From: Desulfatiglans anilini DSM 4660
Lineage (GTDB): Bacteria > Desulfobacterota > DSM-4660 > Desulfatiglandales > Desulfatiglandaceae
Length of the DNA stretch: 64,000 nucleotides
Assembly: GCF_000422285.1 (NCBI RefSeq)
Contig: NZ_KE383814.1
Coordinates: forward strand, 62,001-126,000
Reading direction: 5' to 3'
Below, one piece after another: positions 1 through 64,000 of the stretch (position 1 is the first letter of the stretch; every line of letters begins with the position of its first letter). Below the pieces are notes generated by a model. The model searched no databases. It had not been told where the DNA came from and worked only from the letters and a program-made list of their open reading frames with translations. The position numbers and the translations under genes are program-made.

Positions 1-6
1 GGAGGT

Positions 7-930
7 CTATGCATAGGCAGCCCCCTTTTCCCTTATCTGGCGATAGGCCCGCAGGGGAAGGATGAGGCCGAAGAATGGGATCATGTAGACGGCGGCCAGG
101 GTCGGTTCCAGGGGCCCGAAGAACTGGGCGGCGAAGACGATGATCAGGACGTTGTTCATGTTGCCGAAAGAGACAGCGGCCCCCACCTGTTGCGGCAGGG
201 TTCTCCGGAATGCCGTCAGGATGCCGGCCGCGAGAAGGATCAGGGCCAGGATGATCGCGACGAGCGTCGCCTCGAGGAGCGTCCCCGGATTCTGCTGAAA
301 AAAAACGGCGTATTTCGAAAAGACCCCGAAGTTGATCAAGGCGAAGATCACAAGGGATATCGGGAAGCGTCGCTTCATGAGAGCGGCGGTCAGCTTGGGG
401 AGGAGGCGCCGGCTCAATTCCACCGCTGCAATGGGGATGAAAACGGTCAAGACCAGCATGCGGAACATCGGTCCGAACGGAACATGGAATTCCTGGCCCG
501 GCAGGAACCGGACGAGCACGGGCAGCGTGATGGGTACGAGCGGTGAGGTGAGCACCACCATCGCAAGGACGATGGGCATGTCCGCATCGAGCAGTCCGGC
601 AATGAAAGGCGCCACCACGCCCGTCGACACCCCGGCGAGGAGCAGGACGGCGAGGGCGTACTCCGGGTAGATCGCCCGGCAGGCGAGGTAAAGGATGAGC
701 GGCAGGATGAAGAGCTTGGCTGCGCAGAGCCACAAAACGGTGATCTTGATGTTGCGCACAGTTCCCAGAACCGTTTCGACCCGGATGGAGAGAAAGCTCA
801 GGTAGAGCAGAAACATCATCAGGTAGAGCGGGTAGGGTTGAAAGAAGGCGCACGGCCCCGGTGCAAGGATGCCGGCCGCCATGGAAGAGAACACCACCAG
901 CAGAAGGATGAAGTCGTTCAAGCGGAACAT
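7..930 (-). CDS. BASS-family (bile acid:sodium symporter-like) transporter
   Basis: The 307-aa protein is almost entirely hydrophobic, with about nine to ten membrane segments. A conserved-looking stretch near residues 245-265 (VSFGNMNNVLIIVFAA) resembles the crossover region of the BASS/ACR3 fold. Proteins of this superfamily move organic anions, bile-acid-like compounds or arsenite with sodium or protons across the inner membrane; the substrate here cannot be read from sequence. The ATG start is near the window edge but the ORF appears complete. It is the last gene of a long minus-strand run, 65 bp after the preceding hypothetical gene, so it may be co-transcribed with that gene. Assignment to the superfamily is good; anything finer is inference. 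Confidence 0.75.
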   Translation of the reverse strand: MFRLNDFILLLVVFSSMAAGILAPGPCAFFQPYPLYLMMFLLYLSFLSIRVETVLGTVRNIKITVLWLCAAKLFILPLILYLACRAIYPEYALAVLLLAGVSTGVVAPFIAGLLDADMPIVLAMVVLTSPLVPITLPVLVRFLPGQEFHVPFGPMFRMLVLTVFIPIAAVELSRRLLPKLTAALMKRRFPISLVIFALINFGVFSKYAVFFQQNPGTLLEATLVAIILALILLAAGILTAFRRTLPQQVGAAVSFGNMNNVLIIVFAAQFFGPLEPTLAAVYMIPFFGLILPLRAYRQIREKGAAYA

Positions 931-995
931 GGATAGCCAGTCTCCTCGGACGCAGTTGTTTTGGAGGGTGTTTTCTTCCGGGGTCCGAGCTGCGG

Positions 996-1826
996 CTACC
1001 CTTCCCAGTACAAGAGGAGCCGGTGCGACAGGGCATCGAGGAGCGGATGCCCCTGCGCTTCAGCGGCCGGCGGCTGCATTTCGAGAACGGTCACTTTGGC
1101 TCTCTGAGGCCCTTCTGTGAGAAAGTCCTGCCGTACAGTCAGGGTGAGCCCGCGCTCTTCGCAAAGGTCCTTCGCCAGGTTCGGCACCTCGGGGTTCAGC
1201 GTGAGAAGGGGCGCTTCCGGGGCAACCGCCTTGCTGAAAAGCCAGAGCCAGGCTTCGATGGCGGACGCCGTCTGCTCCCGGGTCAAATAACCGTAACCGC
1301 CGCCGGCGCTCAACTGGTTGAAGAAAGGATCGGGCGGGGGCGTCTCTTCCAGGGCATCGGCCAGGAGCGGGCCGCGACCCTTGGCCTCGTCGAGGAGGGT
1401 GTCGGCTTCCCTGCCGTTCAATTCGACCTGGGTGGACATATGCAGGATCAGGTGGCGGTGCAGCGTCGCCGCGCGCGGGAATGCAGCGGCTTCGCTCCCG
1501 ACTTTGATCTCCTGGCGAATCAGCCATGCCGGGGAGTCTTCATCCTGTCGGGCCATATAGGCCTTGATGAAGCCTTGGTATCCCCGCTCCGGATGGTTTC
1601 CGATCCAGGTCTGGTACTCGCCCAGGACGGCGCTGAAATCACCCTCGGGCCTGAGGTCTTCAGGGGGGTAAACGCATTTCAACCGTTTCATCAGGGCCTG
1701 ATCGCCGATCCGGGGTGGTTCCATGTACCAGGGGATTCCCGCCGTCAGGCTCTCGCACGTTCTGAGCACCGCTTCGAGATCACCCTCAGCCAATACGCAA
1801 TGAGGAAAGAGAACAGCCTGCTTCAT
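996..1826 (-). CDS. Hypothetical protein, 276 aa
   Basis: I do not recognise this family. I chose the ATG at 1826 (MKQAVLFPHC), which has GGAA about 8 nt upstream. An earlier in-frame ATG at 1892 would add 22 residues encoded by the GGGGTCGGACCA repeat unit, so it is probably not used. The protein is soluble-looking, without signal peptide, membrane segment or cysteine cluster, and has many acidic residues and several Trp and Tyr. A histidine pair in RHLILHMS (about residues 120-127) and a closing segment rich in Leu are visible. It lies between a repeat-filled gap upstream and a BASS transporter downstream; co-transcription with the transporter is plausible. No function is assigned. Confidence 0.6.
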   Translation of the reverse strand: MKQAVLFPHCVLAEGDLEAVLRTCESLTAGIPWYMEPPRIGDQALMKRLKCVYPPEDLRPEGDFSAVLGEYQTWIGNHPERGYQGFIKAYMARQDEDSPAWLIRQEIKVGSEAAAFPRAATLHRHLILHMSTQVELNGREADTLLDEAKGRGPLLADALEETPPPDPFFNQLSAGGGYGYLTREQTASAIEAWLWLFSKAVAPEAPLLTLNPEVPNLAKDLCEERGLTLTVRQDFLTEGPQRAKVTVLEMQPPAAEAQGHPLLDALSHRLLLYWEG

Positions 1827-1844
1827 ATCGAATTCCTTATAAAA

Positions 1845-1956
1845 GGGGTCGGACCAACCTAATAATTTAATATTATTACAATAGCGCTTCAAAAAACGAC
1901 CTTTTTTGGCCTTAGAAGAAGGTTTTGGGGCATCAAATCGCCTTTCTGAGCGATAT
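1845..1956 (-). repeat. GGGGTCGGACCA repeat unit 1
   Basis: This 112-bp unit starts with GGGGTCGGACCA and ends with cgcctttctgagcgatat. It is a diverged direct copy of the unit at 1965-2076, at a 120-bp period. Read on the minus strand it carries an open frame whose sense (RRFDAPK then SKxKKGRFL then WSDP) is shared with unit 2 and continues into the gene at 996-1826. Confidence 0.75.
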
Positions 1957-1964
1957 ATTTAAAT

Positions 1965-2076
1965 GGGGTCGGACCAAGCTATTTGTTTGATATCACTGCA
2001 ATAGCACTCCAAAAACCGGCCCTTTTTCCCCTTAGAAGTAAGTTTTGGGGCATCAAATCGCCTTTCTAAGCGATAT
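1965..2076 (-). repeat. GGGGTCGGACCA repeat unit 2
   Basis: Second copy of the unit, in the same orientation as unit 1. The two share the 12-bp GGGGTCGGACCA box, the block ggttttggggcatcaaatcg (one mismatch) and the cgatat end. The interior differs at many sites, so the duplication is not recent. Confidence 0.75.
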
Positions 2077-2182
2077 TGTTTTAATTGAAAATCAGTTTTT
2101 ATTCTTCGAAAGAACTTGACGGATTTGGATAGAACAGATTCCAACATGAAAATATTTTTATTCTCAGTCTCTCCTCTCTCTG

Positions 2183-2287
2183 CACGTTTGCTTATGTGGC
2201 GAGTTCAAATCGCCTCAAAGCGAACGTTTGATCTCATTGCCAAAATGACGGCGTAGCGGGACTGAGCGTGCGAAGTGTGTGAAAAAA
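2183..2287 (+). repeat. GCGAAGC mini-hairpin repeat, copy A
   Basis: Degenerate copy of a repeat also found at about 22421-22540, 39729-39855 and (minus strand) 29616-29770. Shared landmarks are cacgtttgctt at the left, a central tttgat-tc block, then gcgggactgagcgtgcgaag and tgtgtgaa at the right. This copy sits inside the gap between mgtE and the hypothetical gene at 996-1826. Confidence 0.65.
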
Positions 2288-2474
2288 CCAGCCTCCCCAA
2301 GCGTGTGGAGAAAATCCCTCATTTCCGGATTAGAAGCCGCGCAACACGAGACAATCATCTCCGGATACATCTACCTGCAGCCGTCACGTGGTTCCGGATC
2401 TTGACCTTTCGGGCAAACGAAAGCAAGACTCTTATTCCTTTCGCCTTCGAACAAGTTCTTGAGAGGCGTTCACC

Positions 2475-2583
2475 TCGCTTAGAATGGACTTTTTATGGTC
2501 GAAATAGTCCTTTTAAGCCAATAAAAACCACTGTAAAAAGCCAATTTTGTTGTTATTAGAGATTGTTATCTTGGTCCGACCCC
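2475..2583 (+). repeat. GGGGTCGGACCA repeat unit 3, inverted
   Basis: Diverged third unit in opposite orientation, ending in TGGTCCGACCCC at 2572-2583, the exact reverse complement of the box that opens units 1 and 2. Weaker matches to the unit interior include tcgcttagaa at 2475. The end of this unit overlaps mgtE and supplies its last codons and stop. Together the three units bracket 1845-2583 with inverted 12-bp ends. Confidence 0.6.
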
Positions 2584-3933
2584 TAAGTACAAGCTGACGA
2601 GGCCAAGGTAGATCAGAAGGCCGAGGATGTCATTCGATGTGGTGACGAATGGTCCCGTGGCCAGCGCCGGGTCGATATTGAACTTTTTCAAGGCGAACGG
2701 CACCGCGGAGCCGATGAACGCGGAGTTCAGAACGATCAGGCAGGCGGCGAGGGCCACGACGGTCCCCAGTTGCATGTCTGCAAGCCAAACGGCGACGATC
2801 GAACCAACCAGGGCGCCGCAGATGATCCCATTGATGAGGGCGACGCGCAGCTCCATCAGAAGCCGCCTGTGAATAGCGAACATGGTGATGTCCCCGGTGG
2901 CGAGTCCGCGCACCACCACGGTGGCCGCCTGTGTCCCGGTGTTGCCTCCCATGGCCATGATGACCGGAAAAAAGAAGGAAAGGGCGATGATTCGCTCAAG
3001 GGATGTTTCGAACTGATGAATGACGGCCGCGGCCAGAATGCCGCCGAAGACGCCGGCGATGAGCCAGGGGAGGCGCGCCCGGGAGATCTTGAGGCTGGAT
3101 TCTTCGGCGATCTCCTGCGGCATGACGCCGGCCATGCGTGCGATGTCTTCGTCCACCTCATCCTCGATGACGTCGATGATATCGTCATGAGTGATGCGCC
3201 CTACCAGACGGTGATAGTCGTCTACGACCGGGATGCTGACCAGGTCGTACTTGGTGACGAGGCGCGCCACCTCTTCCTGATCGGTGCGGACGTGCACGGA
3301 AATCACCTCCGTGTTCATGATATCGCTTATTTTGCGGTCAGGCGGTTCAAGCACGAGGTCTTTCAGAGACACGACTCCCACCAGACGATCGAAGTCATCC
3401 ACCACCCAGATAAAGTAGACGTTCTCGACCTCTTCCCGGCGCTGACGGATGGAATCGATGGCATCCTGCACGGTGAAACCGGCCCGGACGGCAATGAATT
3501 CGAGGGCCATGATGCCGCCGGCCGAATCTTCGGGGTAAGGGAGCAGCTTCGCCAGTTCGTCGGATACATCGTTCTCCAAGGCTTCGAGGATGTTTCTGGC
3601 GCGGTCCTCCGGCAGGTCGCCGACCAGGTCCGCAGCATCATCCGAATCGAGTTCCTGGACGATCTCCGAGATGGTCTGATCGTCCAGATCGCGAAGCAGC
3701 AGGTCCTGGGCCGGCGATTCCATTTCGATCAGGACTTCGCCGGCATCCTGGGGTTCGAGGAGCTTGAAGATAAAAAGCCGCTCCTCAGGGTCCAGGTGCT
3801 CGATCAGATCGGCCGCATCGGCCGGGCGCATCTCGTCGATCAGCTTGAGGAGGCTGTCTTCATCCTCAACACGGATGAAATGTTCCACCCGGTCGACAAG
3901 ATTATGGTCGATGTCCGCGCTATAAGTTGCCAA
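2566..3933 (-). CDS. mgtE: Magnesium transporter MgtE
   Basis: This 455-aa protein has the usual MgtE length and order: an acidic superhelical N domain (about 1-130), two CBS domains (about 135-255) and a five-helix membrane domain (about 275-455). The membrane signature MGGNTGTQAATVVVRG and the late segment GPFVTTSNDILGLL, which contains the pore-lining Asp, are both present. MgtE is a homodimeric inner-membrane Mg2+ channel whose N and CBS domains sense cytosolic Mg2+. It starts 24 bp after the DHH phosphoesterase stop and is probably in the same transcript. I saw no M-box leader. The C-terminal residues GVGPR and the TAA stop are encoded by an inverted GGGGTCGGACCA repeat box. Confidence 0.95.
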   Translation of the reverse strand: MATYSADIDHNLVDRVEHFIRVEDEDSLLKLIDEMRPADAADLIEHLDPEERLFIFKLLEPQDAGEVLIEMESPAQDLLLRDLDDQTISEIVQELDSDDAADLVGDLPEDRARNILEALENDVSDELAKLLPYPEDSAGGIMALEFIAVRAGFTVQDAIDSIRQRREEVENVYFIWVVDDFDRLVGVVSLKDLVLEPPDRKISDIMNTEVISVHVRTDQEEVARLVTKYDLVSIPVVDDYHRLVGRITHDDIIDVIEDEVDEDIARMAGVMPQEIAEESSLKISRARLPWLIAGVFGGILAAAVIHQFETSLERIIALSFFFPVIMAMGGNTGTQAATVVVRGLATGDITMFAIHRRLLMELRVALINGIICGALVGSIVAVWLADMQLGTVVALAACLIVLNSAFIGSAVPFALKKFNIDPALATGPFVTTSNDILGLLIYLGLVSLYLGVGPR

Positions 3934-3957
3934 AGGTTTTCCCTTCAGTCCTCGAAT

Positions 3958-4992
3958 CTACTTCGAGTCCTTTAGAATTTTGAGGATGAATCGCTCTATT
4001 TGCGTGATTCCCTTCGCCTCCTTGACGATGTTCTCCAGGGGGATCTCGGCCCGGGCCGCCGAGCGGTGTCCGCCGGCCGATGCGCCCAGAGGGCCGAAAA
4101 GCCGCTGTGCGGTCTTCCCTGCATTGGCCCGGAAGCCGGCGTTGCGCAGGATGACGATAAGCTTGTCCTGATAGACGCCTGAGGCGAAGCTCCAGGTGAC
4201 TTCGGCAAGCCGCATGAAAAAATCGGCGATGATGACCAGGGTATCCGGATTCTTGACGGCTCCCATATGGACGTAGGCCCTGTTTTTGGTGATGACGACG
4301 CTGTCCAGGGCCTGTTTGTAGCTCGAGAGGATCTTCTTCGTCATCTCGGAGGACTCGATCTTTTTGACAATGTTCAGATTCGCGAAAGAGTAGAGGTAGC
4401 GGAAGGCGTTGAGGTCGTTCGGCAGGGAGTCCCGGATGAAATTGGCCGTGTCGTTTTTGATGCCGAAGAACAGGGCGGTCGCGAGCCGCGGTGATGGTTG
4501 GATCTTCGCCGCCCGCAGGTATTCGGTCATCATGGTGGCCGTAGCGCCGTAGGTCTCGCGGATGTCCATGAATTGGGCCCTGCAGCCCTCACAGTGCGGG
4601 TGGTGGTCGATGATGATATCGAAATTGCGCGTTCCGAAGGACTCGTGATGATGCGGCTGGGAGTCGACGATCGCCCACCGGGTGAATTCGGAAACCTTGA
4701 GACGCCGGATGTGACGCTGGTCGATCTTGAGGAGCTTGACCATCGCCAGATTGTCGGGCCGTTGGATTGCGTTGACGTGGAAAACTTTGACCTTGCGTGC
4801 CTTCCGCCAGAAAAAACGCTTGAGGGCCATGGCGGCCGACATCGCATCCGGGTCGGCGTTGATCAGGATGGCGAGGCTGTCTTCAGGGTTTACGACTTCC
4901 TGAAGGCGTTTCACTTTTTCAGCCATTGGGGTGGATTTCGGAAAAGGATGATCCATCCAGGCAGCAGTTGCTGTGCTCTCATTTTCCGGCAT
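3958..4992 (-). CDS. DHH-family phosphoesterase (NrnA-like)
   Basis: A 344-aa protein with the DHH motifs in order: NADPDAMSAAMAL (motif I), IVDSQPHHH (motif II) and DHHPHCEGC (motif III), the last naming the family. The C-terminal part contains a glycine-rich GASAGGHRSAARAE, as in DHHA1 substrate-binding domains. Relatives degrade nano-RNA, pAp or cyclic dinucleotides with Mn2+. The ATG at 4992 is preceded by GGAGGAAACAAAGGAAAC; an upstream in-frame start would add 63 low-complexity residues and is rejected. It lies between the TIM-barrel gene and mgtE, all on the minus strand. The exact substrate is not readable from sequence. Confidence 0.85.
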   Translation of the reverse strand: MPENESTATAAWMDHPFPKSTPMAEKVKRLQEVVNPEDSLAILINADPDAMSAAMALKRFFWRKARKVKVFHVNAIQRPDNLAMVKLLKIDQRHIRRLKVSEFTRWAIVDSQPHHHESFGTRNFDIIIDHHPHCEGCRAQFMDIRETYGATATMMTEYLRAAKIQPSPRLATALFFGIKNDTANFIRDSLPNDLNAFRYLYSFANLNIVKKIESSEMTKKILSSYKQALDSVVITKNRAYVHMGAVKNPDTLVIIADFFMRLAEVTWSFASGVYQDKLIVILRNAGFRANAGKTAQRLFGPLGASAGGHRSAARAEIPLENIVKEAKGITQIERFILKILKDSK

Positions 4993-5302
4993 GTTTCCTT
5001 TGTTTCCTCCACATCCGGAACGCCGACGTGTACAACCGGGGAATGAGGTTTCCGGATATTTTGCACGCTTGCCCGATCCCTTTTCGGAGGCGCCCCTGTC
5101 GGTCGATGGGTTCAGGAGCCCACGCCTTTCTGCGAGTGAAGGTGAAGGCATGGGGCGAAGCAAGTGGGAGACAAAGCCCACCCGTCGGCCTGTGGTCCAA
5201 ACTTCGCAGGCTGCTGCTGGAAGAGCGCTTCCGAGCCGGCTCCAGTCTAACAGATGCGCCGCGTCAATTCAACGTCCGCGGAATTTCGGCGGCGGATTCC
5301 CC

Positions 5303-6166
5303 TCACCAGGGCCAAAGGGCGCTAAGCGCTTCAAGGGCTGGTTCGAGATCGTCTTCGCGGTGGGGTTCGAGGGTGATTACCGGAGGAGTCGGGAGCAGAC
5401 TGGACAACTGTTTGAAAAAGGCCTGAAAGTCAATGGTGCCGGCCCCGATCGCGAGATGCTGATCGGTTCGGCCGTCATTGTCATGAAGGTGAAGCTGCCT
5501 GATGAAAGGGGCCATGACGTCCACCCAGTTTTCGAGAGGGGCGCGCCCGAAAGCCGATTGGTGCCCGATATCGAGGCAGAATCCGATCTCGGGGTGATCG
5601 ATGGCTTCGAAGATGTGCTTCATGTTTTCAGGGGTCCACTCGTAGACGTTTTCGAGCACCAGACGGGTGGGCGATTCTTTCAGCCTGTCGGCCAGAGCCC
5701 TCCAGAAGGAGACGCTTCGCTTGAGCCAGCCCCACTTGAAAGGGCCGTAGCGCGTAACGTCGTAGTTTGCGTGCGCGACGAGGGTCTTCGGTTCGAACAC
5801 CGCTACCCACTCGAGGAGTTGTCTGAATCGGCGGCGGGTGACATCCCGGATCGCTTCGTCGGGCGACCCGGGCGACAGATCGGTAAACGGGGCGTGCAAG
5901 GTAATCGTGCGACCGGCCTCATGGAGCTTTCGTACCAGCGCTAGGCAGTCGCGCGGTTGAAAGCGGTCGAGCGCGGGGGCATCGAGGCCGATCTCCGGGT
6001 TGAGGCCCCGTTGGATGAAGCTTTCGCCGTACCCGTCGATAAAGAGACGGAACGGGAGATTGACCTGGACGATACGCCGCAAGTTTTCGACGGTGATTCT
6101 TTTTACGATCGCCTCACTGACGACGGGGGAGCCGGTTCGGGTTTCCTGGCAAGTGACGTTGATCAT
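5303..6166 (-). CDS. Sugar-phosphate isomerase/epimerase-like TIM-barrel protein
   Basis: This 287-aa protein fits the xylose-isomerase-like (AP endonuclease 2) TIM-barrel family. It has metal-ligand style segments: LHAPFTDLSPGS, a VAHANYD strand, LVLENVYEW, GFCLDIGHQSAFG, HLHDNDGRTDQHLAIGAGTIDF and a closing ITLEPH. Such proteins isomerise or epimerise sugars, or cleave C-C bonds, with a divalent metal. The start at 6166 (MINVTCQE) has GGAAAGG upstream; a longer frame reaching 6400 overlaps the HdrA gene and has no family similarity. It follows the HdrA gene by 77 bp. The substrate is unknown, and I see no direct link to the electron-transfer genes beyond position. Confidence 0.75.
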   Translation of the reverse strand: MINVTCQETRTGSPVVSEAIVKRITVENLRRIVQVNLPFRLFIDGYGESFIQRGLNPEIGLDAPALDRFQPRDCLALVRKLHEAGRTITLHAPFTDLSPGSPDEAIRDVTRRRFRQLLEWVAVFEPKTLVAHANYDVTRYGPFKWGWLKRSVSFWRALADRLKESPTRLVLENVYEWTPENMKHIFEAIDHPEIGFCLDIGHQSAFGRAPLENWVDVMAPFIRQLHLHDNDGRTDQHLAIGAGTIDFQAFFKQLSSLLPTPPVITLEPHREDDLEPALEALSALWPW

Positions 6167-6243
6167 GTCGTTGTTGTACCTTTCCGTATAAAACTTACAG
6201 CATCCAGGGCTGGAATCAGCATTGGAAACACGAACGGAGCCGG

Positions 6244-8709
6244 TCATTGCACCGGCAACGGCCCCGACGGCCCCTTGCCCCGTGGTTTGCTCAGGGCCTC
6301 GATGGTCGCAAAGATCTCTTCGGCCGTGACGGTCCGCCGCAGGGATTCCATACGCCGCATCACCTCTGCGAACCGGGTCCCTTCGGCGGCGCTGATCCAC
6401 TCGAGTTGAAGCCTTTCGGGCCGGATACCAAGGCGGGCCATCTTTTTCTGGACCTTCTCGATGCGTTTCAGGGTCCAGTTATTAGCATCAATATAATGAC
6501 AATCTCCGATATGGCAACCGCTGACGAGGATCACCGGGGCGCCGGCTCGAAACCCCCGCCAGATGAAATCCTCATCCACGCGGCCTGAACACATGGTGCG
6601 GATCAGTCTGACGTTCGATGGATACTGGAGCCGCGATACCCCGGCGTAATCCGCTCCGGCATAGGAGCACCAGTTGCAGGCGAAGACCAGGACCTTGCCG
6701 GAGGGCTCGGCTTCAAGCAGCGTGTCGATCTGGGCCGTGATCTGCCGGTCGCTGAAGTGGTTCATGTCGATCGCGTCGAAAGGGCATTCCGCCGCGCAGG
6801 TGCCGCACCCCGCGCAGGCCGCCGTGTTCACCACGGCCGGGGCCTTCTTCTTCGGGTCCACGGTAATGGCGTTGTAGGGGCAGACCTCGGCGCATCGGCC
6901 GCAGGCCTTGCACTGTTCGGCGAGGATGACCGAGGTGATGGGTTCGGTCGTGATCTCACCGCGGTGCAGGAGGCGGATCGCCCGGGCGGCCGCGGCAGAC
7001 GCCTGTGTGACGCTTTCCTTGATGTCCTTCGGCCCTTCGGCGCACCCCGCGTAAAAGACGCCGCGGGTGGCGGCATCCACCGGTTGAAGCTTCGGGTGGG
7101 CCTCCAGGAAGAAGCCGTCCGGCGTCAACTGAAGCCCGAGCATCTCCTGAAGCCGCTGGGTGCTGGAGGCGGGTTTTATCCCCAGGGCCAGGACCAGCAT
7201 GTCGAGTTCGTGGACCTCGAGCCTGCTCGTCGCGGTGTTCTCGACCGCCACCCGGAGGCTCCGGTCTTCGGTCTCCTCCACGGTCCCGGGGAGTCCGCGG
7301 ATGTATTGCACGCCCAGTCGCCGGCTGCGGCGGTAGAGATCTTCGAACCCCTTGCCGAATGCGCGGATATCGATATAGAAGACCTTGACCTCCACCTCGG
7401 GGTTGTGCTCCTTGATGAGGAGGGTGCTCTTGATCGTGTTCATACAGCAGATGTTGGAGCAGTACTCGGCCCCTTTGTTGAGGGAGCGCGAGCCGACGCA
7501 CTGGATGAAGCCGATCGTCTTCGGGTGACGCCGGTCCGTAGGGCGGATCAGTTCGCCTCTGCTCGGCCCGCCGGCATTGACCAGCCGCTCGAATTCAAGG
7601 CTCGTCAGGACGTTTTCGAAGCGCGTGTAGCCGTATTCGTCCATTTCGGTCGGGTCATAGACCTCGAGTCCGGTGGCCACCACGATAGCCCCGACGCGCT
7701 CCACCCGCTCCTCATCCGACATGCGGAAATCGATGCAGTGCTTGGCGCAGGCCTCCACGCACTTGGAGCACACGGCCGGATTGTGCCCCAGGCACTCGTT
7801 GACATTGATCATATAGGCGGATGGGACGGCCTGTGGAAAAGGCGAGAAGATGGCCTTGCGGGAGGAGAGGCCGAGGTTGAACTCATCCGGGCGGACCACG
7901 GGGCAGACCTTCGCGCAGTCCCCGCAGGCGGTGCACTCCTTCTCGTTGACGTAGCGGGCCTTTTTCAGAATCTTGACGTCGAAGTTTCCGACGGAGCCTT
8001 TGACCTCGACGACTTCACTGAGGGTGTGGAGGGTGATCCGGGGATGTCGACCGACATCCGTCATCTTCGGACCGAGGATTCAGATCGAACAATCCATCGT
8101 TGGAAAGGTCTTGTCGAGCTGCGCCATGGTCCCGCCGATAGAGCCCCGCTTCTCCACCAGCACCACGTCGAAGTCATTGTCGGCCAGGTCGAGGGCCGTC
8201 TGGATGCCGGCGACGCCGCCGCCGATCACGAGCGCGCGCCGGGTCAGCGGCAGCGTTTCGCCCGTCAGCGGCTCGAGTTCGCGCACACGCGAGACAGCCA
8301 TCCTGACGAGGTCCATTGCCTTGGCCGTGGCCGCCGGCCGGTCTCCCATGTGCACCCAGCTGCACTGCTCGCGGAGATTCGCCATCTCGAGCAGATAAGG
8401 GTTGATCCCGATCGACTGGAGCATCTGCCGAAAGGTCGGCTCGTGAAGCCTGGGAGAACAGGATGCCACCACCAGCCGGTCGAGTCCGTTTTCGAGGATG
8501 TCGGTTTTGATCTGCTGCTGTCCGGGCTCCGAGCAGGCGTATGCGATGTCCTTGGCGAGGACCACGCCGTCCCATGCCGCCGCTTCCTCGGCCACTTGGC
8601 CGCAGTCGACCGTCTGGGCGATGTTGAGGCCGCAGTGGCAGACATAAACGCCGATGCGCGGTTTGGCTCCGGGCGTTTCCTTCGTTCGTGCTTCCAGAGT
8701 GTTTTCCAT
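6244..8709 (-). CDS. hdrA: HdrA-MvhD fusion with in-frame TGA read as selenocysteine
   Basis: One frame of about 821 residues is interrupted only by a TGA at 8080-8082. The upstream part (1-209) is HdrA N-terminal: VYVCHCG (Cys24, Cys26), CSPRLHEPTF, then the FAD fold VIGGGVAGIQ. It runs to DCSI, the TGA, then ILGPKM; HdrA proteins have Cys at that point, and some methanogen and deltaproteobacterial HdrA have Sec. The frame continues with several [4Fe-4S] motifs: CTACGDCAKVC (about 259-269), CSKCVEACAKHC, CKACGRCAEVC and CAGCGTCAAEC. A C-terminal MvhD-like [2Fe-2S] domain follows (CNWCSYAG, CSGRV, GCHIGDCHY). HdrA is the bifurcating flavin subunit of heterodisulfide reductases; the MvhD domain docks an electron partner. 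It is not treated as a pseudogene, because nothing else in it is damaged. Confidence 0.9.
8035..8082 (-). promoter_or_regulatory. Selenocysteine UGA codon with SECIS-like hairpin
   Basis: The UGA is at 8082-8080 on the minus strand. Beginning 6 nt after it, GGTCCG (8073-8068) can pair with CGGATC (8040-8035, one G-U). Inside that, GATGTC (8058-8053) pairs perfectly with GACATC (8048-8043), closing the four-base loop GGTC. The loop starts with G and lies 27 nt after the UGA, within the spacing known for bacterial SECIS elements, which lie in the coding region just after the Sec codon and bind SelB. The match was found by eye and not scored. Confidence 0.7.
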
Positions 8710-8792
8710 ATTCCGGGCAGTCCTTGTGTTGTTTCAGCGTCTGCTGCGTGGATGTTTCACGGGCTTCGGGGCCGGGATTACGCGATTGCTCT

Positions 8793-10421
8793 TCACTCCC
8801 ACTGGATCGTCCGTGCCAGGAGCGTTGTCAGATCCACGGTTTCCATCTCGAGGGACTCCCCTATGAAGGGATCCTGCATGGCGCAGCGGAGATGGATCTG
8901 GCACTTGGGGCAGGCCGTCACCAGCAGGTCGGCGCCGGTGGCCCGGGCCTGCCTCAGGCGGTGGACCTGAAGGGCCTTGCTGAAGGCGTCGCAGCCGGTC
9001 CAGGCGGTGTTGCCGCAGCAGATGGCCCCTCCGCCGCGCTCCTGCATCTCTCCGAAGCCGGCCGAGTCCAGACGTCCGAGCAGCTTGCGAGGCAGGGCGC
9101 TCTTCTTCTCGAAGCGGCTCAGACGGCAGGGATCCTGAAAGGTCAGGCTCCGGTTGAGCCGCTTGAACCCCACCGCTCCCTTGTCGATCTCGCGCTCCAG
9201 GAAGTCCATCAGCAGGGTGACTTTGAAGGGGGTTTCCACGCCGTTGGCGGGGTAGTCATGGGAGAAGGTCCGGTACCCTTCGGGACAGCATACAATGACT
9301 TCTTCAACCCCGGAGGCGCGGATGGCCTCGACATTCAGGCGGGCAAGCTTCAGAAAGTTTTCCTGATCTCCGCTCCAGTACAGGTCGTGCCCGCAGCATC
9401 GCTCCGCATCCAGGAGCGCGGGGTGGATGTCGAAGAAGTTCAGGAGCCGGAGGCTGTCCACGAGGATGTCACGGGTCGTGACCCCGAGGTGGGTGCGGAA
9501 AAAGATGTCGAAGTAGGGCGCGCATCCCCCGAAAAACAGGACCTTGCTTTGCGGATCGGTCTGGATGTCGTCCGGAAGCCAGCTCCAGTGATGGATCCGG
9601 AGATCCGGGCTGGTCATCGTGCGGCTCAGGGATTGAAAGAAGCCCCCGTGGGCCTCGTGTCCCCCGAGCCCGTGTGCGAGGAGGATCCGGCGAACCTCCC
9701 GGACGAACCCCGGAAAGTTCACGGCCGAAGGGCAGCGGTCCGAGCACAGTCCGCAGGTCAGGCAGGACCAGATGTCGCGGCGGACACCCTCATCGTCCCA
9801 TTGGCCTGCAATCAGGGCGTTGGCGGTGGAGCGCGGTGAAAAGGTCTTCCCGGCCAGGGTCAGGGGGCAGGCCGAGGAGCACTTGCCGCAGTCCTGGCAG
9901 GCGTAGACGTCGTATTCCCGAAGAACCTGGTTGAGGGCGGGGGTCGGATCGCCCTGCACCGCCGGAAGGGGATAGGGCGCCACCGGGCTCTTGTCGAGGG
10001 ACTGGATATCGTCTGAAAACTGCCGGAGGAACTGAAGCAAGCCGGCGGAATCGTCGGGCAGAAAGAGCCCCAGGCGGAGCCGGGTGGCCCCGAGGCCGAG
10101 GAGATCCAGGATCTCGCAGGTGTCACGGACGTTGGCCCGTGCGGCCTTCGTCCCGCTCCCGTAGCGGCATGTCCCTTCGTGGCACCCGATGAGCGCGACC
10201 CCGTCGGCGCCCATCTCGAAGGGTTTGAACAGAAGCGCCTTGGTAATCCGCCCCGTGCAGGGGATCCGGACCATCTTGACCGCTTCGGGAATCGGGGCGC
10301 ATTCATCCTGAAGACGCTGGAAAGCGGCGTGCGGCCCCCAACTGCAGAGGAAAAGGATGATGCTGCGCGCTGGACCCGGCACGGGTGTGGCGCGCGATTC
10401 TATCTGGGGTTTTCCGTTCAT
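8793..10421 (-). CDS. MvhD-HdrC-HdrB fusion: iron-sulfur and CCG-domain heterodisulfide reductase-like protein
   Basis: The 542-aa protein joins three units. Residues 20-130 resemble MvhD/FrhD (FLCSWG, IPCTGR, GCHEGTCRYGSG), though the CxxC of MvhD reads CSWG here. Residues 175-230 hold two [4Fe-4S] motifs, CQDCGKCSSACP and CLTCGLCSDRCP, as in HdrC. The remainder has two CCG domains (CCGHDLYWSGD with CCPEGYRTF; DPCRLSRF, ICCGNTAW and CPKCQIH), as in HdrB/HdrD, which in methanogens carry the non-cubane clusters that reduce disulfides. It starts 40 bp after the GltD-HdrA gene and ends 83 bp before the Sec-HdrA gene. It is probably the catalytic, acceptor-reducing subunit of a cytoplasmic complex; the acceptor is unknown. 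Confidence 0.88.
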   Translation of the reverse strand: MNGKPQIESRATPVPGPARSIILFLCSWGPHAAFQRLQDECAPIPEAVKMVRIPCTGRITKALLFKPFEMGADGVALIGCHEGTCRYGSGTKAARANVRDTCEILDLLGLGATRLRLGLFLPDDSAGLLQFLRQFSDDIQSLDKSPVAPYPLPAVQGDPTPALNQVLREYDVYACQDCGKCSSACPLTLAGKTFSPRSTANALIAGQWDDEGVRRDIWSCLTCGLCSDRCPSAVNFPGFVREVRRILLAHGLGGHEAHGGFFQSLSRTMTSPDLRIHHWSWLPDDIQTDPQSKVLFFGGCAPYFDIFFRTHLGVTTRDILVDSLRLLNFFDIHPALLDAERCCGHDLYWSGDQENFLKLARLNVEAIRASGVEEVIVCCPEGYRTFSHDYPANGVETPFKVTLLMDFLEREIDKGAVGFKRLNRSLTFQDPCRLSRFEKKSALPRKLLGRLDSAGFGEMQERGGGAICCGNTAWTGCDAFSKALQVHRLRQARATGADLLVTACPKCQIHLRCAMQDPFIGESLEMETVDLTTLLARTIQWE

Positions 10422-10461
10422 CGAAGCTCGCTTTCCCGGCCCTCGGCGGTCGTCGGCCGCC

Positions 10462-13400
10462 TTAGACCGAGGTGGTTTTTTCCTGTGTCAAGACCTCTTC
10501 CAACAACTGGACGAGATAGCCGTGGTCCCGGTACGGGCTGTCGGCGGCCTGGGACGGGCAGACGGAGATGCACAGGCCGCACCCCTTGCACAGGGCCTCA
10601 TCGACGACAGCGTGCCGGCCTCCGACCAGGTTCGCCTCAAAATGGATGGCCTGGTGCGGGCACACATCGAGGCAGCGCCCGCAGCCGCGGCAGTAATCCT
10701 TGTGGACCATGACGGTGTATCCGCGGCTGGCCCGGGGGCCGCGGGGCATGACGGCGGCGGCGAGCACCGCGGCCGCCGCCCCTTTTTTCCGTTCCGAGAC
10801 GCGGATATCCGGCGGATTGGCCAGGAAGAGGCCTGAAACGGAGGTTGCGCCGGGGTAGAGAAACGGGAGATCCGCGCCGGCTTCGCTCTGCATGGAGGAC
10901 TGGACCATGCGATGGGGGAGCCCTTTCTGAGGGACATAAGGGATCATGCGCCGCGACTTTTCCCCCAGGATGACGGCCCCGACCTGAAGCGTCTTCTCGA
11001 ACCCGTCGGTGGCGACAAAAAGCTGGAAGTTCCCGAGGCTGCCGGTCAGTCCGATCACGCGGGAGCCCTTGAACCAGTGGATGTTCGGGTGGATGGCCCG
11101 ATCCGAGAGCGGGCTCTCCATGCTCCCGAACATGAAGACCTCCAAACCCGAATCGGCGAGGATCCTGGCGCTCTGAAAGGCCGCCTCCGATTCGCCAACG
11201 ACAGCGGTCGCAAAGTTGTAATGCCTGGCGGGCGCCGGGAGGCCCTTCAGACGCGCCGCGCGGTGGATGGAGCGGTCGAGAAGGCCCTGAAAGCGCTCGA
11301 AGGCGGTCTCGCGGTCGTTCTGCTTCAGAAACCGCAGGGCCTCGCCGCGCAGGTTGCAGGTCTCGACCATCGAGCGGCTGATGCCGGTCCCATCGAAAAG
11401 GGCCTGCTTGAGGCGGGTGCGCTGATCGGTGCACGCGCTGCAGACGAAGTTGAGCGGGCAGCAGACGCAGGAGGCGAGCACGACCCGGGTGATCCCCTTT
11501 TCGCGGATGGTGTGGAGGATCTCCGCGCCCCCCTCCGGCACGCAGGCCGAGTCGATCACCGTGCTGAAGACGACGTTCTCCCGCTCGCGGAGTTCGAGGA
11601 CGAACCGGTCCATTTCGGGAAGCCATCCGAGGCTCCCGTTGCAGCGGCATACGAAGACCCCGATGCGGACGTCGCGTGCGAGCTCCGGGTCCGGAGGCGA
11701 GAAGCTCAAACCCCGCCCCCGGAGCGAGCGGGCCGAGCTGCTCAGCAGGATGACGGCCTGGGCCGCGGCATCGAAGCCCCGGGTCATCATGTCGAAGACG
11801 TTCGGGCGCGCCGACTTCGGGCCATAGGCCCGGATGACGTCCAGGCCCTTGACCTCCGGGACCATGTCGGGGTCGGCCAGGATCACCGCGCCGGCCTGTT
11901 CGACCACGTCCTCGGCCCTTTGGCCGTGCCGGATCGCGTCGATTCCACGGCAGGCCTCCACGCACAGGAGGCATTCCGAGCAAAGGCCGCACTGAAGACA
12001 GCGGCCGGCCTCAGCGGCGGCCTGCTCGGCGCTCAGGCCCAGCGCCACCTCATCGAAGCTCTTGCTGCGAGCGGCCGGCTGCCTCTCCGGCATGGTGGGC
12101 CGGGCAAGCGAGGGGATCTCGGGCGGGATCGGCCGGTAGTCCAGGTCTTCCGGCCGAGCGGTCCGATGCGGCGCGGGGTCTTCGCCTTTCAGATCGACAT
12201 GCAGCGTCCTGGCGGCCGTCTTGCCGGCGGCCATGGCCAGGACGACCGATCCGGGGCTCGCAACGGCATCCCCCGCAGCGTACACAAGGGGGATCGATGT
12301 GCGGCCTGACGGGTCCGCCGCGATCAGACCGGCGGAGGTCGTTTCTAGGATGGGGACGCCGGGGCCCTGTTCGCCGGCCGGCGAGTGCTCCGGGAAGCCC
12401 CCATTCTGCCCGATCGCGATAAAGGCCCGATCGAAGGGCAGGAGAACGGGCTCGGTGTCCGGGACGATCACCGGCCACGGGATGCCCTGCGGGTCCGGTT
12501 TCCCTGGTTCGGTGGGACGGCACCGGAGCACGCGGAGCCTCCCGTCGCTGCCCTCGAACGCCGTCACCTGGAGGCAGTCGAGGATATGCACCCCTTCTTC
12601 TAAGGCCGCTTCGACCTCGCGCGAGTCGGCGGGGATGAGTTCTTTCGGGAACCAGGAGAGCAGCGTGACCTCGGCGCCCATCCGCCGGAGCACCCTGGCC
12701 AGATCGAAGGCCGCGTTGCCGTCGCCGACAACGGCTGCGCGATCCTTGAAGGCGGTGATCCCGGTCCGGTAAGCCCGCTGGAGGAAGGCAAGGCAGCCTT
12801 CGACCCCGTCGAGGTCCTCCCCCGGCACTCCGAGGCTCCGGTCGTTCCAGGAGCCTGCCGCGACGATGACCCCGTCGAAGGCGGACCGGAGTTCGGCGAG
12901 TCCGTCGTCGAACGCCACGGGTCGCTCGGTTTCGAAGACGACGCCCATCCGGCGGATGTAGTCCAGTTCATAATCGAGGATGGCGCGCGGCAGGCGATGG
13001 GGGCCGATGCCGTAGCGGAGCAGGCCTCCGGGTTCCGGTTCGCGCTCGAAAACGGTGACGTCGTAATCCAGGCGGGCTGCCTCTGCGGCGGCCGCCAGAG
13101 CGGCCGGTCCGGACCCGACTACGGCGACCCTCCCGCTGCTCCCGTCGCTCCGGTGCGGGGCGGGCATCGTGCCCGCAGCGATCTCATAGTCGGCGAGAAA
13201 ACGCTTGATGTCGCGGATGGCGATCGGTTCGTCCAATTCGCCGCGGCGGCAGGCCTCTTCGCAGGGGTGGGTGCACACCCGGCCGCAGATCCCCGGAAGC
13301 ACGTTTTCATCACGGACGACCTGCAGGGCCTCGGCATAGCGGCCCGCCGCCGCGAGGGCGATGTAGGCCTGGGCGTTGACGCCGAGAGGGCAATGGGTCT

Positions 13401-13863
13401 GGCAGCGCGGCGCCTGCCGCTTTTCGAGGAGGATGCGGCCCGGGAGCATGTTCCGCCCGGTAAAGCGGATCGGCCTCGCACCGTCGGGGGCGAGCACCGG
13501 ACAGACCTCGGCGCAGCGCCCGCAGAGGGTGCATCGCGCCGGGTCCGTGCAAGTGGCTTCGAGGCGCAGATGGGCCTTGAATCCCTGCGGGGTGTGTTTG
13601 AGGGAGACGACCTCGGCGGGGAGAAGGCACTGGATCGCCTGATTTCGGAGGATGCGGAGCAGGCCGGGCCGGTGCGCGAAGTTCAAAGGCACGCCGCAGG
13701 GCAGGCGCCATTGTTCGGAGGAAAGCTTCCCGTCCAGGTCCGCCTCCCGGTCCACCAGGGTGACCGGGATCCCCATTTCGGCCAGTTTGTTGGTCGCCAA
13801 GATGCCGGCAGGATTGGCCCCGATCACGATGACTTTGTAAAGACGCTCTTTATTCCTGGTCAT
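10462..13863 (-). CDS. GltD-HdrA fusion: NAD(P)H/FAD/iron-sulfur oxidoreductase
   Basis: At 1133 aa this is far longer than either GltD (about 450-500 aa) or HdrA. It opens with a Rossmann motif (VIGANPAGILATNK), then CTLCGRCAEVC. A GltD-type module follows: CQTHCPLGVNAQAY, CGRVCTHPCEEACRRG, the FAD fold VVGSGPAALAAAAEAA and the NAD(P)H fold VVGDGNAAFDLARVL. After CLQCGLCSECLLCVEAC comes a diverged HdrA-like part (RIGVFVCRCNGSLG, SCVCCPLNFVC). It ends with two [4Fe-4S] motifs (CRGCGRCLDVCP, CKGCGLCISVCP). It begins 7 bp after korC. I infer it passes electrons between NAD(P)H and the Kor/Hdr iron-sulfur chain, perhaps as a second flavin site for bifurcation. Confidence 0.85.
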   Translation of the reverse strand: MTRNKERLYKVIVIGANPAGILATNKLAEMGIPVTLVDREADLDGKLSSEQWRLPCGVPLNFAHRPGLLRILRNQAIQCLLPAEVVSLKHTPQGFKAHLRLEATCTDPARCTLCGRCAEVCPVLAPDGARPIRFTGRNMLPGRILLEKRQAPRCQTHCPLGVNAQAYIALAAAGRYAEALQVVRDENVLPGICGRVCTHPCEEACRRGELDEPIAIRDIKRFLADYEIAAGTMPAPHRSDGSSGRVAVVGSGPAALAAAAEAARLDYDVTVFEREPEPGGLLRYGIGPHRLPRAILDYELDYIRRMGVVFETERPVAFDDGLAELRSAFDGVIVAAGSWNDRSLGVPGEDLDGVEGCLAFLQRAYRTGITAFKDRAAVVGDGNAAFDLARVLRRMGAEVTLLSWFPKELIPADSREVEAALEEGVHILDCLQVTAFEGSDGRLRVLRCRPTEPGKPDPQGIPWPVIVPDTEPVLLPFDRAFIAIGQNGGFPEHSPAGEQGPGVPILETTSAGLIAADPSGRTSIPLVYAAGDAVASPGSVVLAMAAGKTAARTLHVDLKGEDPAPHRTARPEDLDYRPIPPEIPSLARPTMPERQPAARSKSFDEVALGLSAEQAAAEAGRCLQCGLCSECLLCVEACRGIDAIRHGQRAEDVVEQAGAVILADPDMVPEVKGLDVIRAYGPKSARPNVFDMMTRGFDAAAQAVILLSSSARSLRGRGLSFSPPDPELARDVRIGVFVCRCNGSLGWLPEMDRFVLELRERENVVFSTVIDSACVPEGGAEILHTIREKGITRVVLASCVCCPLNFVCSACTDQRTRLKQALFDGTGISRSMVETCNLRGEALRFLKQNDRETAFERFQGLLDRSIHRAARLKGLPAPARHYNFATAVVGESEAAFQSARILADSGLEVFMFGSMESPLSDRAIHPNIHWFKGSRVIGLTGSLGNFQLFVATDGFEKTLQVGAVILGEKSRRMIPYVPQKGLPHRMVQSSMQSEAGADLPFLYPGATSVSGLFLANPPDIRVSERKKGAAAAVLAAAVMPRGPRASRGYTVMVHKDYCRGCGRCLDVCPHQAIHFEANLVGGRHAVVDEALCKGCGLCISVCPSQAADSPYRDHGYLVQLLEEVLTQEKTTSV

Positions 13864-13870
13864 GATGCGA

Positions 13871-14467
13871 TCAGGCCCCTGTCCTTCCTTCGGCCTTCTT
13901 CTGACGCCCCTTCAACAAGGCGCGGCCGTAATCCCAGCCCTTGGAAAAGGCCTTGAGATTCATGGTTTCCGTTCCTTTGGGCACCGAGGCGGCCACGGCT
14001 TCGGAGGCCGCCTCGAAGGAGACGGCTTCGGTGACGGCGGTGAAAAAACCGAGCATGATGATGTTGGCCATCATCTTGCGCCCGAGCTCTTCGGCCAGGC
14101 GGGTGGCCGGGATATCGAAGTGCACACGGTCGAGCCCGCGAGGCTGCACCAGATCGGAATCGAGGATCAGGATCCCCTCGGGCGTCAGCACATCGATATA
14201 CTTTTCGAAGCCGCCCTGGGACATGCAGACGAGGATGTCCGCCTGCCGGACATAAGGGTAGTGGATCGTACGCTCCGAGATGATGACCTGGGCGCTGCAG
14301 GCCCCGCCCCGGGCCTCGGGTCCGTAGGATTGCACCAGGGTGCTCTCCTTGTGGTCTCCGAGGGCGACGGCCTCGCCGAGGATCTTGCCCGCGAGGACGA
14401 TCCCCTGTCCGCCGAAGCCGGTGAAGATGATTTCCGTTTGGCCGCCTGGACCCTGGTCCTTTTTCAT
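13871..14467 (-). CDS. korC: 2-oxoacid:ferredoxin oxidoreductase, gamma subunit
   Basis: The 198-aa protein has the gamma-subunit signature FTGFGGQGIVLAGKILGEA at residues 15-33 and the later SYGPEARGGACSAQVIIS. The gamma subunit completes the heterotetrameric enzyme that converts a 2-oxoacid plus CoA to acyl-CoA, CO2 and reduced ferredoxin. It lies 72 bp after korB and 7 bp before the GltD-HdrA gene, which ties the oxidoreductase transcriptionally to the Hdr-like genes. Confidence 0.92.
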   Translation of the reverse strand: MKKDQGPGGQTEIIFTGFGGQGIVLAGKILGEAVALGDHKESTLVQSYGPEARGGACSAQVIISERTIHYPYVRQADILVCMSQGGFEKYIDVLTPEGILILDSDLVQPRGLDRVHFDIPATRLAEELGRKMMANIIMLGFFTAVTEAVSFEAASEAVAASVPKGTETMNLKAFSKGWDYGRALLKGRQKKAEGRTGA

Positions 14468-14539
14468 GTGAGGCCCCTGTACGTTTCGATGCGGTTCATG
14501 GGCGGATGGCTTTTTCGCCTGCCGGGTTGGCGGCGGCGT

Positions 14540-15400
14540 TCATGCCCCGGCCTCGGCCGAGGCGGTTTCGGCAAGGTCCTTCGGCCGGCAGATCTGATCG
14601 TAGTGGTTGCTGCACGTGGGGCGGTGAACATCGACGAACTTGCCGAGGATCACGCCCTTCTCGAAATCGACCTCCAGCTCCGTAGGAGGCGCCTCGTTCC
14701 GGACGATCGTCTTTTCCTGGTAGAGGCGCAGGGTTTCGAGCGGCTTTTCGCGGTTCCGCCGTCCGTAGTTGATGGGGCAGGGCGCCAGCACCTCGACGAA
14801 GGAAAACCCCGGACGGAGCAGGGCCTCCACGATGGATTCCGTCAGGTCCCTGGTGTGCAGGATGGTCCATCGCGCCACATAGGTCGCGCCGGAGGCGAAG
14901 GCCAGGAGCGGGAGGTTGAAGGGCGTCTCCGGGTTGCCGTACGGGGTGGTGGTGGTGCGCGCCTTGAGCGGGGTGGTTGCCGCCACCTGACCGCCGGTCA
15001 TGCCGTAGTTGAAATTGTTGACGCAAATGACGGTGAGATCCACGTTGCGCCGGGCCGCATGGATGAAGTGGTTGCCCCCGATCGCGAACAGATCGCCGTC
15101 CCCGCTGAAGACCACGACGTTCAGCTCTGGATTGGCCAGTTTCATCCCCGTCGCAAAGGGGATCGCGCGTCCATGCGTGGTGTGATAGGAGTCCAGGTTG
15201 ACGTAGCCCGCTCCGCGCCCGGAACACCCGATCCCGGAGACCATGACGGTCTTCTCGAGATCGATGCCGCTCGTCTTCATGGCGTAGAGGGAGGCTGAAA
15301 AGACGGTGCCGATGCCGCACCCCGGACACCAGATGTGCGGGATGCGGTCGGTGCGGATGAGGTCCTCGAGCGGGTGGGGCGGAGGGGCGGCTTTTTTCAT
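14540..15400 (-). CDS. korB: 2-oxoacid:ferredoxin oxidoreductase, beta (TPP) subunit
   Basis: This 286-aa protein carries the thiamine-diphosphate motif: GDGDLFAIGGNHFIHA followed by NNFNYGMTGGQ. It also has the cluster-binding cysteines WCPGCG near the N-terminus, GCSGRG, and a late CPINYGRRN. The beta subunit holds TPP and a [4Fe-4S] cluster where the 2-oxoacid is decarboxylated. Its ATG overlaps the korA stop by 4 bp (15397-15400), a sign of translational coupling. Sequence style favours 2-oxoglutarate over pyruvate as substrate, but this is not certain. Confidence 0.93.
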   Translation of the reverse strand: MKKAAPPPHPLEDLIRTDRIPHIWCPGCGIGTVFSASLYAMKTSGIDLEKTVMVSGIGCSGRGAGYVNLDSYHTTHGRAIPFATGMKLANPELNVVVFSGDGDLFAIGGNHFIHAARRNVDLTVICVNNFNYGMTGGQVAATTPLKARTTTTPYGNPETPFNLPLLAFASGATYVARWTILHTRDLTESIVEALLRPGFSFVEVLAPCPINYGRRNREKPLETLRLYQEKTIVRNEAPPTELEVDFEKGVILGKFVDVHRPTCSNHYDQICRPKDLAETASAEAGA

Positions 15401-16560
15401 GGTCGTTCATTCCCTTTGGCGATGGACTGCATGGCTTCGATGACGTGCTCCGGCGGGATGATGGCGCCTCCGGGGTGGCCCACGAGCAGGGCCGGCGCCT
15501 TGCCGGCCGCACAGCGTTCAACCTCGAGGTGGATCTGGCCGAGGTTGATTTCCACGGTCACGAAGGCCTTGACACGCTCTGCGAGCTGCCGGATGCGGCG
15601 CTCCGGGAACGGCCAGACGGTGATAAGCCTGAAGAGGCCGGCCTTGATACCCGACCGGCGGGCCTCGTCCACGGCGGCGTAGGCCGTGCGCGCCGAAACC
15701 CCGTAGGAGACGACGACGATCTCGGCGTCGTCCAGTCGGTACCCGTCGGTCAGGATGATCTCCTCCTCGTGCCCGCGGATCTTCCCGACGAGCCGCTCCA
15801 TCATCTCGGTCTGGGCTTCGACGGTCATGGTCGGGTAGCCGCGCTCGTCGTGCGTCAGGCCGGTCACGTGGATGCGATAGCCCTCGCCCGCTGCGGCCAT
15901 GGGGGCGATGCCGTCCGAGCCCGCCCTGAAGGGCTTGAAACGATCTTTGCGCCCCTTCGGCGCAAGGCGGCTGACGAGGCGGATATCCTTCGGCTCGGGG
16001 ATGACGACGCGCTCGCTCAGGTGCCCCACGAATTCGTCGGTCATGACGAGGACCGGGATGCGGTATCGCTCGGCCAGGTTGAAGGCGGTGATGGTCTGGT
16101 AGAAGATCTCCTGCGGCGAAGAGGGGGCGAGGGCGATGATCTCGTAGTGCCCGTGGGACCCCCAGCGCGCCTGCATCATATCGGCTTGAGCGCCCAGGGT
16201 CGGAAGCCCTGTCGAGGGGCCAGCGCGCTGGACGTTGACGACGACGCAGGGGGTCTCGGTGCAGACCGCAAGGCCGATGTTTTCCATCATCAGGCTGAAG
16301 CCCGGTCCGGAGGTGGCGGTCATGCTCTTGACACCGGCGCAGCTCGCCCCCACGACGGAGGCCATGGCGGCGATCTCGTCCTCCATCTGGATGAAGGTGC
16401 CCCCGACCTCCGGGAGCCGTTCCGACATATGTTCGGCGATCTCGGTCGCCGGTGTGATCGGATACCCACCGAAGAAGAGGCAGCCCGCGGCCAGGGCGCC
16501 TTCGGCGCAGGCCACGTCCCCGGTCATAAAGTGCTCACCTGTTAGAACGGCTGTTTTCAT
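15397..16560 (-). CDS. korA: 2-oxoacid:ferredoxin oxidoreductase, alpha subunit
   Basis: The 387-aa alpha subunit begins MKTAVLTGEHFMTGDVACAEGA and shows the pyrimidine-binding region FFGGYPITPATEIAEHM, then QMEDEIAAMASVVGASCAG and SGPGFSLMMENIG. Its length and order fit the KorA/OorA type, which lacks an N-terminal gamma domain because gamma is a separate gene here. It catalyses, with KorB, CoA-dependent oxidation of 2-oxoglutarate or a close relative in the cytoplasm. The gene lies 60 bp after korD and overlaps korB by 4 bp. Confidence 0.93.
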   Translation of the reverse strand: MKTAVLTGEHFMTGDVACAEGALAAGCLFFGGYPITPATEIAEHMSERLPEVGGTFIQMEDEIAAMASVVGASCAGVKSMTATSGPGFSLMMENIGLAVCTETPCVVVNVQRAGPSTGLPTLGAQADMMQARWGSHGHYEIIALAPSSPQEIFYQTITAFNLAERYRIPVLVMTDEFVGHLSERVVIPEPKDIRLVSRLAPKGRKDRFKPFRAGSDGIAPMAAAGEGYRIHVTGLTHDERGYPTMTVEAQTEMMERLVGKIRGHEEEIILTDGYRLDDAEIVVVSYGVSARTAYAAVDEARRSGIKAGLFRLITVWPFPERRIRQLAERVKAFVTVEINLGQIHLEVERCAAGKAPALLVGHPGGAIIPPEHVIEAMQSIAKGNERP

Positions 16561-16620
16561 GAGGTCGGTTCCCTATTATTTTTCCCCGGACCTTCCTCCG
16601 GAATCGAGGTGAAGACGTTT

Positions 16621-16881
16621 TCAGGACGGGGCTTCCACTGAGTAGATGGCGAATTCGGGGCAGATGATCTCGCAAAAATGGCAATTGACGCACTGCTCCC
16701 TGTCGGAAACGACAGGCGGGTGGTATCCTTTCTTGTTGAAGCTCCTGGAGAATTCGAGGATTCCTTTTGGGCAGAACTCGATGCAGTAGCCGCAGCCTTT
16801 GCATCGGTCTTCGAGGATGTAAACGATGCCGCGCGTCACTTGGATATCGCCGGCATCGAGAGGGGCCCGCCAAAAAGCCAT
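16621..16881 (-). CDS. korD: 2-oxoacid:ferredoxin oxidoreductase, delta (ferredoxin) subunit
   Basis: An 86-aa bacterial-type ferredoxin with two [4Fe-4S] motifs, CKGCGYCIEFCP and CVNCHFCEIICP, separated by about 27 residues. As the delta subunit it takes electrons from the TPP subunit to external ferredoxin. It is the first gene of the operon: its ATG has CAGGGAA 7 nt upstream and lies about 50 nt after a consensus sigma-70 promoter on the minus strand. Confidence 0.92.
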   Translation of the reverse strand: MAFWRAPLDAGDIQVTRGIVYILEDRCKGCGYCIEFCPKGILEFSRSFNKKGYHPPVVSDREQCVNCHFCEIICPEFAIYSVEAPS

Positions 16882-16935
16882 GGGATTTCCCTGATGAAAG
16901 TGTTCCGGGGATGGATGCGGAAATCAATGGGAGCC

Positions 16936-16963
16936 ATTATAGGCTGATGCCTTGCCATGTCAA
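16936..16963 (-). promoter_or_regulatory. Consensus sigma-70 promoter for kor-hdr operon
   Basis: On the minus strand TTGACA (16963-16958) and TATAAT (16941-16936) are separated by 16 bp, both perfect consensus hexamers. Transcription would start near 16929, leaving a leader of about 48 nt before the korD ATG at 16881. Confidence 0.8.
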
Positions 16964-16995
16964 GGTAATTGGATGCCCCGTTTTCACTTGACGTA

Positions 16996-17026
16996 GGACA
17001 CCCCCGCCATTTTGAAGGGGGTGTCC
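16996..17026. promoter_or_regulatory. Perfect 10-bp inverted repeat between the kor and purA promoters
   Basis: GGACACCCCC (16996-17005) and GGGGGTGTCC (17017-17026) are exact reverse complements with an 11-nt spacer. There is no T-run beside it, so it is not a standard terminator. It lies 33 bp upstream of the kor -35 box and about 113 bp upstream of the putative purA -35 box. It may be an operator for a dimeric regulator or an RNA hairpin. Confidence 0.5.
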
Positions 17027-17138
17027 CGGTGTTGTGCTGTGGAGGCCTTTCCAGTCCCCTGCCGCAAGTGAGGCTCAAAGGAAAATGTCCACCCGGTTCG
17101 GAGGCTTCAGCGGCTGTTGGGGCGCTGGACCAAAATGG

Positions 17139-17167
17139 TTGACATGCCGGTAGGTTTCCGCTAGGTT
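17139..17167 (+). promoter_or_regulatory. Putative purA promoter
   Basis: TTGACA (17139-17144), a 17-bp spacer and TAGGTT (17162-17167) point toward purA, 170 bp upstream of its ATG. The -35 box is perfect and the -10 box is weak. Nothing else recognisable lies between it and purA. Confidence 0.45.
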
Positions 17168-17319
17168 CCCCCGTGGATTGCACCGCCGCCTCTGCATCGG
17201 ATGGGATGGAGGTCCGGCGGCGCCCCGGGGGGGTTGCCGATAGACCGTGCCCCGCGGCCTTGCAGGGTTTGCCGGATTAGGCTGCAAGACCGTTCCCGGG
17301 CCGTAATGATCTGCTGTGA

Positions 17320-18627
<1,308 letters not shown>

Positions 18628-18745
18628 AAGGGGTTTTGGGAAGACCGGTCTCCGCCGATTGAAAAATTTCCCGGTTCCGCGTCCATCCGGAGAGGGTATC
18701 CCGGTAGGACCTCGTTTCATATGATCTAGTTTCGGTGCGGCCTCG

Positions 18746-20626
18746 ATGTTCCATTCCGATTCAGAACCCTACGACGTCATCGTGGTCGGGGCCGGGCATG
18801 CCGGGTGCGAGGCTGCTCTGGCTGCGGCCCGCATGGGCCACCGCGCCCTGCTGCTGACCATCAACCTGGACCACGTCGCCGCCATGAGCTGCAACCCGGC
18901 CATCGGCGGCCTGGCCAAGGGCCATCTGGTCAAGGAGATCGACGCCCTCGGCGGGGAGATGGCCCTGAACGCGGATGCCACCGGGATCCAGTTCCGGCGC
19001 CTCAACACACGCAAAGGGCTGGCGGTCCAAGGGTCGCGATCTCAGAACGACCGGGATCTCTACCGCAGGCGCATGAAGCAGGTGGTGGAAGGTCAGCGGA
19101 ACCTGGATGTCCGCCAGGCGATGGTCGACCGCCTGCTCATCAGGGCCGGGCGCGTGGAGGGCATCGAGACCCATCTCCGCGAAGAGATCCGCGGCCGGAC
19201 CGTGATCCTGACGACGGGGACCTTCCTCGGGGGGCTGATCCACATCGGCCTTAACCGCTTTCCGGCCGGCCGCCTGGGGGATCCGCCGTCGCTGAAGCTC
19301 TCGGAGCAGTTGGCTGAGCTCGGCCTCCAGGTCGACCGGCTCAAGACCGGAACGACGCCCCGCTTGAACGCCCGCAGCATTGACTACGAAGGCCTGACGC
19401 CGCAGCCGGGGGACCCGGTTCCGAAGCCCTTCTCGTTTCGCACACGCGGGATCACGCTGCCCCAGGTTCCCTGCCACATGACCTACACCACCTCCGAGAC
19501 CCATGCCGTCATCCGTTCGGGCCTGGACCGCTCGCCGCTCTTTTCGGGCGTCATCAAGGGCGTGGGGGCGCGCTACTGCCCCTCGATCGAGGACAAAGTC
19601 GTCCGGTTCGCAGAGAAGGAGCGCCACCAGATCTTCCTCGAGCCCGAGGGGCTCGACACGGTCGAGGTCTACCCGAACGGCCTCGCCACCAGCCTGCCGA
19701 TCGATATCCAGCTCCGCATGGTCCGTTCCATCCCCGGCCTCGAGCGGGCCGAAATCCTCCGGCCGGGCTATGCCATCGAATACGACTACATCGATCCGAT
19801 CCAGTTGAAGCCGAGCCTCGAAACCAAGCGCATCGCCGGCCTCTTCCACGCGGGGCAGATCAACGGCACGTCCGGCTACGAGGAGGCCGCGGCCCAGGGG
19901 CTGATGGCGGGGGTCAACGCCGTGCTGCAGGTACGGGGGGAGGAGCCTCTGATCCTGGGGCGCGACCAGGCCTACACCGGGGTGTTGATCGACGACCTGG
20001 TCACGAAGGGGACCCGGGAGCCCTACCGGATGTTCACATCGCGGGCGGAGTACCGGCTGCTGCTCCGCGAAGACAACGCCGACTTTCGCCTGACGGAGAT
20101 CGGACGGCGGCTTGGGCTCGTCTCCGACGACGTGTATGCCGCGTTCCGGCGCCGGCGCGAGCGGATCGAAGGAACCCTAGAGCGCTTGAAGCACGTGTTG
20201 CTGAAGCCGGAGCCCTCGACCCAAGATCGCCTGAGGGCGATCGGTTCCGCGCCGATCAAGAATCCGATCACCCTGGCGCAGTTGCTCAGGCGGAGCGAGG
20301 TCGTCTTCGAGGATCTGAAGGGCTTCGATGCGGAGCTCGACGGGATCGAGGAGCCGATCGCCGCCGAGGTCGAGACGCGCGTCAAGTATGAAGGCTATAT
20401 CGAACGGCAGGAGCAGCAGGTGGAAAGGCTTCGGAAGATGGAAAACACGCGCCTGCCGGAGGACCTGGATTACCGCGCCCTCCATGGCCTCACGACGGAG
20501 GTGCGCGAGAAGCTCAGCCGCGTCCGCCCCTCCTCGATGGGGCAGGCATCCCGGATTTCCGGCGTAACCCCCGCGGCCCTCATGGCCATCCAGGTCCATC
20601 TGAAACGGTCCGGCGCGGCCTGCTAG
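18746..20626 (+). CDS. mnmG: tRNA uridine 5-carboxymethylaminomethyl modification enzyme MnmG (GidA)
   Basis: This 626-aa protein has the FAD motif [21 protein letters not shown] at residues 11-31, the MnmG signature [19 protein letters not shown], the segment [11 protein letters not shown], and the C-terminal [32 protein letters not shown] and [11 protein letters not shown]. It works with MnmE to modify U34 of certain tRNAs. It follows purA by 118 bp on the same strand. Its stop overlaps the convergent icd stop by 4 bp. Confidence 0.97.
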
Positions 20627-21888
20627 CCCATACGGCTCTGGATCGCAGCACCGAAGGCCGAGCAGGAGACCTCCTTGGCGTTTTCCATCTGGCGCGCCAG
20701 GTCATAGGTCACGATGCCGTCCCCGATGGTGTCTCGAAGGCCCTTCAGGATGAGGTCGGCCGCCTCGTCCCAGCCCATGAAGCGCAGCATCTCGACCCCT
20801 GAAAGAATCAATGACCCGGGGTTGACCTTGTCCAGACCCGCGTATTTCGGGGCCGATCCGTGGGTCGCCTCGAACACGGCGCACCGGTCTCCGACGTTGG
20901 CGCCTGGGGCCATGCCGAGCCCTCCCACCTGCGCCGCCGCCGCGTCCGACAGGTAATCCCCGTTCAGGTTGGGCGTCGCCAGGACGCCGTATTCCTCCGG
21001 GCGCAGGAGCAGTTGCTGGAACATCGCGTCCGCGATCCGGTCCTTGATCACGATCCTGCCGGCCGGCGCCTTTCCGCCGAAATCCGCGAAAAGCTCCTCC
21101 TCGGTGAGGGTAAGGTCGCCGAACATCTCGCGCGCCGTCTGGTAACCCCAGTCACGGAAGGCCCCCTCCGTGTACTTCATGATGTTTCCCTTGTGCACCA
21201 GGGTGACGCTGTCATAGTGGTGATCCGCGGCGTACTGGATCGCCCGCGCCACGAGTCGCTGCGTGTTGCGGCGGCTCATGGGCTTGATGCCGACGGCGCT
21301 GTCGATCGGCAGGAGGGGTTTGCCTTCGAATGAAAGTCTGGCATTGATCTGCTCGAGGATCTCGCGGGCGGCCGGCGATTCCGCCTCCCATTCGACCCCG
21401 GCGTAGACATCCTCCGTATTCTCGCGGAAGATCACCAGATCGACCTTTTCAGGGTGCCTGACAGGGGCCGGGATCCCCGGCACGTAGCGAACGGGCCGGA
21501 TGCAGGCATACAGGTCGAGCCTCTGGCGGAGGGTGACGTTCAGAGAGCGGAAGCCGCCCCCGACCGGGGTTGTGAGGGGGCCCTTGATGGCAATGCCGTA
21601 CCGCGTCAGAGCCTCGAGGGTCTCTTCGGGCAGGAGGCACTCGCAGCCCAGAGCGTCCTGCGCCTTCGCGCCCGCCAGGAGCTCCAGCCAGAGGATTGCC
21701 TTCTTGCCGCCGTAGGTCTTCCGGACCGCTGCGTCGATGACCGGGCGCGCCGCGCGCCAGATGTCGGGGCCGGTGCCGTCTCCTTCGATGAAGGGGATGA
21801 TGGGGGTGTCAGGAACGATGGGGCGGCCATGGGAATCCCACGTGATGGTATTCCCCGTTGTTGGGGTTTCAAGTCGATCCGATGGCAT
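20623..21888 (-). CDS. icd: Isocitrate dehydrogenase, NADP-type
   Basis: The 421-aa protein has the homodimeric bacterial IDH length and motifs: [13 protein letters not shown] near the N-terminus, the substrate loop [39 protein letters not shown], and the metal-binding region [19 protein letters not shown]. It oxidises isocitrate to 2-oxoglutarate and CO2, probably with NADP+. The product is the likely substrate of KorABCD encoded about 4 kb away, so both steps of the oxidative or reductive C5 branch are in this window. It is convergent with mnmG. Confidence 0.95.
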
Positions 21889-21930
21889 GACAGGTGCTCC
21901 TCCTTCGTGCGAGGCAAACCGCTCAATGGG

Positions 21931-22326
21931 CTACTCCCAACGGTCACCGTCGCGTCTGCGCATTTCGGTGGTGGTGATTTGTCCCCGGTCTGTGATGAAA
22001 CTGCTCAACGCCCAATTGAAGATGCTGATGACCAGTGAACCGAGCAAGGCATATCCAAAACTTTCCACACTAAAACCGGATACGGCGCCGGAAGCCATCA
22101 TCAACAGAAAGGCGTTGATGACGAAGGTGAAAAGCCCAAGTGTAAGAACATTGATGGGAAGTGTCAAAAGAATCAGGACGGGCCGCAGAAACGCATTCAG
22201 GATGCCCAGGATCGCCGCCGTGAAGAAGGCGCTGAAAAAACCGCTCACATGGATGCCCTCGATCAGATAAGCCGTCACGAGAATCGCGATAGTGAGCACC
22301 AGCCACCGCACCAGAATGCCTTTCAT
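21931..22326 (-). CDS. Phage holin 4-like small membrane protein
   Basis: A 131-aa protein with four hydrophobic segments (about 7-24, 30-45, 48-75 and 90-110) typical of the PF04020-type membrane family often annotated as phage holin family 4, though usually not linked to phage. The function of this family is not established. The C-terminal tail is charged (TEMRRRDGDRWE). The gene is 42 bp upstream of icd on the same strand and may share its transcript. Confidence 0.75.
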   Translation of the reverse strand: MKGILVRWLVLTIAILVTAYLIEGIHVSGFFSAFFTAAILGILNAFLRPVLILLTLPINVLTLGLFTFVINAFLLMMASGAVSGFSVESFGYALLGSLVISIFNWALSSFITDRGQITTTEMRRRDGDRWE

Positions 22327-23275
22327 GCCTTCCTCCTGCTCTCATGGTTTGATCCATCGCCGCTGATCTCATTCAGTTTCCGTCCGGAAACGATCCTTTT
22401 GCCCAATCTCTTCGTCAATCTGCGCGTTTGCTTGTGCGGCGGCCACCAGGCCGCCTCCACCCGCTTGATTTCCCGGAACTTGGCCAAACCGGGACCCGCC
22501 CCGAAGGGACGGGGCTGAGCACGCGAAGCATGTGAAGAAGGAGGGAAACCATCTAAAAAAACATGGAGGTCCAGTCCGTATTCACCCGGAAATGCCATGA
22601 TGCGGCGCAAGCCGGTTTCTGCTCCTGCCGCTGCTTGGAGGCCGGGCTTGACAAGCGGGCCTCCCAGCCGGCCATCGAGCCGTCGCCAAAAGCGCCGCAG
22701 CCCTCAGGTCCGATGTCTTTTTCTTTAAGATGCAAATGAACGGCTGAGGCCACCCGAAGGCGTTTTCTTCCCGCTTGTCTTAAGACCGGCGCGACGACTG
22801 AATCCGAAGGCCGAAGAATTCCTCTACGCGGATCGGCCGCGGCTGGTCAGAAGAAATGTGTTCAGTCATGTTTGGGCGAACAAGCTGGTTTCTGCAACCC
22901 TCAACCCTGCCTTTAATTTATATTATAGCAATCCGGACGTATTCTCACGCATCTTTTTTCGCGCTGTCGCGCTGATTCCCGCCCCCAACAGGGAAAGAAA
23001 AGACCGCTGAAGATAAACACCCGCTCTTGTTTGTAGATGGATGAACAGATTTCAACAGTTTTTCAGATGGTCCAGGGAGCAGCTTTGCCGGAGGATATCG
23101 GCTGGAAAAATTGATCGATTTTGCATATATTGTTCAAATATAGAACATTAGTTTTGTCGGGATTGAGCTGTGCTCCGGCACCCTAATAAAAGTGAATGGG
23201 CGAAGCGCTTTCTGAAATTGGAATGGGATTTTTGATTGGTGCCGAATTTTTTAATCTCAACATGAAATAAATCTA
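22327..23275. other. Gene-poor gap with one repeat copy
   Basis: About 950 bp without a convincing gene. It holds repeat copy B (22421-22540). The right half (22900-23275) is distinctly AT-richer than the surroundings and leads into the MucR promoter. I found no tRNA, riboswitch or strong terminator in it. Confidence 0.6.
22421..22540 (+). repeat. GCGAAGC mini-hairpin repeat, copy B
   Basis: This copy shares tgcgcgtttgcttgtg, ttgatttcc, aaccgggacccgcc and gctgagcacgcgaagcatg with copies A, C and D. Two consecutive hairpins are visible: CCCG-CCC with GGG-CGGG around CGAA, then CACGC-GAA-GCATG. Confidence 0.75.
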
Positions 23276-23304
23276 TTGACTCATAACTGATTATTGATTA
23301 TCTT
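23276..23304 (+). promoter_or_regulatory. Putative promoter of the MucR-family gene
   Basis: TTGACT (23276-23281), 17-bp spacer, TATCTT (23299-23304), followed by an AT-rich leader of about 55 nt to the ATG at 23364, which has AAAGGAGG about 9 nt upstream. Confidence 0.55.
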
Positions 23305-23363
23305 TTTTGGAAATGCCTATTATAAGTTTAACACCAGCGGCTAAATGAAAGGAGGACTATAGT

Positions 23364-23813
23364 ATGTCAAAAACACTCACCGAGATGGCGGTCGATATTG
23401 CGACCGCGCAGTCATCCCACGCGACGATGTCCGCGGAGGAGATTCAGGATTTCCTTAGAAAGACGTTCAGTGTCTTGAAAGACATGGAATCCGCGGAGCA
23501 GGGTGCTGCCGGCGAAGCGCCCGTGTTCGCCGAGAAAGAGGCGGGAGCGGCATTCGAAGGAATGGATCCCAAGAAGTCCATTCAGCGAAACAAGGTTATT
23601 TGCCTTGAGTGCGGGAAGGAATTCAAACAGATCACCAACCGGCATTTGAAGGATCATGGACTGGACGCCAAGGAATACCGCAAGAAATGGGGTTTTCCGG
23701 CGCGCCAGGCACTCGCCGCCAAAAGCCTGACCGCGAAGCGCAGAAAAACTGCGAAGGATCTGGGCCTGGGTGAACGGCTGAAGAAGTTCCGCGCCAAGAA
23801 CAAGAAGGGCTGA
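23364..23813 (+). CDS. Ros/MucR-family transcriptional regulator
   Basis: The 149-aa protein has the MucR zinc-finger region at about residues 78-105 (CLECGKEFKQITNRHLKDHG), then LDAKEYRKKWGFP and a basic tail rich in Lys and Arg. MucR/Ros proteins bind AT-rich DNA and often silence many genes, somewhat like H-NS. The N-terminal part is longer and more acidic than in alphaproteobacterial MucR. It stands alone in a gene-poor AT-rich stretch with its own promoter and a strong ribosome-binding site. Targets cannot be inferred. Confidence 0.88.
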   Translation: MSKTLTEMAVDIATAQSSHATMSAEEIQDFLRKTFSVLKDMESAEQGAAGEAPVFAEKEAGAAFEGMDPKKSIQRNKVICLECGKEFKQITNRHLKDHGLDAKEYRKKWGFPARQALAAKSLTAKRRKTAKDLGLGERLKKFRAKNKKG

Positions 23814-23862
23814 TCCAGTCCAGCATCATCCGGTAAGCTGGACCTTGAAGCCGATCTCTTCC

Positions 23863-23883
23863 AGACCGCCGCCTTGGCGGTCT
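23863..23883 (+). terminator. Hairpin after the MucR gene
   Basis: AGACCGCC (23863-23870) pairs with GGCGGTCT (23876-23883) around a 5-nt loop, 47 bp after the MucR stop. The following bases (cttgcttc) form only a poor T-tract, so termination is uncertain. Confidence 0.4.
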
Positions 23884-24562
23884 CTTGCTTCCACACGAAA
23901 GGGAATCTTTGAGGTCCAAAGGATTGGAGCACGTTGGTCGTGCCCCTGCCGGAAGCCCCACCGGGCCCTTGCCGGACAGGGAAATGGGCGGTCCTTGCAT
24001 GGAAGGATGATGAGGGTTTTTTCTGTCTGATTATTCAGAAGCCCTGATAAGCCCTGGGCCTATGGGCCATGTGATCCACCGTCGCCTCAGCCTGGTCCGC
24101 ATCTGTTCCATGTTCGAAGATGGCTTTTTGCCCTTCATGATCCATGGACGGAACGCGTCAGACCGCCCTCTACAGATGATCCACGTGATATGGCGTATCG
24201 TCCTGAACGAGAATGGCTGCGCGGCTGAAAGACGGCTCCGCCACAAACGCAAACCGGCGCTGGTTTTTTCGAATCAGCGCCGGTTTGCGTTGGAACAGGG
24301 TGCGGAATTTGGCAGCGCAATACGTCTTTGGATCTGCGCCGGCCTGATCCCGCTGAAAGGTTGGTGGATGAAATGATTTTATCCGGGCTCAGAAGACGAA
24401 GGTTTCCGACAGCAGGGGTATGATGATAGGATCACCATGATTCCGCGATGAGAGCATGATTGTGTAATCAAGGTCTTCCTGTGCCGTACCCGGCCTCTGA
24501 AGGGGGTCGTCGCGGTGTTTTTTCACACGGCACCTCAAGAGCAGCGGAAAGGACGTTCCGAC
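23884..24562. other. Non-coding stretch with a long perfect inverted repeat
   Basis: About 680 bp with no supportable gene. The main structure is the 17-bp perfect inverted repeat at 24246-24291. Short open frames here lack ribosome-binding sites and family similarity. Confidence 0.5.
24246..24291. repeat. 17-bp perfect inverted repeat
   Basis: Arms at 24246-24262 (AACGCAAACCGGCGCTG) and 24275-24291 are exact reverse complements around a 12-nt loop containing TTTTTT. It is not next to a gene end: the nearest gene, marC, starts 271 bp downstream and the MucR gene ends 430 bp upstream. Confidence 0.7.
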
Positions 24563-25165
24563 ATGAAGGCGTTCTGGCTCAGTTTCGTTCCACTGTTCGT
24601 GGCGGTCGACGCTATAGGGCTCTTTCCCATATTCCTAGGGCTTACCGAAGGGATGGGGGGAAAGGAGATCCGCCGCACGATCCGGCAGTCGGTGGTCACC
24701 GCCGCCTTGGTTGCGCTGGGTTTTCTTGGCGGCGGGAGCGCGCTCATGCGCCTGCTCGGGATCACCGTGGCGGATTTCATGGTGGCCGGCGGGGTTCTGC
24801 TTTTCGTGATTTCCCTGGCCGATCTCTTGGCGACGAAAAAACGGCTGCGCAAGCCGGACGGCGAGAGCCTCGGAGCGGTTCCCCTCGGCGTGCCCCTGAT
24901 CGCAGGGCCCGCCGTGCTCACCACCACCCTTCTGCTCAGCAATGAATACGGGGCTTTTCCGACGGCCCTGGCGCTTGTGAGCAACATCTGTCTGGCCGGT
25001 GCCGTGTTCTGGTTCGCCCCGGCGATCAACCGTCTTCTCGGCCAGACAGGCGCGCGAACGGCCTCGAAGATCTCGAGCCTCCTCCTGGCTGCCATTGCGG
25101 TCATGATCGTGCGCAAAGGCATCCTCGCCTTCGTCGCTGCCGGACTCGGACAAGGATCCGGATGA
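24563..25165 (+). CDS. MarC-family integral membrane protein
   Basis: A 200-aa protein with six predicted membrane helices and the MarC-family features: FVPLFVAVDAIGLFPIFLGLT at the start, FMVAGGVLLFVISLADLL, and GVPLIAGPAVLTTTLLL. MarC/YchE-type proteins have no proven function. The chosen ATG at 24563 has GGAAAGGACG upstream. It converges on the rlmKL-OYE gene, with stops 1 bp apart. Confidence 0.85.
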   Translation: MKAFWLSFVPLFVAVDAIGLFPIFLGLTEGMGGKEIRRTIRQSVVTAALVALGFLGGGSALMRLLGITVADFMVAGGVLLFVISLADLLATKKRLRKPDGESLGAVPLGVPLIAGPAVLTTTLLLSNEYGAFPTALALVSNICLAGAVFWFAPAINRLLGQTGARTASKISSLLLAAIAVMIVRKGILAFVAAGLGQGSG

Positions 25166-28100
25166 TCAGCCCTCCCGCTCTTGCAGGGACTTTTCAACGA
25201 CGCAATGAAGCCCTTCACCGCTTCGGGTCGCCTTGAGGCAAAGATTGTCCGAAAGGCAGGTGGATGGGCGCCTGTCTCCTTCCATCCAGCGTTTGATCAG
25301 ATGCGGTTCGCGGATCAGCGGGCGGCAGAGCGAGATGTAGTCGGCGGTGCCTTCCTTTACGAGTTTTTCCGCAGTCTCATAGGATCGAATCCCCCCAACG
25401 AGCATCAGCGGCATCTTCATCCGCGCCTTGAAGCGGCGGGCCGCCTGAAGATAATAACCCTCCGCATCGAGGCCTTCTATCCTGCCTTTCCGGATAGGAT
25501 GGTATTTCCCTGAAAAGCCGGTGCCCCCGCTCAACTCCACCGCATCCATGCCCACGGTCTCGAGTTCGGCGGACACCTGGAGCATGTCGTCCTGCGTCAG
25601 GCCCGGCTCGAGAAAGTCCTCGGAGTTCAGCTTGACCATGACGGGAAAATCGCTTCCCACCGCGTCGCGGATGGCCCGATAGACATCGAAGAGGAGGCGC
25701 GAGCGGTTTTCGATTGTCCCACCGTAGAGGTCCGTGCGCTGGTTGAAATAGGGGGAGAGGAACTGGCTCAGCAGGTATCCATGGGCGGCATGGATTTGGA
25801 CGCCGTCGAACCCGGCCTGTTTCGCCCGATTTGCAGCCCTGGCGAATGCGTCGACGACAGCCGCGAGGTCGCCGGCGTCCATTTCCCGGCAGGGTTCGCC
25901 TTTGGGCAGGGCGAAGGGGCTCGGTCCGGCCGCCGGGAGACCGCTCAAGGAGGTGGCAGCCTGGTTGCCGGCATGGGCCAGTTGCAGGACGATGACCCCG
26001 CCCGCCTTGTGGACGGCCTCGGCCATGCCCCTCAGGCCCGGGAGCAGGTCGTCGCTGCAGACCCCGAGCTGTCTGGGGCCGGCCTGCCCTTCAAGGCTGA
26101 CGTAGGCGTGCCCCGAGATGATCAGGCCGACGCCGCCCTTGGCCAGATCGGCCATCATTGCATTGAGTTCCGGGGTGCAGCCGCCCGTCTCGGCGGCAAG
26201 GCCTTCCCAGGTGGCGGAGCGCACGAAGCGGTTGCGAAGGGTGAGCCCCGCGATGGTCGTGGTTTCGAAGAGATCGGGCATCCGTATCTGCCTCCTGTTG
26301 TTCGGGGTTCGAGCCGGCTTCTTCGTCAGGTGCCAGCAGTGGTGGATGTTTTCATGCCTCGCGAAGTCCTTCGGCAGGGTCGCGCGTGTGATGTCCCTGA
26401 TGCTGCAGGAGCTTAGAACCTGCTCGTTCAGTTTGAAGCTCCGCCGATTGGTGGAAAAGATCAGGTCCCCCTCCGGTGCAAGCAACTCCAGGGCCTGGGC
26501 GAGCAGTTCCGGATGGTCGCGCTGGATGTCGAAACTCTGTTTCATCCGCTTGGAATTGGAGAATGTGGGGGCATCGAGAAAGATCAGGTCATACTGACGT
26601 GAGGGCGGGTTTTCCGCAGAGGTCTCGGCAAGCCATTGAAGGCAGTCGGCCTGGATCAGTTCCTGTTCCGCTGCATCGAAGCCGTTCAGTTCGATGTTGC
26701 GCCGCGCCCAATCGAGATAGGTGGCCGAGAGGTCCACGGTGGTGGTGCTCCGGGCGCCGCCCGCGAGCGCGTGGACCGTGGCGGTTCCGGTGTAGCCGAA
26801 GAGGTTCAGGAAACGTTTTCCGCCGGCCAGGGTCCGTATGAGGTCCCGCGTAATGCGGTGGTCCAGGAAAAGCCCCGTATCGATATAGTCCGTCAGGTTC
26901 ACCCAGAAGCGGCAGGGGCCCTCCTTGACGATGGTGAAGCGGCCGAGGTCGTCCTGTTTCCCATACTGCCCGGCCCCTCTCTGGCGCTGCCGGACCTTGA
27001 AGAAAAGGTGGTCCGCCGGGATGTCGAGAACGGAAGGAATGACGGCCAGGGCCTCGGTGCGGCGCTCCTCGGCCCTGCGAGGGCTTACCGTGAGCGGGGC
27101 CTCGTATTCCTGCACGTGGGCCCAGAGGGATTCGCCCCGGTACAGATCGATCGCGAAATTGTACTCGGGGAGGTCCGCATCGTAGAGGCGGTAGCAGTCG
27201 ACCCCTACACTGCGGGCCCAGCGTGAAAGCACCTTCAGGTTTTTTTTGAGGCGGTTGGCGAGCATCTCACCGCCCGGGCCGATCTCCGGGGCGGGCGGTT
27301 TGGGCGCCTCCGTCCGCGGCGGCTCGAGGCGCCCGCTGCCGGGTATGCGGCGCACACGCCTCCCGGGCGGGATCTCGAAGGTCAGCAGTTCACAGCGCAG
27401 CGGCCCGTTGTAGAACACATGGGTCCTGTCGGGGCGGAGCCCGATTTCCCTCCCGAGGCGTGGGTTGCCCGTGAAGACGGCCGCCTTCCACCCGCCGAAG
27501 CGCGCCTTGAGAATGAGCCCGATTTCACCGTAAAGCGGGATCAGGGCGGTTTCCTCCCCGATGCGCTCGCCATAGGGGGGATTGGTCACGAAAAGTCCGG
27601 CAGGGACCTCTCTCGGTGGCATCGTATGGGCGATGGCGCGGGCTTCCACCCGAATCCTTCCCTGGAACCCGGCCCGCGCCGCATTGGCAAGACTCACCGA
27701 AACCGCCGCAGGGTCCTTGTCCCAGCCCATGATGAGAGGCAGCCTCTGAATCCCGGCCTCGCGCCTTTCCCGGGCCTCTTTGAGGAGTCTTTCCCAGAGG
27801 CGCGGGTCGTGGCCCCGCCACCCGAGGAATCCGTAGTAGGGCCTGAGCAGGCCGGGCGCAGCGTCGGCGGCCATGAGGGCCGCTTCGATCAGAAGGGTGC
27901 CCGAACCGCACAGAGGGTCGGCGAGCGGCCCGCCCCGGGCGGCGATTTCGGGCCAGCCGGAGAAGGCGAGGACCGCTGCGGCCAGATTCTCCTTCATGGG
28001 TGCGAAGACGCGCTCTTCACGGTAGCCCCGGAGGTGGAGGCTCGATCCGGCCAGGTCGAGGCTCACCATGACGCGGTCTTTCTTGATGTAGGCATTGACG

Positions 28101-28522
28101 CGCACGGAAGGCTGCAGCAGGTCCACCGAGGGGCGGACACCGCCTGCATCCCTGAACTGGTCGACGATGGCATCCTTGATCTTGAGCGCGGCATACCTGG
28201 AATGCGTGATGGCGGATTGCTCAATCTTGCAGTCGACGGCGAGGGTGTCCGAAGGCCCAAGATGCTGCGACCAGTCGATCATCCGAATTCCTTCGTAGAG
28301 CGCCTCGGGCGAAGCCGCGGGAAAACTCGTAATAGGCATCAGGACGCGGTTTGCCAGGCGGGACCACAAACAGACGCGGTAAGCGCTTTCCAGATGGTCC
28401 TCAAAGGCCACCCCGGCGCGCCCGGGTACGATCTTGCGGGCGTTGAGAGCCTTGAGTTCATCCGCGAGAAGGCCGCCCATGCCCTTCGGCGCCGTTGCAT
28501 AAAATCGGTAAGAAGCCTGCAA
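25166..28522 (-). CDS. rlmKL: RlmKL 23S rRNA methyltransferase fused to an OYE-type NADH:flavin oxidoreductase
   Basis: A single 1118-aa frame holds two proteins. Residues 1-735 are RlmKL: THUMP domain, LADPLCGSGTLLIEAALMA, VTNPPYGERIGEE, and the second methyltransferase FLNLFGYTGTATVHALAGGA, ending normally at HHCWHLTKK. From residue 748 (ATG at 26281) a complete 371-aa Old Yellow Enzyme-like reductase follows (RSATWEGLAAE, QIHAAHGYLLSQFLSPYFNQRTD, ISLCRPLIREPHLI). The join has no stop, yet AGGAGG lies 9 nt before the ATG at 26281. So the OYE part is probably also, or only, made separately. RlmKL modifies G2445 and G2069 of 23S rRNA; OYE enzymes reduce activated C=C bonds with FMN. Confidence 0.85.
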   Translation of the reverse strand: MQASYRFYATAPKGMGGLLADELKALNARKIVPGRAGVAFEDHLESAYRVCLWSRLANRVLMPITSFPAASPEALYEGIRMIDWSQHLGPSDTLAVDCKIEQSAITHSRYAALKIKDAIVDQFRDAGGVRPSVDLLQPSVRVNAYIKKDRVMVSLDLAGSSLHLRGYREERVFAPMKENLAAAVLAFSGWPEIAARGGPLADPLCGSGTLLIEAALMAADAAPGLLRPYYGFLGWRGHDPRLWERLLKEARERREAGIQRLPLIMGWDKDPAAVSVSLANAARAGFQGRIRVEARAIAHTMPPREVPAGLFVTNPPYGERIGEETALIPLYGEIGLILKARFGGWKAAVFTGNPRLGREIGLRPDRTHVFYNGPLRCELLTFEIPPGRRVRRIPGSGRLEPPRTEAPKPPAPEIGPGGEMLANRLKKNLKVLSRWARSVGVDCYRLYDADLPEYNFAIDLYRGESLWAHVQEYEAPLTVSPRRAEERRTEALAVIPSVLDIPADHLFFKVRQRQRGAGQYGKQDDLGRFTIVKEGPCRFWVNLTDYIDTGLFLDHRITRDLIRTLAGGKRFLNLFGYTGTATVHALAGGARSTTTVDLSATYLDWARRNIELNGFDAAEQELIQADCLQWLAETSAENPPSRQYDLIFLDAPTFSNSKRMKQSFDIQRDHPELLAQALELLAPEGDLIFSTNRRSFKLNEQVLSSCSIRDITRATLPKDFARHENIHHCWHLTKKPARTPNNRRQIRMPDLFETTTIAGLTLRNRFVRSATWEGLAAETGGCTPELNAMMADLAKGGVGLIISGHAYVSLEGQAGPRQLGVCSDDLLPGLRGMAEAVHKAGGVIVLQLAHAGNQAATSLSGLPAAGPSPFALPKGEPCREMDAGDLAAVVDAFARAANRAKQAGFDGVQIHAAHGYLLSQFLSPYFNQRTDLYGGTIENRSRLLFDVYRAIRDAVGSDFPVMVKLNSEDFLEPGLTQDDMLQVSAELETVGMDAVELSGGTGFSGKYHPIRKGRIEGLDAEGYYLQAARRFKARMKMPLMLVGGIRSYETAEKLVKEGTADYISLCRPLIREPHLIKRWMEGDRRPSTCLSDNLCLKATRSGEGLHCVVEKSLQEREG

Positions 28523-28858
28523 AAATGATCTCCTCAGTGTTTCGATCGGCGCGGCTGCCTGGGAAAAGGGCGCGCCGCAGCCTGGAATGGCTGTTTTGGA
28601 AGGGGGCCGTCAACCGGATGTAAAGGCAGTAAAGCCTCCACGCCGTGGATCGGTGGGGATGCATCGGCAGGAGGCTTTTATCGGCGAAGGAAACAGCACT
28701 TAACCAATAAATGATAACGGAACGGCATCCGGATTGCAAGACCTGTTTCGGTGCGCTCTTCCCGTCCACCCATGGGATGGGGGCACCGGATGGCGCCGGC
28801 CACTTCATGCGTTGCCGGTGGGGGCTCTGAGATCTGCATCTCTGAGCATCTCTCAGAA
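28523..28858. other. Intergenic stretch upstream of rlmKL with a long-loop inverted repeat
   Basis: No gene seen. AAAGCCTCC (28631-28639) and GGAGGCTTT (28670-28678) form an inverted repeat with a 30-nt loop, followed on the plus strand by TTAT. It may be a weak terminator or leader structure. Confidence 0.4.
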
Positions 28859-28863
28859 ATAAA

Positions 28864-28892
28864 AGGGCCAAGCCTCTTGGAGGCCCGGCCCT
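28864..28892 (-). terminator. Rho-independent terminator of hsp20
   Basis: On the minus strand, AGGGCC and GAGGC-type arms (28892-28864, with a 2-nt mismatch and a 3-nt loop) are followed directly by TTTTATTT. It lies about 40 bp after the hsp20 stop and is a classic intrinsic terminator. Confidence 0.85.
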
Positions 28893-28930
28893 GGCGCGTT
28901 AATCATGAATTGACGATTGAATGGGTTAGG

Positions 28931-29377
28931 CTATTTGATGTCGATCTTCCTGGATTTCTCGCCTTCTTTCTTAGGCATTGCCACCGTCAGGACGCCGTCC
29001 TTGAACTGGGCGTCCACCTTGGATTCATCGATTCCCGTGGGGAGGCGGAAACTCCTGGTGAAGGAACCATAACGGGATTCCCTCACGTAGTAATCAGCGC
29101 CTTCCTCTTCCTTTTTGGATTCCTTTTTTCCGGTGATCGTCACAACGCCGTCTTCGTAGGTTACGCTGATGTCGTCCTTGGTCATCCCGGGAAGTTCTGC
29201 CTTCAGCAAGTACTTCCCCTCCTTTTCACTGAGGTCAACACTTGGAGTCCACTCTTCACCCATGTCCCTCATCCACTCGGGCCACAAACGATCGGAGAAT
29301 ACATCTCCCCAACCTTCGCGCCCGAAGGGCGTCATCCATGACGGCCTTCGCGTCCTTTTAACCAGTTCCGTTGTCAT
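28931..29377 (-). CDS. Small heat shock protein, Hsp20 family
   Basis: The 148-aa protein has an alpha-crystallin domain (about 43-135): PSVDLSEKEGKYLLKAELPGMTKDDISV, DGVVTITGKK, and the end LPTGIDESKVDAQFKDGVLTVAMPK. The N-terminal arm is Trp- and Arg-rich. These ATP-independent chaperones hold unfolding proteins. It is monocistronic, with a strong terminator downstream. Upstream on the minus strand a TATAAT-like -10 is visible near 29425, but I could not find a convincing sigma-32 promoter or a ROSE-type thermometer. Confidence 0.95.
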   Translation of the reverse strand: MTTELVKRTRRPSWMTPFGREGWGDVFSDRLWPEWMRDMGEEWTPSVDLSEKEGKYLLKAELPGMTKDDISVTYEDGVVTITGKKESKKEEEGADYYVRESRYGSFTRSFRLPTGIDESKVDAQFKDGVLTVAMPKKEGEKSRKIDIK

Positions 29378-29615
29378 TGCGACACCCCCTTTCTTTGGCA
29401 GGCAGGTTCAAGTTTTATTTATTATACACCTGTCGCCTGCTCAGATTTTGTTTATTTAATAACCACCTTTCTGCGGTTGTCAACCTGTTCACAACATTTC
29501 TTCTTCGCGCGATGGGTCCTTGGCACGAGCGAGACCGTGGGACGGCCATGGGCTCAAAAGGGTGCAAAAAGGGCTTTCCGCTGCACCCTGGGCTCAAATC
29601 CGGAAAGCGGGCTTT

Positions 29616-29770
29616 TTCCCTTCACACGCTTCGCGTGCCCAGTCCCACCGCTTCGCGGCGGGTTCCCGGGTTTCTTCACACCCTTCAGGTCCTATGTCCC
29701 ACCGCTTGGCGGCGGCTTCCCGGTCTGTCCATATCGAGGAAAGCGATCGCTTGTGCGCAGGCGGCCTGAA
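29616..29770 (-). repeat. GCGAAGC mini-hairpin repeat, copy D (two tandem modules)
   Basis: Read on the minus strand this copy shows cctcgatatgg and accgggaagccgccgc, then a second module with cccgggaacccgccgc, GAA, gcggtgggactgggcac, GCGAAGC and gtgtgaag. The hairpin stems are perfect here (CCGC/GCGG and CACGC/GCGTG). It lies between hsp20 and the sirtuin gene. Confidence 0.75.
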
Positions 29771-29835
29771 CCCGCTGCACGAAAGGGGCGGATTGGCACC
29801 GAAACAGGCGGGAAAGGCCGTTTCCAGGTTGAAAA

Positions 29836-30597
29836 CTACCGGGCTTCTGAAGCGATCATGGTATGCAGCACCCCGCCGATGGATTCATGGATGAGCAGGT
29901 CGGCGCTTTGGTCCAAATGAGTGGGGTCCCGATTGATAATGATGAGCCTGGCGCCGTTGCGCAGGGCTTCTTCCGGGACGGACGCGGCCGGGTAGACGAC
30001 CAGCGAAGAGCCGAGGACTATGCATAAGTCGCAGACCGCTGCGGTGTGCATGGCCCGTTCCATTTTGTCCATGGGCATGCTCTGGCCGAAGGAAATGGTG
30101 TCCGGTTTGAGGATGCCGCCGCACGCCTCGCAATAGGGGGCCTTGACGCCGCTGCGCAGGACGGCCTCGATGGCTTCCCGGTCATACGGCTTGCCGCAGG
30201 TAAGGCAGGAGACTGTGAAGGCGGTCCCGTGGATCTCGATGATCCTCTCCGGGGAATTCCCGGCCTTGTGGTGCAGTCGATCGATGTTTTGCGTGACGAC
30301 CGCCTCGAGCTTTCCCGCGTCTTCGAGCCGCTTCACCGCCAGATGGGCGGGGTTGGGAAGGGCATCCCGCATGGTGACCCAGTACTCCGAACTCATGCGC
30401 CAGTAGGCTTCCCGTGCGCCTTCGTCCGAGATGATCTTGTGGAAATAGAAATCGGACGGGTCGTAGCGGCTCCAGATGCCGCCCGGACTCCTGAAGTCCG
30501 GGATGCCGGATTCGGTGCTGAGACCCGCGCCGCTGAAGACCAGGATCCTTTGGGCCTGCTCGATGAGGGTTCTGCCTTTGCTCAAGAGCGCATCCAT
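29836..30597 (-). CDS. cobB: Sir2-family NAD-dependent protein deacylase
   Basis: A 253-aa sirtuin with the NAD motif GAGLSTESGIPDFRS, the TQNIDRLHHKAG segment, catalytic His in IIEIHGTAF, and four zinc cysteines (CLTCG and CEACGG). It ends with LGSSLVVYPAA and INRDPTHLD. It removes acetyl or other acyl groups from lysines, consuming NAD+. The ATG at 30597 with GGGAGG upstream is preferred over an in-frame start 44 codons earlier. A Pat-type lysine acetyltransferase is encoded at 53145-55895 and could be its counterpart. Confidence 0.95.
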   Translation of the reverse strand: MDALLSKGRTLIEQAQRILVFSGAGLSTESGIPDFRSPGGIWSRYDPSDFYFHKIISDEGAREAYWRMSSEYWVTMRDALPNPAHLAVKRLEDAGKLEAVVTQNIDRLHHKAGNSPERIIEIHGTAFTVSCLTCGKPYDREAIEAVLRSGVKAPYCEACGGILKPDTISFGQSMPMDKMERAMHTAAVCDLCIVLGSSLVVYPAASVPEEALRNGARLIIINRDPTHLDQSADLLIHESIGGVLHTMIASEAR

Positions 30598-30880
30598 GGT
30601 GTCGCCTCCCGGGGATGGGATTGAAAGGCCGTTTGGGAACAGGTGCGGGGTGACGGGTTTCCCGCGCGGTGCATCCGCCAATCTCATGGCCTTTTTCCGA
30701 AGCATAGGGTAGGCTGAAAAGGAAATCAAGCCCGGATGGTCCGATCGGCCGCTGAAAAACCAGCGGCTTAGAAGCGGCGCGCTTCATGCGGAGGCGGCTG
30801 GGGACGAGGGTGCTGCGGGCCCGGCAGGCGCCTTGAAGAGCGAAGAGGTCCCTTGAAGGGTGACAGGAGAGGGGAGTTTC

Positions 30881-31348
30881 ATGAGAATCTGTGACGGGAT
30901 CGTGATCGATGTTCCCAGGGAGGGCAAGGTCAAAGTGGCGGTTCGGCCTCAATTCATGGAAGGGAACCCTGTTGGGGCGCGAGACCCGGACCTTGCCGCT
31001 CGGGACGATCCCGCCGTTTTCGAGATCGCGAACACGGTCGGGGCCGAGGTCGGCGACACCGTGCTGCTCGTGGCCCCCGACAGGGCCCGCACCCATCATT
31101 TCCTGCCGTTTGTGGGGCTGATTGCGATCGGCGGCCTGTTCGGGTTGCTGATCTTCCGCCTGGTGGACAATCAGTGGGCCTTGAGCGCCTATGCCGGGGC
31201 GCTGGTGTGGTGGTTGGCCCTCGTCCCGGGGGCGGCCGTCGCGGCCTTCTTCCTGCGTCGAAGCGGCCGGGGCGGCGGTTTTGCCATCGACAGGGTGCTT
31301 AAAAAGGCGCCACGGGAGGAATCAGGCCCGGACGGGACCCTTCGTTGA
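30881..31348 (+). CDS. RseC-like membrane protein lacking the cysteine cluster
   Basis: The 155-aa protein has an N-terminal small beta-rich part and two membrane helices (about 82-102 and 113-136). The layout and the phrase VGAEVGDTVLLVAP match RseC/MucC proteins (SoxR-reducing or Rnf-associated). RseC normally has a CxxCxxxxGC-type cysteine cluster; here the matching region (RPQFMEGNPVGARD) has none. Only one Cys is present, near the N-terminus. The start at 30881 has GGAGAGGGGAG upstream. It is divergent from the sirtuin gene. The family assignment is tentative. Confidence 0.5.
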   Translation: MRICDGIVIDVPREGKVKVAVRPQFMEGNPVGARDPDLAARDDPAVFEIANTVGAEVGDTVLLVAPDRARTHHFLPFVGLIAIGGLFGLLIFRLVDNQWALSAYAGALVWWLALVPGAAVAAFFLRRSGRGGGFAIDRVLKKAPREESGPDGTLR

Positions 31349-31744
31349 TGAAAGACGGTGGCCGGGGCGCCCCGAGGAAATTTTTCGGGGGTGAGCGGCG
31401 GCAGCACGAGGCAAGGTCCGCGGCGGATGACGGGAGCGCCTCCCTGAGGCGCGCTTTGGGGAGATCAGCTTTTCGTGAGCCCTGTTCAGCCATCTGGTTA
31501 TTTGACGGCTTCTGTGCTATATCTTCCCCGTCGCTGAACGTCGACTTCCCTGGCCGCCTTTCGCGGACGGCTCAAAGACGGCGCGCTTCGGGCGGATGCC
31601 GGTCGATCGGTGTTGGATAGCCGCCCGCTCACGGGGAAGCAGCCCTCGCGCTCGAAGGTGCGTTTCGCGGACCATGCCGGCCAGGCGCATTTCGGGGGCG
31701 CTTTTGTCTGAGCATCCGGCTGTAGGCCGGTAGAGGAGGGAATC
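31349..31744. other. Intergenic stretch, no feature seen
   Basis: About 395 bp between the RseC-like gene and the PPC-domain gene. I see no gene, no clear promoter and no strong hairpin, only GAGGAGGGAATC directly before the next ATG as ribosome-binding site. Confidence 0.5.
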
Positions 31745-32179
31745 ATGGCGACGTCCAAAGAGGTTCGGCACGCCGGTTACTATATGGGCCGGCTTTCGAA
31801 AGACTGCGACCTCCTCGAGGCGCTCGAGCGGTTCTGCATCGAAAAGGGGATTACGCTCGGGCGCGTGGAGGCCCTCGGGGCGCTTCAAAAGGCGAGGCTC
31901 GGCTATTATGATCAGAAAAAGCGGATCTATCGCTATGTGGAACTGGATCGAAACCTGGAGGTGACCTCCCTCATGGGGAACATCTCCCTGAGGGACGGGC
32001 GTCCGATGGTGCACGCCCACATGACCCTGGCGGACAGGGAAGGCAAGGCCTTCGGGGGGCATCTCACGACGGGGAACGTTGTTTTCGCCTGCGAGTTCGT
32101 CATCCAGGCCTTCGAAGGGGCGGTGATGGAACGGACATTCGATCCGGAGACGGACCTCTTTTTGTGGGATCTGAGATGA
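31745..32179 (+). CDS. PPC-domain (DUF296) DNA-binding-like protein
   Basis: A 144-aa single-domain protein of the PPC/DUF296 family. The region VHAHMTLADREGKAFGGHLTTGNVVFACEFVIQ contains the conserved histidines and Gly-Gly-His seen in the family, which forms trimers and in plants follows AT-hook motifs. The bacterial function is unsettled; some members may bind metal or a small ligand. GAGGAGGGAATC gives a strong ribosome-binding site. Its neighbour downstream is an acyl-CoA dehydrogenase on the same strand, 160 bp away. Confidence 0.85.
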   Translation: MATSKEVRHAGYYMGRLSKDCDLLEALERFCIEKGITLGRVEALGALQKARLGYYDQKKRIYRYVELDRNLEVTSLMGNISLRDGRPMVHAHMTLADREGKAFGGHLTTGNVVFACEFVIQAFEGAVMERTFDPETDLFLWDLR

Positions 32180-32340
32180 TTCTCAGGCGGTTTCAGGGGC
32201 GGACCCGTGATCGGATGATCTGAATCCGTGACGCGGAACCGCCCGGGGACGGATGAGATTCCGATATTCACCTTTGCCCGGCAGGTGGTGTGGATAAGGA
32301 CCCAAGCATTGATATCGAATTCCTTGAAGGAGGCTGTTGC

Positions 32341-33963
32341 ATGACAGGACAATCGAAAATGGACCCCGAAACGCTGTCCATGGTGATGGAGACCATCGCG
32401 AAACTGGAGCGGGAGCGTATCCCCCTCGAAACGAGACTGGCCCTGGACCAGGCCGGGGAGTTTCCCATGGACCTCATCCGGTTCATGTTGGGGCCGGACG
32501 TAGCGCTCCACCTGATCTTCATCCCCGAGGAATATGGGGGCCTGGGGGCCGGCGCCACCGAGATCGCCCTCGTGAGCGAGCGGATGGCCAGGATGGATCT
32601 GGCCATTGCGACCTCCTTCCTGGCCATCTGCCTCGGCATGGACCCGATCCGGGTGGGAGGGACGCCCGAGCAGAAGGCCAAGTACATCACGAGGATCGCC
32701 GAGGAAGGCCTGATCGTCGCCTACGGGGTGACCGAGCCCGATGCGGGGTCCAATGTCCAGGCGTTGAAGACGAAGGCCGAACGGGTGCTGGACGATGGTG
32801 GCCAGATCACCGGCTACCGGCTGAACGGCCAGAAGCAGTTCATCACGAACGGCGGGGTGGCCGACCTCTACACGATTCTCGCCGACACGCCCGAGGGGCC
32901 GTCGTTCTTCGTCGTGGAGGGCGGGGCGAAGGGGCTCGTCCCCGGCAAGCACGAAGACAAGCACGGCATCCGGGCCTCCGACACCTGCCCCCTGACCCTG
33001 GAAGACCTGTTCGTCCCGGTGGAGAATCTTCTCGGCGGCGTCGAGGGACAGGGGCTGAAGCAGGCCAACCAGGTCTTCGGGTACACGCGCCTCATGGTGG
33101 CGACCTTCGGCCTTGGCGGCGGGATGGCCTCCCTCGAGCGTGCGATCCGTTATTCGAAGGAGCGCATCCAGTTCGGCGGGCCGCTCTGTGAAAAGCAGGG
33201 GTACACCCATCGACTCCTCGTTCCGCATGCCGTGCAGCTCGAGGCGGCTCGGGCCTATATCGAGTGGGTCGGCCGGCGCCTGGACACGGTCGATGAGGAC
33301 CTGCAGGTCGAGGGTTCCATCGCGAAGTATTTCGCTACGGAAGCCGGCGACGCCATGGCCAACGACGGCATCCAGGCCTTCGGGGGGTACGGCTACATCC
33401 GGGAGTACGAGGTCGAGAAGATCAAGCGCGATGTGAAGATCCTGACGATTTATGAGGGGACGAGCGAGATCCAGCGCAGCATCATCTCCATGTTTCGCAT
33501 GCGGGAGACGGTGCGCTCGAAGGGCGGCTTCTACGAGCGGATGGCCGCCCGGGCGCTCGAGCTGCCTGTTTCGACCGGCGGCCCCCAGCTCTCCGATGCC
33601 TTGAAGGTCCTGAACGAGCTGATCCTCGGGGCCCGGAAGGCGAAGCTCACGCGCCACCAGATCGTCATGTTCCTGCTGGCGGACATGATCACCTGGTGCG
33701 AGGTGGCCTTCGCCCTCTGCCGGAAGGCCGCCGAGGATTCGGGGGATCGGCGGTACTCGAAGGATTACCTGGAGGCGGCGGCGAGGCTCTTCGTGTGCGA
33801 GGCCCTCGAAACCGTTTACACCAAAGGGCTGCGGCTCTCGCAGGGCGCGGGCGACGAGCCTCTGCCCGCGCTGATGGGGGCGCTTTCGGCCCTGCCGCTG
33901 GCCGAGTGTCTGCAGGGGATGCTGAGGGACATGGATCTGGTGGCCGCGGAGCTGGTGGCTTGA
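32341..33963 (+). CDS. Acyl-CoA dehydrogenase
   Basis: The 540-aa flavoprotein shows the family motifs IPEEYGGLGAG, YGVTEPDAGSNVQALKTKAE, the FAD/CoA region GFGGYG-type (FGGYGYIREYEVEKIKRDVKILTIYEGTSEIQR) and a C-terminal helical extension of about 130 residues, longer than the common 380-aa form. It oxidises an acyl-CoA to an enoyl-CoA and passes electrons to ETF. The ATG at 32341 has GAAGGAGG upstream; an in-frame start 17 codons earlier lacks one. No ETF gene is in the window, and the substrate is unknown. Confidence 0.92.
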   Translation: MTGQSKMDPETLSMVMETIAKLERERIPLETRLALDQAGEFPMDLIRFMLGPDVALHLIFIPEEYGGLGAGATEIALVSERMARMDLAIATSFLAICLGMDPIRVGGTPEQKAKYITRIAEEGLIVAYGVTEPDAGSNVQALKTKAERVLDDGGQITGYRLNGQKQFITNGGVADLYTILADTPEGPSFFVVEGGAKGLVPGKHEDKHGIRASDTCPLTLEDLFVPVENLLGGVEGQGLKQANQVFGYTRLMVATFGLGGGMASLERAIRYSKERIQFGGPLCEKQGYTHRLLVPHAVQLEAARAYIEWVGRRLDTVDEDLQVEGSIAKYFATEAGDAMANDGIQAFGGYGYIREYEVEKIKRDVKILTIYEGTSEIQRSIISMFRMRETVRSKGGFYERMAARALELPVSTGGPQLSDALKVLNELILGARKAKLTRHQIVMFLLADMITWCEVAFALCRKAAEDSGDRRYSKDYLEAAARLFVCEALETVYTKGLRLSQGAGDEPLPALMGALSALPLAECLQGMLRDMDLVAAELVA

Positions 33964-33970
33964 GATCCGG

Positions 33971-36715
33971 GTGAATGAGAAAACGGGTGCGGCGCAGGTG
34001 ATGGAAAGGAAAAGACCATATCGTAGACGTCCTCCTCGCAAGGGACGGCCTCCCGCGCGGACGGTCCGGGAGAAGAGGACCCCGCCCGCGCTCCGCACCC
34101 GTTTGGACAAGAGCCTGAGGCCTGTGTTCGCGAAGATCGGTGTGCCCGAGCCGGCCCCGTTCCAGCCGGACCCCTTCCAGTTGGAGGCCCTCGCGCTGAT
34201 CCGGGATTATGATGTTTTGGTGAGCGCGCCCACGGGCGCCGGCAAGACCTGGATCGCCGTCCAGGCGATTCACGCCGCCCTGGCCGAGGGCCGCCGCACC
34301 TGGTATGCCTCTCCCTTGAAGGCCCTTTCGAATGCCATCTACCAGGAGTTCATCCAGGAGTTCGGGGCCTCGAGCTGCGGCATCCTGACGGGAGACCGCA
34401 AGGAGAACGCCGATGCCCCCGTGATCGTCGGGACGACGGAGATCCTCCGCAACCAGCTCTACGACGCCATGCACGAAGGCACCCAGGTGCGGGCCGACCT
34501 GGTCGTCCTGGACGAGGCCCACTACCTGAGCGACCCCGACCGGGGCGTCGTTTGGGAGGAGGTCCTGATCTACCTCCCCTCCCGGGTGCGGCTCCTGCTC
34601 CTCTCGGCCACCGTGTCGAACGCCCGCGAGGTCTGCGCCTGGCTGAAAGAGGTGCGGCAGTCGGAGAACCGGGTCGTGCGGGCCGCCGACCGGCCCGTGC
34701 CTCTCGAAATGCTCTTTCTCTTCCCGGATTCCTTCATCGGGCCGCTCGGCGGGGCCAAGGGGCTGAGCCCGCGGATCCGGAAGTTCATGCAGTCGCCGGG
34801 GGCCAAAGGACGCAGGGACAGCGGCCGAATGGATTTTGGCGCCGTCATCGCTGCGCTGCGCGAATACAATCTGCTGCCGGCCATTTTTTTCCTGAAGTCG
34901 CGTGCTGACTGCGACCGGGCCATCCTGACCTGCCCGCCGGTCGAGCACGCGGAGGACACACGTCCCGAGATGGAGGCCGAGATCGAGGCCTTTCTCGCGC
35001 AATACCCCCACCTGCGCGGGCACCGTCAGATGGGCCCTCTCGTGGAGTCGCGCGTCGCTTCGCACCACGGAGGGCAGCTGCCCTATTGGAAGCTGCTCGT
35101 CGAAAAGATGATGAACCGGGGCTGGCTCGAGGCCATCTTTTCGACCTCGACCGTGGCGGCGGGGGTCAATTTCCCCGCGCGGACGGTGGTTCTGCTCCAG
35201 AGCGACCGGTACAACGGCCGCGAGTTCATCGATCTGACCTCGACCGATCTCCACCAGATGATCGGCCGGGCCGGCCGGCGCGGGAAGGACTTCATCGGCT
35301 TCGCCCTCCTCGTCCCGGGAAGACACCTGGACCCCCAGCTGATCTATGACCTCCAGGACGCCCTGCCGGAGCCGCTTGTCAGCCAGATCCACATCAACTT
35401 CTCGATGACCTTGAACCTGCTCCTCTCCTATGGCCCGGAGGAGATCAAAACCCTCCTCGAGCGCTCCTTCGCGGCGTTCCAGGAATCCCGCTTCGGATCG
35501 AGCGTCCAGCAGCGCTGGGATGCGATGGTCGCGCGCCTCAGGCGGGTGCTGCCGGAGGGGCGCTGCGACACATCGGACCCCTTCGCTGTCATCGAGAACA
35601 TCCAGAAGACGGCGGAGCTTCAGAAGGATGTCCGCAAACTCGACCGCTTGGTGCGGAACGAAGCGCTGGCGGCCCTGTACCAGGCCTATTTGAAGCCGGG
35701 GCGTCTGTTCCTGCACAAGAACGGAGCGGTCTACGCCGTTTTCCGGACCCAGCGGGAGCACCGGCAGCTCGTCTGCGCCGCCTACAACCTCAAGCGCCTG
35801 CCGCGGGCGCGCAAAGGGCGGATCCCCCTGCGCAAGGTGCCGATCCACCAGATCCAGGTGCTGTACGACTACCGTGTGGAGCTGCCCGAGGCCTTCGACC
35901 CGGAAGAGGTTGCGCGCTTCTTTGCGGAGGTCCCTACGGAGGGTCTCCCCGTCCTGAACGTGGAGGTCTCGGACGCGGACCTGGGAGGGGAGGAGCTCGA
36001 TCGGATCCGGGAGAAGCTGCGCGCCCTGCCTTGCGAGCGCTGCGAACACCGCAAGGTCTGCCACCGCGAGAAAAAGGGCCCTATCCGGCAGCTTTTGAGG
36101 GAGCTCGAGGCTTTGGCGGTGCACATGGAAGAGATGGAAGGGGGACTCTGGCTCAGCTTCAACCGCCATCTGCGGTTTCTCAAGGAGACAGGCTTCGTGG
36201 ATGCCGCAAACCGGCTTACGCCGGATGGGGAATGGGCCTCCAAGCTGCGTCTCGACCAACCCCTGCTCATTGCCGAACTGATCCGCAGAAGAGGGCTCGA
36301 AGAGGCGACACCGGAGCTGCTGGCCGGCGCGCTCGCGCCGTTTGTGTGGGACCGGGTGCAGGAGGTGGAGCTTCGGCTGGGCGGTGGCATCGGGCTGGAC
36401 CGGGTGGAAGTGCTCTTCGACCGGATCCTCGACCTCATCGCTCCCATCCGGGAGCTGAAGGCCCGGCGGGGCTTCGCGAATCCCCCGATCCTCTTCTGGC
36501 CGGCCGCGGCTCTCTATCTCTGGGCGCGCGGGGTCCCGTGGGAGGATCTCCTGCGGTGGGTGGCGATCGATGAAGGGGACATGGCCTCCCTGATCATGCG
36601 GACAGCGGACCACCTGCGCCAGGTGGCCAATCTGCGGGAAACCCACCTCGAACTGGCTCTGAGGGCCGAAGCGGCCATCGAGCGGATTTTGCGGGAGCCG
36701 GTTTTTATCGAATAG
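33971..36715 (+). CDS. Ski2/HelY-like DEAD/DEAH-box helicase
   Basis: This 914-aa superfamily 2 helicase has SAPTGAGKTWIAV (Walker A), VVLDEAHYL (Walker B, DEAH), LLSATVSN (motif III) and QMIGRAGRRG (motif VI), with an Arg-rich N-terminal 45 residues. A cysteine set near residue 690 (LPCERCEHRKVCHRE) could bind zinc. The C-terminal helical domain resembles Ski2/Mtr4-like RNA helicases. The start is a GTG at 33971, 7 bp after the acyl-CoA dehydrogenase stop, or ATG at 34001. It probably unwinds RNA in the cytoplasm; its partner is unknown. Confidence 0.85.
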   Translation: MNEKTGAAQVMERKRPYRRRPPRKGRPPARTVREKRTPPALRTRLDKSLRPVFAKIGVPEPAPFQPDPFQLEALALIRDYDVLVSAPTGAGKTWIAVQAIHAALAEGRRTWYASPLKALSNAIYQEFIQEFGASSCGILTGDRKENADAPVIVGTTEILRNQLYDAMHEGTQVRADLVVLDEAHYLSDPDRGVVWEEVLIYLPSRVRLLLLSATVSNAREVCAWLKEVRQSENRVVRAADRPVPLEMLFLFPDSFIGPLGGAKGLSPRIRKFMQSPGAKGRRDSGRMDFGAVIAALREYNLLPAIFFLKSRADCDRAILTCPPVEHAEDTRPEMEAEIEAFLAQYPHLRGHRQMGPLVESRVASHHGGQLPYWKLLVEKMMNRGWLEAIFSTSTVAAGVNFPARTVVLLQSDRYNGREFIDLTSTDLHQMIGRAGRRGKDFIGFALLVPGRHLDPQLIYDLQDALPEPLVSQIHINFSMTLNLLLSYGPEEIKTLLERSFAAFQESRFGSSVQQRWDAMVARLRRVLPEGRCDTSDPFAVIENIQKTAELQKDVRKLDRLVRNEALAALYQAYLKPGRLFLHKNGAVYAVFRTQREHRQLVCAAYNLKRLPRARKGRIPLRKVPIHQIQVLYDYRVELPEAFDPEEVARFFAEVPTEGLPVLNVEVSDADLGGEELDRIREKLRALPCERCEHRKVCHREKKGPIRQLLRELEALAVHMEEMEGGLWLSFNRHLRFLKETGFVDAANRLTPDGEWASKLRLDQPLLIAELIRRRGLEEATPELLAGALAPFVWDRVQEVELRLGGGIGLDRVEVLFDRILDLIAPIRELKARRGFANPPILFWPAAALYLWARGVPWEDLLRWVAIDEGDMASLIMRTADHLRQVANLRETHLELALRAEAAIERILREPVFIE

Positions 36716-36739
36716 CCGGATGAATTTTCGGCCGCCGGC

Positions 36740-38686
36740 TCAGGCCTCGCCGTCTGCCCCCTTTTGCCCCAATCCCTTGAAGCGCAGGACGAGGATGGTA
36801 ATATCGTCGGCCTGGGGGGCCTTCCCGGCGAAGGCGTGCACGCTCGCCATGATCGTCCGGACCATCTGATCGATCGGCATTTCTTCCACTTCCTTCAGTT
36901 TCTTTTCGAGGCGCGCCTCCGAATACAGCGTCTCGTTCACGTCCATCGCCTCCGTCACGCCGTCCGTGTAAAGGAACAACATCTCTCCGGGACCCAGCCG
37001 GACGCTTTTCGAGCGGAAAACGAAGTCTTCCATGACCCCGAGGGCCATGCCGTTCGTCCCCGGCAACTGCTTGACGGAGCCGTCGCTGCGCAGGACATAG
37101 GGCGGGTTATGGCCGCCGTTCGAGTAGGTGACCTCTCCCGTCTCGATGTCCAGGATGCCGAGAAAGAGGGTGACGAACATGAGGGAGGGGTTGTCGAGCG
37201 ACAGGTCGCGGTTGACCCGTTCCAGCACCACATGGGGGGCGAGCCCCTGGGTGGCCTTCGTTTTGACCAGGGTCTGCGTGATGGCCATGAAGAGGGAAGC
37301 CGGCACGCCCTTGCCGCTGACGTCGCCGACGGTGAAACAGAGATGGCGCTCGTCCAGGAAAAAGAAGTCGTACAGATCGCCGCCGACCTCCTTGGCAGGT
37401 TCCAGCGCGGCGCAGATCTCGAACTCGCTGTGGTCCGGGAAGGGCGGGAAGACCTTGGGAAGAATGCCCATCTGGATCTCATGGGCGATGCGGAGTTCGC
37501 TTTCGATCTTTTCCTTGGCCGCCGTTGTCTCGGTGAGATCCTGGATGTACTGTTTGAGCGCCTGCTGCATGTAGGCGAAGGAGTCGGCCAGATGCCCGAC
37601 CTCATCGCCTGACCGTTTTTCAGGCAGGGGGGCGTCCAGGTTGCCGCCGGCGATGTCCCGGGCCGCAGATGTGAGGGACCGGAGCGGGCGCGTAATCGAA
37701 CGGGCGATCCCCGCGATGACGAAAAGGAGCAGCAGAAAGCCCGCCAGGACCAGCGTCCACACCGTGCGGTTCAAGGAAACGATGTCGGCCATCAATTCGT
37801 TCTGGGGAAAGAGGACCGCCAGCGACCAGCCGCTGGATGCGAGCGGCGAGTAGCCCATCCAGCAGGCCTTGTTCGTCATGGTGCAGAAGAACGGCGTGTA
37901 GCCGGACTGTTCATCGATCATCGACCGTCCGACCTCCCTCAGCGCCGGATCGCTGCGCGCCTCGGCCAGGCTGAAGATGGTTTCGTTCATGATCAGATCG
38001 CGGCGCGGGTGGGTCACGAACGTCCCGTTCTTCGAGAGCAGGAAGGCGTAGCCGGTTTCGGCGATCTGGATGCCCCCCACGATCTTCTGCAGCCAGTCGA
38101 GGGAGATGTCGGCGGTGACGATGCCCATGATCCGGCGCTTTCCCAGCGCCTCGCGGTAGAAGGGCACGGAGTAGGTGGCCATGATGATGTCCCCCCCCCC
38201 CTCGTCGTAGTACGGTTCGCTCCAGATGGGGCGTTGCAGTTCGTGCGGGATCTGATACCAGTCGCTGTGAAAATAATCGGAAGACAGGTATCGGAACACG
38301 ACTCCGTCGGAGCTTTTGAAGTAGTAGGGGGCGAAGGCGAGGGTGTTCCGGTTGTAGCTGTAAGGTTCGAAGGCGATGGCGGCGCCGTAGATCTCGGGGT
38401 TGTTTTCGACCAGGGCCTTCAGGATGTCCATCATCTGGCCGCCGTCGCACGGGGCGCTTTCCAGGAAAAACGCAAGGTTCTGAGGGACTTTTTCCACGGC
38501 CGCGAGGACGCGGTCGAGCTGGTTGGTCGTGGCGATCATGAGTTCCGCCGCGTTTTTCTCGATGTTCTTCGCGATCAGCCGGCGGGAGACGCCATAGTTG
38601 TACCAGAAGGTCAGGCCGAAGATCACGCAGCAACTGAGCAGGATAAGACAGGCCAGCTTGAAGGCGATTCCTTTATGGCGCGGCAT
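36740..38686 (-). CDS. dCache-HAMP-PP2C (RsbU/SpoIIE) serine phosphatase
   Basis: The 648-aa membrane protein has an N-terminal helix (about 10-28), a large extracytoplasmic Cache-type sensor domain (about 30-295), a second helix (TVWTLVLAGFLLLLFVIAGI), a HAMP linker (SITRPLRSLTSAARDIAGGNLDAPL), a short coiled coil, and a PP2C domain (EPAKEVGGDLYDFF, FTVGDVSGKGVPASLFMA, LYTDGVTEAMD, DDITILVLR). Such proteins dephosphorylate anti-sigma-factor antagonists in response to an external ligand. Its start overlaps by 14 bp the end of an NMT1/THI5-like binding protein gene, which may deliver the ligand. The target regulator is not in the window. Confidence 0.92.
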   Translation of the reverse strand: MPRHKGIAFKLACLILLSCCVIFGLTFWYNYGVSRRLIAKNIEKNAAELMIATTNQLDRVLAAVEKVPQNLAFFLESAPCDGGQMMDILKALVENNPEIYGAAIAFEPYSYNRNTLAFAPYYFKSSDGVVFRYLSSDYFHSDWYQIPHELQRPIWSEPYYDEGGGDIIMATYSVPFYREALGKRRIMGIVTADISLDWLQKIVGGIQIAETGYAFLLSKNGTFVTHPRRDLIMNETIFSLAEARSDPALREVGRSMIDEQSGYTPFFCTMTNKACWMGYSPLASSGWSLAVLFPQNELMADIVSLNRTVWTLVLAGFLLLLFVIAGIARSITRPLRSLTSAARDIAGGNLDAPLPEKRSGDEVGHLADSFAYMQQALKQYIQDLTETTAAKEKIESELRIAHEIQMGILPKVFPPFPDHSEFEICAALEPAKEVGGDLYDFFFLDERHLCFTVGDVSGKGVPASLFMAITQTLVKTKATQGLAPHVVLERVNRDLSLDNPSLMFVTLFLGILDIETGEVTYSNGGHNPPYVLRSDGSVKQLPGTNGMALGVMEDFVFRSKSVRLGPGEMLFLYTDGVTEAMDVNETLYSEARLEKKLKEVEEMPIDQMVRTIMASVHAFAGKAPQADDITILVLRFKGLGQKGADGEA

Positions 38687-39674
38687 CGGGGGTGCAATCC
38701 TTGTGGAAGGAGGTGAATTCGGGGACGGCGTCGATGAAGCCCTCTTTCTGCATCATTTCGGCTACACGCAGATAATCGGCCCTGAGGAGGAGGCCCGTTT
38801 CGGACCAGGCGCCGGAGGCGGGCCGCATGAGGTCGCGCATCCGCTCCAGCATCCATTTCTGGTGCACCCGGGTGGCAGGAATGTGGGCTTCCTTCAGGTT
38901 CTTCATGACCAGGTCGAGGGTCTCTTCCACGTGGTCGAAGGCATAGAGCCAGCCCTTGATCGACGCCTTCATGAACGCGCAGCAGAGCGCCGGATCCTCC
39001 TGCAGGGTGGGCTCCAGGACGTAGATGCCGTCCTCCGGGAAATTCAGTCCGTATTCATGGAAGAAGAAGGGCACGAGTTCGTCGGGATTGAGGCCGGCGT
39101 TGATGATCGTGTGGTATTCGTTGTACCACATGGCCGAGGCTGCATCCACGCCATCCCGCAGGAACAGATTCACGGAGTAGGACTGGCGGGTGAATTGGAC
39201 GTCCAGACCGAGCTTCTTGAAGAGCGCCCGCGGCTGAAGCTGGAAGATCGGCCCCCAGACCCCGACCTTTTTGCCCTGCAGGTCCTGGATAGTCCGGATG
39301 CCGCTCGACTTTTTGGCGACCAGCATGAGGGCGGAGCGTTGGACCATCTGGGCGATGTTGACGACGGGGATGCCGCGGTCGCGCATCTCGAGCCCGGTGC
39401 AGAGCCAGAGAGTGGCGAACTGCGCCTGCCCGCTGGTGAGGCAATCGGCCGGCGGGTTTGCGGGTCCGCCGGAGATGATGGTGAGATCGATGCCGTGCGC
39501 CTGGTAGAAGCCTTTTTCGAGTGCCATGTAGTAGCCGGCGAACTGGGCTTGAGGCACCCACTGCGGGATGAAGGCGGCCTTCTTGAGGGGAGCCGGTTTC
39601 CCTGCCCATGCCGGCAGGGCCCAGAGGAGGGCTGCAAGGAGGAGAAACGGCATTTTTCTTCTTCCCATCGGCAT
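38673..39674 (-). CDS. NMT1/THI5-like periplasmic substrate-binding protein
   Basis: A 333-aa exported protein with an N-terminal signal (about 1-25, LLLAALLWALPAWA). The body fits the THI5/NMT1 family: FIPQWVPQAQFAGYYMALEKGFY, GGPANPPADCLTSGQAQFA and LQGKKVGVWG. Relatives bind pyrimidine precursors, nitrate or sulfonates for ABC importers. No permease or ATPase gene is nearby. Instead the gene overlaps a dCache-HAMP-PP2C phosphatase, so it may act as a ligand-sensing partner rather than in transport. The ligand is unknown. Confidence 0.88.
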   Translation of the reverse strand: MPMGRRKMPFLLLAALLWALPAWAGKPAPLKKAAFIPQWVPQAQFAGYYMALEKGFYQAHGIDLTIISGGPANPPADCLTSGQAQFATLWLCTGLEMRDRGIPVVNIAQMVQRSALMLVAKKSSGIRTIQDLQGKKVGVWGPIFQLQPRALFKKLGLDVQFTRQSYSVNLFLRDGVDAASAMWYNEYHTIINAGLNPDELVPFFFHEYGLNFPEDGIYVLEPTLQEDPALCCAFMKASIKGWLYAFDHVEETLDLVMKNLKEAHIPATRVHQKWMLERMRDLMRPASGAWSETGLLLRADYLRVAEMMQKEGFIDAVPEFTSFHKDCTPDAAP

Positions 39675-39728
39675 CTCGTGCTATGGTGGTTTCCATCGGG
39701 AAAGGGGCTTGTCCAGCTGATCCGGGCG

Positions 39729-39855
39729 TCAATCAGCACGTTCGCTTGCGCGTTGACCTCGTGGTCGCCTGCGCGCAAGCGCTGGATTTCCTTGATATGG
39801 GCAACCCGGGACCCACCGCGAAGCAGTGGGGCTGAGCACGCGAAGCATACCAGAA
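39729..39855 (+). repeat. GCGAAGC mini-hairpin repeat, copy C
   Basis: This copy shares tcaatcagcacgttcgcttg, tggatttccttgatatgg and aacccgggacccacc with the other copies, then gctgagcac followed by GCGAAGC. Stems CCCAC/GTGGG enclose a first GCGAAGC; a second follows 17 bp later. It lies upstream of the binding-protein gene. Confidence 0.75.
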
Positions 39856-40138
39856 TAGGGTTTGATTTCCAAGCAGGTTCCGCTTGTTTCCCTGAAAGGT
39901 TCGCCTCGCTGGGGCTGCGGAAAGGATCCTTCCCGGATGACAACCGATGGAAAGAGGGGCTGAAAGGGTCGATGCGAGCGGTTAACCTTGATTTCGGACT
40001 ACGGCTTTCCCGGCGCGGCATCGAAGCGGTGAAGCAAGGATCGTGATGAGAGGCGAGCGGTGATTCCGACATATCGGCCACAGAAGGGGGGGCTTGCCTT
40101 TGAGGCGGGACATGCGGCAGGGCTCTGGGGATGACAAG

Positions 40139-40936
40139 ATGATCGATATGCGGGCGGCCGTTCGTTTCAACGAAGCGGTTGCGAAAGACCTCTTCCTGAT
40201 GGGCCTCGAGGCCCCGGCGATCCTCCACTCGGCGCGCCCCGGGCAGTTCGTCATGCTCGGCCTCGGTGAGGGGGCTGATCCGCTTCTGCGACGGCCCTTT
40301 TCCATCTGCGGGCGTAAGGGTGAGGATACGCTCCTGATCCTCTACCGGATCGTCGGACGCGGGACGGCCCTGCTCGCCCGTCTGGGAGAAGGGGTCGACC
40401 TCCCGTGCCTCGGCCCTCTGGGCCGCGGGTTCGACCTGCCGGAGGACGGCGGAACGGTCCTCGCCGTGGCGGGCGGGATCGGGATCGCGCCGCTCGTGAG
40501 CCTGATGCAGTCCCGGAGCGGCCGCCCGTGCGAATGTCTGATCGGGTGCAGGACGGCCGCGGAGCTTGTGCCTCTGGATGCCCTTGTGCCGCCCGACAGG
40601 GTGATCCGTGTCATCACGGATGACGGGAGCTCCGGCCGAAGGGGGCTGGTCACAGATCTGCTCGAGGAGCGCCTCGGCCGAAAAGAGAAGCCCCCCGGCC
40701 TGATCTGCGCCTGCGGGCCGCAGCCGATGCTCCGGGAGGTTGCGCGTCTGGCCGCGCAGGCGCATGTCTCCTGCCAGGTCTCCCTCGAGGCCCGGATGGC
40801 CTGCGGTGTGGGCGCCTGCCAGGGGTGCGTCGTAGCGGCGTCCACCGGCGCCGGCGGTGGATATCTGCGGGTTTGCCGGGAGGGGCCTGTTTTCGACGCG
40901 GAAGAAGTGGACTGGGGGCGATCGCATGGGCGCTGA
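40139..40936 (+). CDS. pyrK: Dihydroorotate dehydrogenase B, electron transfer subunit
   Basis: The protein (about 265 aa) has a ferredoxin-reductase-like FAD domain (GQFVMLGL, RRPFSICGRKG), an NAD-binding region (AVAGGIGIAPLVSLM) and a C-terminal [2Fe-2S] cysteine set (CGVGACQGCVV and a final RVC). PyrK carries electrons from dihydroorotate oxidation in PyrD to NAD+. The start is uncertain: ATG 40139 (GGGGATGACAAG upstream), ATG 40112 or TTG 40094 are possible. It overlaps pyrD by 11 bp. Confidence 0.9.
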   Translation: MIDMRAAVRFNEAVAKDLFLMGLEAPAILHSARPGQFVMLGLGEGADPLLRRPFSICGRKGEDTLLILYRIVGRGTALLARLGEGVDLPCLGPLGRGFDLPEDGGTVLAVAGGIGIAPLVSLMQSRSGRPCECLIGCRTAAELVPLDALVPPDRVIRVITDDGSSGRRGLVTDLLEERLGRKEKPPGLICACGPQPMLREVARLAAQAHVSCQVSLEARMACGVGACQGCVVAASTGAGGGYLRVCREGPVFDAEEVDWGRSHGR

Positions 40937-41849
40937 ACCTGTCGACATGCGGGTTTCGCTGGGCCCGCTGCAGCTCAAGAATCCTGTGGTGGCGGCCTCC
41001 GGGACCTATGGCTATGGCGAGGAATACGCGGAACTGGTCGATCCGTCGCTCCTTGGAGGCATCGTGGTCAAGGGGTTGTCTTTGAAGCCGAGGGAGGGCA
41101 ATCCGCCGCCCCGGATCGTCGAGACGCCCTGCGGCATGCTCAACGCCATCGGGCTCGCGAATTGCGGGCTCGACCGGTTCCTGGCCGAGAAGGTCCCCCT
41201 GCTGGACAACCTCGACACGGCGGTCATCGTCAACATCTACGGGCACAGTACGGCGGAATACGGCGACCTGGCGGAGGCCTTGCGGGGGGTTGACGCGGTC
41301 GATGCCCTGGAGGTGAACATCAGCTGCCCGAACGTCGAATGCGGCGGCCTGGCCTTCGGCACGGACCCGCTCGCCGCTGCGAGGGTGACCGAGAGCGTTG
41401 TGCGCCATGCGGACAAGCCCGTCATCGTCAAGCTTTCACCGAATGTCACCGACATCCGGGTCATCGCCAGGGCGGTCGAGGCAGCGGGGGCCGATGCGCT
41501 TTCCCTCATCAACACCCTGACCGGAATGGCGGTGGATGTCGCAAGCCGGCGGCCGCTGCTGGGGAATGTCTCCGGCGGCCTTTCCGGCCCGGCGATCAAG
41601 CCTGTCGCGCTGTATATGCTTTATCAGACGGTTCGGGCGGTACATATCCCGGTGATGGGGATGGGCGGCATCATGGGGGCGAGGGATGCACTCGAGTTCT
41701 TGATCACTGGGGCAACAGCGCTGCAGGTCGGGACCGCCCATTTCGTCGATCCGAGGGCATCGATCGAGATTGTGGCAGGGATCGAACTCTACTGCCGCGA
41801 TCACGGGATTCGGAGGGTGGCGGACCTTTCGGGAACCTTGGTTGTCTAA
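40926..41849 (+). CDS. pyrD: Dihydroorotate dehydrogenase B, catalytic subunit
   Basis: A 307-aa class 1B enzyme with ASGTYGYGEEYAELVD near the N-terminus, the catalytic Cys in NISCPNVECGG, and the FMN phosphate region MGMGGIMGARDALEFLITGA. It oxidises dihydroorotate to orotate in pyrimidine synthesis and depends on PyrK for NAD+ reduction. The ATG at 40926 lies inside the pyrK end, indicating translational coupling. Confidence 0.95.
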   Translation: MGAEPVDMRVSLGPLQLKNPVVAASGTYGYGEEYAELVDPSLLGGIVVKGLSLKPREGNPPPRIVETPCGMLNAIGLANCGLDRFLAEKVPLLDNLDTAVIVNIYGHSTAEYGDLAEALRGVDAVDALEVNISCPNVECGGLAFGTDPLAAARVTESVVRHADKPVIVKLSPNVTDIRVIARAVEAAGADALSLINTLTGMAVDVASRRPLLGNVSGGLSGPAIKPVALYMLYQTVRAVHIPVMGMGGIMGARDALEFLITGATALQVGTAHFVDPRASIEIVAGIELYCRDHGIRRVADLSGTLVV

Positions 41850-42117
41850 AGCCGTTGATGGTTGCCCTCACGCTGCGCTTCCCGCCTCCTGCAGCGCCTC
41901 GAGATGGGGATGGCGGCCAGGTCGCGAGCCTGGAGGGCCATTGGGCAGAGACGATGCGCCCCGCACGCACTTCCCCGCCGGTTGTCCGCGCGGCGGCGGA
42001 CGGTAAAATTTTAATGCAGTGATGGGGATATATCATGTAAGTCTTTGTTCTGTATAGATATTGTTTAGGGTATGCTTGGGGTGGCCCCCCGGATGACACA
42101 GTGAAAGGATAAGAGAC

Positions 42118-43554
42118 ATGGAAGAGAAACGGCCTGACAAGGAAGAGATGGCCAGGCTTCAGGACAAGCTTTTCTATAAACCCGCGCTGGTCTGGGACGC
42201 CATCGGCTTTGAAGAGCGGGAGGCTGTTTTTCGGTTTGCCGATGCCTACAAGCCCTTTCTGGACGCGTCCAAGACGGAGCGTGAGGCGGTTGAAACCATC
42301 CGGCGGCTGGCCCTCGAGAAAGGATTCGCCGAAGCGCCCGGGTCCGGCGGTGGAAAGGCCCCCTTTTTCCGCTCTCACCGAGGGAAGTGGGCGGCGGTTG
42401 TGCGGCCTGGAAGCGCTCCTTTGTCGGAGGGCCTGCGTGTGCTCGTCTCGCACATGGATTCGCCGCGGCTGGATCTCAAGCAGCGGCCGGTTTACGAAGA
42501 GGCGGACCTGGCCTTCCTGAAGACCCATTACTACGGTGGAATCAAGAAGTACCAGTGGCTGGCGCGGCCCTTGGCGATCCACGGCCGGGTCCTGCGTGCG
42601 GACGGTTCCTGGCTTGACCTTGCCGTGGGTGAGAAGCCCGGCGATCCGGTCTTCTCCGTGCTGGATCTTCTGCCGCATCTGGCCGCGAAATCCCAGTACG
42701 AGAAGAAGCTCGGCGAGGCGATCGAGGGGGAGAAGCTCAATGTGATGGCGGGTGCTCTGCCGTTGGGGGATGACGAGACGAAGGACCGGTTCAAACTGGC
42801 CCTCCTGGCGCATCTCAACGAAACGCTCGGAGTCCTGGAGGAGGATTTTATCAGCGCTGAGATCGAGGTCGTTCCGGCGGGTCCGGCGCGGGATGTCGGC
42901 TGGGACCGCGCCATGGTGGGCGCCTATGGACAGGACGACCGGGCCTGCGTCTATACGAGCCTCAGGGCTGTTCTGGACATGGCCCCGAGTGAAAAGAGCG
43001 TCCTTGTCCTCTTCGTCGACAAGGAAGAGATCGGCAGCGAGGGCGCGACGAGCGCCAGGTCGAAATTTCTCGAGGCGGTGGTCGGGGACTGCCTCGAGGC
43101 GGCCGGGGAAGATGCGACCGCCAGGGCGGTCGGGCGGGTGCTCGCCGCCTCGGAGGCGCTTTCGGCGGATGTAGCGGGCGCATTCGACCCGGACTATCAG
43201 GACGTGCACGAGAAGCGAAACGCCGCCCGGCTGGGCTATGGACCCTGTTTCGTCAAATTCACCGGCCACCGGGGGAAGATCGGTGCAAACGATGCCGATG
43301 CGGAATACCTGGGCTGGCTGCGGCGCGTCTTCAAACGTGAACGGATCGTGTGGCAGACCGGTGAGTTGGGAAAGGTGGACGAGGGCGGCGGTGGAACGGC
43401 CGCCAAATACCTTGCCGTCCATGGCGTAAAAATTGTGGATTGCGGGCCGCCGATCCTGTCGATGCACTCGCCCTTCGAGATCACCCACAAAGGCGACGTG
43501 TACATGACCTACCGTGCCTACAGGGCCTTTCTCGAGTGCGGGACAGGGGTCTGA
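42118..43554 (+). CDS. M18-family zinc aminopeptidase
   Basis: The 478-aa protein matches M18 (aminopeptidase I-like) enzymes: VSHMDSPRLDLKQRP carries the first zinc ligands, YGQDDRACVYTSLRA and DKEEIGSEGATS the catalytic Glu and metal-site acids, and SMHSPFEITHKGD the last His. Such cytosolic dodecamers release acidic or other N-terminal residues from peptides. The length is typical. It is monocistronic and converges on the small secreted protein gene at 43689-44045. Confidence 0.9.
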   Translation: MEEKRPDKEEMARLQDKLFYKPALVWDAIGFEEREAVFRFADAYKPFLDASKTEREAVETIRRLALEKGFAEAPGSGGGKAPFFRSHRGKWAAVVRPGSAPLSEGLRVLVSHMDSPRLDLKQRPVYEEADLAFLKTHYYGGIKKYQWLARPLAIHGRVLRADGSWLDLAVGEKPGDPVFSVLDLLPHLAAKSQYEKKLGEAIEGEKLNVMAGALPLGDDETKDRFKLALLAHLNETLGVLEEDFISAEIEVVPAGPARDVGWDRAMVGAYGQDDRACVYTSLRAVLDMAPSEKSVLVLFVDKEEIGSEGATSARSKFLEAVVGDCLEAAGEDATARAVGRVLAASEALSADVAGAFDPDYQDVHEKRNAARLGYGPCFVKFTGHRGKIGANDADAEYLGWLRRVFKRERIVWQTGELGKVDEGGGGTAAKYLAVHGVKIVDCGPPILSMHSPFEITHKGDVYMTYRAYRAFLECGTGV

Positions 43555-43688
43555 AGGTCATGCGGGCTGGAGGCGTCCGCGCGTGTGCCTGCCTCTGCCG
43601 GGAAACGCGGATACACCGCGATTCCGGCAAGGGCCTCTTTCGCACGTCCGTTCAGGCCGTATGGGAGGCAGTCTGGCGGGTGAGGGGA

Positions 43689-44045
43689 TCAGTCACCCCT
43701 TTTGTAAAGGGGATCCTGCTCTTCAGCCAGATCCTTTTCAAAATGCCCCAGCGGTCTCCGAAACGTGTATATGGCCGGATCGGCCACGAGATACTGATAC
43801 GTTTCGTCCGTGTTGCCCCCCCAGGCTGCGAACGGATAGGAAACCACGTAGGCGACGCTTCCGAGGACCGTCCCGACGATGCCGAGCGGTCTGATCAACG
43901 CCAGATCGAGCAGCATCTTTTCCGCGGTCTGGGGCTCTACGTAGAACTCGTCCGATTGGGCTGAAAATGCAGTCCCGAGAGTCGTCAGGGTGAGAAAAAA
44001 AAGGAGAACGGTCAGGAGAACCCAACGTGTCTTCTTGTGTTTCAT
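43689..44045 (-). CDS. Small exported hypothetical protein
   Basis: An 118-aa protein with a clear signal peptide (KKTRWVLLTVLLFFLTLTTL and then TAFSA, about 1-29). The mature part begins acidic and has a moderately hydrophobic stretch RPLGIVGTVLGSVAYVVSYPFA (about 53-74), then GGNTDETYQYLVADPAIYTFRRPLG. This pattern resembles small uncharacterised proteobacterial exported proteins; no function is known to me. It follows the 199-aa hypothetical gene by 33 bp, probably in one transcript. Confidence 0.7.
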   Translation of the reverse strand: MKHKKTRWVLLTVLLFFLTLTTLGTAFSAQSDEFYVEPQTAEKMLLDLALIRPLGIVGTVLGSVAYVVSYPFAAWGGNTDETYQYLVADPAIYTFRRPLGHFEKDLAEEQDPLYKRGD

Positions 44046-44078
44046 GCGACTATCTCCATGTGGATGCCATATCGGCGT

Positions 44079-44678
44079 TTAGTCTCGATCGCCGCCGGCA
44101 AAAAGCCGGCGGAATAGATCCCTGAGCGTGTGAGCGCCCTCCATCCCACGCCTTTCCTCCTTGCCTTTCAATCCAGCGGGCGGCGCAGCATCGGATGCCC
44201 ACCACTCGACGGCCGCGAAGGCGCAGGAGAGGATCGATTCCAGCGCGGGCATGAGATGCCTTTCAATCAGGAACCTTTCGCGGCCCTTGAGGACCTTGAA
44301 ATAGAGGTTCACCTCCTCGACATACCAGTCCTCCAGAGGGGCCATGAAATCGAGGGGGACCTTGACGAACAGGTCTATCAGACCGTTGAGCCGCGCCGAA
44401 ACCGCCTGTTCCGACAGCTGCCCGAACAGGTCTTTGACGGCGCTTCGATCAGCAGGGTTGCTTTCGGTGTCCACGAGAAAGGTGAGCGTCAGGTAACCGC
44501 TGCCGTTTTCACGGCAGGAAGCGGATATCTTCAAAATCCCTTGCTTTGGGGCCGGCAGGCGGCCGGAGGAAAGGCTGAAGCCGGCGAAAGCGATCATCCG
44601 CTCGTCGGCCTTCAGGGCAAGCGCGCTCTCCCTCAGATCCAAGATGTTCTGCATCCGCTCGTGCCTCTTGTCGTCCAA
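44079..44678 (-). CDS. Hypothetical protein, 199 aa
   Basis: I do not recognise this protein. It has no signal peptide or membrane helix. The sequence is mixed alpha/beta-like, with a FAGFSLSSGRLP strand region, a central VKVPLDFMAPLEDWYVEEVNLYFKVLKGRERFLIERHL and a charged C-terminus. It sits upstream of the small exported protein on the same strand. GC content and codon use look like those of its neighbours. Confidence 0.6.
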   Translation of the reverse strand: MDDKRHERMQNILDLRESALALKADERMIAFAGFSLSSGRLPAPKQGILKISASCRENGSGYLTLTFLVDTESNPADRSAVKDLFGQLSEQAVSARLNGLIDLFVKVPLDFMAPLEDWYVEEVNLYFKVLKGRERFLIERHLMPALESILSCAFAAVEWWASDAAPPAGLKGKEERRGMEGAHTLRDLFRRLFAGGDRD

Positions 44679-45181
44679 GTTGCTGCATCGGGCCGGGATG
44701 AAAGGCCCTCGACCCCTTCTTGCCCCGCAGTTCGAGGCCTCACGGATTCAGGCGAAGGGGCGGTGTGCATCGTCTCCGGCCGGGGGGCAGAAAAAAGAAG
44801 ACCATTCAACGATAGACAAAGGGTGGTATCGTGTCAACTGATATCTCCCTCGGAATGCCGTCTGCCTTCGGGTCTTTGACCGCTCCGCAGACCGTGTGCA
44901 GTGCGGCGGGAAAAGGAGAGTTCTGTGGGCCCTCCCAAAGCCCTGGAGTCCGCGTGAGTCTGTTCGGCTCAAGAATTCCATCTCCAGGGCCGGGCTCAGC
45001 CGGAAACAAAATTGACAAAGGCAGGTAAAGAGGTCTAAACTGCCTTCTGTAATGGGAAAACGAACCAGGGATGTCCGGCTCCTGTAAACGATCCTCATCA
45101 TCTGTGTGAACCTGCCGGACGGTGCTTCGAATCAGCGTAGGATAAATCCTCAACAACGGCAAGAAAGAGAAAAAGACCTTT
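44679..45181. other. Intergenic stretch, no feature seen
   Basis: About 500 bp between divergent genes. I could not identify a promoter, RNA gene or repeat with confidence. It must hold the promoters for the DEAD-box helicase and for the hypothetical pair. Confidence 0.5.
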
Positions 45182-46948
45182 ATGACCGACGAATTCCTGT
45201 CAGATCAGACAATCGCCAGTTCAGAGCCTCAGCGTTTTTTGACCCAGAAGACCTTCGAATCCTTCAATCTGCCGGAAAAGGTATTGGCCGGCATCCGGGA
45301 TGCCGGCTTCACGCACTGCACGCCCATTCAGGCCCGCGTCCTTCCGGTGGCGCTGGAAGGACGCGACGTGGCCGGCCAGGCCCAGACCGGGACCGGCAAG
45401 ACGGCTGCTTTCCTGGTGACGATCTTTTCCCGTCTCGATGAGAGCCGCTTTTTGCCGGGCCTGCCATCCGCGCTCATCGTCGCACCCACGCGGGAACTGG
45501 CGCTGCAAATCTACAACGAAGCCAAGATGGTCGGAGGTCATACGGGCCTCAAGTTGGCGCTGGTTGTAGGGGGGATCGATTACCAGAAACAGGCCCAGAC
45601 GCTGAAGGCGGGTGTGGATATCGTGATCTGCACGCCCGGCCGGCTGATCGATTACATGAAGCAGGGCATCTTCAAGCCCGACGCCATCCAGATCGTCGTG
45701 GTCGACGAGGCGGACCGGCTGCTCGACCTCGGATTCGCCAAAGACATGCGGTTCATTCTCAAGAAACTCCCCAGCTACGAGAAGCGCCAGTCGCTGCTCT
45801 TCTCCGCGACCCTGAGCTTCCGGGTCCTCGAGTTGACTTACGAGTACATGAACCTGCCCGAGTTCATCGACGTCTCGCCGGACGAGGTGACCGTCAAGGG
45901 CATCGAACAGGCGTTGATCCACGTCGGCATGGAGGAAAAACTCAAACTTCTTCTGGGGATTCTCAAGCGGGAGGAATGGGAGCGGCTCCTGATCTTCGTC
46001 AACACGAAGGCGGAGGTGGAGCGTCTGACCCGCAAGCTCAAGGGCAACGGCTGGCCCGCCCAGGGGATCACGGGGGACGTTCCGCAGAGAACGCGCCTGG
46101 CTTTGATGGAGGCCTTCAAGAGCGGCAAGACGAAGATCCTGGTGGCGACGGATGTCGCTTCCCGGGGCATCCATGTCGAGGATATCAGCCACGTGATCAA
46201 CTACGATCTCCCACAGGATGCCGAAAATTACGTCCATCGGATCGGACGCACCGCACGGGCGGGGAAGACCGGCAAGGCCATCTCCCTGGCCTGCGAGAAG
46301 TTCGTCTACCACCTCGAGCCCATCGAAGAGATCCTCGGATACAAGATCCCCGTGCTCTGGCCGGAGGACGACTGGTTTGTCAAAGACGAGGCCGGCCCGG
46401 TAAGGATCGAGGGCGGACGGCCCAAACGCCCCCGGAAGGAGAGGCCGAAGCCGGAGAAGCATTCTGAGCCGAAGCCGGAGAAGCGTTCTGAGGCGAAGGC
46501 GGAGAAGCGTTCTGAGCCGAAGCCCGAGAAGCGTTCTGAGGCGAAGCCGGAGAAGCGTTCTGAGCCGAAGCCCGAGAAGCGTTCTGAGGCGAAGCCGGAG
46601 AAGCGTTCTGAACCGAAGCCAGCCGCCCAGGAGCTGCCCGAAGCAGCGCTGGAAGAGGCTGTCGAGCAGCCTGCGATTCAAGAACCCGCCAAGAAGCCGA
46701 GGGCCGCGGCGAAGACCGCGGAAAAACGCAAACCGGCGGCGCGCGGAAAAGGCATTGCCATGTCATCGCAGCCCGGCGGCATCTTCGGACTGGCGCCGTT
46801 GTCGTTTCCCGCCTCTGAAGAAGAGGGGGCGAAGCCGGCGGCGGCGAAGAAGCCCAGAAAGAAATCGCGGCGCAAGAGAAAGCCCGCAGCGGAGGGTGAG
46901 TCCAAAGCGGAGACCCCCACGACCGCGCCGGCCGAACCCGCGGAATAG
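45182..46948 (+). CDS. DEAD-box RNA helicase with repetitive basic tail
   Basis: The first 400 residues are a canonical DEAD-box core: GQAQTGTGKTAAF (motif I), APTRELALQ (Ia), VVDEADRLLDLGF (II), FSATL (III) and HRIGRTARAGKTG (VI). The remaining 190 residues are low complexity: an eight-residue repeat alternating KPEKRSEA and KPEKRSEP, then Ala/Glu/Lys-rich sequence and a lysine/arginine-rich end. Such tails bind RNA non-specifically in RhlE/CsdA-type proteins that remodel rRNA or mRNA. Total length is 588 aa. Confidence 0.93.
   Translation: MTDEFLSDQTIASSEPQRFLTQKTFESFNLPEKVLAGIRDAGFTHCTPIQARVLPVALEGRDVAGQAQTGTGKTAAFLVTIFSRLDESRFLPGLPSALIVAPTRELALQIYNEAKMVGGHTGLKLALVVGGIDYQKQAQTLKAGVDIVICTPGRLIDYMKQGIFKPDAIQIVVVDEADRLLDLGFAKDMRFILKKLPSYEKRQSLLFSATLSFRVLELTYEYMNLPEFIDVSPDEVTVKGIEQALIHVGMEEKLKLLLGILKREEWERLLIFVNTKAEVERLTRKLKGNGWPAQGITGDVPQRTRLALMEAFKSGKTKILVATDVASRGIHVEDISHVINYDLPQDAENYVHRIGRTARAGKTGKAISLACEKFVYHLEPIEEILGYKIPVLWPEDDWFVKDEAGPVRIEGGRPKRPRKERPKPEKHSEPKPEKRSEAKAEKRSEPKPEKRSEAKPEKRSEPKPEKRSEAKPEKRSEPKPAAQELPEAALEEAVEQPAIQEPAKKPRAAAKTAEKRKPAARGKGIAMSSQPGGIFGLAPLSFPASEEEGAKPAAAKKPRKKSRRKRKPAAEGESKAETPTTAPAEPAE
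46443..46620 (+). repeat. 24-bp tandem repeat in the helicase gene
   Basis: About seven and a half copies of a 24-bp unit of the form gccgaagccggagaagcgttct plus ga. Alternate copies share the same variant, so the real period may be 48 bp. It encodes the KPEKRSEA/KPEKRSEP tail repeat. Confidence 0.9.
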
Positions 46949-47229
46949 GCATCGGGGAAATTTCTAAACGGTGGCGGGTTTCCAGAAGCCCAGGGGACGC
47001 ACTTCAGCGGATTAAGTTGGGGGATGAGTTCCAGCTTTGGAAGGTTCAGGACGTGCGGGGCATGTTCCTCGCGAGGTTGTCTGCAGGGTGTTTTTGCAGG
47101 GCACCCAATAGCGGTAGGTTTCGGAACGCGCAGGCGATGCTCTTTGTGCGGTCTCCACTCGGCCGGAATGCGACCGTACAAAAAACATCCCCTGCGTTTA
47201 GGAAGGCTTCAGGACCCGAGAAAGGGGTT

Positions 47230-47706
47230 TTATGACTCTCCTGACGCCTTTGCGGCCGCCTGGACGGCTTCGACGATCTTCTTGTAGCCGGTGCAGCGGC
47301 AGATGTTCGAGGAAACGGTGCGGATCACGTCCTGCCTGGTCGGGGCCTGATTCCGGTCCAGGAGCCCTTTGGCGTTCATGATCATGCCGGAGGTGCAGAA
47401 GCCGCACTGGACCGCGCCCTTTTCCATGAAGGCTTCCTGCAGCGGATGGAGTTCTTCTCCCTTTGCAAGCCCTTCGACCGTGGCAACGGATGCGCCCTCG
47501 ACCTCCGGGGTCAGCACCAGGCAGCTCCGGGTGGGCACACCGTCCATCATGACGGTGCAGGCCCCGCACGATCCCATCCCGCAGGCCTCTTTCGCTCCGG
47601 TCAGATCGAGGCGCTCCCTGAGCGTTTCGAGCAGCGTTTCATAAGGCCTCACCTGTGATGTGCAGGTCTCGCCGTTGATCTCGAAGGTTACTTTCCTGGT
47701 TTTCAT
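47230..47706 (-). CDS. 4-hydroxybenzoyl-CoA reductase-like, [2Fe-2S] gamma subunit
   Basis: The 158-aa small subunit of a xanthine-oxidase-family enzyme has the plant-type [2Fe-2S] set Cys42, 47, 50 and 62 (CGMGSCGAC and SC) and the second set Cys101, 104, 136 and 138 (CGFC and CRC). It relays electrons between the Mo site and FAD. Its start shares one base with the stop of the FAD subunit gene (47706). It is the last gene of a three-gene unit. Confidence 0.92.
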   Translation of the reverse strand: MKTRKVTFEINGETCTSQVRPYETLLETLRERLDLTGAKEACGMGSCGACTVMMDGVPTRSCLVLTPEVEGASVATVEGLAKGEELHPLQEAFMEKGAVQCGFCTSGMIMNAKGLLDRNQAPTRQDVIRTVSSNICRCTGYKKIVEAVQAAAKASGES

Positions 47707-48650
47707 CACTTTCCCTCCTGCACGGTCTTGCTGATGGCCCTTTGCGCAAGGACCCGCACCATTTTCTTGCGATAGGCGGGCGTGAGCACGGCGTTCGCCA
47801 CCGGTTTCGCGTCCTGGGAGGCCTTGTCCGCAGCCTCTTTGAGGGTTGCCTCCGTGAGGTCTTTCAGGTCGTAGACGAGGGGTTCGAGGCCGATGCCCCC
47901 GACCGCGATCTTCCCTTTGCCGCCGAGGACCGAGCACGCCGCCCCGACCAGGGGATAATCGATGGAGCCGCGGACGCGCAGCTTTTCGTAGGCCCCCTGC
48001 GACTTCTTGAGCGGGATGTGGACCCCCGTCAGGATCTCCCCGGGCAGCAGGGTGAACGGGTTTTTCCCCTTGCTGCTGAAAAGCTTCTCCAGTTTGATCT
48101 TGCGCTCTCCCTGCGGGCCGGTGAGGGCGAGAGCGGCCGAAAGGGTGAGGAGCGGCAGGGCGTTGTCGCTGCAGTAGTTGGAGAAGCACCGCTTTGCCCC
48201 GGGGGCGGCGTTGCAGATTTCACCCCCCATCTTGAAGCACAGGCCCCGCGCCGTTCTCCAGGCAAGGGACTGGTTGTAGAAAAGACAGCGCGTGTTCTGC
48301 AGGATGTTGCCGCCGATGGTCCCCCGCATCTGAAGGGCCTCGCAGGAGGTCGCCTCGAGCGAGGCCTGGAGCGCCGGGAAGTACTCCTTGACGGTCGCGT
48401 CGTTCTTGAGTTCGAAAAGCGTGGTGTTGGCGCCGATCACGAGGGCCCCTCCCTGGCGGGAAATGGTCCTCAGGGCCTCTATGCCCTTCAGATCGATGAC
48501 GGCCGCCGGCATGGCGAGCCTCGATTTCACCCGCGGGATCAGGTCCGTCCCGCCGGCGAGGTAAGAGGCCTGGCCTTTGAAGCCCTCGAAGAGGGCGATC
48601 GCCGCGGTCACGCTGTCCGCCTTCCGGTATTCAAACTTGGGCATGATCAT
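47706..48650 (-). CDS. 4-hydroxybenzoyl-CoA reductase-like, FAD/[4Fe-4S] beta subunit
   Basis: The 314-aa FAD subunit has YLAGGTDLIPRVK and RGTIGGNILQNTRC of the CO dehydrogenase flavoprotein family. It also carries an insertion with four cysteines at 122, 138, 146 and 155 (spacing 16, 8, 9). To my knowledge this cysteine pattern marks the extra [4Fe-4S] cluster of 4-hydroxybenzoyl-CoA reductase beta subunits and is absent from ordinary xanthine dehydrogenases. That cluster lets the enzyme work in the reductive direction with low-potential ferredoxin. The gene overlaps the alpha subunit stop by 4 bp. Confidence 0.9.
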   Translation of the reverse strand: MIMPKFEYRKADSVTAAIALFEGFKGQASYLAGGTDLIPRVKSRLAMPAAVIDLKGIEALRTISRQGGALVIGANTTLFELKNDATVKEYFPALQASLEATSCEALQMRGTIGGNILQNTRCLFYNQSLAWRTARGLCFKMGGEICNAAPGAKRCFSNYCSDNALPLLTLSAALALTGPQGERKIKLEKLFSSKGKNPFTLLPGEILTGVHIPLKKSQGAYEKLRVRGSIDYPLVGAACSVLGGKGKIAVGGIGLEPLVYDLKDLTEATLKEAADKASQDAKPVANAVLTPAYRKKMVRVLAQRAISKTVQEGK

Positions 48651-50926
48651 TTCTTTCCCCCCTTTTTGCCTTCGAGGGCGCTCAAGACCCTGTCAGGGGT
48701 GAGTGGAAGTTCGCTGAACAGAGCGCCCGTGGCGTTTGCCACGGCCGAGGCGACGGCGCTGTAGGCGTTCATCCGGACAGTGAGGCCGCCCTCCTTGGCG
48801 CCGAACGGCCCCTCGGGATCGACGGAGCTGACGATGATCGTCTCGATCTCGGGCATGTCACAGGCGAGGGGGACCTTGTATTCAAGCAGGTCCGGGTTCA
48901 GCAGGAACCCCTTGTCGAAAAGGTTTTCTTCCATGATGGCGGCGACTCCCGCCTGCTGGATCGAGCCCTCCATCTGCCCCTCCACGGCCATGGGGTTGAT
49001 CGGCCGGCCGCAGTCATGCGCGGCCGTGAAGTGCGGGATCGTGATCCGGCCGGTCTCGCGATCGATGCTGACCTCGGCGATCGAGGTGCCGAAGGAGAAG
49101 GTCCCCGCCATCTGGCCGCGGGGGCGCGACACCCATTCGCGCTCGAAATCGATCTTCGGGAAATACGTGCCCGTGGCTGCGATCGGGTCTCCGCGGAAGA
49201 AGGCCTCCCGCACGACCCAGGAGATGGGCATCTTCGTGGACGGGGTCTTCTTCGAATAGGCCAGGCGGTCTTTGAGGTCGACGTCGTCCTCGGGGATGCC
49301 GAGCTTCTCCGCGGCGATGGCGACAAGGCGCCTGCGGGCGTTCTCGCAGGCCACGCGGACGGCATTGGCCCCCACGAAGGCCGCCGCCTGCGAGTAGGCG
49401 CCGGGGTCGAGATTGGTCACCTCCGTATCGGCGTTGACGAGGTTGATGTCCTGCATGGGGACTCCGAGGACCTCGGAGGCGACCTGGATGACCATCGACT
49501 CGTTCCCCTGCCCGTTGTCGACCAGGCCCGTCACGAGCGTCACCTGCCCGTCATCGTTCAGCTTGACATAACAGGAAGACCCGGATCGGAAGCCCATCGG
49601 GAATCCGCACATAATGGCCACGCTGCCCATGCCGATCCCGTTCAGGGCCTTCGGCTTCGCCCACCGCCGCTTGAAGTCGGTGGCCTTGGCTGAAGCCTCG
49701 ATCGTCTCCTTCAGGCCGCAGCTCGAGATCCGGGATTCGGTGGCGGTCATCTCCCCGGGTTTCAGCCCGTTTTTCAGGCGGATCTCCACGGGGTCCAGGC
49801 CGAGCTCCTTCGCCATCAGGTCCATCTGGGCCTCGTTCCCGGCAAGGAACGCCCTCCCGTGGCACCCGTACATGCCCCGGATGCCCTTGTTGGTGAGGAC
49901 CCGGTAGCCGTTGTAGCGGACGTTCGGGAGGCGGTAGCATTCCTCGTAGACGTAGAAGGGGATCGAGGTGGCGATCGGGCCGGTGGAGCTGTACGCCCCG
50001 CCGTCGTATACGACCCGGTAATCCTTCGCCAGGATCGTACCGTCCTTTTTCATGGCGGTCTTGATCGTGGCCTTCATCTCGTGCACCTGGCGGGTGCTGG
50101 TGGCGTTTTCCTCGCGCGAGAGGACCAGTTTCACCGGTTTGCCCGTCTTGATGGAGAGGAGGGAAGCGACGAGGTCGCCCGGAGAGACTTCGGACCGGCC
50201 GCCGAACGCGCCCCCGGAGTTGATGGGGCGCACCCGCACGCGGTTGAGTGGCATTTTGAGGAGATTCGAGAGGGCCTTGGCCCGTACGTGGGGCCCGGCA
50301 TTCGGCATCCACAGGTCAAGGAAGCCGTTGCTGTAAGAGGCGACCACCGCATACGGTTCCATCATCGCGTAGGCCTCGCCGCCTGCCCGGAAGGTGTCTT
50401 CCCTGACGAGGAAGGCCTCTTCCATAGCCTTGTCTACCTCGCCTACGTCGATGTGGACGTGGATGTTGATGTTGTTCTGGTACGCATCGTGTATTTGGGG
50501 CGCACCTTCCTGCATGGCCTCTTCGGGTTCGAAAACGGCCGGGAGTGGCTCGAAGTCGACCTCGATGCGGGAGATGGCCTCGAGGGCGGCCTCTTCATCG
50601 ACCGCCGCGACCGCCGCGATGTCTTCGCCGATGTACCGCGCCTTGTCCCTTGGCAGCATCGCGTGGTCCTGGGTGTAGCGGAAGACCCCCCACTTGATCC
50701 CGTGGGTGTCGAAGCCGCTGACGGCGGCCTTGACCCCTTTGACTTTCAGGGCCCGCGTCAGGTCGATGCCGCGGATCAGGGCATGGGGATAGGGGCTCCG
50801 GAGGACCTTGGCGACGAGCATGTTGGGAAACTTCAGGTCCGCGGTGTAGTGCGCCGCTCCGGTGACCTTGGCCAGGGAGTCGCTTCTGACGACCCTTTTG
50901 CCGACGACATTCAAATCATTCTTCAT
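48647..50926 (-). CDS. 4-hydroxybenzoyl-CoA reductase-like, molybdopterin alpha subunit
   Basis: The 759-aa Mo subunit has the family motifs: GKRVVRSDSLAKVTGAAHYTAD at the start, GGAFGGRSEVSPGD (cofactor binding), and the C-terminal GPFGAKEGGL with the catalytic Glu. In the xanthine oxidase family this subunit hydroxylates substrates with water; HcrA instead removes the 4-hydroxyl of 4-hydroxybenzoyl-CoA. The substrate here is inferred only from the beta-subunit cysteine insertion. Gene order alpha-beta-gamma with overlaps shows an operon. It has an MoCo-dependent cytoplasmic location. Confidence 0.9.
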   Translation of the reverse strand: MKNDLNVVGKRVVRSDSLAKVTGAAHYTADLKFPNMLVAKVLRSPYPHALIRGIDLTRALKVKGVKAAVSGFDTHGIKWGVFRYTQDHAMLPRDKARYIGEDIAAVAAVDEEAALEAISRIEVDFEPLPAVFEPEEAMQEGAPQIHDAYQNNINIHVHIDVGEVDKAMEEAFLVREDTFRAGGEAYAMMEPYAVVASYSNGFLDLWMPNAGPHVRAKALSNLLKMPLNRVRVRPINSGGAFGGRSEVSPGDLVASLLSIKTGKPVKLVLSREENATSTRQVHEMKATIKTAMKKDGTILAKDYRVVYDGGAYSSTGPIATSIPFYVYEECYRLPNVRYNGYRVLTNKGIRGMYGCHGRAFLAGNEAQMDLMAKELGLDPVEIRLKNGLKPGEMTATESRISSCGLKETIEASAKATDFKRRWAKPKALNGIGMGSVAIMCGFPMGFRSGSSCYVKLNDDGQVTLVTGLVDNGQGNESMVIQVASEVLGVPMQDINLVNADTEVTNLDPGAYSQAAAFVGANAVRVACENARRRLVAIAAEKLGIPEDDVDLKDRLAYSKKTPSTKMPISWVVREAFFRGDPIAATGTYFPKIDFEREWVSRPRGQMAGTFSFGTSIAEVSIDRETGRITIPHFTAAHDCGRPINPMAVEGQMEGSIQQAGVAAIMEENLFDKGFLLNPDLLEYKVPLACDMPEIETIIVSSVDPEGPFGAKEGGLTVRMNAYSAVASAVANATGALFSELPLTPDRVLSALEGKKGGKK

Positions 50927-51104
50927 AACGTTCCCCTGATGGCTGATGGGTTGATGATGTCAGAGGGTCAGTACAGGCCTGGGCCCGCCGATCGCCGCGC
51001 GCGGGGCGGGTGTCCGCATTCATCTCATTCATGTGCTGACAAAAACATCCTTCCTTTCCAAAGAATCTCAGACGGGAGCGAAACAGGGCGCAAACGTCTT
51101 CAAG

Positions 51105-51530
51105 TCACTTGTCGGCTTCCATATCGAAGTCTCCATCCAGCAGCTCTGTCAGGACCCCGTGGAGCTTATTCGGGTGGTGGACAAAGGCATACCGGTTGCC
51201 GAGCAGCTCCCGCGGTTTGTCGTCGATCAGCCTCACGTTTTTCTCCTTCAACTCCGCCATGGCCTTCGGCAGGTCATCGACCTTGTAGGATATCAGGAAG
51301 AAACCCTCCCCCTGCCGGTCGATGAATTTCGCCACCTCGCCGTCCGGTGCAGTCGATTCCATGAACTCCACCGCAACCTCGCCGATGTAATACCGCGCAA
51401 CCTTGATCTTTTCGGACTCCGCAACGTACTCGCAGGCGGGCGTCAACCCGAAATCATCCTGGTAAATCCTCTTTACATCATCCAGATCCTTCACGGCAAA
51501 ACAGATGTGGTCGATCTTCTCAATTTTCAT
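51105..51530 (-). CDS. VOC-superfamily protein (glyoxalase or methylmalonyl-CoA epimerase-like)
   Basis: A 141-aa protein with two beta-alpha-beta-beta-beta halves: KIDHICFAVKDLDDVKRIYQDDFG at the start, VAVEFMEST with a metal-ligand Glu, and HPNKLHGVLTEL with a late His and Glu. The layout resembles methylmalonyl-CoA epimerases, but the sequence is not close enough to assert this. The ATG at 51530 has GAGGCG upstream. It lies 178 bp after the alpha subunit gene in genomic order, on the same strand and upstream of it in transcription, so it may be the first gene of the hcr-like operon. Confidence 0.7.
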   Translation of the reverse strand: MKIEKIDHICFAVKDLDDVKRIYQDDFGLTPACEYVAESEKIKVARYYIGEVAVEFMESTAPDGEVAKFIDRQGEGFFLISYKVDDLPKAMAELKEKNVRLIDDKPRELLGNRYAFVHHPNKLHGVLTELLDGDFDMEADK

Positions 51531-52235
51531 AAACGCCTCGTGGGTGTAAATGTTGTCATCAGCTGACGCTTTGCTGCGAAATAGAAGCGGCGCACGTTGA
51601 AAGACTGCAAGCTTGCGGTCTGCTCTCAAGCGGTCTGGATATGCAGCCGCAACTGCAGTCGACCAATAGGAGCCTGATTAGCAGTGCACATCCATCCTGA
51701 AAGGGTTTCCCGGTGCAACCCCGTTTCCAATCCGGAAATGCGGATGGCCCGTCAACACGTTTTGCTGCCTACAAGCCGCCGGGAGGTTGAGTCTTGTTCG
51801 AGTCATGATAAGAGCCAGCCATCATAACGGCGTGTCGAGCGAGCATCGGTGTGTGCTTTGCGTCGAACAAAGGAGCCGTGGATAACTGTACATCCCATGT
51901 TATCCCGTTGGTTTAGAAACGCTTGAACGGGCGACAGTATACCAGATGCATCGAAAAATAAAAGATGAAAATACACGTCTTGAAAAGCTTTTTCTACTGG
52001 TTTCTTCCTTGATATGTTTGTTTTATACAGACAATAAACGGCCCTTTGCCTCTTTTCGATTATTCATGCGGTGAATTCTTGCGTGTCGTAGATGAATAGA
52101 GGATGCGATTTGCCTGTTCGCTCAGTGCAGACGACATTACAGCGGCATGCTTCCGGTCTTTATCGTGCAGGAGATGCTTCTGAATCCCGGGCCGCCGCTC
52201 CTCATTCGGAGGGCCGGCCCGGGCGATCAGCCGGG
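51531..52235. other. Intergenic stretch, no feature seen
   Basis: About 700 bp, with an AT-rich portion at 51940-52080 after a GC-mixed left part. I see no gene, RNA or convincing terminator. Confidence 0.45.
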
Positions 52236-52955
52236 CTAGTTTTTCTGATGGCACTGGTTGCACAGCACGGGAGCGTCTTTCGTGCCGGTCTCCTTGTTGT
52301 GCGCGGCGTGGCAGGTGCGGCAGTTCTTGTGCATAGCGCGCTGGTATTCGTCCTCGTCTTCCGGGGCGGCGGGGACGGGGTGGCATTCGGCGCATTTCTG
52401 AACCGGGTCGCCAACGGCGAGATTCGCCAACGGTTCTCCGTTTTCATCGTGATGGCATTCACCGCATCCGATCTGGTACTCGTTGACGTGAACCCCGTGC
52501 GAAAAGGGCACAGGCCCTTTCTTGTGCTCTGGGTAGGATGCATGGTAGATCGTGATCATCTTCAGATCTTCCGGGAAGTCCGCGGCGGGGGGTGCCGCTT
52601 TTTCCCCGGGGGCTTCACTGTCTGGAGCTTTGCCTCTCACGGTCGCATCTTCGGCGGCTCGCTCCTCCGCTTCCTCCGGGGCGCCAGGCTGAGCAGAGGG
52701 CGCCTCGTCCTCCGCTGTCCGCGCAGGACCTTCCTCGGGCGCCGCCTCGGTCGACGGGGCCGTTTCTTCGGGCTCCCCTGTCTCCTCGGCCGGGGAGGCG
52801 TCAGGCCTTCCGCCCGTCACGGCCGCCGGGGGCGCTTCCTGCGCTTTTTCAGATGGTTTCGGTTCCTGAGAATCCTGGCCGCATGCCCCTGCAGAGAGAG
52901 CAAAAACGATGCTTACGAGAAGCCTTGCGGCGATCTGCGACAATGACCATTTCAT
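52236..52955 (-). CDS. Tetraheme c3-type cytochrome with long acidic linker
   Basis: The 239-aa exported protein has a signal ending at SAGAC, possibly a lipoprotein cleavage site though the -3 residue is Ala. Residues about 30-130 are a Glu/Pro/Ala-rich linker. The C-terminal 105 residues contain four CxxCH heme motifs (CGECH, CAECH, CRTCH, CNQCH) with additional histidines in FSHGVHVNEY and MHKNC, as in class III cytochromes. It would shuttle electrons in the periplasm between hydrogenases or formate dehydrogenases and membrane complexes. It is monocistronic. Confidence 0.9.
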   Translation of the reverse strand: MKWSLSQIAARLLVSIVFALSAGACGQDSQEPKPSEKAQEAPPAAVTGGRPDASPAEETGEPEETAPSTEAAPEEGPARTAEDEAPSAQPGAPEEAEERAAEDATVRGKAPDSEAPGEKAAPPAADFPEDLKMITIYHASYPEHKKGPVPFSHGVHVNEYQIGCGECHHDENGEPLANLAVGDPVQKCAECHPVPAAPEDEDEYQRAMHKNCRTCHAAHNKETGTKDAPVLCNQCHQKN

Positions 52956-53144
52956 CTTGAAACTCCTTTTCGGCTGAGGGTTTTCGAAAACGTTCCGGCC
53001 GGTCCGCCGATGGCCCGCCGGGTTTTTAGACCAGGGGGTGTTCCCCCCTCGTCTTTACGACAATCATGACCAAGACGGTTTTGCAGACCCGGGGGTTTCC
53101 CCATCCGGGGCGGCAGAATCGAGGCGCAGGGGAGGAGCCAGGTC

Positions 53145-55895
53145 TCAAGCCTTGGCGGGGGCCGTGTCCCCGCCCTGCAGGTTCTGCATCCCTTCCGCCG
53201 TGTTGGCGCCGGCTTCACGGCTCAAATCCAGGGTGATGATGTACTGCCCGTTTTCGGCTGTCCTGCTGGTCTCGAAACCGAACCGACGCGCGAGCCCCAG
53301 CATCTGGCGATTTTCCGCGAGCACCTCGCCGGTGATCTTCTTGATGCCTCTTTCCCGCGCAATGGCGAACAGCCGCTCCATCAGGGCGGCGCCGATCCCC
53401 AGACCCTGCCAGGGGCTCCCCACCGCCACGGCGAAATTCGCCTCCTCCTTCCGCGGGACGGCCATGTAGCGGACCACGGCCAGGACCTTTTCCTCTTCTT
53501 CATCCGGATCGAACGCCACCAGGGCCATTTCCCGGTCGTAGTCGATCTGGCTCAATCGGGCCAGCATCTTCGTCGAAAGGGATTTCAAGGGGCTGAAGAA
53601 CCGGAAATAGATGCTGAGGGGGGAAAGCGCCGAGAAGAGGCCTGTCAAAAGCGGTGCATCCTCCGGCTTGATGGGGCGGACGAAGATCCGCTTCCCGCCT
53701 TTGACGGAGATCAAGCCTTCGTACTGGTTCGGATAGGGGCTGATGACCAGGTGTTCGGGAGACGGCCGGTCCGCGGGCTTGATCAGGATATGGGCATCGA
53801 CTGCCATACCGCCGTCTGGGCCGATCATGAAGGGGTTGATGACCAGTTCCGATATCTCCGGGAAATCCGTCACCAACTGCGCGAGCCTGATCAGCAGCTC
53901 CTCCAGCAGTTCGAGGTCCACGGGAGGCGTGCGGCCGTGGCCCTGCAAAACGCGGTAGATCCGTGTCTCCTCCATCAGGCGTCTTGCCAGAAGGCGGCTC
54001 AGGGGCGGCAGCGCGAGTGAATAATCCTCGTAGAGCTCGGCGAGAAGACCGCCCGCGCCGAAAAGGATCACCGGCCCAAAATCGGGAACCGTCTTCGAGC
54101 CGATGAACAGTTCGTGCATCCGGCCGCAGAGCATCGGCTGAACGGTCACGCCGTCGATGCGTGCATCGGGGTGGGCGGCGCGGGCTGACGAGAGGAGTTG
54201 TTCATAGGCCTCCCGCACCTCGCCGGGGGTCCTCAGGTTCAGTTCGACCCCGCCGGCATCGGACTTGTGCGGGATGTCAGGCGAGGCGATCTTCATCGCC
54301 GCGGGGAAGCCGAGCCTCGAGGCGATCAGGGCCGCTTCATCGGCGCCGTGGACCGTTTCGGCGGGGTTGACCGGAAGCCCGTAGGCCTCGAGGACCGCTT
54401 TCGACTGGACGGCACCGAGCCTCCCCCCTCCGTTTTTCAAGGCTTCCTGGACCACGGCCCTGACGGCGGCGGGATCGAAGTCGAGCGCCCGGTTGAACTT
54501 CGGGGGGATCTCCTGAAGCATTTCCAGATTGCGGGCGTAGGAGAGGGCATACGTGAAGGCCGCGACGGCGCGCTCCGGCGAATCGTAGGTGGGGAAGGCG
54601 GACCGGTTCATGGTGTCCCGGCCGGGGTCGGCTCCTTCGCCTCCCATCCAGACGGAAAAGAGCGGGATGCTTACCCCTTTTGCCTCGAAGGCGGAGACCA
54701 GGGCCTCGGCCACATCGGCTGAGGGGTTGTGCACCTGGGGGACGTAGACTGTCATGAGGGCATCCACCTCCCTGGCGGAGAGGCAGATTTCCGCCGCCCT
54801 TTTCCACCGTTCGGGAGTGGCGTCTCCCAGGAGGTCGATCGGATTGCGCCTGCTCCAGATCGGCGGGAGCAGCCTGTCGAGCGCCTCCAGTGTGTCCGGT
54901 TCGAGGGCGGCCGGTTTGAGGCCGTAGGAGGCGAGGGCGTCCACCGCCATGACACCGGGGCCGTCCCCGTTCATCAGAATGCAGAGCCGGTTCCCGCGCG
55001 GGTTGTGCTGTTTGGCGAAAAGCTCGGCGCAGTCGAACAGTTCGTCCATCGTCTTGACGCGGAGCATGCCGGCGCGCTTGAAGGCTGCATCGTAAACGGC
55101 GCTTTCTTGGGCAAGCCCGCGGCTCCCCGGACCGTCAGCGCCGTTCGCATCGCTCGCCGAACGGCCGGATTTCAGTACGACGATGGGTTTGACACGCGAA
55201 ACGGCGCGCGCGGCGCTCATGAACTTGCGCAGCGCGGTGAGCGTTTCGGCGTAAAGCACAATGGCGCTGACACCCGGGTCGTTCCCGAGGTAGTCGATCA
55301 GGTCCCCGACATCGACATCCAGGACGGAGCCGACGCTCACAAAATAGCGGAAGCCGATCCGCTCTCGGGCGGAAAGGTCCAGGATCGCGGCGCTCATGGC
55401 GCCGCTCTGGGAGATGAAGGCGAGCCCGCCGCTCAGGTGCTCGCGTTCGGCAAAGGTGGCGTTGAGCTTTGCCGGTGTGCTCACCACCCCCATGCAGTTC
55501 GGGCCGATGATCCGGATCCCGGCGGCATCCGCGTGCTCCCGGATGGCGTTTTGGAGGGATCGCCCGTCTTTGCCGGCCTCCTTTCCCGCTGCGGAGATGA
55601 TGATGGCGCCTCCCACGCCCGCTTCAGCGCATTCGTCGAGGACCTCCGGAACCTGGTCGGCAGGCACGGCGATGACCGCAAGATCCACCGGCTGCCGGAC
55701 ATCCCGGAGAGCGGGGCGGCATTCGAGCCCCATCAGGTGGTCGTATTTCGGGTTGACGGGAAAAACCGGGCCTTCGAAGGGTGTCGCGAGCAGGTTTCTC
55801 AGCAGCACTTCACCAATGGAACCGGACTTTCCACTTGCCCCGATCACCGCCACGCTCGATGGCATGAAGATCTTTTCGAGATTGAAAATACTCAC
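53145..55895 (-). CDS. Pat-type protein lysine acetyltransferase (ACD-like domain plus GNAT)
   Basis: The 916-aa protein joins an ADP-forming acyl-CoA synthetase-like region (CoA-binding VAVIGASGKSGSIGEVL; FISQSGAMSAA; ATP-grasp MKIASPDIPHKSDAGGVEL) to a C-terminal GNAT domain (about 750-910; PWQGLGIGAALMERLF). The segment at about 242-270 (KSGRSASDANGADG then VYDAAF) lacks the phospho-histidine expected in true ADP-forming synthetases, as in bacterial Pat/PatZ acetyltransferases, which use acetyl-CoA to modify proteins such as acetyl-CoA synthetase. The start is GTG at 55895 with GGGAGG upstream; an upstream extension has no similarity. Confidence 0.88.
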   Translation of the reverse strand: MSIFNLEKIFMPSSVAVIGASGKSGSIGEVLLRNLLATPFEGPVFPVNPKYDHLMGLECRPALRDVRQPVDLAVIAVPADQVPEVLDECAEAGVGGAIIISAAGKEAGKDGRSLQNAIREHADAAGIRIIGPNCMGVVSTPAKLNATFAEREHLSGGLAFISQSGAMSAAILDLSARERIGFRYFVSVGSVLDVDVGDLIDYLGNDPGVSAIVLYAETLTALRKFMSAARAVSRVKPIVVLKSGRSASDANGADGPGSRGLAQESAVYDAAFKRAGMLRVKTMDELFDCAELFAKQHNPRGNRLCILMNGDGPGVMAVDALASYGLKPAALEPDTLEALDRLLPPIWSRRNPIDLLGDATPERWKRAAEICLSAREVDALMTVYVPQVHNPSADVAEALVSAFEAKGVSIPLFSVWMGGEGADPGRDTMNRSAFPTYDSPERAVAAFTYALSYARNLEMLQEIPPKFNRALDFDPAAVRAVVQEALKNGGGRLGAVQSKAVLEAYGLPVNPAETVHGADEAALIASRLGFPAAMKIASPDIPHKSDAGGVELNLRTPGEVREAYEQLLSSARAAHPDARIDGVTVQPMLCGRMHELFIGSKTVPDFGPVILFGAGGLLAELYEDYSLALPPLSRLLARRLMEETRIYRVLQGHGRTPPVDLELLEELLIRLAQLVTDFPEISELVINPFMIGPDGGMAVDAHILIKPADRPSPEHLVISPYPNQYEGLISVKGGKRIFVRPIKPEDAPLLTGLFSALSPLSIYFRFFSPLKSLSTKMLARLSQIDYDREMALVAFDPDEEEEKVLAVVRYMAVPRKEEANFAVAVGSPWQGLGIGAALMERLFAIARERGIKKITGEVLAENRQMLGLARRFGFETSRTAENGQYIITLDLSREAGANTAEGMQNLQGGDTAPAKA

Positions 55896-55989
55896 CGCGG
55901 CCTCCCTGAAAACGCCGTAAGAGGGAAAGAATGCCATCCCGCTTCGGATTTTGCGCGAAGAAGGGTCTGCAAAGCATAGCATTTTTGCG

Positions 55990-56303
55990 CACGGACTTCT
56001 ACCTCGAGCGCGCACGGCGAGCTTTTCTTCGGACGACCCGCAGCGGAAACGGTGGACTATTCGAGGCTGGCTGCAGGAAATGATGTTTGGGATCGCTTCT
56101 TGAGTTTATTCAGTGAAGGATTTTAATGGCACCGCCAGGGATGAAAATTCGCGCAGGAGCTGTTTGGCAACGGTCACTAAAGGGACTTTTCGGGTATGTT
56201 CTTCACCGTTACGGTTGCCATATCAACCCCTTCTAGGTTGGTTGTATTTTGCAACCGTTATGCAACCAACCTGTGCTGCTGTCAAGCGGGAAGCGTTCAC
56301 CCC
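55990..56303. other. Intergenic stretch with repeated CAACCG/CGGTTG motifs
   Basis: Upstream of vapBC the 9-mer AACGGTTGC or its reverse complement recurs in full or part near 56166, 56206, 56254 and 56307. AGGTTGGTTG and CAACCAACCT (about 56236-56273) form a 10-bp inverted repeat. No gene is present. Confidence 0.55.
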
Positions 56304-56350
56304 TTGACAACGGTTGCGTGTGTATATATTATGAAATTTATACACACGCA
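56304..56350 (+). promoter_or_regulatory. vapBC promoter with overlapping palindromic operator
   Basis: TTGACA (56304-56309), a 17-bp spacer and TATTAT (56327-56332) form a strong promoter. Perfect 12-bp arms TGCGTGTGTATA (56315-56326) and TATACACACGCA (56339-56350) flank the -10 box with a 12-nt spacer. This fits autorepression by the VapBC complex, as is usual for such systems. Confidence 0.85.
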
Positions 56351-56367
56351 GATCAGGAGATGATTTT

Positions 56368-56562
56368 ATGCGAACGAACATTGTGATAGACGATGAACTG
56401 ATAAATGAAGCCATGACTCTCAGCCAGCTCAAAACCAAGAAAGCTGTCGTCGAAACCAGCCTGAGATTGTTGATCCAAATCAAAAAGCAAGAGCGAATCA
56501 AAGATCTGCGTGGAAAATTGAAATGGGATGGCGACCTGGATAAAATGAGGTTGGACGAATGA
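56368..56562 (+). CDS. vapB: VapB-type antitoxin (ribbon-helix-helix)
   Basis: A 64-aa protein with an N-terminal DNA-binding strand-helix-helix (RTNIVIDDELINEAMTLSQLKTKKAVVETSLRLLI) as in the VapB antitoxins of the DUF2191 type, and a C-terminal toxin-binding tail rich in Lys, Trp and Asp. It represses its own promoter and neutralises the PIN toxin. AGGAG lies 10 nt before the ATG. It overlaps the toxin gene by 4 bp. Confidence 0.88.
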   Translation: MRTNIVIDDELINEAMTLSQLKTKKAVVETSLRLLIQIKKQERIKDLRGKLKWDGDLDKMRLDE

Positions 56563-56957
56563 TACTTGTCGATTCATCCGTGTGGATTGATTATTTCAAC
56601 GGAATTTCCACGTGGCAGACAGACTCGCTTGACAATTACCTTTCGAATGTCCCTGTCGTGATAGGAGATCTGATTCTTGCAGAGGTTTTGCAGGGTTTCA
56701 GGTCGAACAAAGACTTTGAAACTGCCAAAAGCCTTCTCAGCGCTCTCATATTCCGGCAAATTGGCGGATACAATGTCGCAATTCAAAGCGCCCAAAACTA
56801 CCGTTACCTCCGAAAATCCGGTATTACGCCAAGGAAAACAATTGACGTGATGATAGCAACTTTTTGCATTGTCGAAGGGCTGACTCTGCTCCACGATGAC
56901 CGCGATTTCGCGCCTATGGAAACGCACTTTTCATTGAAAACACTGACCCCGTCATAG
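56559..56957 (+). CDS. vapC: VapC-type PIN-domain ribonuclease toxin
   Basis: The 132-aa PIN protein has the acidic catalytic residues: Asp in ILVDSSVWIDYF, Glu in LILAEVLQGF, Asp in TIDVMIATFC and Asp in LLHDDRDFAPM. VapC toxins cleave initiator tRNA or other RNAs when antitoxin is lost. Base composition is clearly more AT-rich than the neighbouring chromosomal genes, suggesting horizontal transfer. Confidence 0.92.
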   Translation: MILVDSSVWIDYFNGISTWQTDSLDNYLSNVPVVIGDLILAEVLQGFRSNKDFETAKSLLSALIFRQIGGYNVAIQSAQNYRYLRKSGITPRKTIDVMIATFCIVEGLTLLHDDRDFAPMETHFSLKTLTPS

Positions 56958-57189
56958 GAGCCGCTGTTCGACGAGACGAAGCTGCGGCAGGCGCTTCGAC
57001 ACCGTTCATCCGCGAAACTTATTCACATCCAGACCGAAATTTCAAGCTGAAAATGATAGCCTCTGACAGGCTGCTTCTGTGCCGGCGTAAAAGCCCATGT
57101 AAGGAGGGGTAGGCGCAGATTGTGGAAAAAATCTGTTCGCCCCTGGTGTGCGCCTTGATTAGGCGAAAATAAGCAGCCATGTAAAAAGA

Positions 57190-57220
57190 AAAAGGCCGAG
57201 GGATCATTCCCCGGCCTTTT
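57190..57220 (-). terminator. Rho-independent terminator downstream of tRNA-Val
   Basis: Arms AAAAGGCCG-GGG and CCCC-CGGCCTTTT (57190-57220) enclose a 6-nt loop, and on the minus strand they are followed by TTTTTCTTTTT. On the plus strand there is also a short T-run, so it may act in both directions. Confidence 0.85.
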
Positions 57221-57221
57221 T

Positions 57222-57243
57222 AGTCACCCTTTAGTCACCTTTT
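57222..57243. repeat. Direct repeat TTTAGTCACC
   Basis: Two copies of TTTAGTCACC follow the terminator within 22 bp, between vapC and the tRNA. The pattern could be part of an integration scar at the tRNA end, but no integrase gene or matching second attachment site is seen. Confidence 0.4.
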
Positions 57244-57308
57244 TAAGGCTACTTTGGAGTTAACAGGTTACCTTCACGATATGTTGCAACGTTCCGGTTT
57301 TATTAAGC

Positions 57309-57383
57309 TGGTGGGCGGTACAGGATTTGAACCTGCGACTTCCACCGTGTGAGGATGGCACTCTCCCGCTGAGTTAACCGCCC
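57309..57383 (-). tRNA. tRNA-Val (anticodon CAC)
   Basis: Read on the minus strand the 75-nt tRNA begins GGGCGGTTAACTCAGCGGGAG, has anticodon stem CCATC/GGTGG with loop CTCACAC, the T-arm GCAGGTTCAAATCCTGT, and acceptor ACCGCCC followed by A and an encoded CCA. The anticodon CAC decodes GUG valine codons. Confidence 0.95.
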
Positions 57384-57470
57384 GATAAATTGCAATCATA
57401 GGAGAGGAAGCGCCTTTTGTAAACAAAAAAAATGGCGCTTCCTGTTTTTGGATGGGCACGGGCGGAACAT

Positions 57471-58343
57471 TCAGGGAAGCCCCACGAGGCTGCGCAGCTC
57501 CTCCACCTCGGAGGGGGTGAGGAATCGGTAGCGGCCGATCTTGAGGTCGCCCAGCGCGAGGGGCCCGAAGCCGATGCGAATGAGGTGGATGATCCGGTAG
57601 CCCAGGGTTTCGATCATGCGGCGCACCTGACGGTTCCTCCCCCGCGTGATGGTGATGCGGATGACGCTCTGCTCAGGGCCGCGCGAGACCACGGTGACGG
57701 TGGCAGGGCCGCTCGGGCCGTCCTCCAGGGGGACGCCCCGCCGGAGGGCGGCGAGGTCGCCTTCCGCAATTTCCCCTGCCAGCGTCGCCTTGTAGGTGCG
57801 CGGGACGCGGTAGCGGGGGTGGCTCAGGCGGAAGGCCCAATCGCCGTCGTTCGTAAAGAGGAGAAGGCCGAGGGTGTCGAAGTCGAGGCGCCCGACCGGG
57901 TAGACGCGGACAGGCAGGTCCTTCAGGTACTCCGCGACGGTCGGCCGGCCCTCGGGGTCGTTCAGGGAGCACATGACCGCAAAGGGCTTGTTCAGCATGA
58001 GATAGACGCGGGGGGCGGGCGCGGGGACCGGCCGGCCGTCGACCGCGATGCGATCGACCCCCCAGCGGGCCTTGGCCCCGGCCTCGGCTACGGTTTTGCC
58101 GTTGACCGTGACGCGCCCCTCGGCGATCCACTCGTCAGCCTTCCGCCGGGAGGTGACGCCCGACAGGGAGAGGATGCGGTTCAGGCGCTGCTCCTCGCCG
58201 CTTTCACGGGGCGGCCCGAAATCAGGGATCTCCGTCGCGGCCGTCCGCACCGGGCGGTTCGGGGAGGATCGCCCGGGCGGGGCCGGTTTCCTCCGGGGCT
58301 TCATGGACGGGTGCCGGCGCTTCTGAGGTCTTTTCTTCATCAT
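57471..58343 (-). CDS. rluB: Ribosomal large-subunit pseudouridine synthase, RluB family
   Basis: The 290-aa protein has a basic N-terminal arm, an S4 RNA-binding domain (LNRILSLSGVTSRRKADEWIAEGRVTVNG) and the catalytic motif YPVGRLDFDTLGLLLFTND with the active-site Asp. RluB makes pseudouridine 2605 in 23S rRNA. The start at 58343 overlaps scpB by 122 bp; a later ATG at 58304 also lies in the overlap. The gene order scpA-scpB-rluB is common in bacteria. Confidence 0.93.
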   Translation of the reverse strand: MMKKRPQKRRHPSMKPRRKPAPPGRSSPNRPVRTAATEIPDFGPPRESGEEQRLNRILSLSGVTSRRKADEWIAEGRVTVNGKTVAEAGAKARWGVDRIAVDGRPVPAPAPRVYLMLNKPFAVMCSLNDPEGRPTVAEYLKDLPVRVYPVGRLDFDTLGLLLFTNDGDWAFRLSHPRYRVPRTYKATLAGEIAEGDLAALRRGVPLEDGPSGPATVTVVSRGPEQSVIRITITRGRNRQVRRMIETLGYRIIHLIRIGFGPLALGDLKIGRYRFLTPSEVEELRSLVGLP

Positions 58344-58866
58344 GGGTTGTCAATTCCTGCAAGTCTTTCAATTGGGGGAGGGCGGCGAGGTCCCTGAGGT
58401 CGAAGACCTCGAGGAACCGCCGGGTCGTCCCGTAGATGAGCGGCCTCCCGGGGAGGTTCTTGCGGCCCACGATCCGGACGAGGTCCTTTTCGAGGAGCGT
58501 CCTCAGGATGCTGCCCGTGTCGACCCCGCGAAGCCGCTCGATCTCGTGCCGGATGATGGGCTGCTTGTAAGCGATGATCGCCAGGGTCTCGAGCGCGGCC
58601 CGCGAGAGCCTCGCCGGGGACGTGCTCAGCATCTTCAGGAGCGCCTGGGCGTAAGCAGTGCGCGTGCGGAATTGGAAGCCGCCCGCCACCTCCCGGAGGT
58701 GAAAGCTCCGCCCGAGGGACTCGAACTCCCGTGCCAGCCGTTCAAGGGCCGCCTGTATCCGGTCCAGGGGCTCTTCGGGCAGCCAGGCCTGGATGTCGCG
58801 CGCCGACAGGGGGCGGGCCGCGCTGAACAAAAAGGCCTCGATCGTCCTTTCGAGCTCGTCAGTCAT
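58222..58866 (-). CDS. scpB: Segregation and condensation protein B
   Basis: The 214-aa protein has paired winged-helix domains: IEAFLFSAARPLSARDIQAWLP at the start and SRAALETLAIIAYKQPIIRHEIERLRGVD with DLVRIVGRKNLPGRPLIYGTTRRFLEVFDL, the ScpB signature. It works with ScpA and SMC in chromosome condensation and segregation. The C-terminal tail is Glu/Pro-rich and overlaps the rluB start. Its start overlaps the scpA end by 8 bp. Confidence 0.95.
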   Translation of the reverse strand: MTDELERTIEAFLFSAARPLSARDIQAWLPEEPLDRIQAALERLAREFESLGRSFHLREVAGGFQFRTRTAYAQALLKMLSTSPARLSRAALETLAIIAYKQPIIRHEIERLRGVDTGSILRTLLEKDLVRIVGRKNLPGRPLIYGTTRRFLEVFDLRDLAALPQLKDLQELTTHDEEKTSEAPAPVHEAPEETGPARAILPEPPGADGRDGDP

Positions 58867-59596
58867 CCGCGATGTCCCTCGGGGTGTTTTCGGGGCACGG
58901 CAGGATCTGGATGTCGCTTTCGGCCGCCGGCTGAAAGGTCCGTACGAGGCCCATCCGCACCATCTGCAAGAGGGCCAGAAAGGTCACCACGCACTCGAGG
59001 CGGCTGATGCCGCCCCCGAGGAGTTCCGCGAAAAAGAGCGGACCCTGGCCGCGGAGCCGGTCGAGGATGTGGGCGATCTTGTCCTTTACGCTCCACACAT
59101 CCATCTGCATCTGCAGCTGCCGCTCCGGGATGCGCTGGTCGGCCACACGCTTGAAGGCCTGGATGAGCTGGAAGAGGCTGACCTCGAGCTCCGGTTCGAC
59201 CCCTCCCGAGAGCTCCTGAAGCTCCTGAAAATCCCGCCGCACGAACACGTCCCGCTCCAGGATCTCCCGGTCGAAGAGGGAGCGTGCGGCCTCCTTGAAG
59301 GAGAGGTACTCGAGGAGCGGACGGGTCAGCTCCACCCGCGGGTCTTCTTCGTCCTCCTCGCCGCGCAGCTCCGGCAGGAGCATCCGCGACTTGATGTGGA
59401 GGAGCGTCGCGGCCATCACCAGAAAATCCCCGGCGAGGCTGACGTTCAGCTCCTCCATCCGGTCGATGTAGGCCAGGTACTGGTCGGCGATCGCGGCGAT
59501 GGGGATGTCGAAGATGTCCACCTCGTTTTTGTGGATGAGATGGAGCAGAAGGTCCAGCGGACCTTCGAACACCTCCAATTTGATCTCGTAGTCCAT
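58859..59596 (-). CDS. scpA: Segregation and condensation protein A (kleisin)
   Basis: The 245-aa kleisin starts MDYEIKLEVFEGPLDLLLHLI, the ScpA signature, with DIFDIPIAAIADQYLAYI and the middle SRMLLPE. The C-terminal winged helix binds the SMC head. The true ATG is 59596; an open frame reaching farther upstream overlaps trpS. It begins 23 bp after the trpS stop, making trpS-scpA-scpB-rluB a likely operon. Confidence 0.95.
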   Translation of the reverse strand: MDYEIKLEVFEGPLDLLLHLIHKNEVDIFDIPIAAIADQYLAYIDRMEELNVSLAGDFLVMAATLLHIKSRMLLPELRGEEDEEDPRVELTRPLLEYLSFKEAARSLFDREILERDVFVRRDFQELQELSGGVEPELEVSLFQLIQAFKRVADQRIPERQLQMQMDVWSVKDKIAHILDRLRGQGPLFFAELLGGGISRLECVVTFLALLQMVRMGLVRTFQPAAESDIQILPCPENTPRDIADD

Positions 59597-59619
59597 GCCG
59601 CCGAGCCTGGACGGGTGTT

Positions 59620-60606
59620 TCAGATTTTGACCACGCTCCGCACCTGCTCCATCGTGTCGCGGGCGATCGACCGCGCCCGCTGGTTGCCCGCTTCCATGAT
59701 GGCATCCACCCGGCCGGGGTCGCTTTCGAGTTCCCGCCGCTTCGCCCGGATAGGCTCGAGGCCCTTCTTCAGCCCTTCGGCCATCCGCTTCTTGCACTCC
59801 ACGCAGCCGATGCCGGCCTTGCGGCACTCGCGGTCGATTTCCTGGGCCGTCTCGGGGCCGGTGTAGATCTCGTGGAACGCGAAGACGTTGCAGACATCGG
59901 GGTCCCCGGGGTCTGTGCGCTTCATCCGCTGGGGGTCCGTGATCATCTGAGCTACCTTCTGATCGATCTCCTTGTCGGAGTCCGTCAGGTAGATCGCGTT
60001 GCCGTAGCTTTTGCTCATCTTCCGCCGGTCGATCCCGAGGAGCCTGCTCGTGGGCGCGAGCAGGGTATCGGGCGCGGGGAAGACCTCCGCCCCGAAGATG
60101 TGGTTGAAGCGGCGGGCGATCTCGCGGGTCAGCTCCACGTGCGGGGCCTGGTCCTCGCCGACCGGCACCCCGTCCGCCTTGTACATCAAAATGTCCGCCG
60201 CCTGCAGGACAGGATAGCCGAGAAAGCCGTAGGTGAAAAGATCCTTTTGGCTGAGCTCCCGGAGCTGCTCCTTGTAGGTGGGGTTTCTCTCCAGCCAGGG
60301 AAGCGGCGTGATCATGGAGAAGATCAGATGGAGTTCGGCATGCTCCTTGATTTCCGATTGTACGAAAAAAGTGGACACCTGCGGGTCGAGGCCGATCGAG
60401 ATCCAGTCCATGATCATGTCGCGGCGGCTGTCGAGGATGATGTGGGTGTCGGCATATTCGCTCGTCAGCGCGTGCCAGTCCGCCACGAAATAAAAGCAGG
60501 TGTATGTCTCTTGCAGCTGCTTCCAGTTGAGCAGCGCGCCGTGCAGGTGGCCGAGGTGCAGTTTGCCGGTGGGGCGCATCCCGCTGACGATACGTTTCTT
60601 CTCCAT
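59620..60606 (-). CDS. trpS: Tryptophanyl-tRNA synthetase
   Basis: A 328-aa class I synthetase with the HIGH-like [16 protein letters not shown] and the KMSKS motif [15 protein letters not shown]. The middle region includes FQ-type [22 protein letters not shown]. It charges tRNA-Trp in the cytoplasm. The ATG at 60606 has GGAAG upstream; an earlier in-frame start 22 codons upstream is Pro/Gly-rich and unlikely. Confidence 0.97.
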
Positions 60607-60709
60607 CTGTCTTCCACTCCTTGTGTGTATTCTTGCCGGCGGCGGCGGGCCGCCCCCGGGGGGATTGATCATGGGCGCCGAAAAGGGACGTTCGGGTGCA
60701 TCGGCGGCT

Positions 60710-63427
60710 TCAGGTAGCCTCGGCCTTCCCGGCCCGTTCCGCGCCGGGAAAAGCAGGGTAGCGCCGGCGTACGAATTCCACCTCGTCCTCGCGGGTCTTG
60801 ACGCGGCCGTTCAAGTGCGCCTCCGTGAGGGCCTCGAAGATGTCCCGGAAAAGCGGACCCGATTCGAACCCCATCTCGAGCAGATCCCGGCCCCGCAGGT
60901 GCAGCCGGGTCCCCTTGAGCCGCGTGAAATAGTTCGAGATCAGCTTGCGCACACGCTCGTTGTTGGCGCGCGCCATCAGGTAGAGGAGCGTCTCCGTGTG
61001 GTAGGGCGTCAGCAGGCAGTAGAGCTGGTAGTTGTCTCCCTGGAATCGAAAGAGGATATTCAACAGCTCTTCGGACTGCTCCCGCTGCTCCACCAGGGCT
61101 CGACCCTCGAGGTCGTTCATCCCGAAGCGTTTGGCCAGCTCCCGCAGGTTTTGCGGGTCGAGGGCGGAAGTCAGTGCGTGCCAGTATACCTTCCAGGCGT
61201 CGAACGGTTCGTCGAGATAGAGCAGACGGTACCAGGCCGCCACGTTCTCGATCTCTTCGAGCAGGTTCCTGAAGGCGTCCGTGTAAGTGATCTGGGGCGA
61301 GATGACCGGGAGCAGATTGAAGACGTCCATCTGCTCGATGGCCCCGATCGGGTTCTGTTCCATCAGGAGGAGCTTCAGTTCGTGGAACAGCCTTTGTCCG
61401 CTCACGTCCTTGAAGCAGTTGATCTTGACAGCGTTCTTGATCAGCGAGAGGGTGAGCTTCCCGATCTTGAAACCGAAGCGCTGTTCGAAGCGGATGGCGC
61501 GCAGGATCCGCGTCGGGTCCTCGACGAAACTGAGGTTGTGCAGGACCCGCAGCACGCGCTCCTTGAAGTCTTTCTGTGCGCCGAAATAGTCGATCAGCAC
61601 CCCGAAATGCCGCTCGTTGAGTTTGACGGCCAGGGTGTTGATCGTGAAGTCCCTGCGGTAAAGATCCATTTTGAGCGAGCTGGTCTCCACGATGGGCGGC
61701 GCGCCGGGGGCCTCGTAGTATTCCATGCGGGCCGTCGCGATGTCGACCTTGGTGGTGTCCGGCAGGATAAGCACGGCGGTTCGGAACTTCCGGTGGCTGC
61801 GGACCCTTCCGCCGTAAATCCTGGCATATTCATGGGCGAACTCGATGCCGTCCCCTTCGACGACGATATCCATGTCCAGATTGTCGCGTTTGAGAAGGAT
61901 GTCGCGCACCATCCCGCCCACCAGGTAGGCGTTGTACTCGAGGTCGTCCGCCACCCCTCCGAACCGGCGCAGGAGCTCGAGGATGGGGTCCGGCAGACGC
62001 TCGTTCAGCAGGCTGATCATGTTCTTCGTGCGCGGCAGCTGCGGAGTGCTCTTGGCGTCATAAAACAATTCGGGCTCGGTCTGGTCGCCCATCAGGATGG
62101 AGAGAAGATCCGTGCGGGTGATGACGCCGACGACCTCGTCGTCCTCCACCACCGGCAGAATCCTCAGGCGCGTCCGGATGATCAGCTCCTGGACCTCCTT
62201 GAGGGTGGCTTCCGGGCGCACGGTGGCGAACTCGATGTTCATGTAATCGGCGACCTTGATGTGGTTGAGGCCAAAAAAGACAGCCTTTTCAACTACCTGA
62301 CGTGTCACGTACCCGAGCAGGGCCCCCTGGTCATCGATGACCAGCAGGACGTTGATGTTGTACCGGGTCATGATGTCCGAGGCCTTCTGGACGGTTTCCT
62401 CGGGTGCGATGTGCAGGACCGGCGAGGACATCATGTCGGCGGCGGTCTTTTTGGGGTTGACGGCGGTCTTGAGGATGGCCATAAGGTCGCTCTTGACCTG
62501 GACCAGGGTCCTGTCCTTGATGGTGGCCGAGGCGGCCTGCGGATGTCCGCCGCCGCCGAGCGCGACCGCGATCTCTCCCACGTTCACGTCGGGGATGCGG
62601 CTGCGCGCGACGAGATAGGTCCGGTCTTCCATCTGAGCGAGCGCGAAGATGACGTTCAGGTTCTCCATGTCCATGAACTTGTGGACCAGGACGGCGAAGT
62701 CCCCGACGTAATCGTCCCGGATCACCTCGGTGATGACGACCTCGATCCCGTTGACGGCATGGGTCGTGGCCGAGCGGGTGAGATCGTTCAGGATCCAGAC
62801 CTGTTCCGTGGTCAGCTCCCGCGTGAGGAGGTCCGCGACGACGTTGTGGTCGGCGCCCATTTCGGCGAGCCACGCCGCGGCGCGGTAATCATCGGCGGTG
62901 GTGGAGGAGAAGGTGAAGGAGCCGGTGTCCTCGTGGATGCCGAGGCACATGATTGTGGCCTCGACCGGAGAGACCTCGATGCGCCGCTCCCGGATGAGGC
63001 TGGTCAAAAGGGCGGTGTTCGAGCCGATCTTGCGGACGACCTCCAGGTCGCCGTGGACGTCATCCTCCGAGTCCGGGTGATGATCGTAGATGTGGACCTC
63101 CAGTCCCTTTTTCCCGATGATCCCGGCGAACTTCCCGATCCGGTCCCGCTGGCGGGTGTCGACCAGGATCAGGCGCTTGATCCGGCTCAGGCGGATCTGC
63201 CGCAGCTTCGCGAAGTTGAACAGGTAGGAGGTGGAGTGGACGAAAAAGTTCCGGAGGTTTTTTTCCTGGGAGCCGGGAAAGACGAGCGCCGCTTTGGGAT
63301 AAAGCTTGCTGGCGGCGATCATGGACGCGAGCGCGTCGAAATCCGCGTTGATGTGGGTCGTGATGACCTCTTCATAATCCTCGCCCGGCCGCTCGGCCTC
63401 GGGCGTGTTCTCCGGCTCTTTTTCCAT
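60710..63427 (-). CDS. DHH-CBS-nucleotidyltransferase fusion (A-adding tRNA enzyme)
   Basis: The roughly 905-aa protein has three parts: a DHH phosphoesterase (THINADFDALASMIAA, LVDTRQRDR, DHHPDSEDD, GGGGHPQAASA at about 300), two CBS domains (about 315-435; SSPVLHIAPEETVQKASDIM, VVGVITRTDLL) and a class II nucleotidyltransferase (LVGGMVRDILLKRDNLDMDIVVEGDG, RRDFTINTLAVKL, RFEQRFGF). This architecture is known for deltaproteobacterial and cyanobacterial-type enzymes that add the terminal A of tRNA CCA ends. I use the ATG at 63427; a TTG three codons earlier is possible. It is 103 bp upstream of trpS. Confidence 0.92.
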   Translation of the reverse strand: MEKEPENTPEAERPGEDYEEVITTHINADFDALASMIAASKLYPKAALVFPGSQEKNLRNFFVHSTSYLFNFAKLRQIRLSRIKRLILVDTRQRDRIGKFAGIIGKKGLEVHIYDHHPDSEDDVHGDLEVVRKIGSNTALLTSLIRERRIEVSPVEATIMCLGIHEDTGSFTFSSTTADDYRAAAWLAEMGADHNVVADLLTRELTTEQVWILNDLTRSATTHAVNGIEVVITEVIRDDYVGDFAVLVHKFMDMENLNVIFALAQMEDRTYLVARSRIPDVNVGEIAVALGGGGHPQAASATIKDRTLVQVKSDLMAILKTAVNPKKTAADMMSSPVLHIAPEETVQKASDIMTRYNINVLLVIDDQGALLGYVTRQVVEKAVFFGLNHIKVADYMNIEFATVRPEATLKEVQELIIRTRLRILPVVEDDEVVGVITRTDLLSILMGDQTEPELFYDAKSTPQLPRTKNMISLLNERLPDPILELLRRFGGVADDLEYNAYLVGGMVRDILLKRDNLDMDIVVEGDGIEFAHEYARIYGGRVRSHRKFRTAVLILPDTTKVDIATARMEYYEAPGAPPIVETSSLKMDLYRRDFTINTLAVKLNERHFGVLIDYFGAQKDFKERVLRVLHNLSFVEDPTRILRAIRFEQRFGFKIGKLTLSLIKNAVKINCFKDVSGQRLFHELKLLLMEQNPIGAIEQMDVFNLLPVISPQITYTDAFRNLLEEIENVAAWYRLLYLDEPFDAWKVYWHALTSALDPQNLRELAKRFGMNDLEGRALVEQREQSEELLNILFRFQGDNYQLYCLLTPYHTETLLYLMARANNERVRKLISNYFTRLKGTRLHLRGRDLLEMGFESGPLFRDIFEALTEAHLNGRVKTREDEVEFVRRRYPAFPGAERAGKAEAT

Positions 63428-63556
63428 ATCGTGCAATAGGGCACCATGCGGCTGTGTGCGCTGCCGTCGATCAGGCAGGTTGGGCTTCCCGGTGGGGTGG
63501 CCGGGTTCGGGGCCCGAATCCGGCCGGTTGATCGGAAAGGTGGTTTGCAGCCGGTA

Positions 63557-63925
63557 TCAGACCCCGCGAAGCCTTTCCTCGTTTTCCTGCTTCTTTTTGC
63601 ACTCGATGCACAGGGTGGTGACCGGACGCGCCTTCAAGCGCTCTTCCGAGATGTCTTCGCCGCAGGATTCACAGATGCCGAACGTGTTGGTGTCGAGGCG
63701 CTCGAGGGCTTCCTTGATCTTGCCGATCAGTTTCCGTTCCCGGTCGCGGATCCGCAGGGTGAAGTTCCGCTCGGATTCCATGGAGGCCCTGTCGGTCGGG
63801 TCCGGGTAGTTCTCCCGTTGATCGGTCATGCCGCTCACCGTCTTGTTGGCTTCCTCGAGCAGCGCTTCCATCCGCTCGTTGAGGAGTTTTCTGAATTCTT
63901 CCTTCTTCTCTTCCGTCATCATCAT
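63557..63925 (-). CDS. dksA: DksA/TraR-family zinc-finger transcription factor
   Basis: The 122-aa protein has a coiled coil (about 3-70) with the DPTDRAS tip motif and a C4 zinc finger (CESCG with CIEC). DksA enters the secondary channel of RNA polymerase and adjusts transcription with ppGpp. I use the first of three consecutive ATG codons at 63925, with GCGGAG upstream; a GTG seven codons earlier is an alternative. It lies upstream of the A-adding enzyme gene by 129 bp. Confidence 0.93.
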   Translation of the reverse strand: MMMTEEKKEEFRKLLNERMEALLEEANKTVSGMTDQRENYPDPTDRASMESERNFTLRIRDRERKLIGKIKEALERLDTNTFGICESCGEDISEERLKARPVTTLCIECKKKQENEERLRGV

Positions 63926-64000
63926 GACTGTCTGCTCCGCTTTCACAAGGCATAAGATGTTGAACGATGAACACCATCAGGTGACGATGTGAAGCCAGTG

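Follow-up and report, generated by a model that had tools for sequence, protein, structure and literature searches.

At positions 6244-16881 of the window (the whole stretch of 64,000 nucleotides of Desulfatiglans anilini DSM 4660 DNA that was analysed), seven open reading frames lie on the minus strand (Table 1). They code for KorD, KorA, KorB and KorC and for three large proteins, GltD-HdrA, MvhD-HdrC-HdrB and Sec-HdrA-MvhD, all of which the initial annotation had named; the gene families of the seven proteins were assigned with Pfam and NCBIfam. The successive gaps from korD to Sec-HdrA-MvhD are 60, -4, 72, 7, 40, and 83 nt, and the 7, 40, and 83 nt quoted earlier for the part downstream of korC were exact on remeasurement. 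Pattern matching suggests that all seven genes stand behind one promoter. On both strands of 5000-17400, 4 promoter-like sites were found where 1.6 were expected, and terminator-like sites numbered 9 on both strands (9.1 expected).

Table 1. Features of the Kor-Hdr locus of D. anilini DSM 4660 (positions are those of the window).
Feature	Coordinates	Strand	Description and basis
korD, 86 aa	16621..16881	-	Two [4Fe-4S] motifs; delta subunit, 2-oxoacid:acceptor oxidoreductase
korA, 387 aa	15397..16560	-	Alpha subunit; NCBIfam NF006412, nearest solved chains
korB, 286 aa	14540..15400	-	Beta subunit, thiamine diphosphate-binding; Pfam/NCBIfam
korC, 198 aa	13871..14467	-	Gamma subunit; Pfam/NCBIfam; stop 7 nt from GltD-HdrA start
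GltD-HdrA (P0002), 1133 aa	10462..13863	-	Domains, motifs, orthologue alignment, predicted model
MvhD-HdrC-HdrB fusion (P0003), 542 aa	8793..10421	-	Pfam, alignment, structural matches
Sec-HdrA-MvhD (P0001), 821 aa	6244..8709	-	Canonical HdrA flavin domain and fused MvhD; NF040770
In-frame TGA, putative selenocysteine, residue 210	8080..8082	-	Orthologue comparison; aligns with Cys197 of 5ODC HdrA
SECIS-like hairpin, GGATGTC-GGTC-GACATCC	8042..8059	-	23 nt past first TGA base
Sigma-70-like promoter, TTGACA-16-TATAAT (12/12)	16936..16963	-	54 nt upstream of korD; consensus match only

Orthologues of GltD-HdrA were found in 41 of 395 genomes of the phylum Desulfobacterota, one of which (L029) carries the name of an isolate, Desulfobulbus alkaliphilus DSM 24258. 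MvhD-HdrC-HdrB and HdrA-MvhD lie downstream in 40 of the 41 carriers, with one HdrA cut short and the sole miss at a contig end, and korABC lies upstream in 37, all four misses again being contig ends. Gene order is identical in every carrier as far as the contig reaches; with 41 carriers among 395 genomes and an order constant wherever the contig allows, the linkage is therefore far beyond chance. Lack of conserved linkage in related genomes, named by the initial annotation as grounds for dropping its proposal, was thus not what we observed. All seven genes are also present in three Chloroflexota genomes, and a fourth holds as much as its contig spans; GltD-HdrA identity is about 30% across the two phyla. 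In 20/20 loci with the seven-gene layout, the korC stop and the start of GltD-HdrA are separated by -4 to +2 nt, compared with 7 nt in D. anilini. A larger conserved operon was considered and rejected, the flanks being hardly shared between loci: 26 of 81 flanking pieces resemble another piece, and none resembles more than three others. An upstream purA is common to four loci, including the same-genus L121. These comparisons support a seven-gene unit that is conserved and sharply bounded in dozens of genomes of two phyla.

The four Kor subunits all pass the Pfam cut-offs as alpha, beta, gamma, and delta subunits of the 2-oxoacid:acceptor family. KorA scored 578 bits against NF006412 (2-oxoacid:acceptor oxidoreductase alpha; cut-off 411) and 395.5 bits against the 2-oxoglutarate synthase alpha model (cut-off 579). 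The best NCBIfam matches of KorB and KorD were a 2-oxoglutarate model (238 bits, cut-off 364) and OGOR_delta (69.6 bits, cut-off 125), while KorC scored 199 bits against a generic gamma model (cut-off 235); the NCBIfam phenylglyoxylate dehydrogenase models scored far under their cut-offs with the Kor subunits. Compared with solved alpha chains, KorA gave 390 bits with 1yd7, 278 with the 2-oxoglutarate synthase 8ys5, 212 with 6n2n, 154 with 5b46, and 71 with the pyruvate enzyme 9bt4. From these matches we infer that 2-oxoglutarate is most likely the substrate. The same wiring might serve a Kor acting on another 2-oxoacid (branched-chain, aromatic or pyruvate), as only the generic alpha model is passed, KorB, KorC, and KorD stay below the cut-offs of their best models, and the D. 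anilini genome contains a second Kor. However, KorB and KorD match 2-oxoglutarate models best and KorA is closer to 8ys5 than to 9bt4, and we consider this alternative a slim prospect.

Module-type Kor was also found in other surroundings. In three genomes (L173-L175), a layout without GltD, korDABC-hdrA/mvhD-hdrC-hdrB, places Kor beside plain HdrABC, and in two control genomes (G184 and G231) korDABC has no adjacent Hdr gene in the 16.5 and 7.2 kb read around the two loci. The control genomes, which also served for the DsrC and Wood-Ljungdahl comparisons, were hand-picked and non-random from the phylum survey, and the comparison behind the stand-alone Kor left out three carriers (G002, G234, and G118). 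KorA of G184 and G231 nests within the module clade, at a node of weak support. KorA of types 1 and 2 and the two stand-alone KorA form a clade apart from the second Kor of D. anilini (support 0.97, or 0.83 with L040 added). Because two genomes carry module-type Kor with no Hdr gene nearby, Kor is not strictly dependent on assembly with the Hdr part and can work without it. These stand-alone loci, like the second Kor of D. anilini and the 2[4Fe-4S] ferredoxin-like nature of KorD itself, would suit an arrangement in which Kor and Hdr-GltD are separate enzymes that are merely co-expressed and draw on a common soluble ferredoxin pool. Nevertheless, a gene order kept strictly in two phyla with GltD-HdrA identity so low, the sharp boundaries, and the stop/start contact of korC and GltD-HdrA amount to a stronger linkage than expected for a common pool, and we regard this arrangement as unlikely.

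GltD-HdrA begins with a degenerate HdrA Rossmann region and a ferredoxin motif, followed by a GltD-type FAD/NAD(P)H domain (about residues 151-560), a Cys-rich linker, an HdrA N-terminal domain with eight invariant Cys, a second degenerate Rossmann region, and a C-terminal 2[4Fe-4S] part. Only HdrA residues 158-276, 17-184, and 541-665 were matched in it; HdrA residues 277-540 had no match in the alignment, apart from a short piece at about 317-345 visible by eye. With this stretch unmatched, the protein has neither the flavin-side cluster nor the Lys and Glu at 374-427, and it lacks a complete HdrA FAD domain. Canonical GxGxxG occurs at the first HdrA Rossmann site in 0/28 aligned GltD-HdrA rows and at the second in 4/28; 31 Cys are invariant in all 28. 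The claim of two HdrA-like flavin centres therefore has to be reduced to one canonical centre, that of Sec-HdrA-MvhD, the HdrA flavin domains of GltD-HdrA being degenerate.

The predicted model of GltD-HdrA is weak (pLDDT 64, pTM 0.48) and was used for the GltD domain only, whose top nine structural matches are StnA/NfnA/Nfn/GltD folds (Z 31.5-33.5, 386-407 residues, rmsd 2.8-3.5). HdrA chains are absent among the 50 structural matches listed for the protein, with 6tjr as the only HdrA-like subunit, and this absence proves nothing because the GltD domain fills the list. The domain scored 283 bits against the glutamate synthase small subunit equivalog TIGR01316, below the cut-off of 471.75, indicating a GltD-like fold only. 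Its FAD motif is canonical in 27/28 rows, the exception being D. anilini (GSGPAA), and its NAD(P)H motif GxGxxA is found in 28/28. In the D. anilini clade, SWF or TWF stands in place of the Arg pair typical of Nfn-type domains; the NAD(P)H pocket is ambiguous, and its motifs do not discriminate between NAD and NADP. The GltD domain is inserted beside the inserted ferredoxin domain, after HdrA 158-276, and the HdrA flavin core around it is not kept; in larger relatives (L037, L039, L041-L045, and L047), HdrA resumes from about residue 314 past GltD. We read GltD-HdrA as an adaptor.

Sec-HdrA-MvhD scored 1200 bits against the HdrA2 model NF040770 (cut-off 1100). 5ODC HdrA has 22 cysteines within its first 409 residues; Sec-HdrA-MvhD keeps 20 of them, one as Sec, but not C83 and C326. 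C386, C399, C403, and C404 of 5ODC, which we take to be the flavin-side cluster, and K409 and E356, presumably by the FAD, are all kept as C404, C417, C421, C422, K427, and E374. A residue-by-residue check, made for this D. anilini protein alone, showed a complete HdrA flavin site. Its in-frame TGA is best read as a selenocysteine codon. TGA occupies this position in 39/39 readable orthologues of the 41 phylum carriers, and Cys occupies it in two Chloroflexota homologues (L038 and L169) and in HdrA-MvhD of L173-L175. Orthologues mostly keep the stem of the hairpin, base changes occurring in pairs (GATGTC/GACATC, GATGCC/GGCATC); at a small number of loci (e.g., L021, L141, and L143), one pair is broken or the fold differs. 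A sequencing error or a broken gene was rejected in view of the conserved TGA, the Cys homologues, and the downstream hairpin. In G313, of the same genus as D. anilini, a tandem repeat disturbs the HdrA-MvhD gene.

Structural matches of MvhD-HdrC-HdrB include MvhD (Z 21.7), EtfD (Z 23.5), and HdrB (Z 19.7), its HdrC-HdrB part matching EtfD and TfrB best. Of the two MvhD-like domains claimed for the module, the one in this protein matches the MvhD fold and is short of one conserved Cys: CNWC reads CxWG in all 12 rows holding the domain, and the Cys of CSGR and GC.GDCHY are kept. The HdrB domain has two CCG stretches; the second Cys motif is complete, and the first is without its last Cys in 2/13 rows (D. 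anilini and L019) and complete in 11/13. DsrC, the acceptor best known from sulfate reducers, scored over the cut-off in 36/41 carriers, 0/2 Chloroflexota carriers tested, and 26/37 controls; two of the five carriers without it are incomplete bins. On these presence counts, DsrC was rejected as an obligate general HdrB partner.

It had been proposed that 2-oxoglutarate oxidation may be wired directly to NAD(P)+ and a low-potential or thiol acceptor in one assembly. The gene unit and the parts agree with this, and the second HdrA flavin centre is not supported; judged by their sequences, the parts are supported as fitting 2-oxoacid oxidation, NAD(P)H, an HdrA bifurcation flavin, and an HdrB-type acceptor site. 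A simpler reading is a plain 2-oxoacid:NAD(P)+ oxidoreductase, with electrons running from Kor through Fe-S to the GltD flavin and Hdr scaffolding or tapping electrons, with no bifurcation. The GltD-type flavin domain does come directly after korC, the genes touching, and there are precedents in the 2-oxoglutarate:NADP+ oxidoreductase of Azoarcus evansii and the NAD-dependent phenylglyoxylate dehydrogenase PadEFGHI, in which a flavoprotein wires a 2-oxoacid oxidoreductase to NAD(P)+. However, HdrA-MvhD and HdrB-type homologues accompany the module in 40/41 carriers, and the D. anilini protein has a complete HdrA flavin site. Furthermore, as Kor sits with HdrABC and no GltD in three genomes, the Hdr core looks a more constant partner than GltD. 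We find the plain oxidoreductase improbable.

The most likely reading, to which we give an even chance, is that the seven genes code for one soluble Kor-HdrABC-NAD(P)H confurcating or bifurcating complex, for which we infer assembly, electron route, substrate identity, HdrB acceptor, and direction. Kor would exchange two very low-potential electrons (2-oxoacid, most likely 2-oxoglutarate, + CoA <-> succinyl-CoA + CO2), and KorD would hand the electrons on to the ferredoxin domains of Sec-HdrA, to the GltD-HdrA Fe-S chain, or to both. Bifurcation or confurcation would take place at the Sec-HdrA FAD. Its low-potential branch would face Kor, and perhaps ferredoxin too; the high-potential branch would lead through HdrC and the HdrB centre to a disulfide-like acceptor; and the middle-potential, two-electron branch would lead through MvhD and the GltD flavin to NAD(P)H. 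GltD-HdrA would be a type III-like HdrA that has lost its own bifurcating flavin and now serves as an Fe-S hub and a port for NAD(P)H. The overall reaction is expected to be near-reversible. 2-Oxoacid oxidoreductases are normally taken to use soluble ferredoxin. Possible, if rather doubtful, is a ferredoxin-independent 2-oxoglutarate synthase/dehydrogenase, in which Kor would dock directly on the low-potential branch of Sec-HdrA with the flavin-dead type III HdrA as adaptor, so that NAD(P)H oxidation together with reduction of the HdrB acceptor would drive reductive succinyl-CoA carboxylation, or the reverse, in one complex.

A Wood-Ljungdahl marker was found in 35/41 carriers, 2/2 Chloroflexota carriers, and 28/37 controls. 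Because most carriers have it, we lean slightly towards NAD(P)H driving 2-oxoglutarate synthesis as the net reaction; controls have it nearly as often, and the lean is therefore weak. Wood-Ljungdahl linkage was rejected as a guide to the reaction direction, as carriers and controls gave no clear contrast. If the proposed complex is real, the 2-oxoacid step could operate near equilibrium in relatives of sulfate reducers and in some Chloroflexota, and could also be reversed to fix carbon or make amino acids. The complex would also offer a role that can be tested for one of the many unassigned HdrA clusters in these organisms, and the ferredoxin-independent reading, if true, would amount to a new HdrA complex class spanning two phyla or more.

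The initial annotation did not recognise the arrangement as described, and we likewise found no matching description, nor any of a Kor-HdrA gene cluster, in the open literature covered, a search outside which the main bacterial Hdr-module reviews lay. HdrABC-MvhAGD (5ODC), MetVF-HdrABC-MvhD, FlxABCD-HdrABC, and Fdh-HdrABC have the HdrA bifurcation site and the MvhD, HdrC, and HdrB-type parts in common with the D. anilini module, but its metabolic module is Kor and GltD instead of hydrogenase, MetVF, Flx or formate dehydrogenase, and its HdrC-HdrB part best matches EtfD and TfrB. The bifurcating transhydrogenases StnABC/NfnABC (8oh5, 9bov, and 9n5u/9n5v) rank level with Nfn among the top structural matches to the GltD domain and share with GltD-HdrA an RCLQC motif after that domain; their NuoF-like partner subunit is absent from the D. 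anilini module, and the rest of GltD-HdrA is HdrA-like. The A. evansii enzyme and PadEFGHI, unlike the D. anilini module, have no Hdr part and hence no bifurcation site. The layout of L173-L175 has same-clade Kor and an HdrA-MvhD 58-60% identical to Sec-HdrA, but lacks GltD, has HdrC and HdrB as separate canonical proteins, and carries Cys for Sec. In type III HdrA of methane-metabolising archaea, a set of nine archaeal sequences, GltD is inserted in HdrA beside an inserted ferredoxin domain and is proposed to be an NADH port that blocks ferredoxin access (PMC12054007); the terms oxoglutarate and Kor are absent from the main text of that paper. Going by that text, the D. anilini GltD-HdrA resembles type III HdrA in having GltD inserted beside the ferredoxin domain, and differs from it in being without the HdrA flavin core and in adjoining a second, complete Sec-HdrA.

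The korDABC genes and three genes for Hdr-type proteins form a seven-gene module that is real and conserved (see table). From korD to the Sec-HdrA-MvhD gene, the intergenic gaps are 60, -4, 72, 7, 40, and 83 nt, in which the spacings of 7, 40, and 83 reported around the three Hdr genes in the initial annotation were reproduced on recomputation (korC/GltD-HdrA, GltD-HdrA/MvhD-HdrC-HdrB, and MvhD-HdrC-HdrB/Sec-HdrA-MvhD). A perfect sigma-70 consensus was found 54 nt 5' of korD by pattern match only, and a putative purA, assigned by eye (17323-18627), lies upstream of korD in the opposite direction.

Genes of the Kor-Hdr module in the window
Gene	Coordinates	Strand	Place in the module
korD	16881-16621	minus	first of seven consecutive genes
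korA	16560-15397	minus	second
korB	15400-14540	minus	third
korC	14467-13871	minus	fourth
GltD-HdrA (P0002)	13863-10462	minus	fifth
MvhD-HdrC-HdrB (P0003)	10421-8793	minus	sixth
Sec-HdrA-MvhD (P0001)	8709-6244	minus	last

A scan of contigs with GltD-HdrA as the query gave 61 loci, and korC lay just upstream of each of the 18 close orthologues from it (L019-L036). A profile of the C-terminal part of GltD-HdrA, run against 395 genomes of Desulfobacterota, separated 28 genomes at E <= 2e-177 and 13 at 2e-94 to 3e-73 from a next best match at 1e-50. These 41 carriers were read as 40 fetched loci plus the window, and their counts are not independent of the contig scan because several genomes are in both. 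MvhD-HdrC-HdrB and Sec-HdrA-MvhD each followed GltD-HdrA in 40/41 carriers, all but L145, whose contig stops before them, and in L146 the contig ends inside Sec-HdrA-MvhD. Upstream, korC, korB, and korA were present in 37/41 and korD in 35/41, again with all misses at contig ends. The linkage was thus kept in the gene-order survey that the initial annotation had proposed. The module was present in 9/9 genomes drawn from the family of D. anilini and, with all seven genes each, in 3 of 201 sampled Chloroflexota genomes. Two Dehalococcoidia from the contig scan carry it at 29-30% GltD-HdrA identity, namely L046 and L038, which is cut at both contig ends and is a fourth Chloroflexota carrier. The distance from the korC stop to the GltD-HdrA start was -4 to +2 nt in 20/20 loci of the same layout. 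Among 81 flanking pieces, 26 resembled another flank and none more than 3 others; since the flanks are hardly alike among loci, the conserved unit is this set of seven genes. An AP_endonuc_2 (TIM barrel) frame (5303-6400, minus strand) with a tentative start adjoins the module and stays open across the Sec-HdrA 3' end; apart from the window, this neighbour was seen only at L121 of the same genus.

KorA passed the NCBIfam cut-off for the 2-oxoacid:acceptor oxidoreductase alpha subunit. The top matches of KorB and KorD were 2-oxoglutarate models, yet with scores below the cut-offs, so 2-oxoglutarate is a likely but unproven substrate. An isocitrate dehydrogenase-like gene, recognized by eye, lies 3.7 kb upstream of korD (20623-21888, minus strand); if it is one, an oxidative route to 2-oxoglutarate is also present. 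A second korDABC occurs on contig C28 of the same genome, and its KorA is 47% identical to that of the module.

In GltD-HdrA, a GltD-type FAD/NAD(P)H domain scored over the Pfam cut-off, and the best structural matches listed were StnA, NfnA, Nfn, and GltD chains, with Z scores of 26.9-33.5 across 386-407 residues. Around this domain there are only HdrA fragments, matching residues 158-276, 17-184, and 541-665 of Sec-HdrA-MvhD (E <= 0.001); residues 277-540 had no match at that threshold, and a short piece at about 317-345 can still be made out by eye. Of 28 aligned sequences, none has the canonical GxGxxG in the first HdrA Rossmann motif and 4 have it in the second. The GltD FAD motif was canonical in 27/28, the exception being the window, whose motif ends in Ala, and all 28 have GxGxxA as the NAD(P) motif. 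All 28 share 31 invariant cysteines, eight of which form the CxC...C...CxCC...C..C set of the HdrA N-terminal domain. On this evidence, the two HdrA-like flavin centres proposed initially are not upheld; the three Hdr proteins would hold a single GltD-type and a single HdrA-type flavin, two in all of known type, and GltD-HdrA may be read as an adaptor rich in Fe-S clusters. MvhD-HdrC-HdrB gave a good predicted structure (pLDDT 83), with matches to MvhD over 136 residues (Z 21.7, rmsd 2.1), EtfD over 373 residues (Z 23.5, rmsd 3.6), and HdrB over 232 residues (Z 19.7, rmsd 2.6).

Sec-HdrA-MvhD passed the HdrA2 cut-off (1200 vs 1100 bits) and matched HdrA of the HdrABC-MvhAGD structure 5ODC over residues 16-664, with MvhD at the C-terminus. 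Up to residue 409, 5ODC HdrA has 22 cysteines, of which Sec-HdrA-MvhD keeps 20, one of them as Sec; C83 and C326 are not conserved. The conserved positions include the Lys, the Glu, and the four cysteines next to the FAD. Residue 210 is an in-frame TGA, aligned with Cys197 of 5ODC HdrA, and TGA was found in 39/39 readable orthologues of the 41 carriers, the contigs of L145 and L146 ending before the codon. Among the Chloroflexota, L046 and L170 share the TGA, and L038 and L169 have a Cys codon here. At 23 nt past the first base of the TGA there is a hairpin, GGATGTC-GGTC-GACATCC, which is largely preserved in relatives and shows paired substitutions there. A search of the genome for tRNA-Sec gave a match of 71.7 bits (gathering score 47), in a family that also weakly matches other tRNAs. 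In L121 (G313; 14451-14739), a 125-nt tandem repeat of 2.3 copies at the ferredoxin/MvhD junction disturbs the Sec-HdrA frame and is either natural variation or an assembly artefact. Many further giant HdrA-type frames of about 900-1500 aa occur in the same genome (contigs C2, C6, C17, C30, and C74), several with an in-frame TGA.

Module-type KorA (58-71% identity) was also found in 5 of 37 hand-picked control genomes without GltD-HdrA, the other controls reaching at most 52%. In G102, G001, and G047 (L173, L174, L175), korDABC is followed by HdrA-MvhD, HdrC, and HdrB without GltD, which is a second, simpler Kor-Hdr layout; its HdrA-MvhD is 58-60% identical to Sec-HdrA-MvhD, with Cys in place of Sec. 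Because this layout exists, HdrA-MvhD, HdrC, and HdrB appear to be the more constant partner of Kor, with NAD(P)H suggested as an added port. Two genomes of the same taxonomic order, G184 and G231 (L171, L172), have korDABC with no Hdr gene in the 16.5 and 7.2 kb read. These stand-alone clusters speak against a strict dependence of Kor on the Hdr part; in the tree, their KorA falls inside the clade of the module, with low support at the node, which may reflect a secondary loss. KorA of both Kor-Hdr layouts and the stand-alone clusters grouped apart from the second KorA of D. anilini with a support of 0.97, or 0.83 when L040 was added. In L040 (Ca. Aerophobetes), the gene downstream of korDABC, at a distance of 323 nt, encodes a protein of about 1480 aa with the layout GltD-HdrA-HdrA.

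From the observed parts, order, conservation, and motifs, we infer that the seven gene products form a single complex. Kor would stand at the low-potential end of the Sec-HdrA flavin, GltD at the NAD(P)H end, and HdrB at the high-potential end. The textbook potentials of 2-oxoglutarate/succinyl-CoA (about -0.5 V), NAD(P)H (about -0.32 V), and disulfides (about -0.2 V) allow either reaction direction. The coenzyme may be either NAD or NADP, which the motif does not decide because the Nfn-type YRRT persists in some relatives, and the clade of the window has SWF or TWF instead. DsrC was present in 36/41 carriers, 0/2 Chloroflexota carriers tested, and 26/37 controls, and the carrier counts rule it out as a required acceptor. 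A Wood-Ljungdahl marker is of little use as a guide, since it occurs in 35/41 carriers vs 28/37 controls. The mechanism is unproven, and the module is worth testing.

No description of a Kor-Hdr gene cluster was found in the open literature searched, main reviews apart. An hdrA-mvhD-pyridine nucleotide oxidoreductase cluster is reported in Desulfococcus multivorans (PMC5109826), and in Thauera, KorAB is cited as supplying electrons to benzoyl-CoA reductase (PMC9973337). Many HdrA clusters are described in syntrophic sulfate reducers, Kor not being named in the accessible text (PMC10553843). Type III HdrA with an inserted GltD is known from nine archaeal sequences, in a report whose main text makes no mention of Kor (PMC12054007). 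Large HdrA-GltD-HdrA-HdrA proteins were seen at L037, L039, L042-L045, and L047, where the stretches read gave no kor match; the bins bear the titles Deltaproteobacteria, Desulfarculaceae/Desulfarculus, Firmicutes, and Sedimentisphaerales. These proteins are probably a bacterial counterpart of the archaeal type III HdrA.
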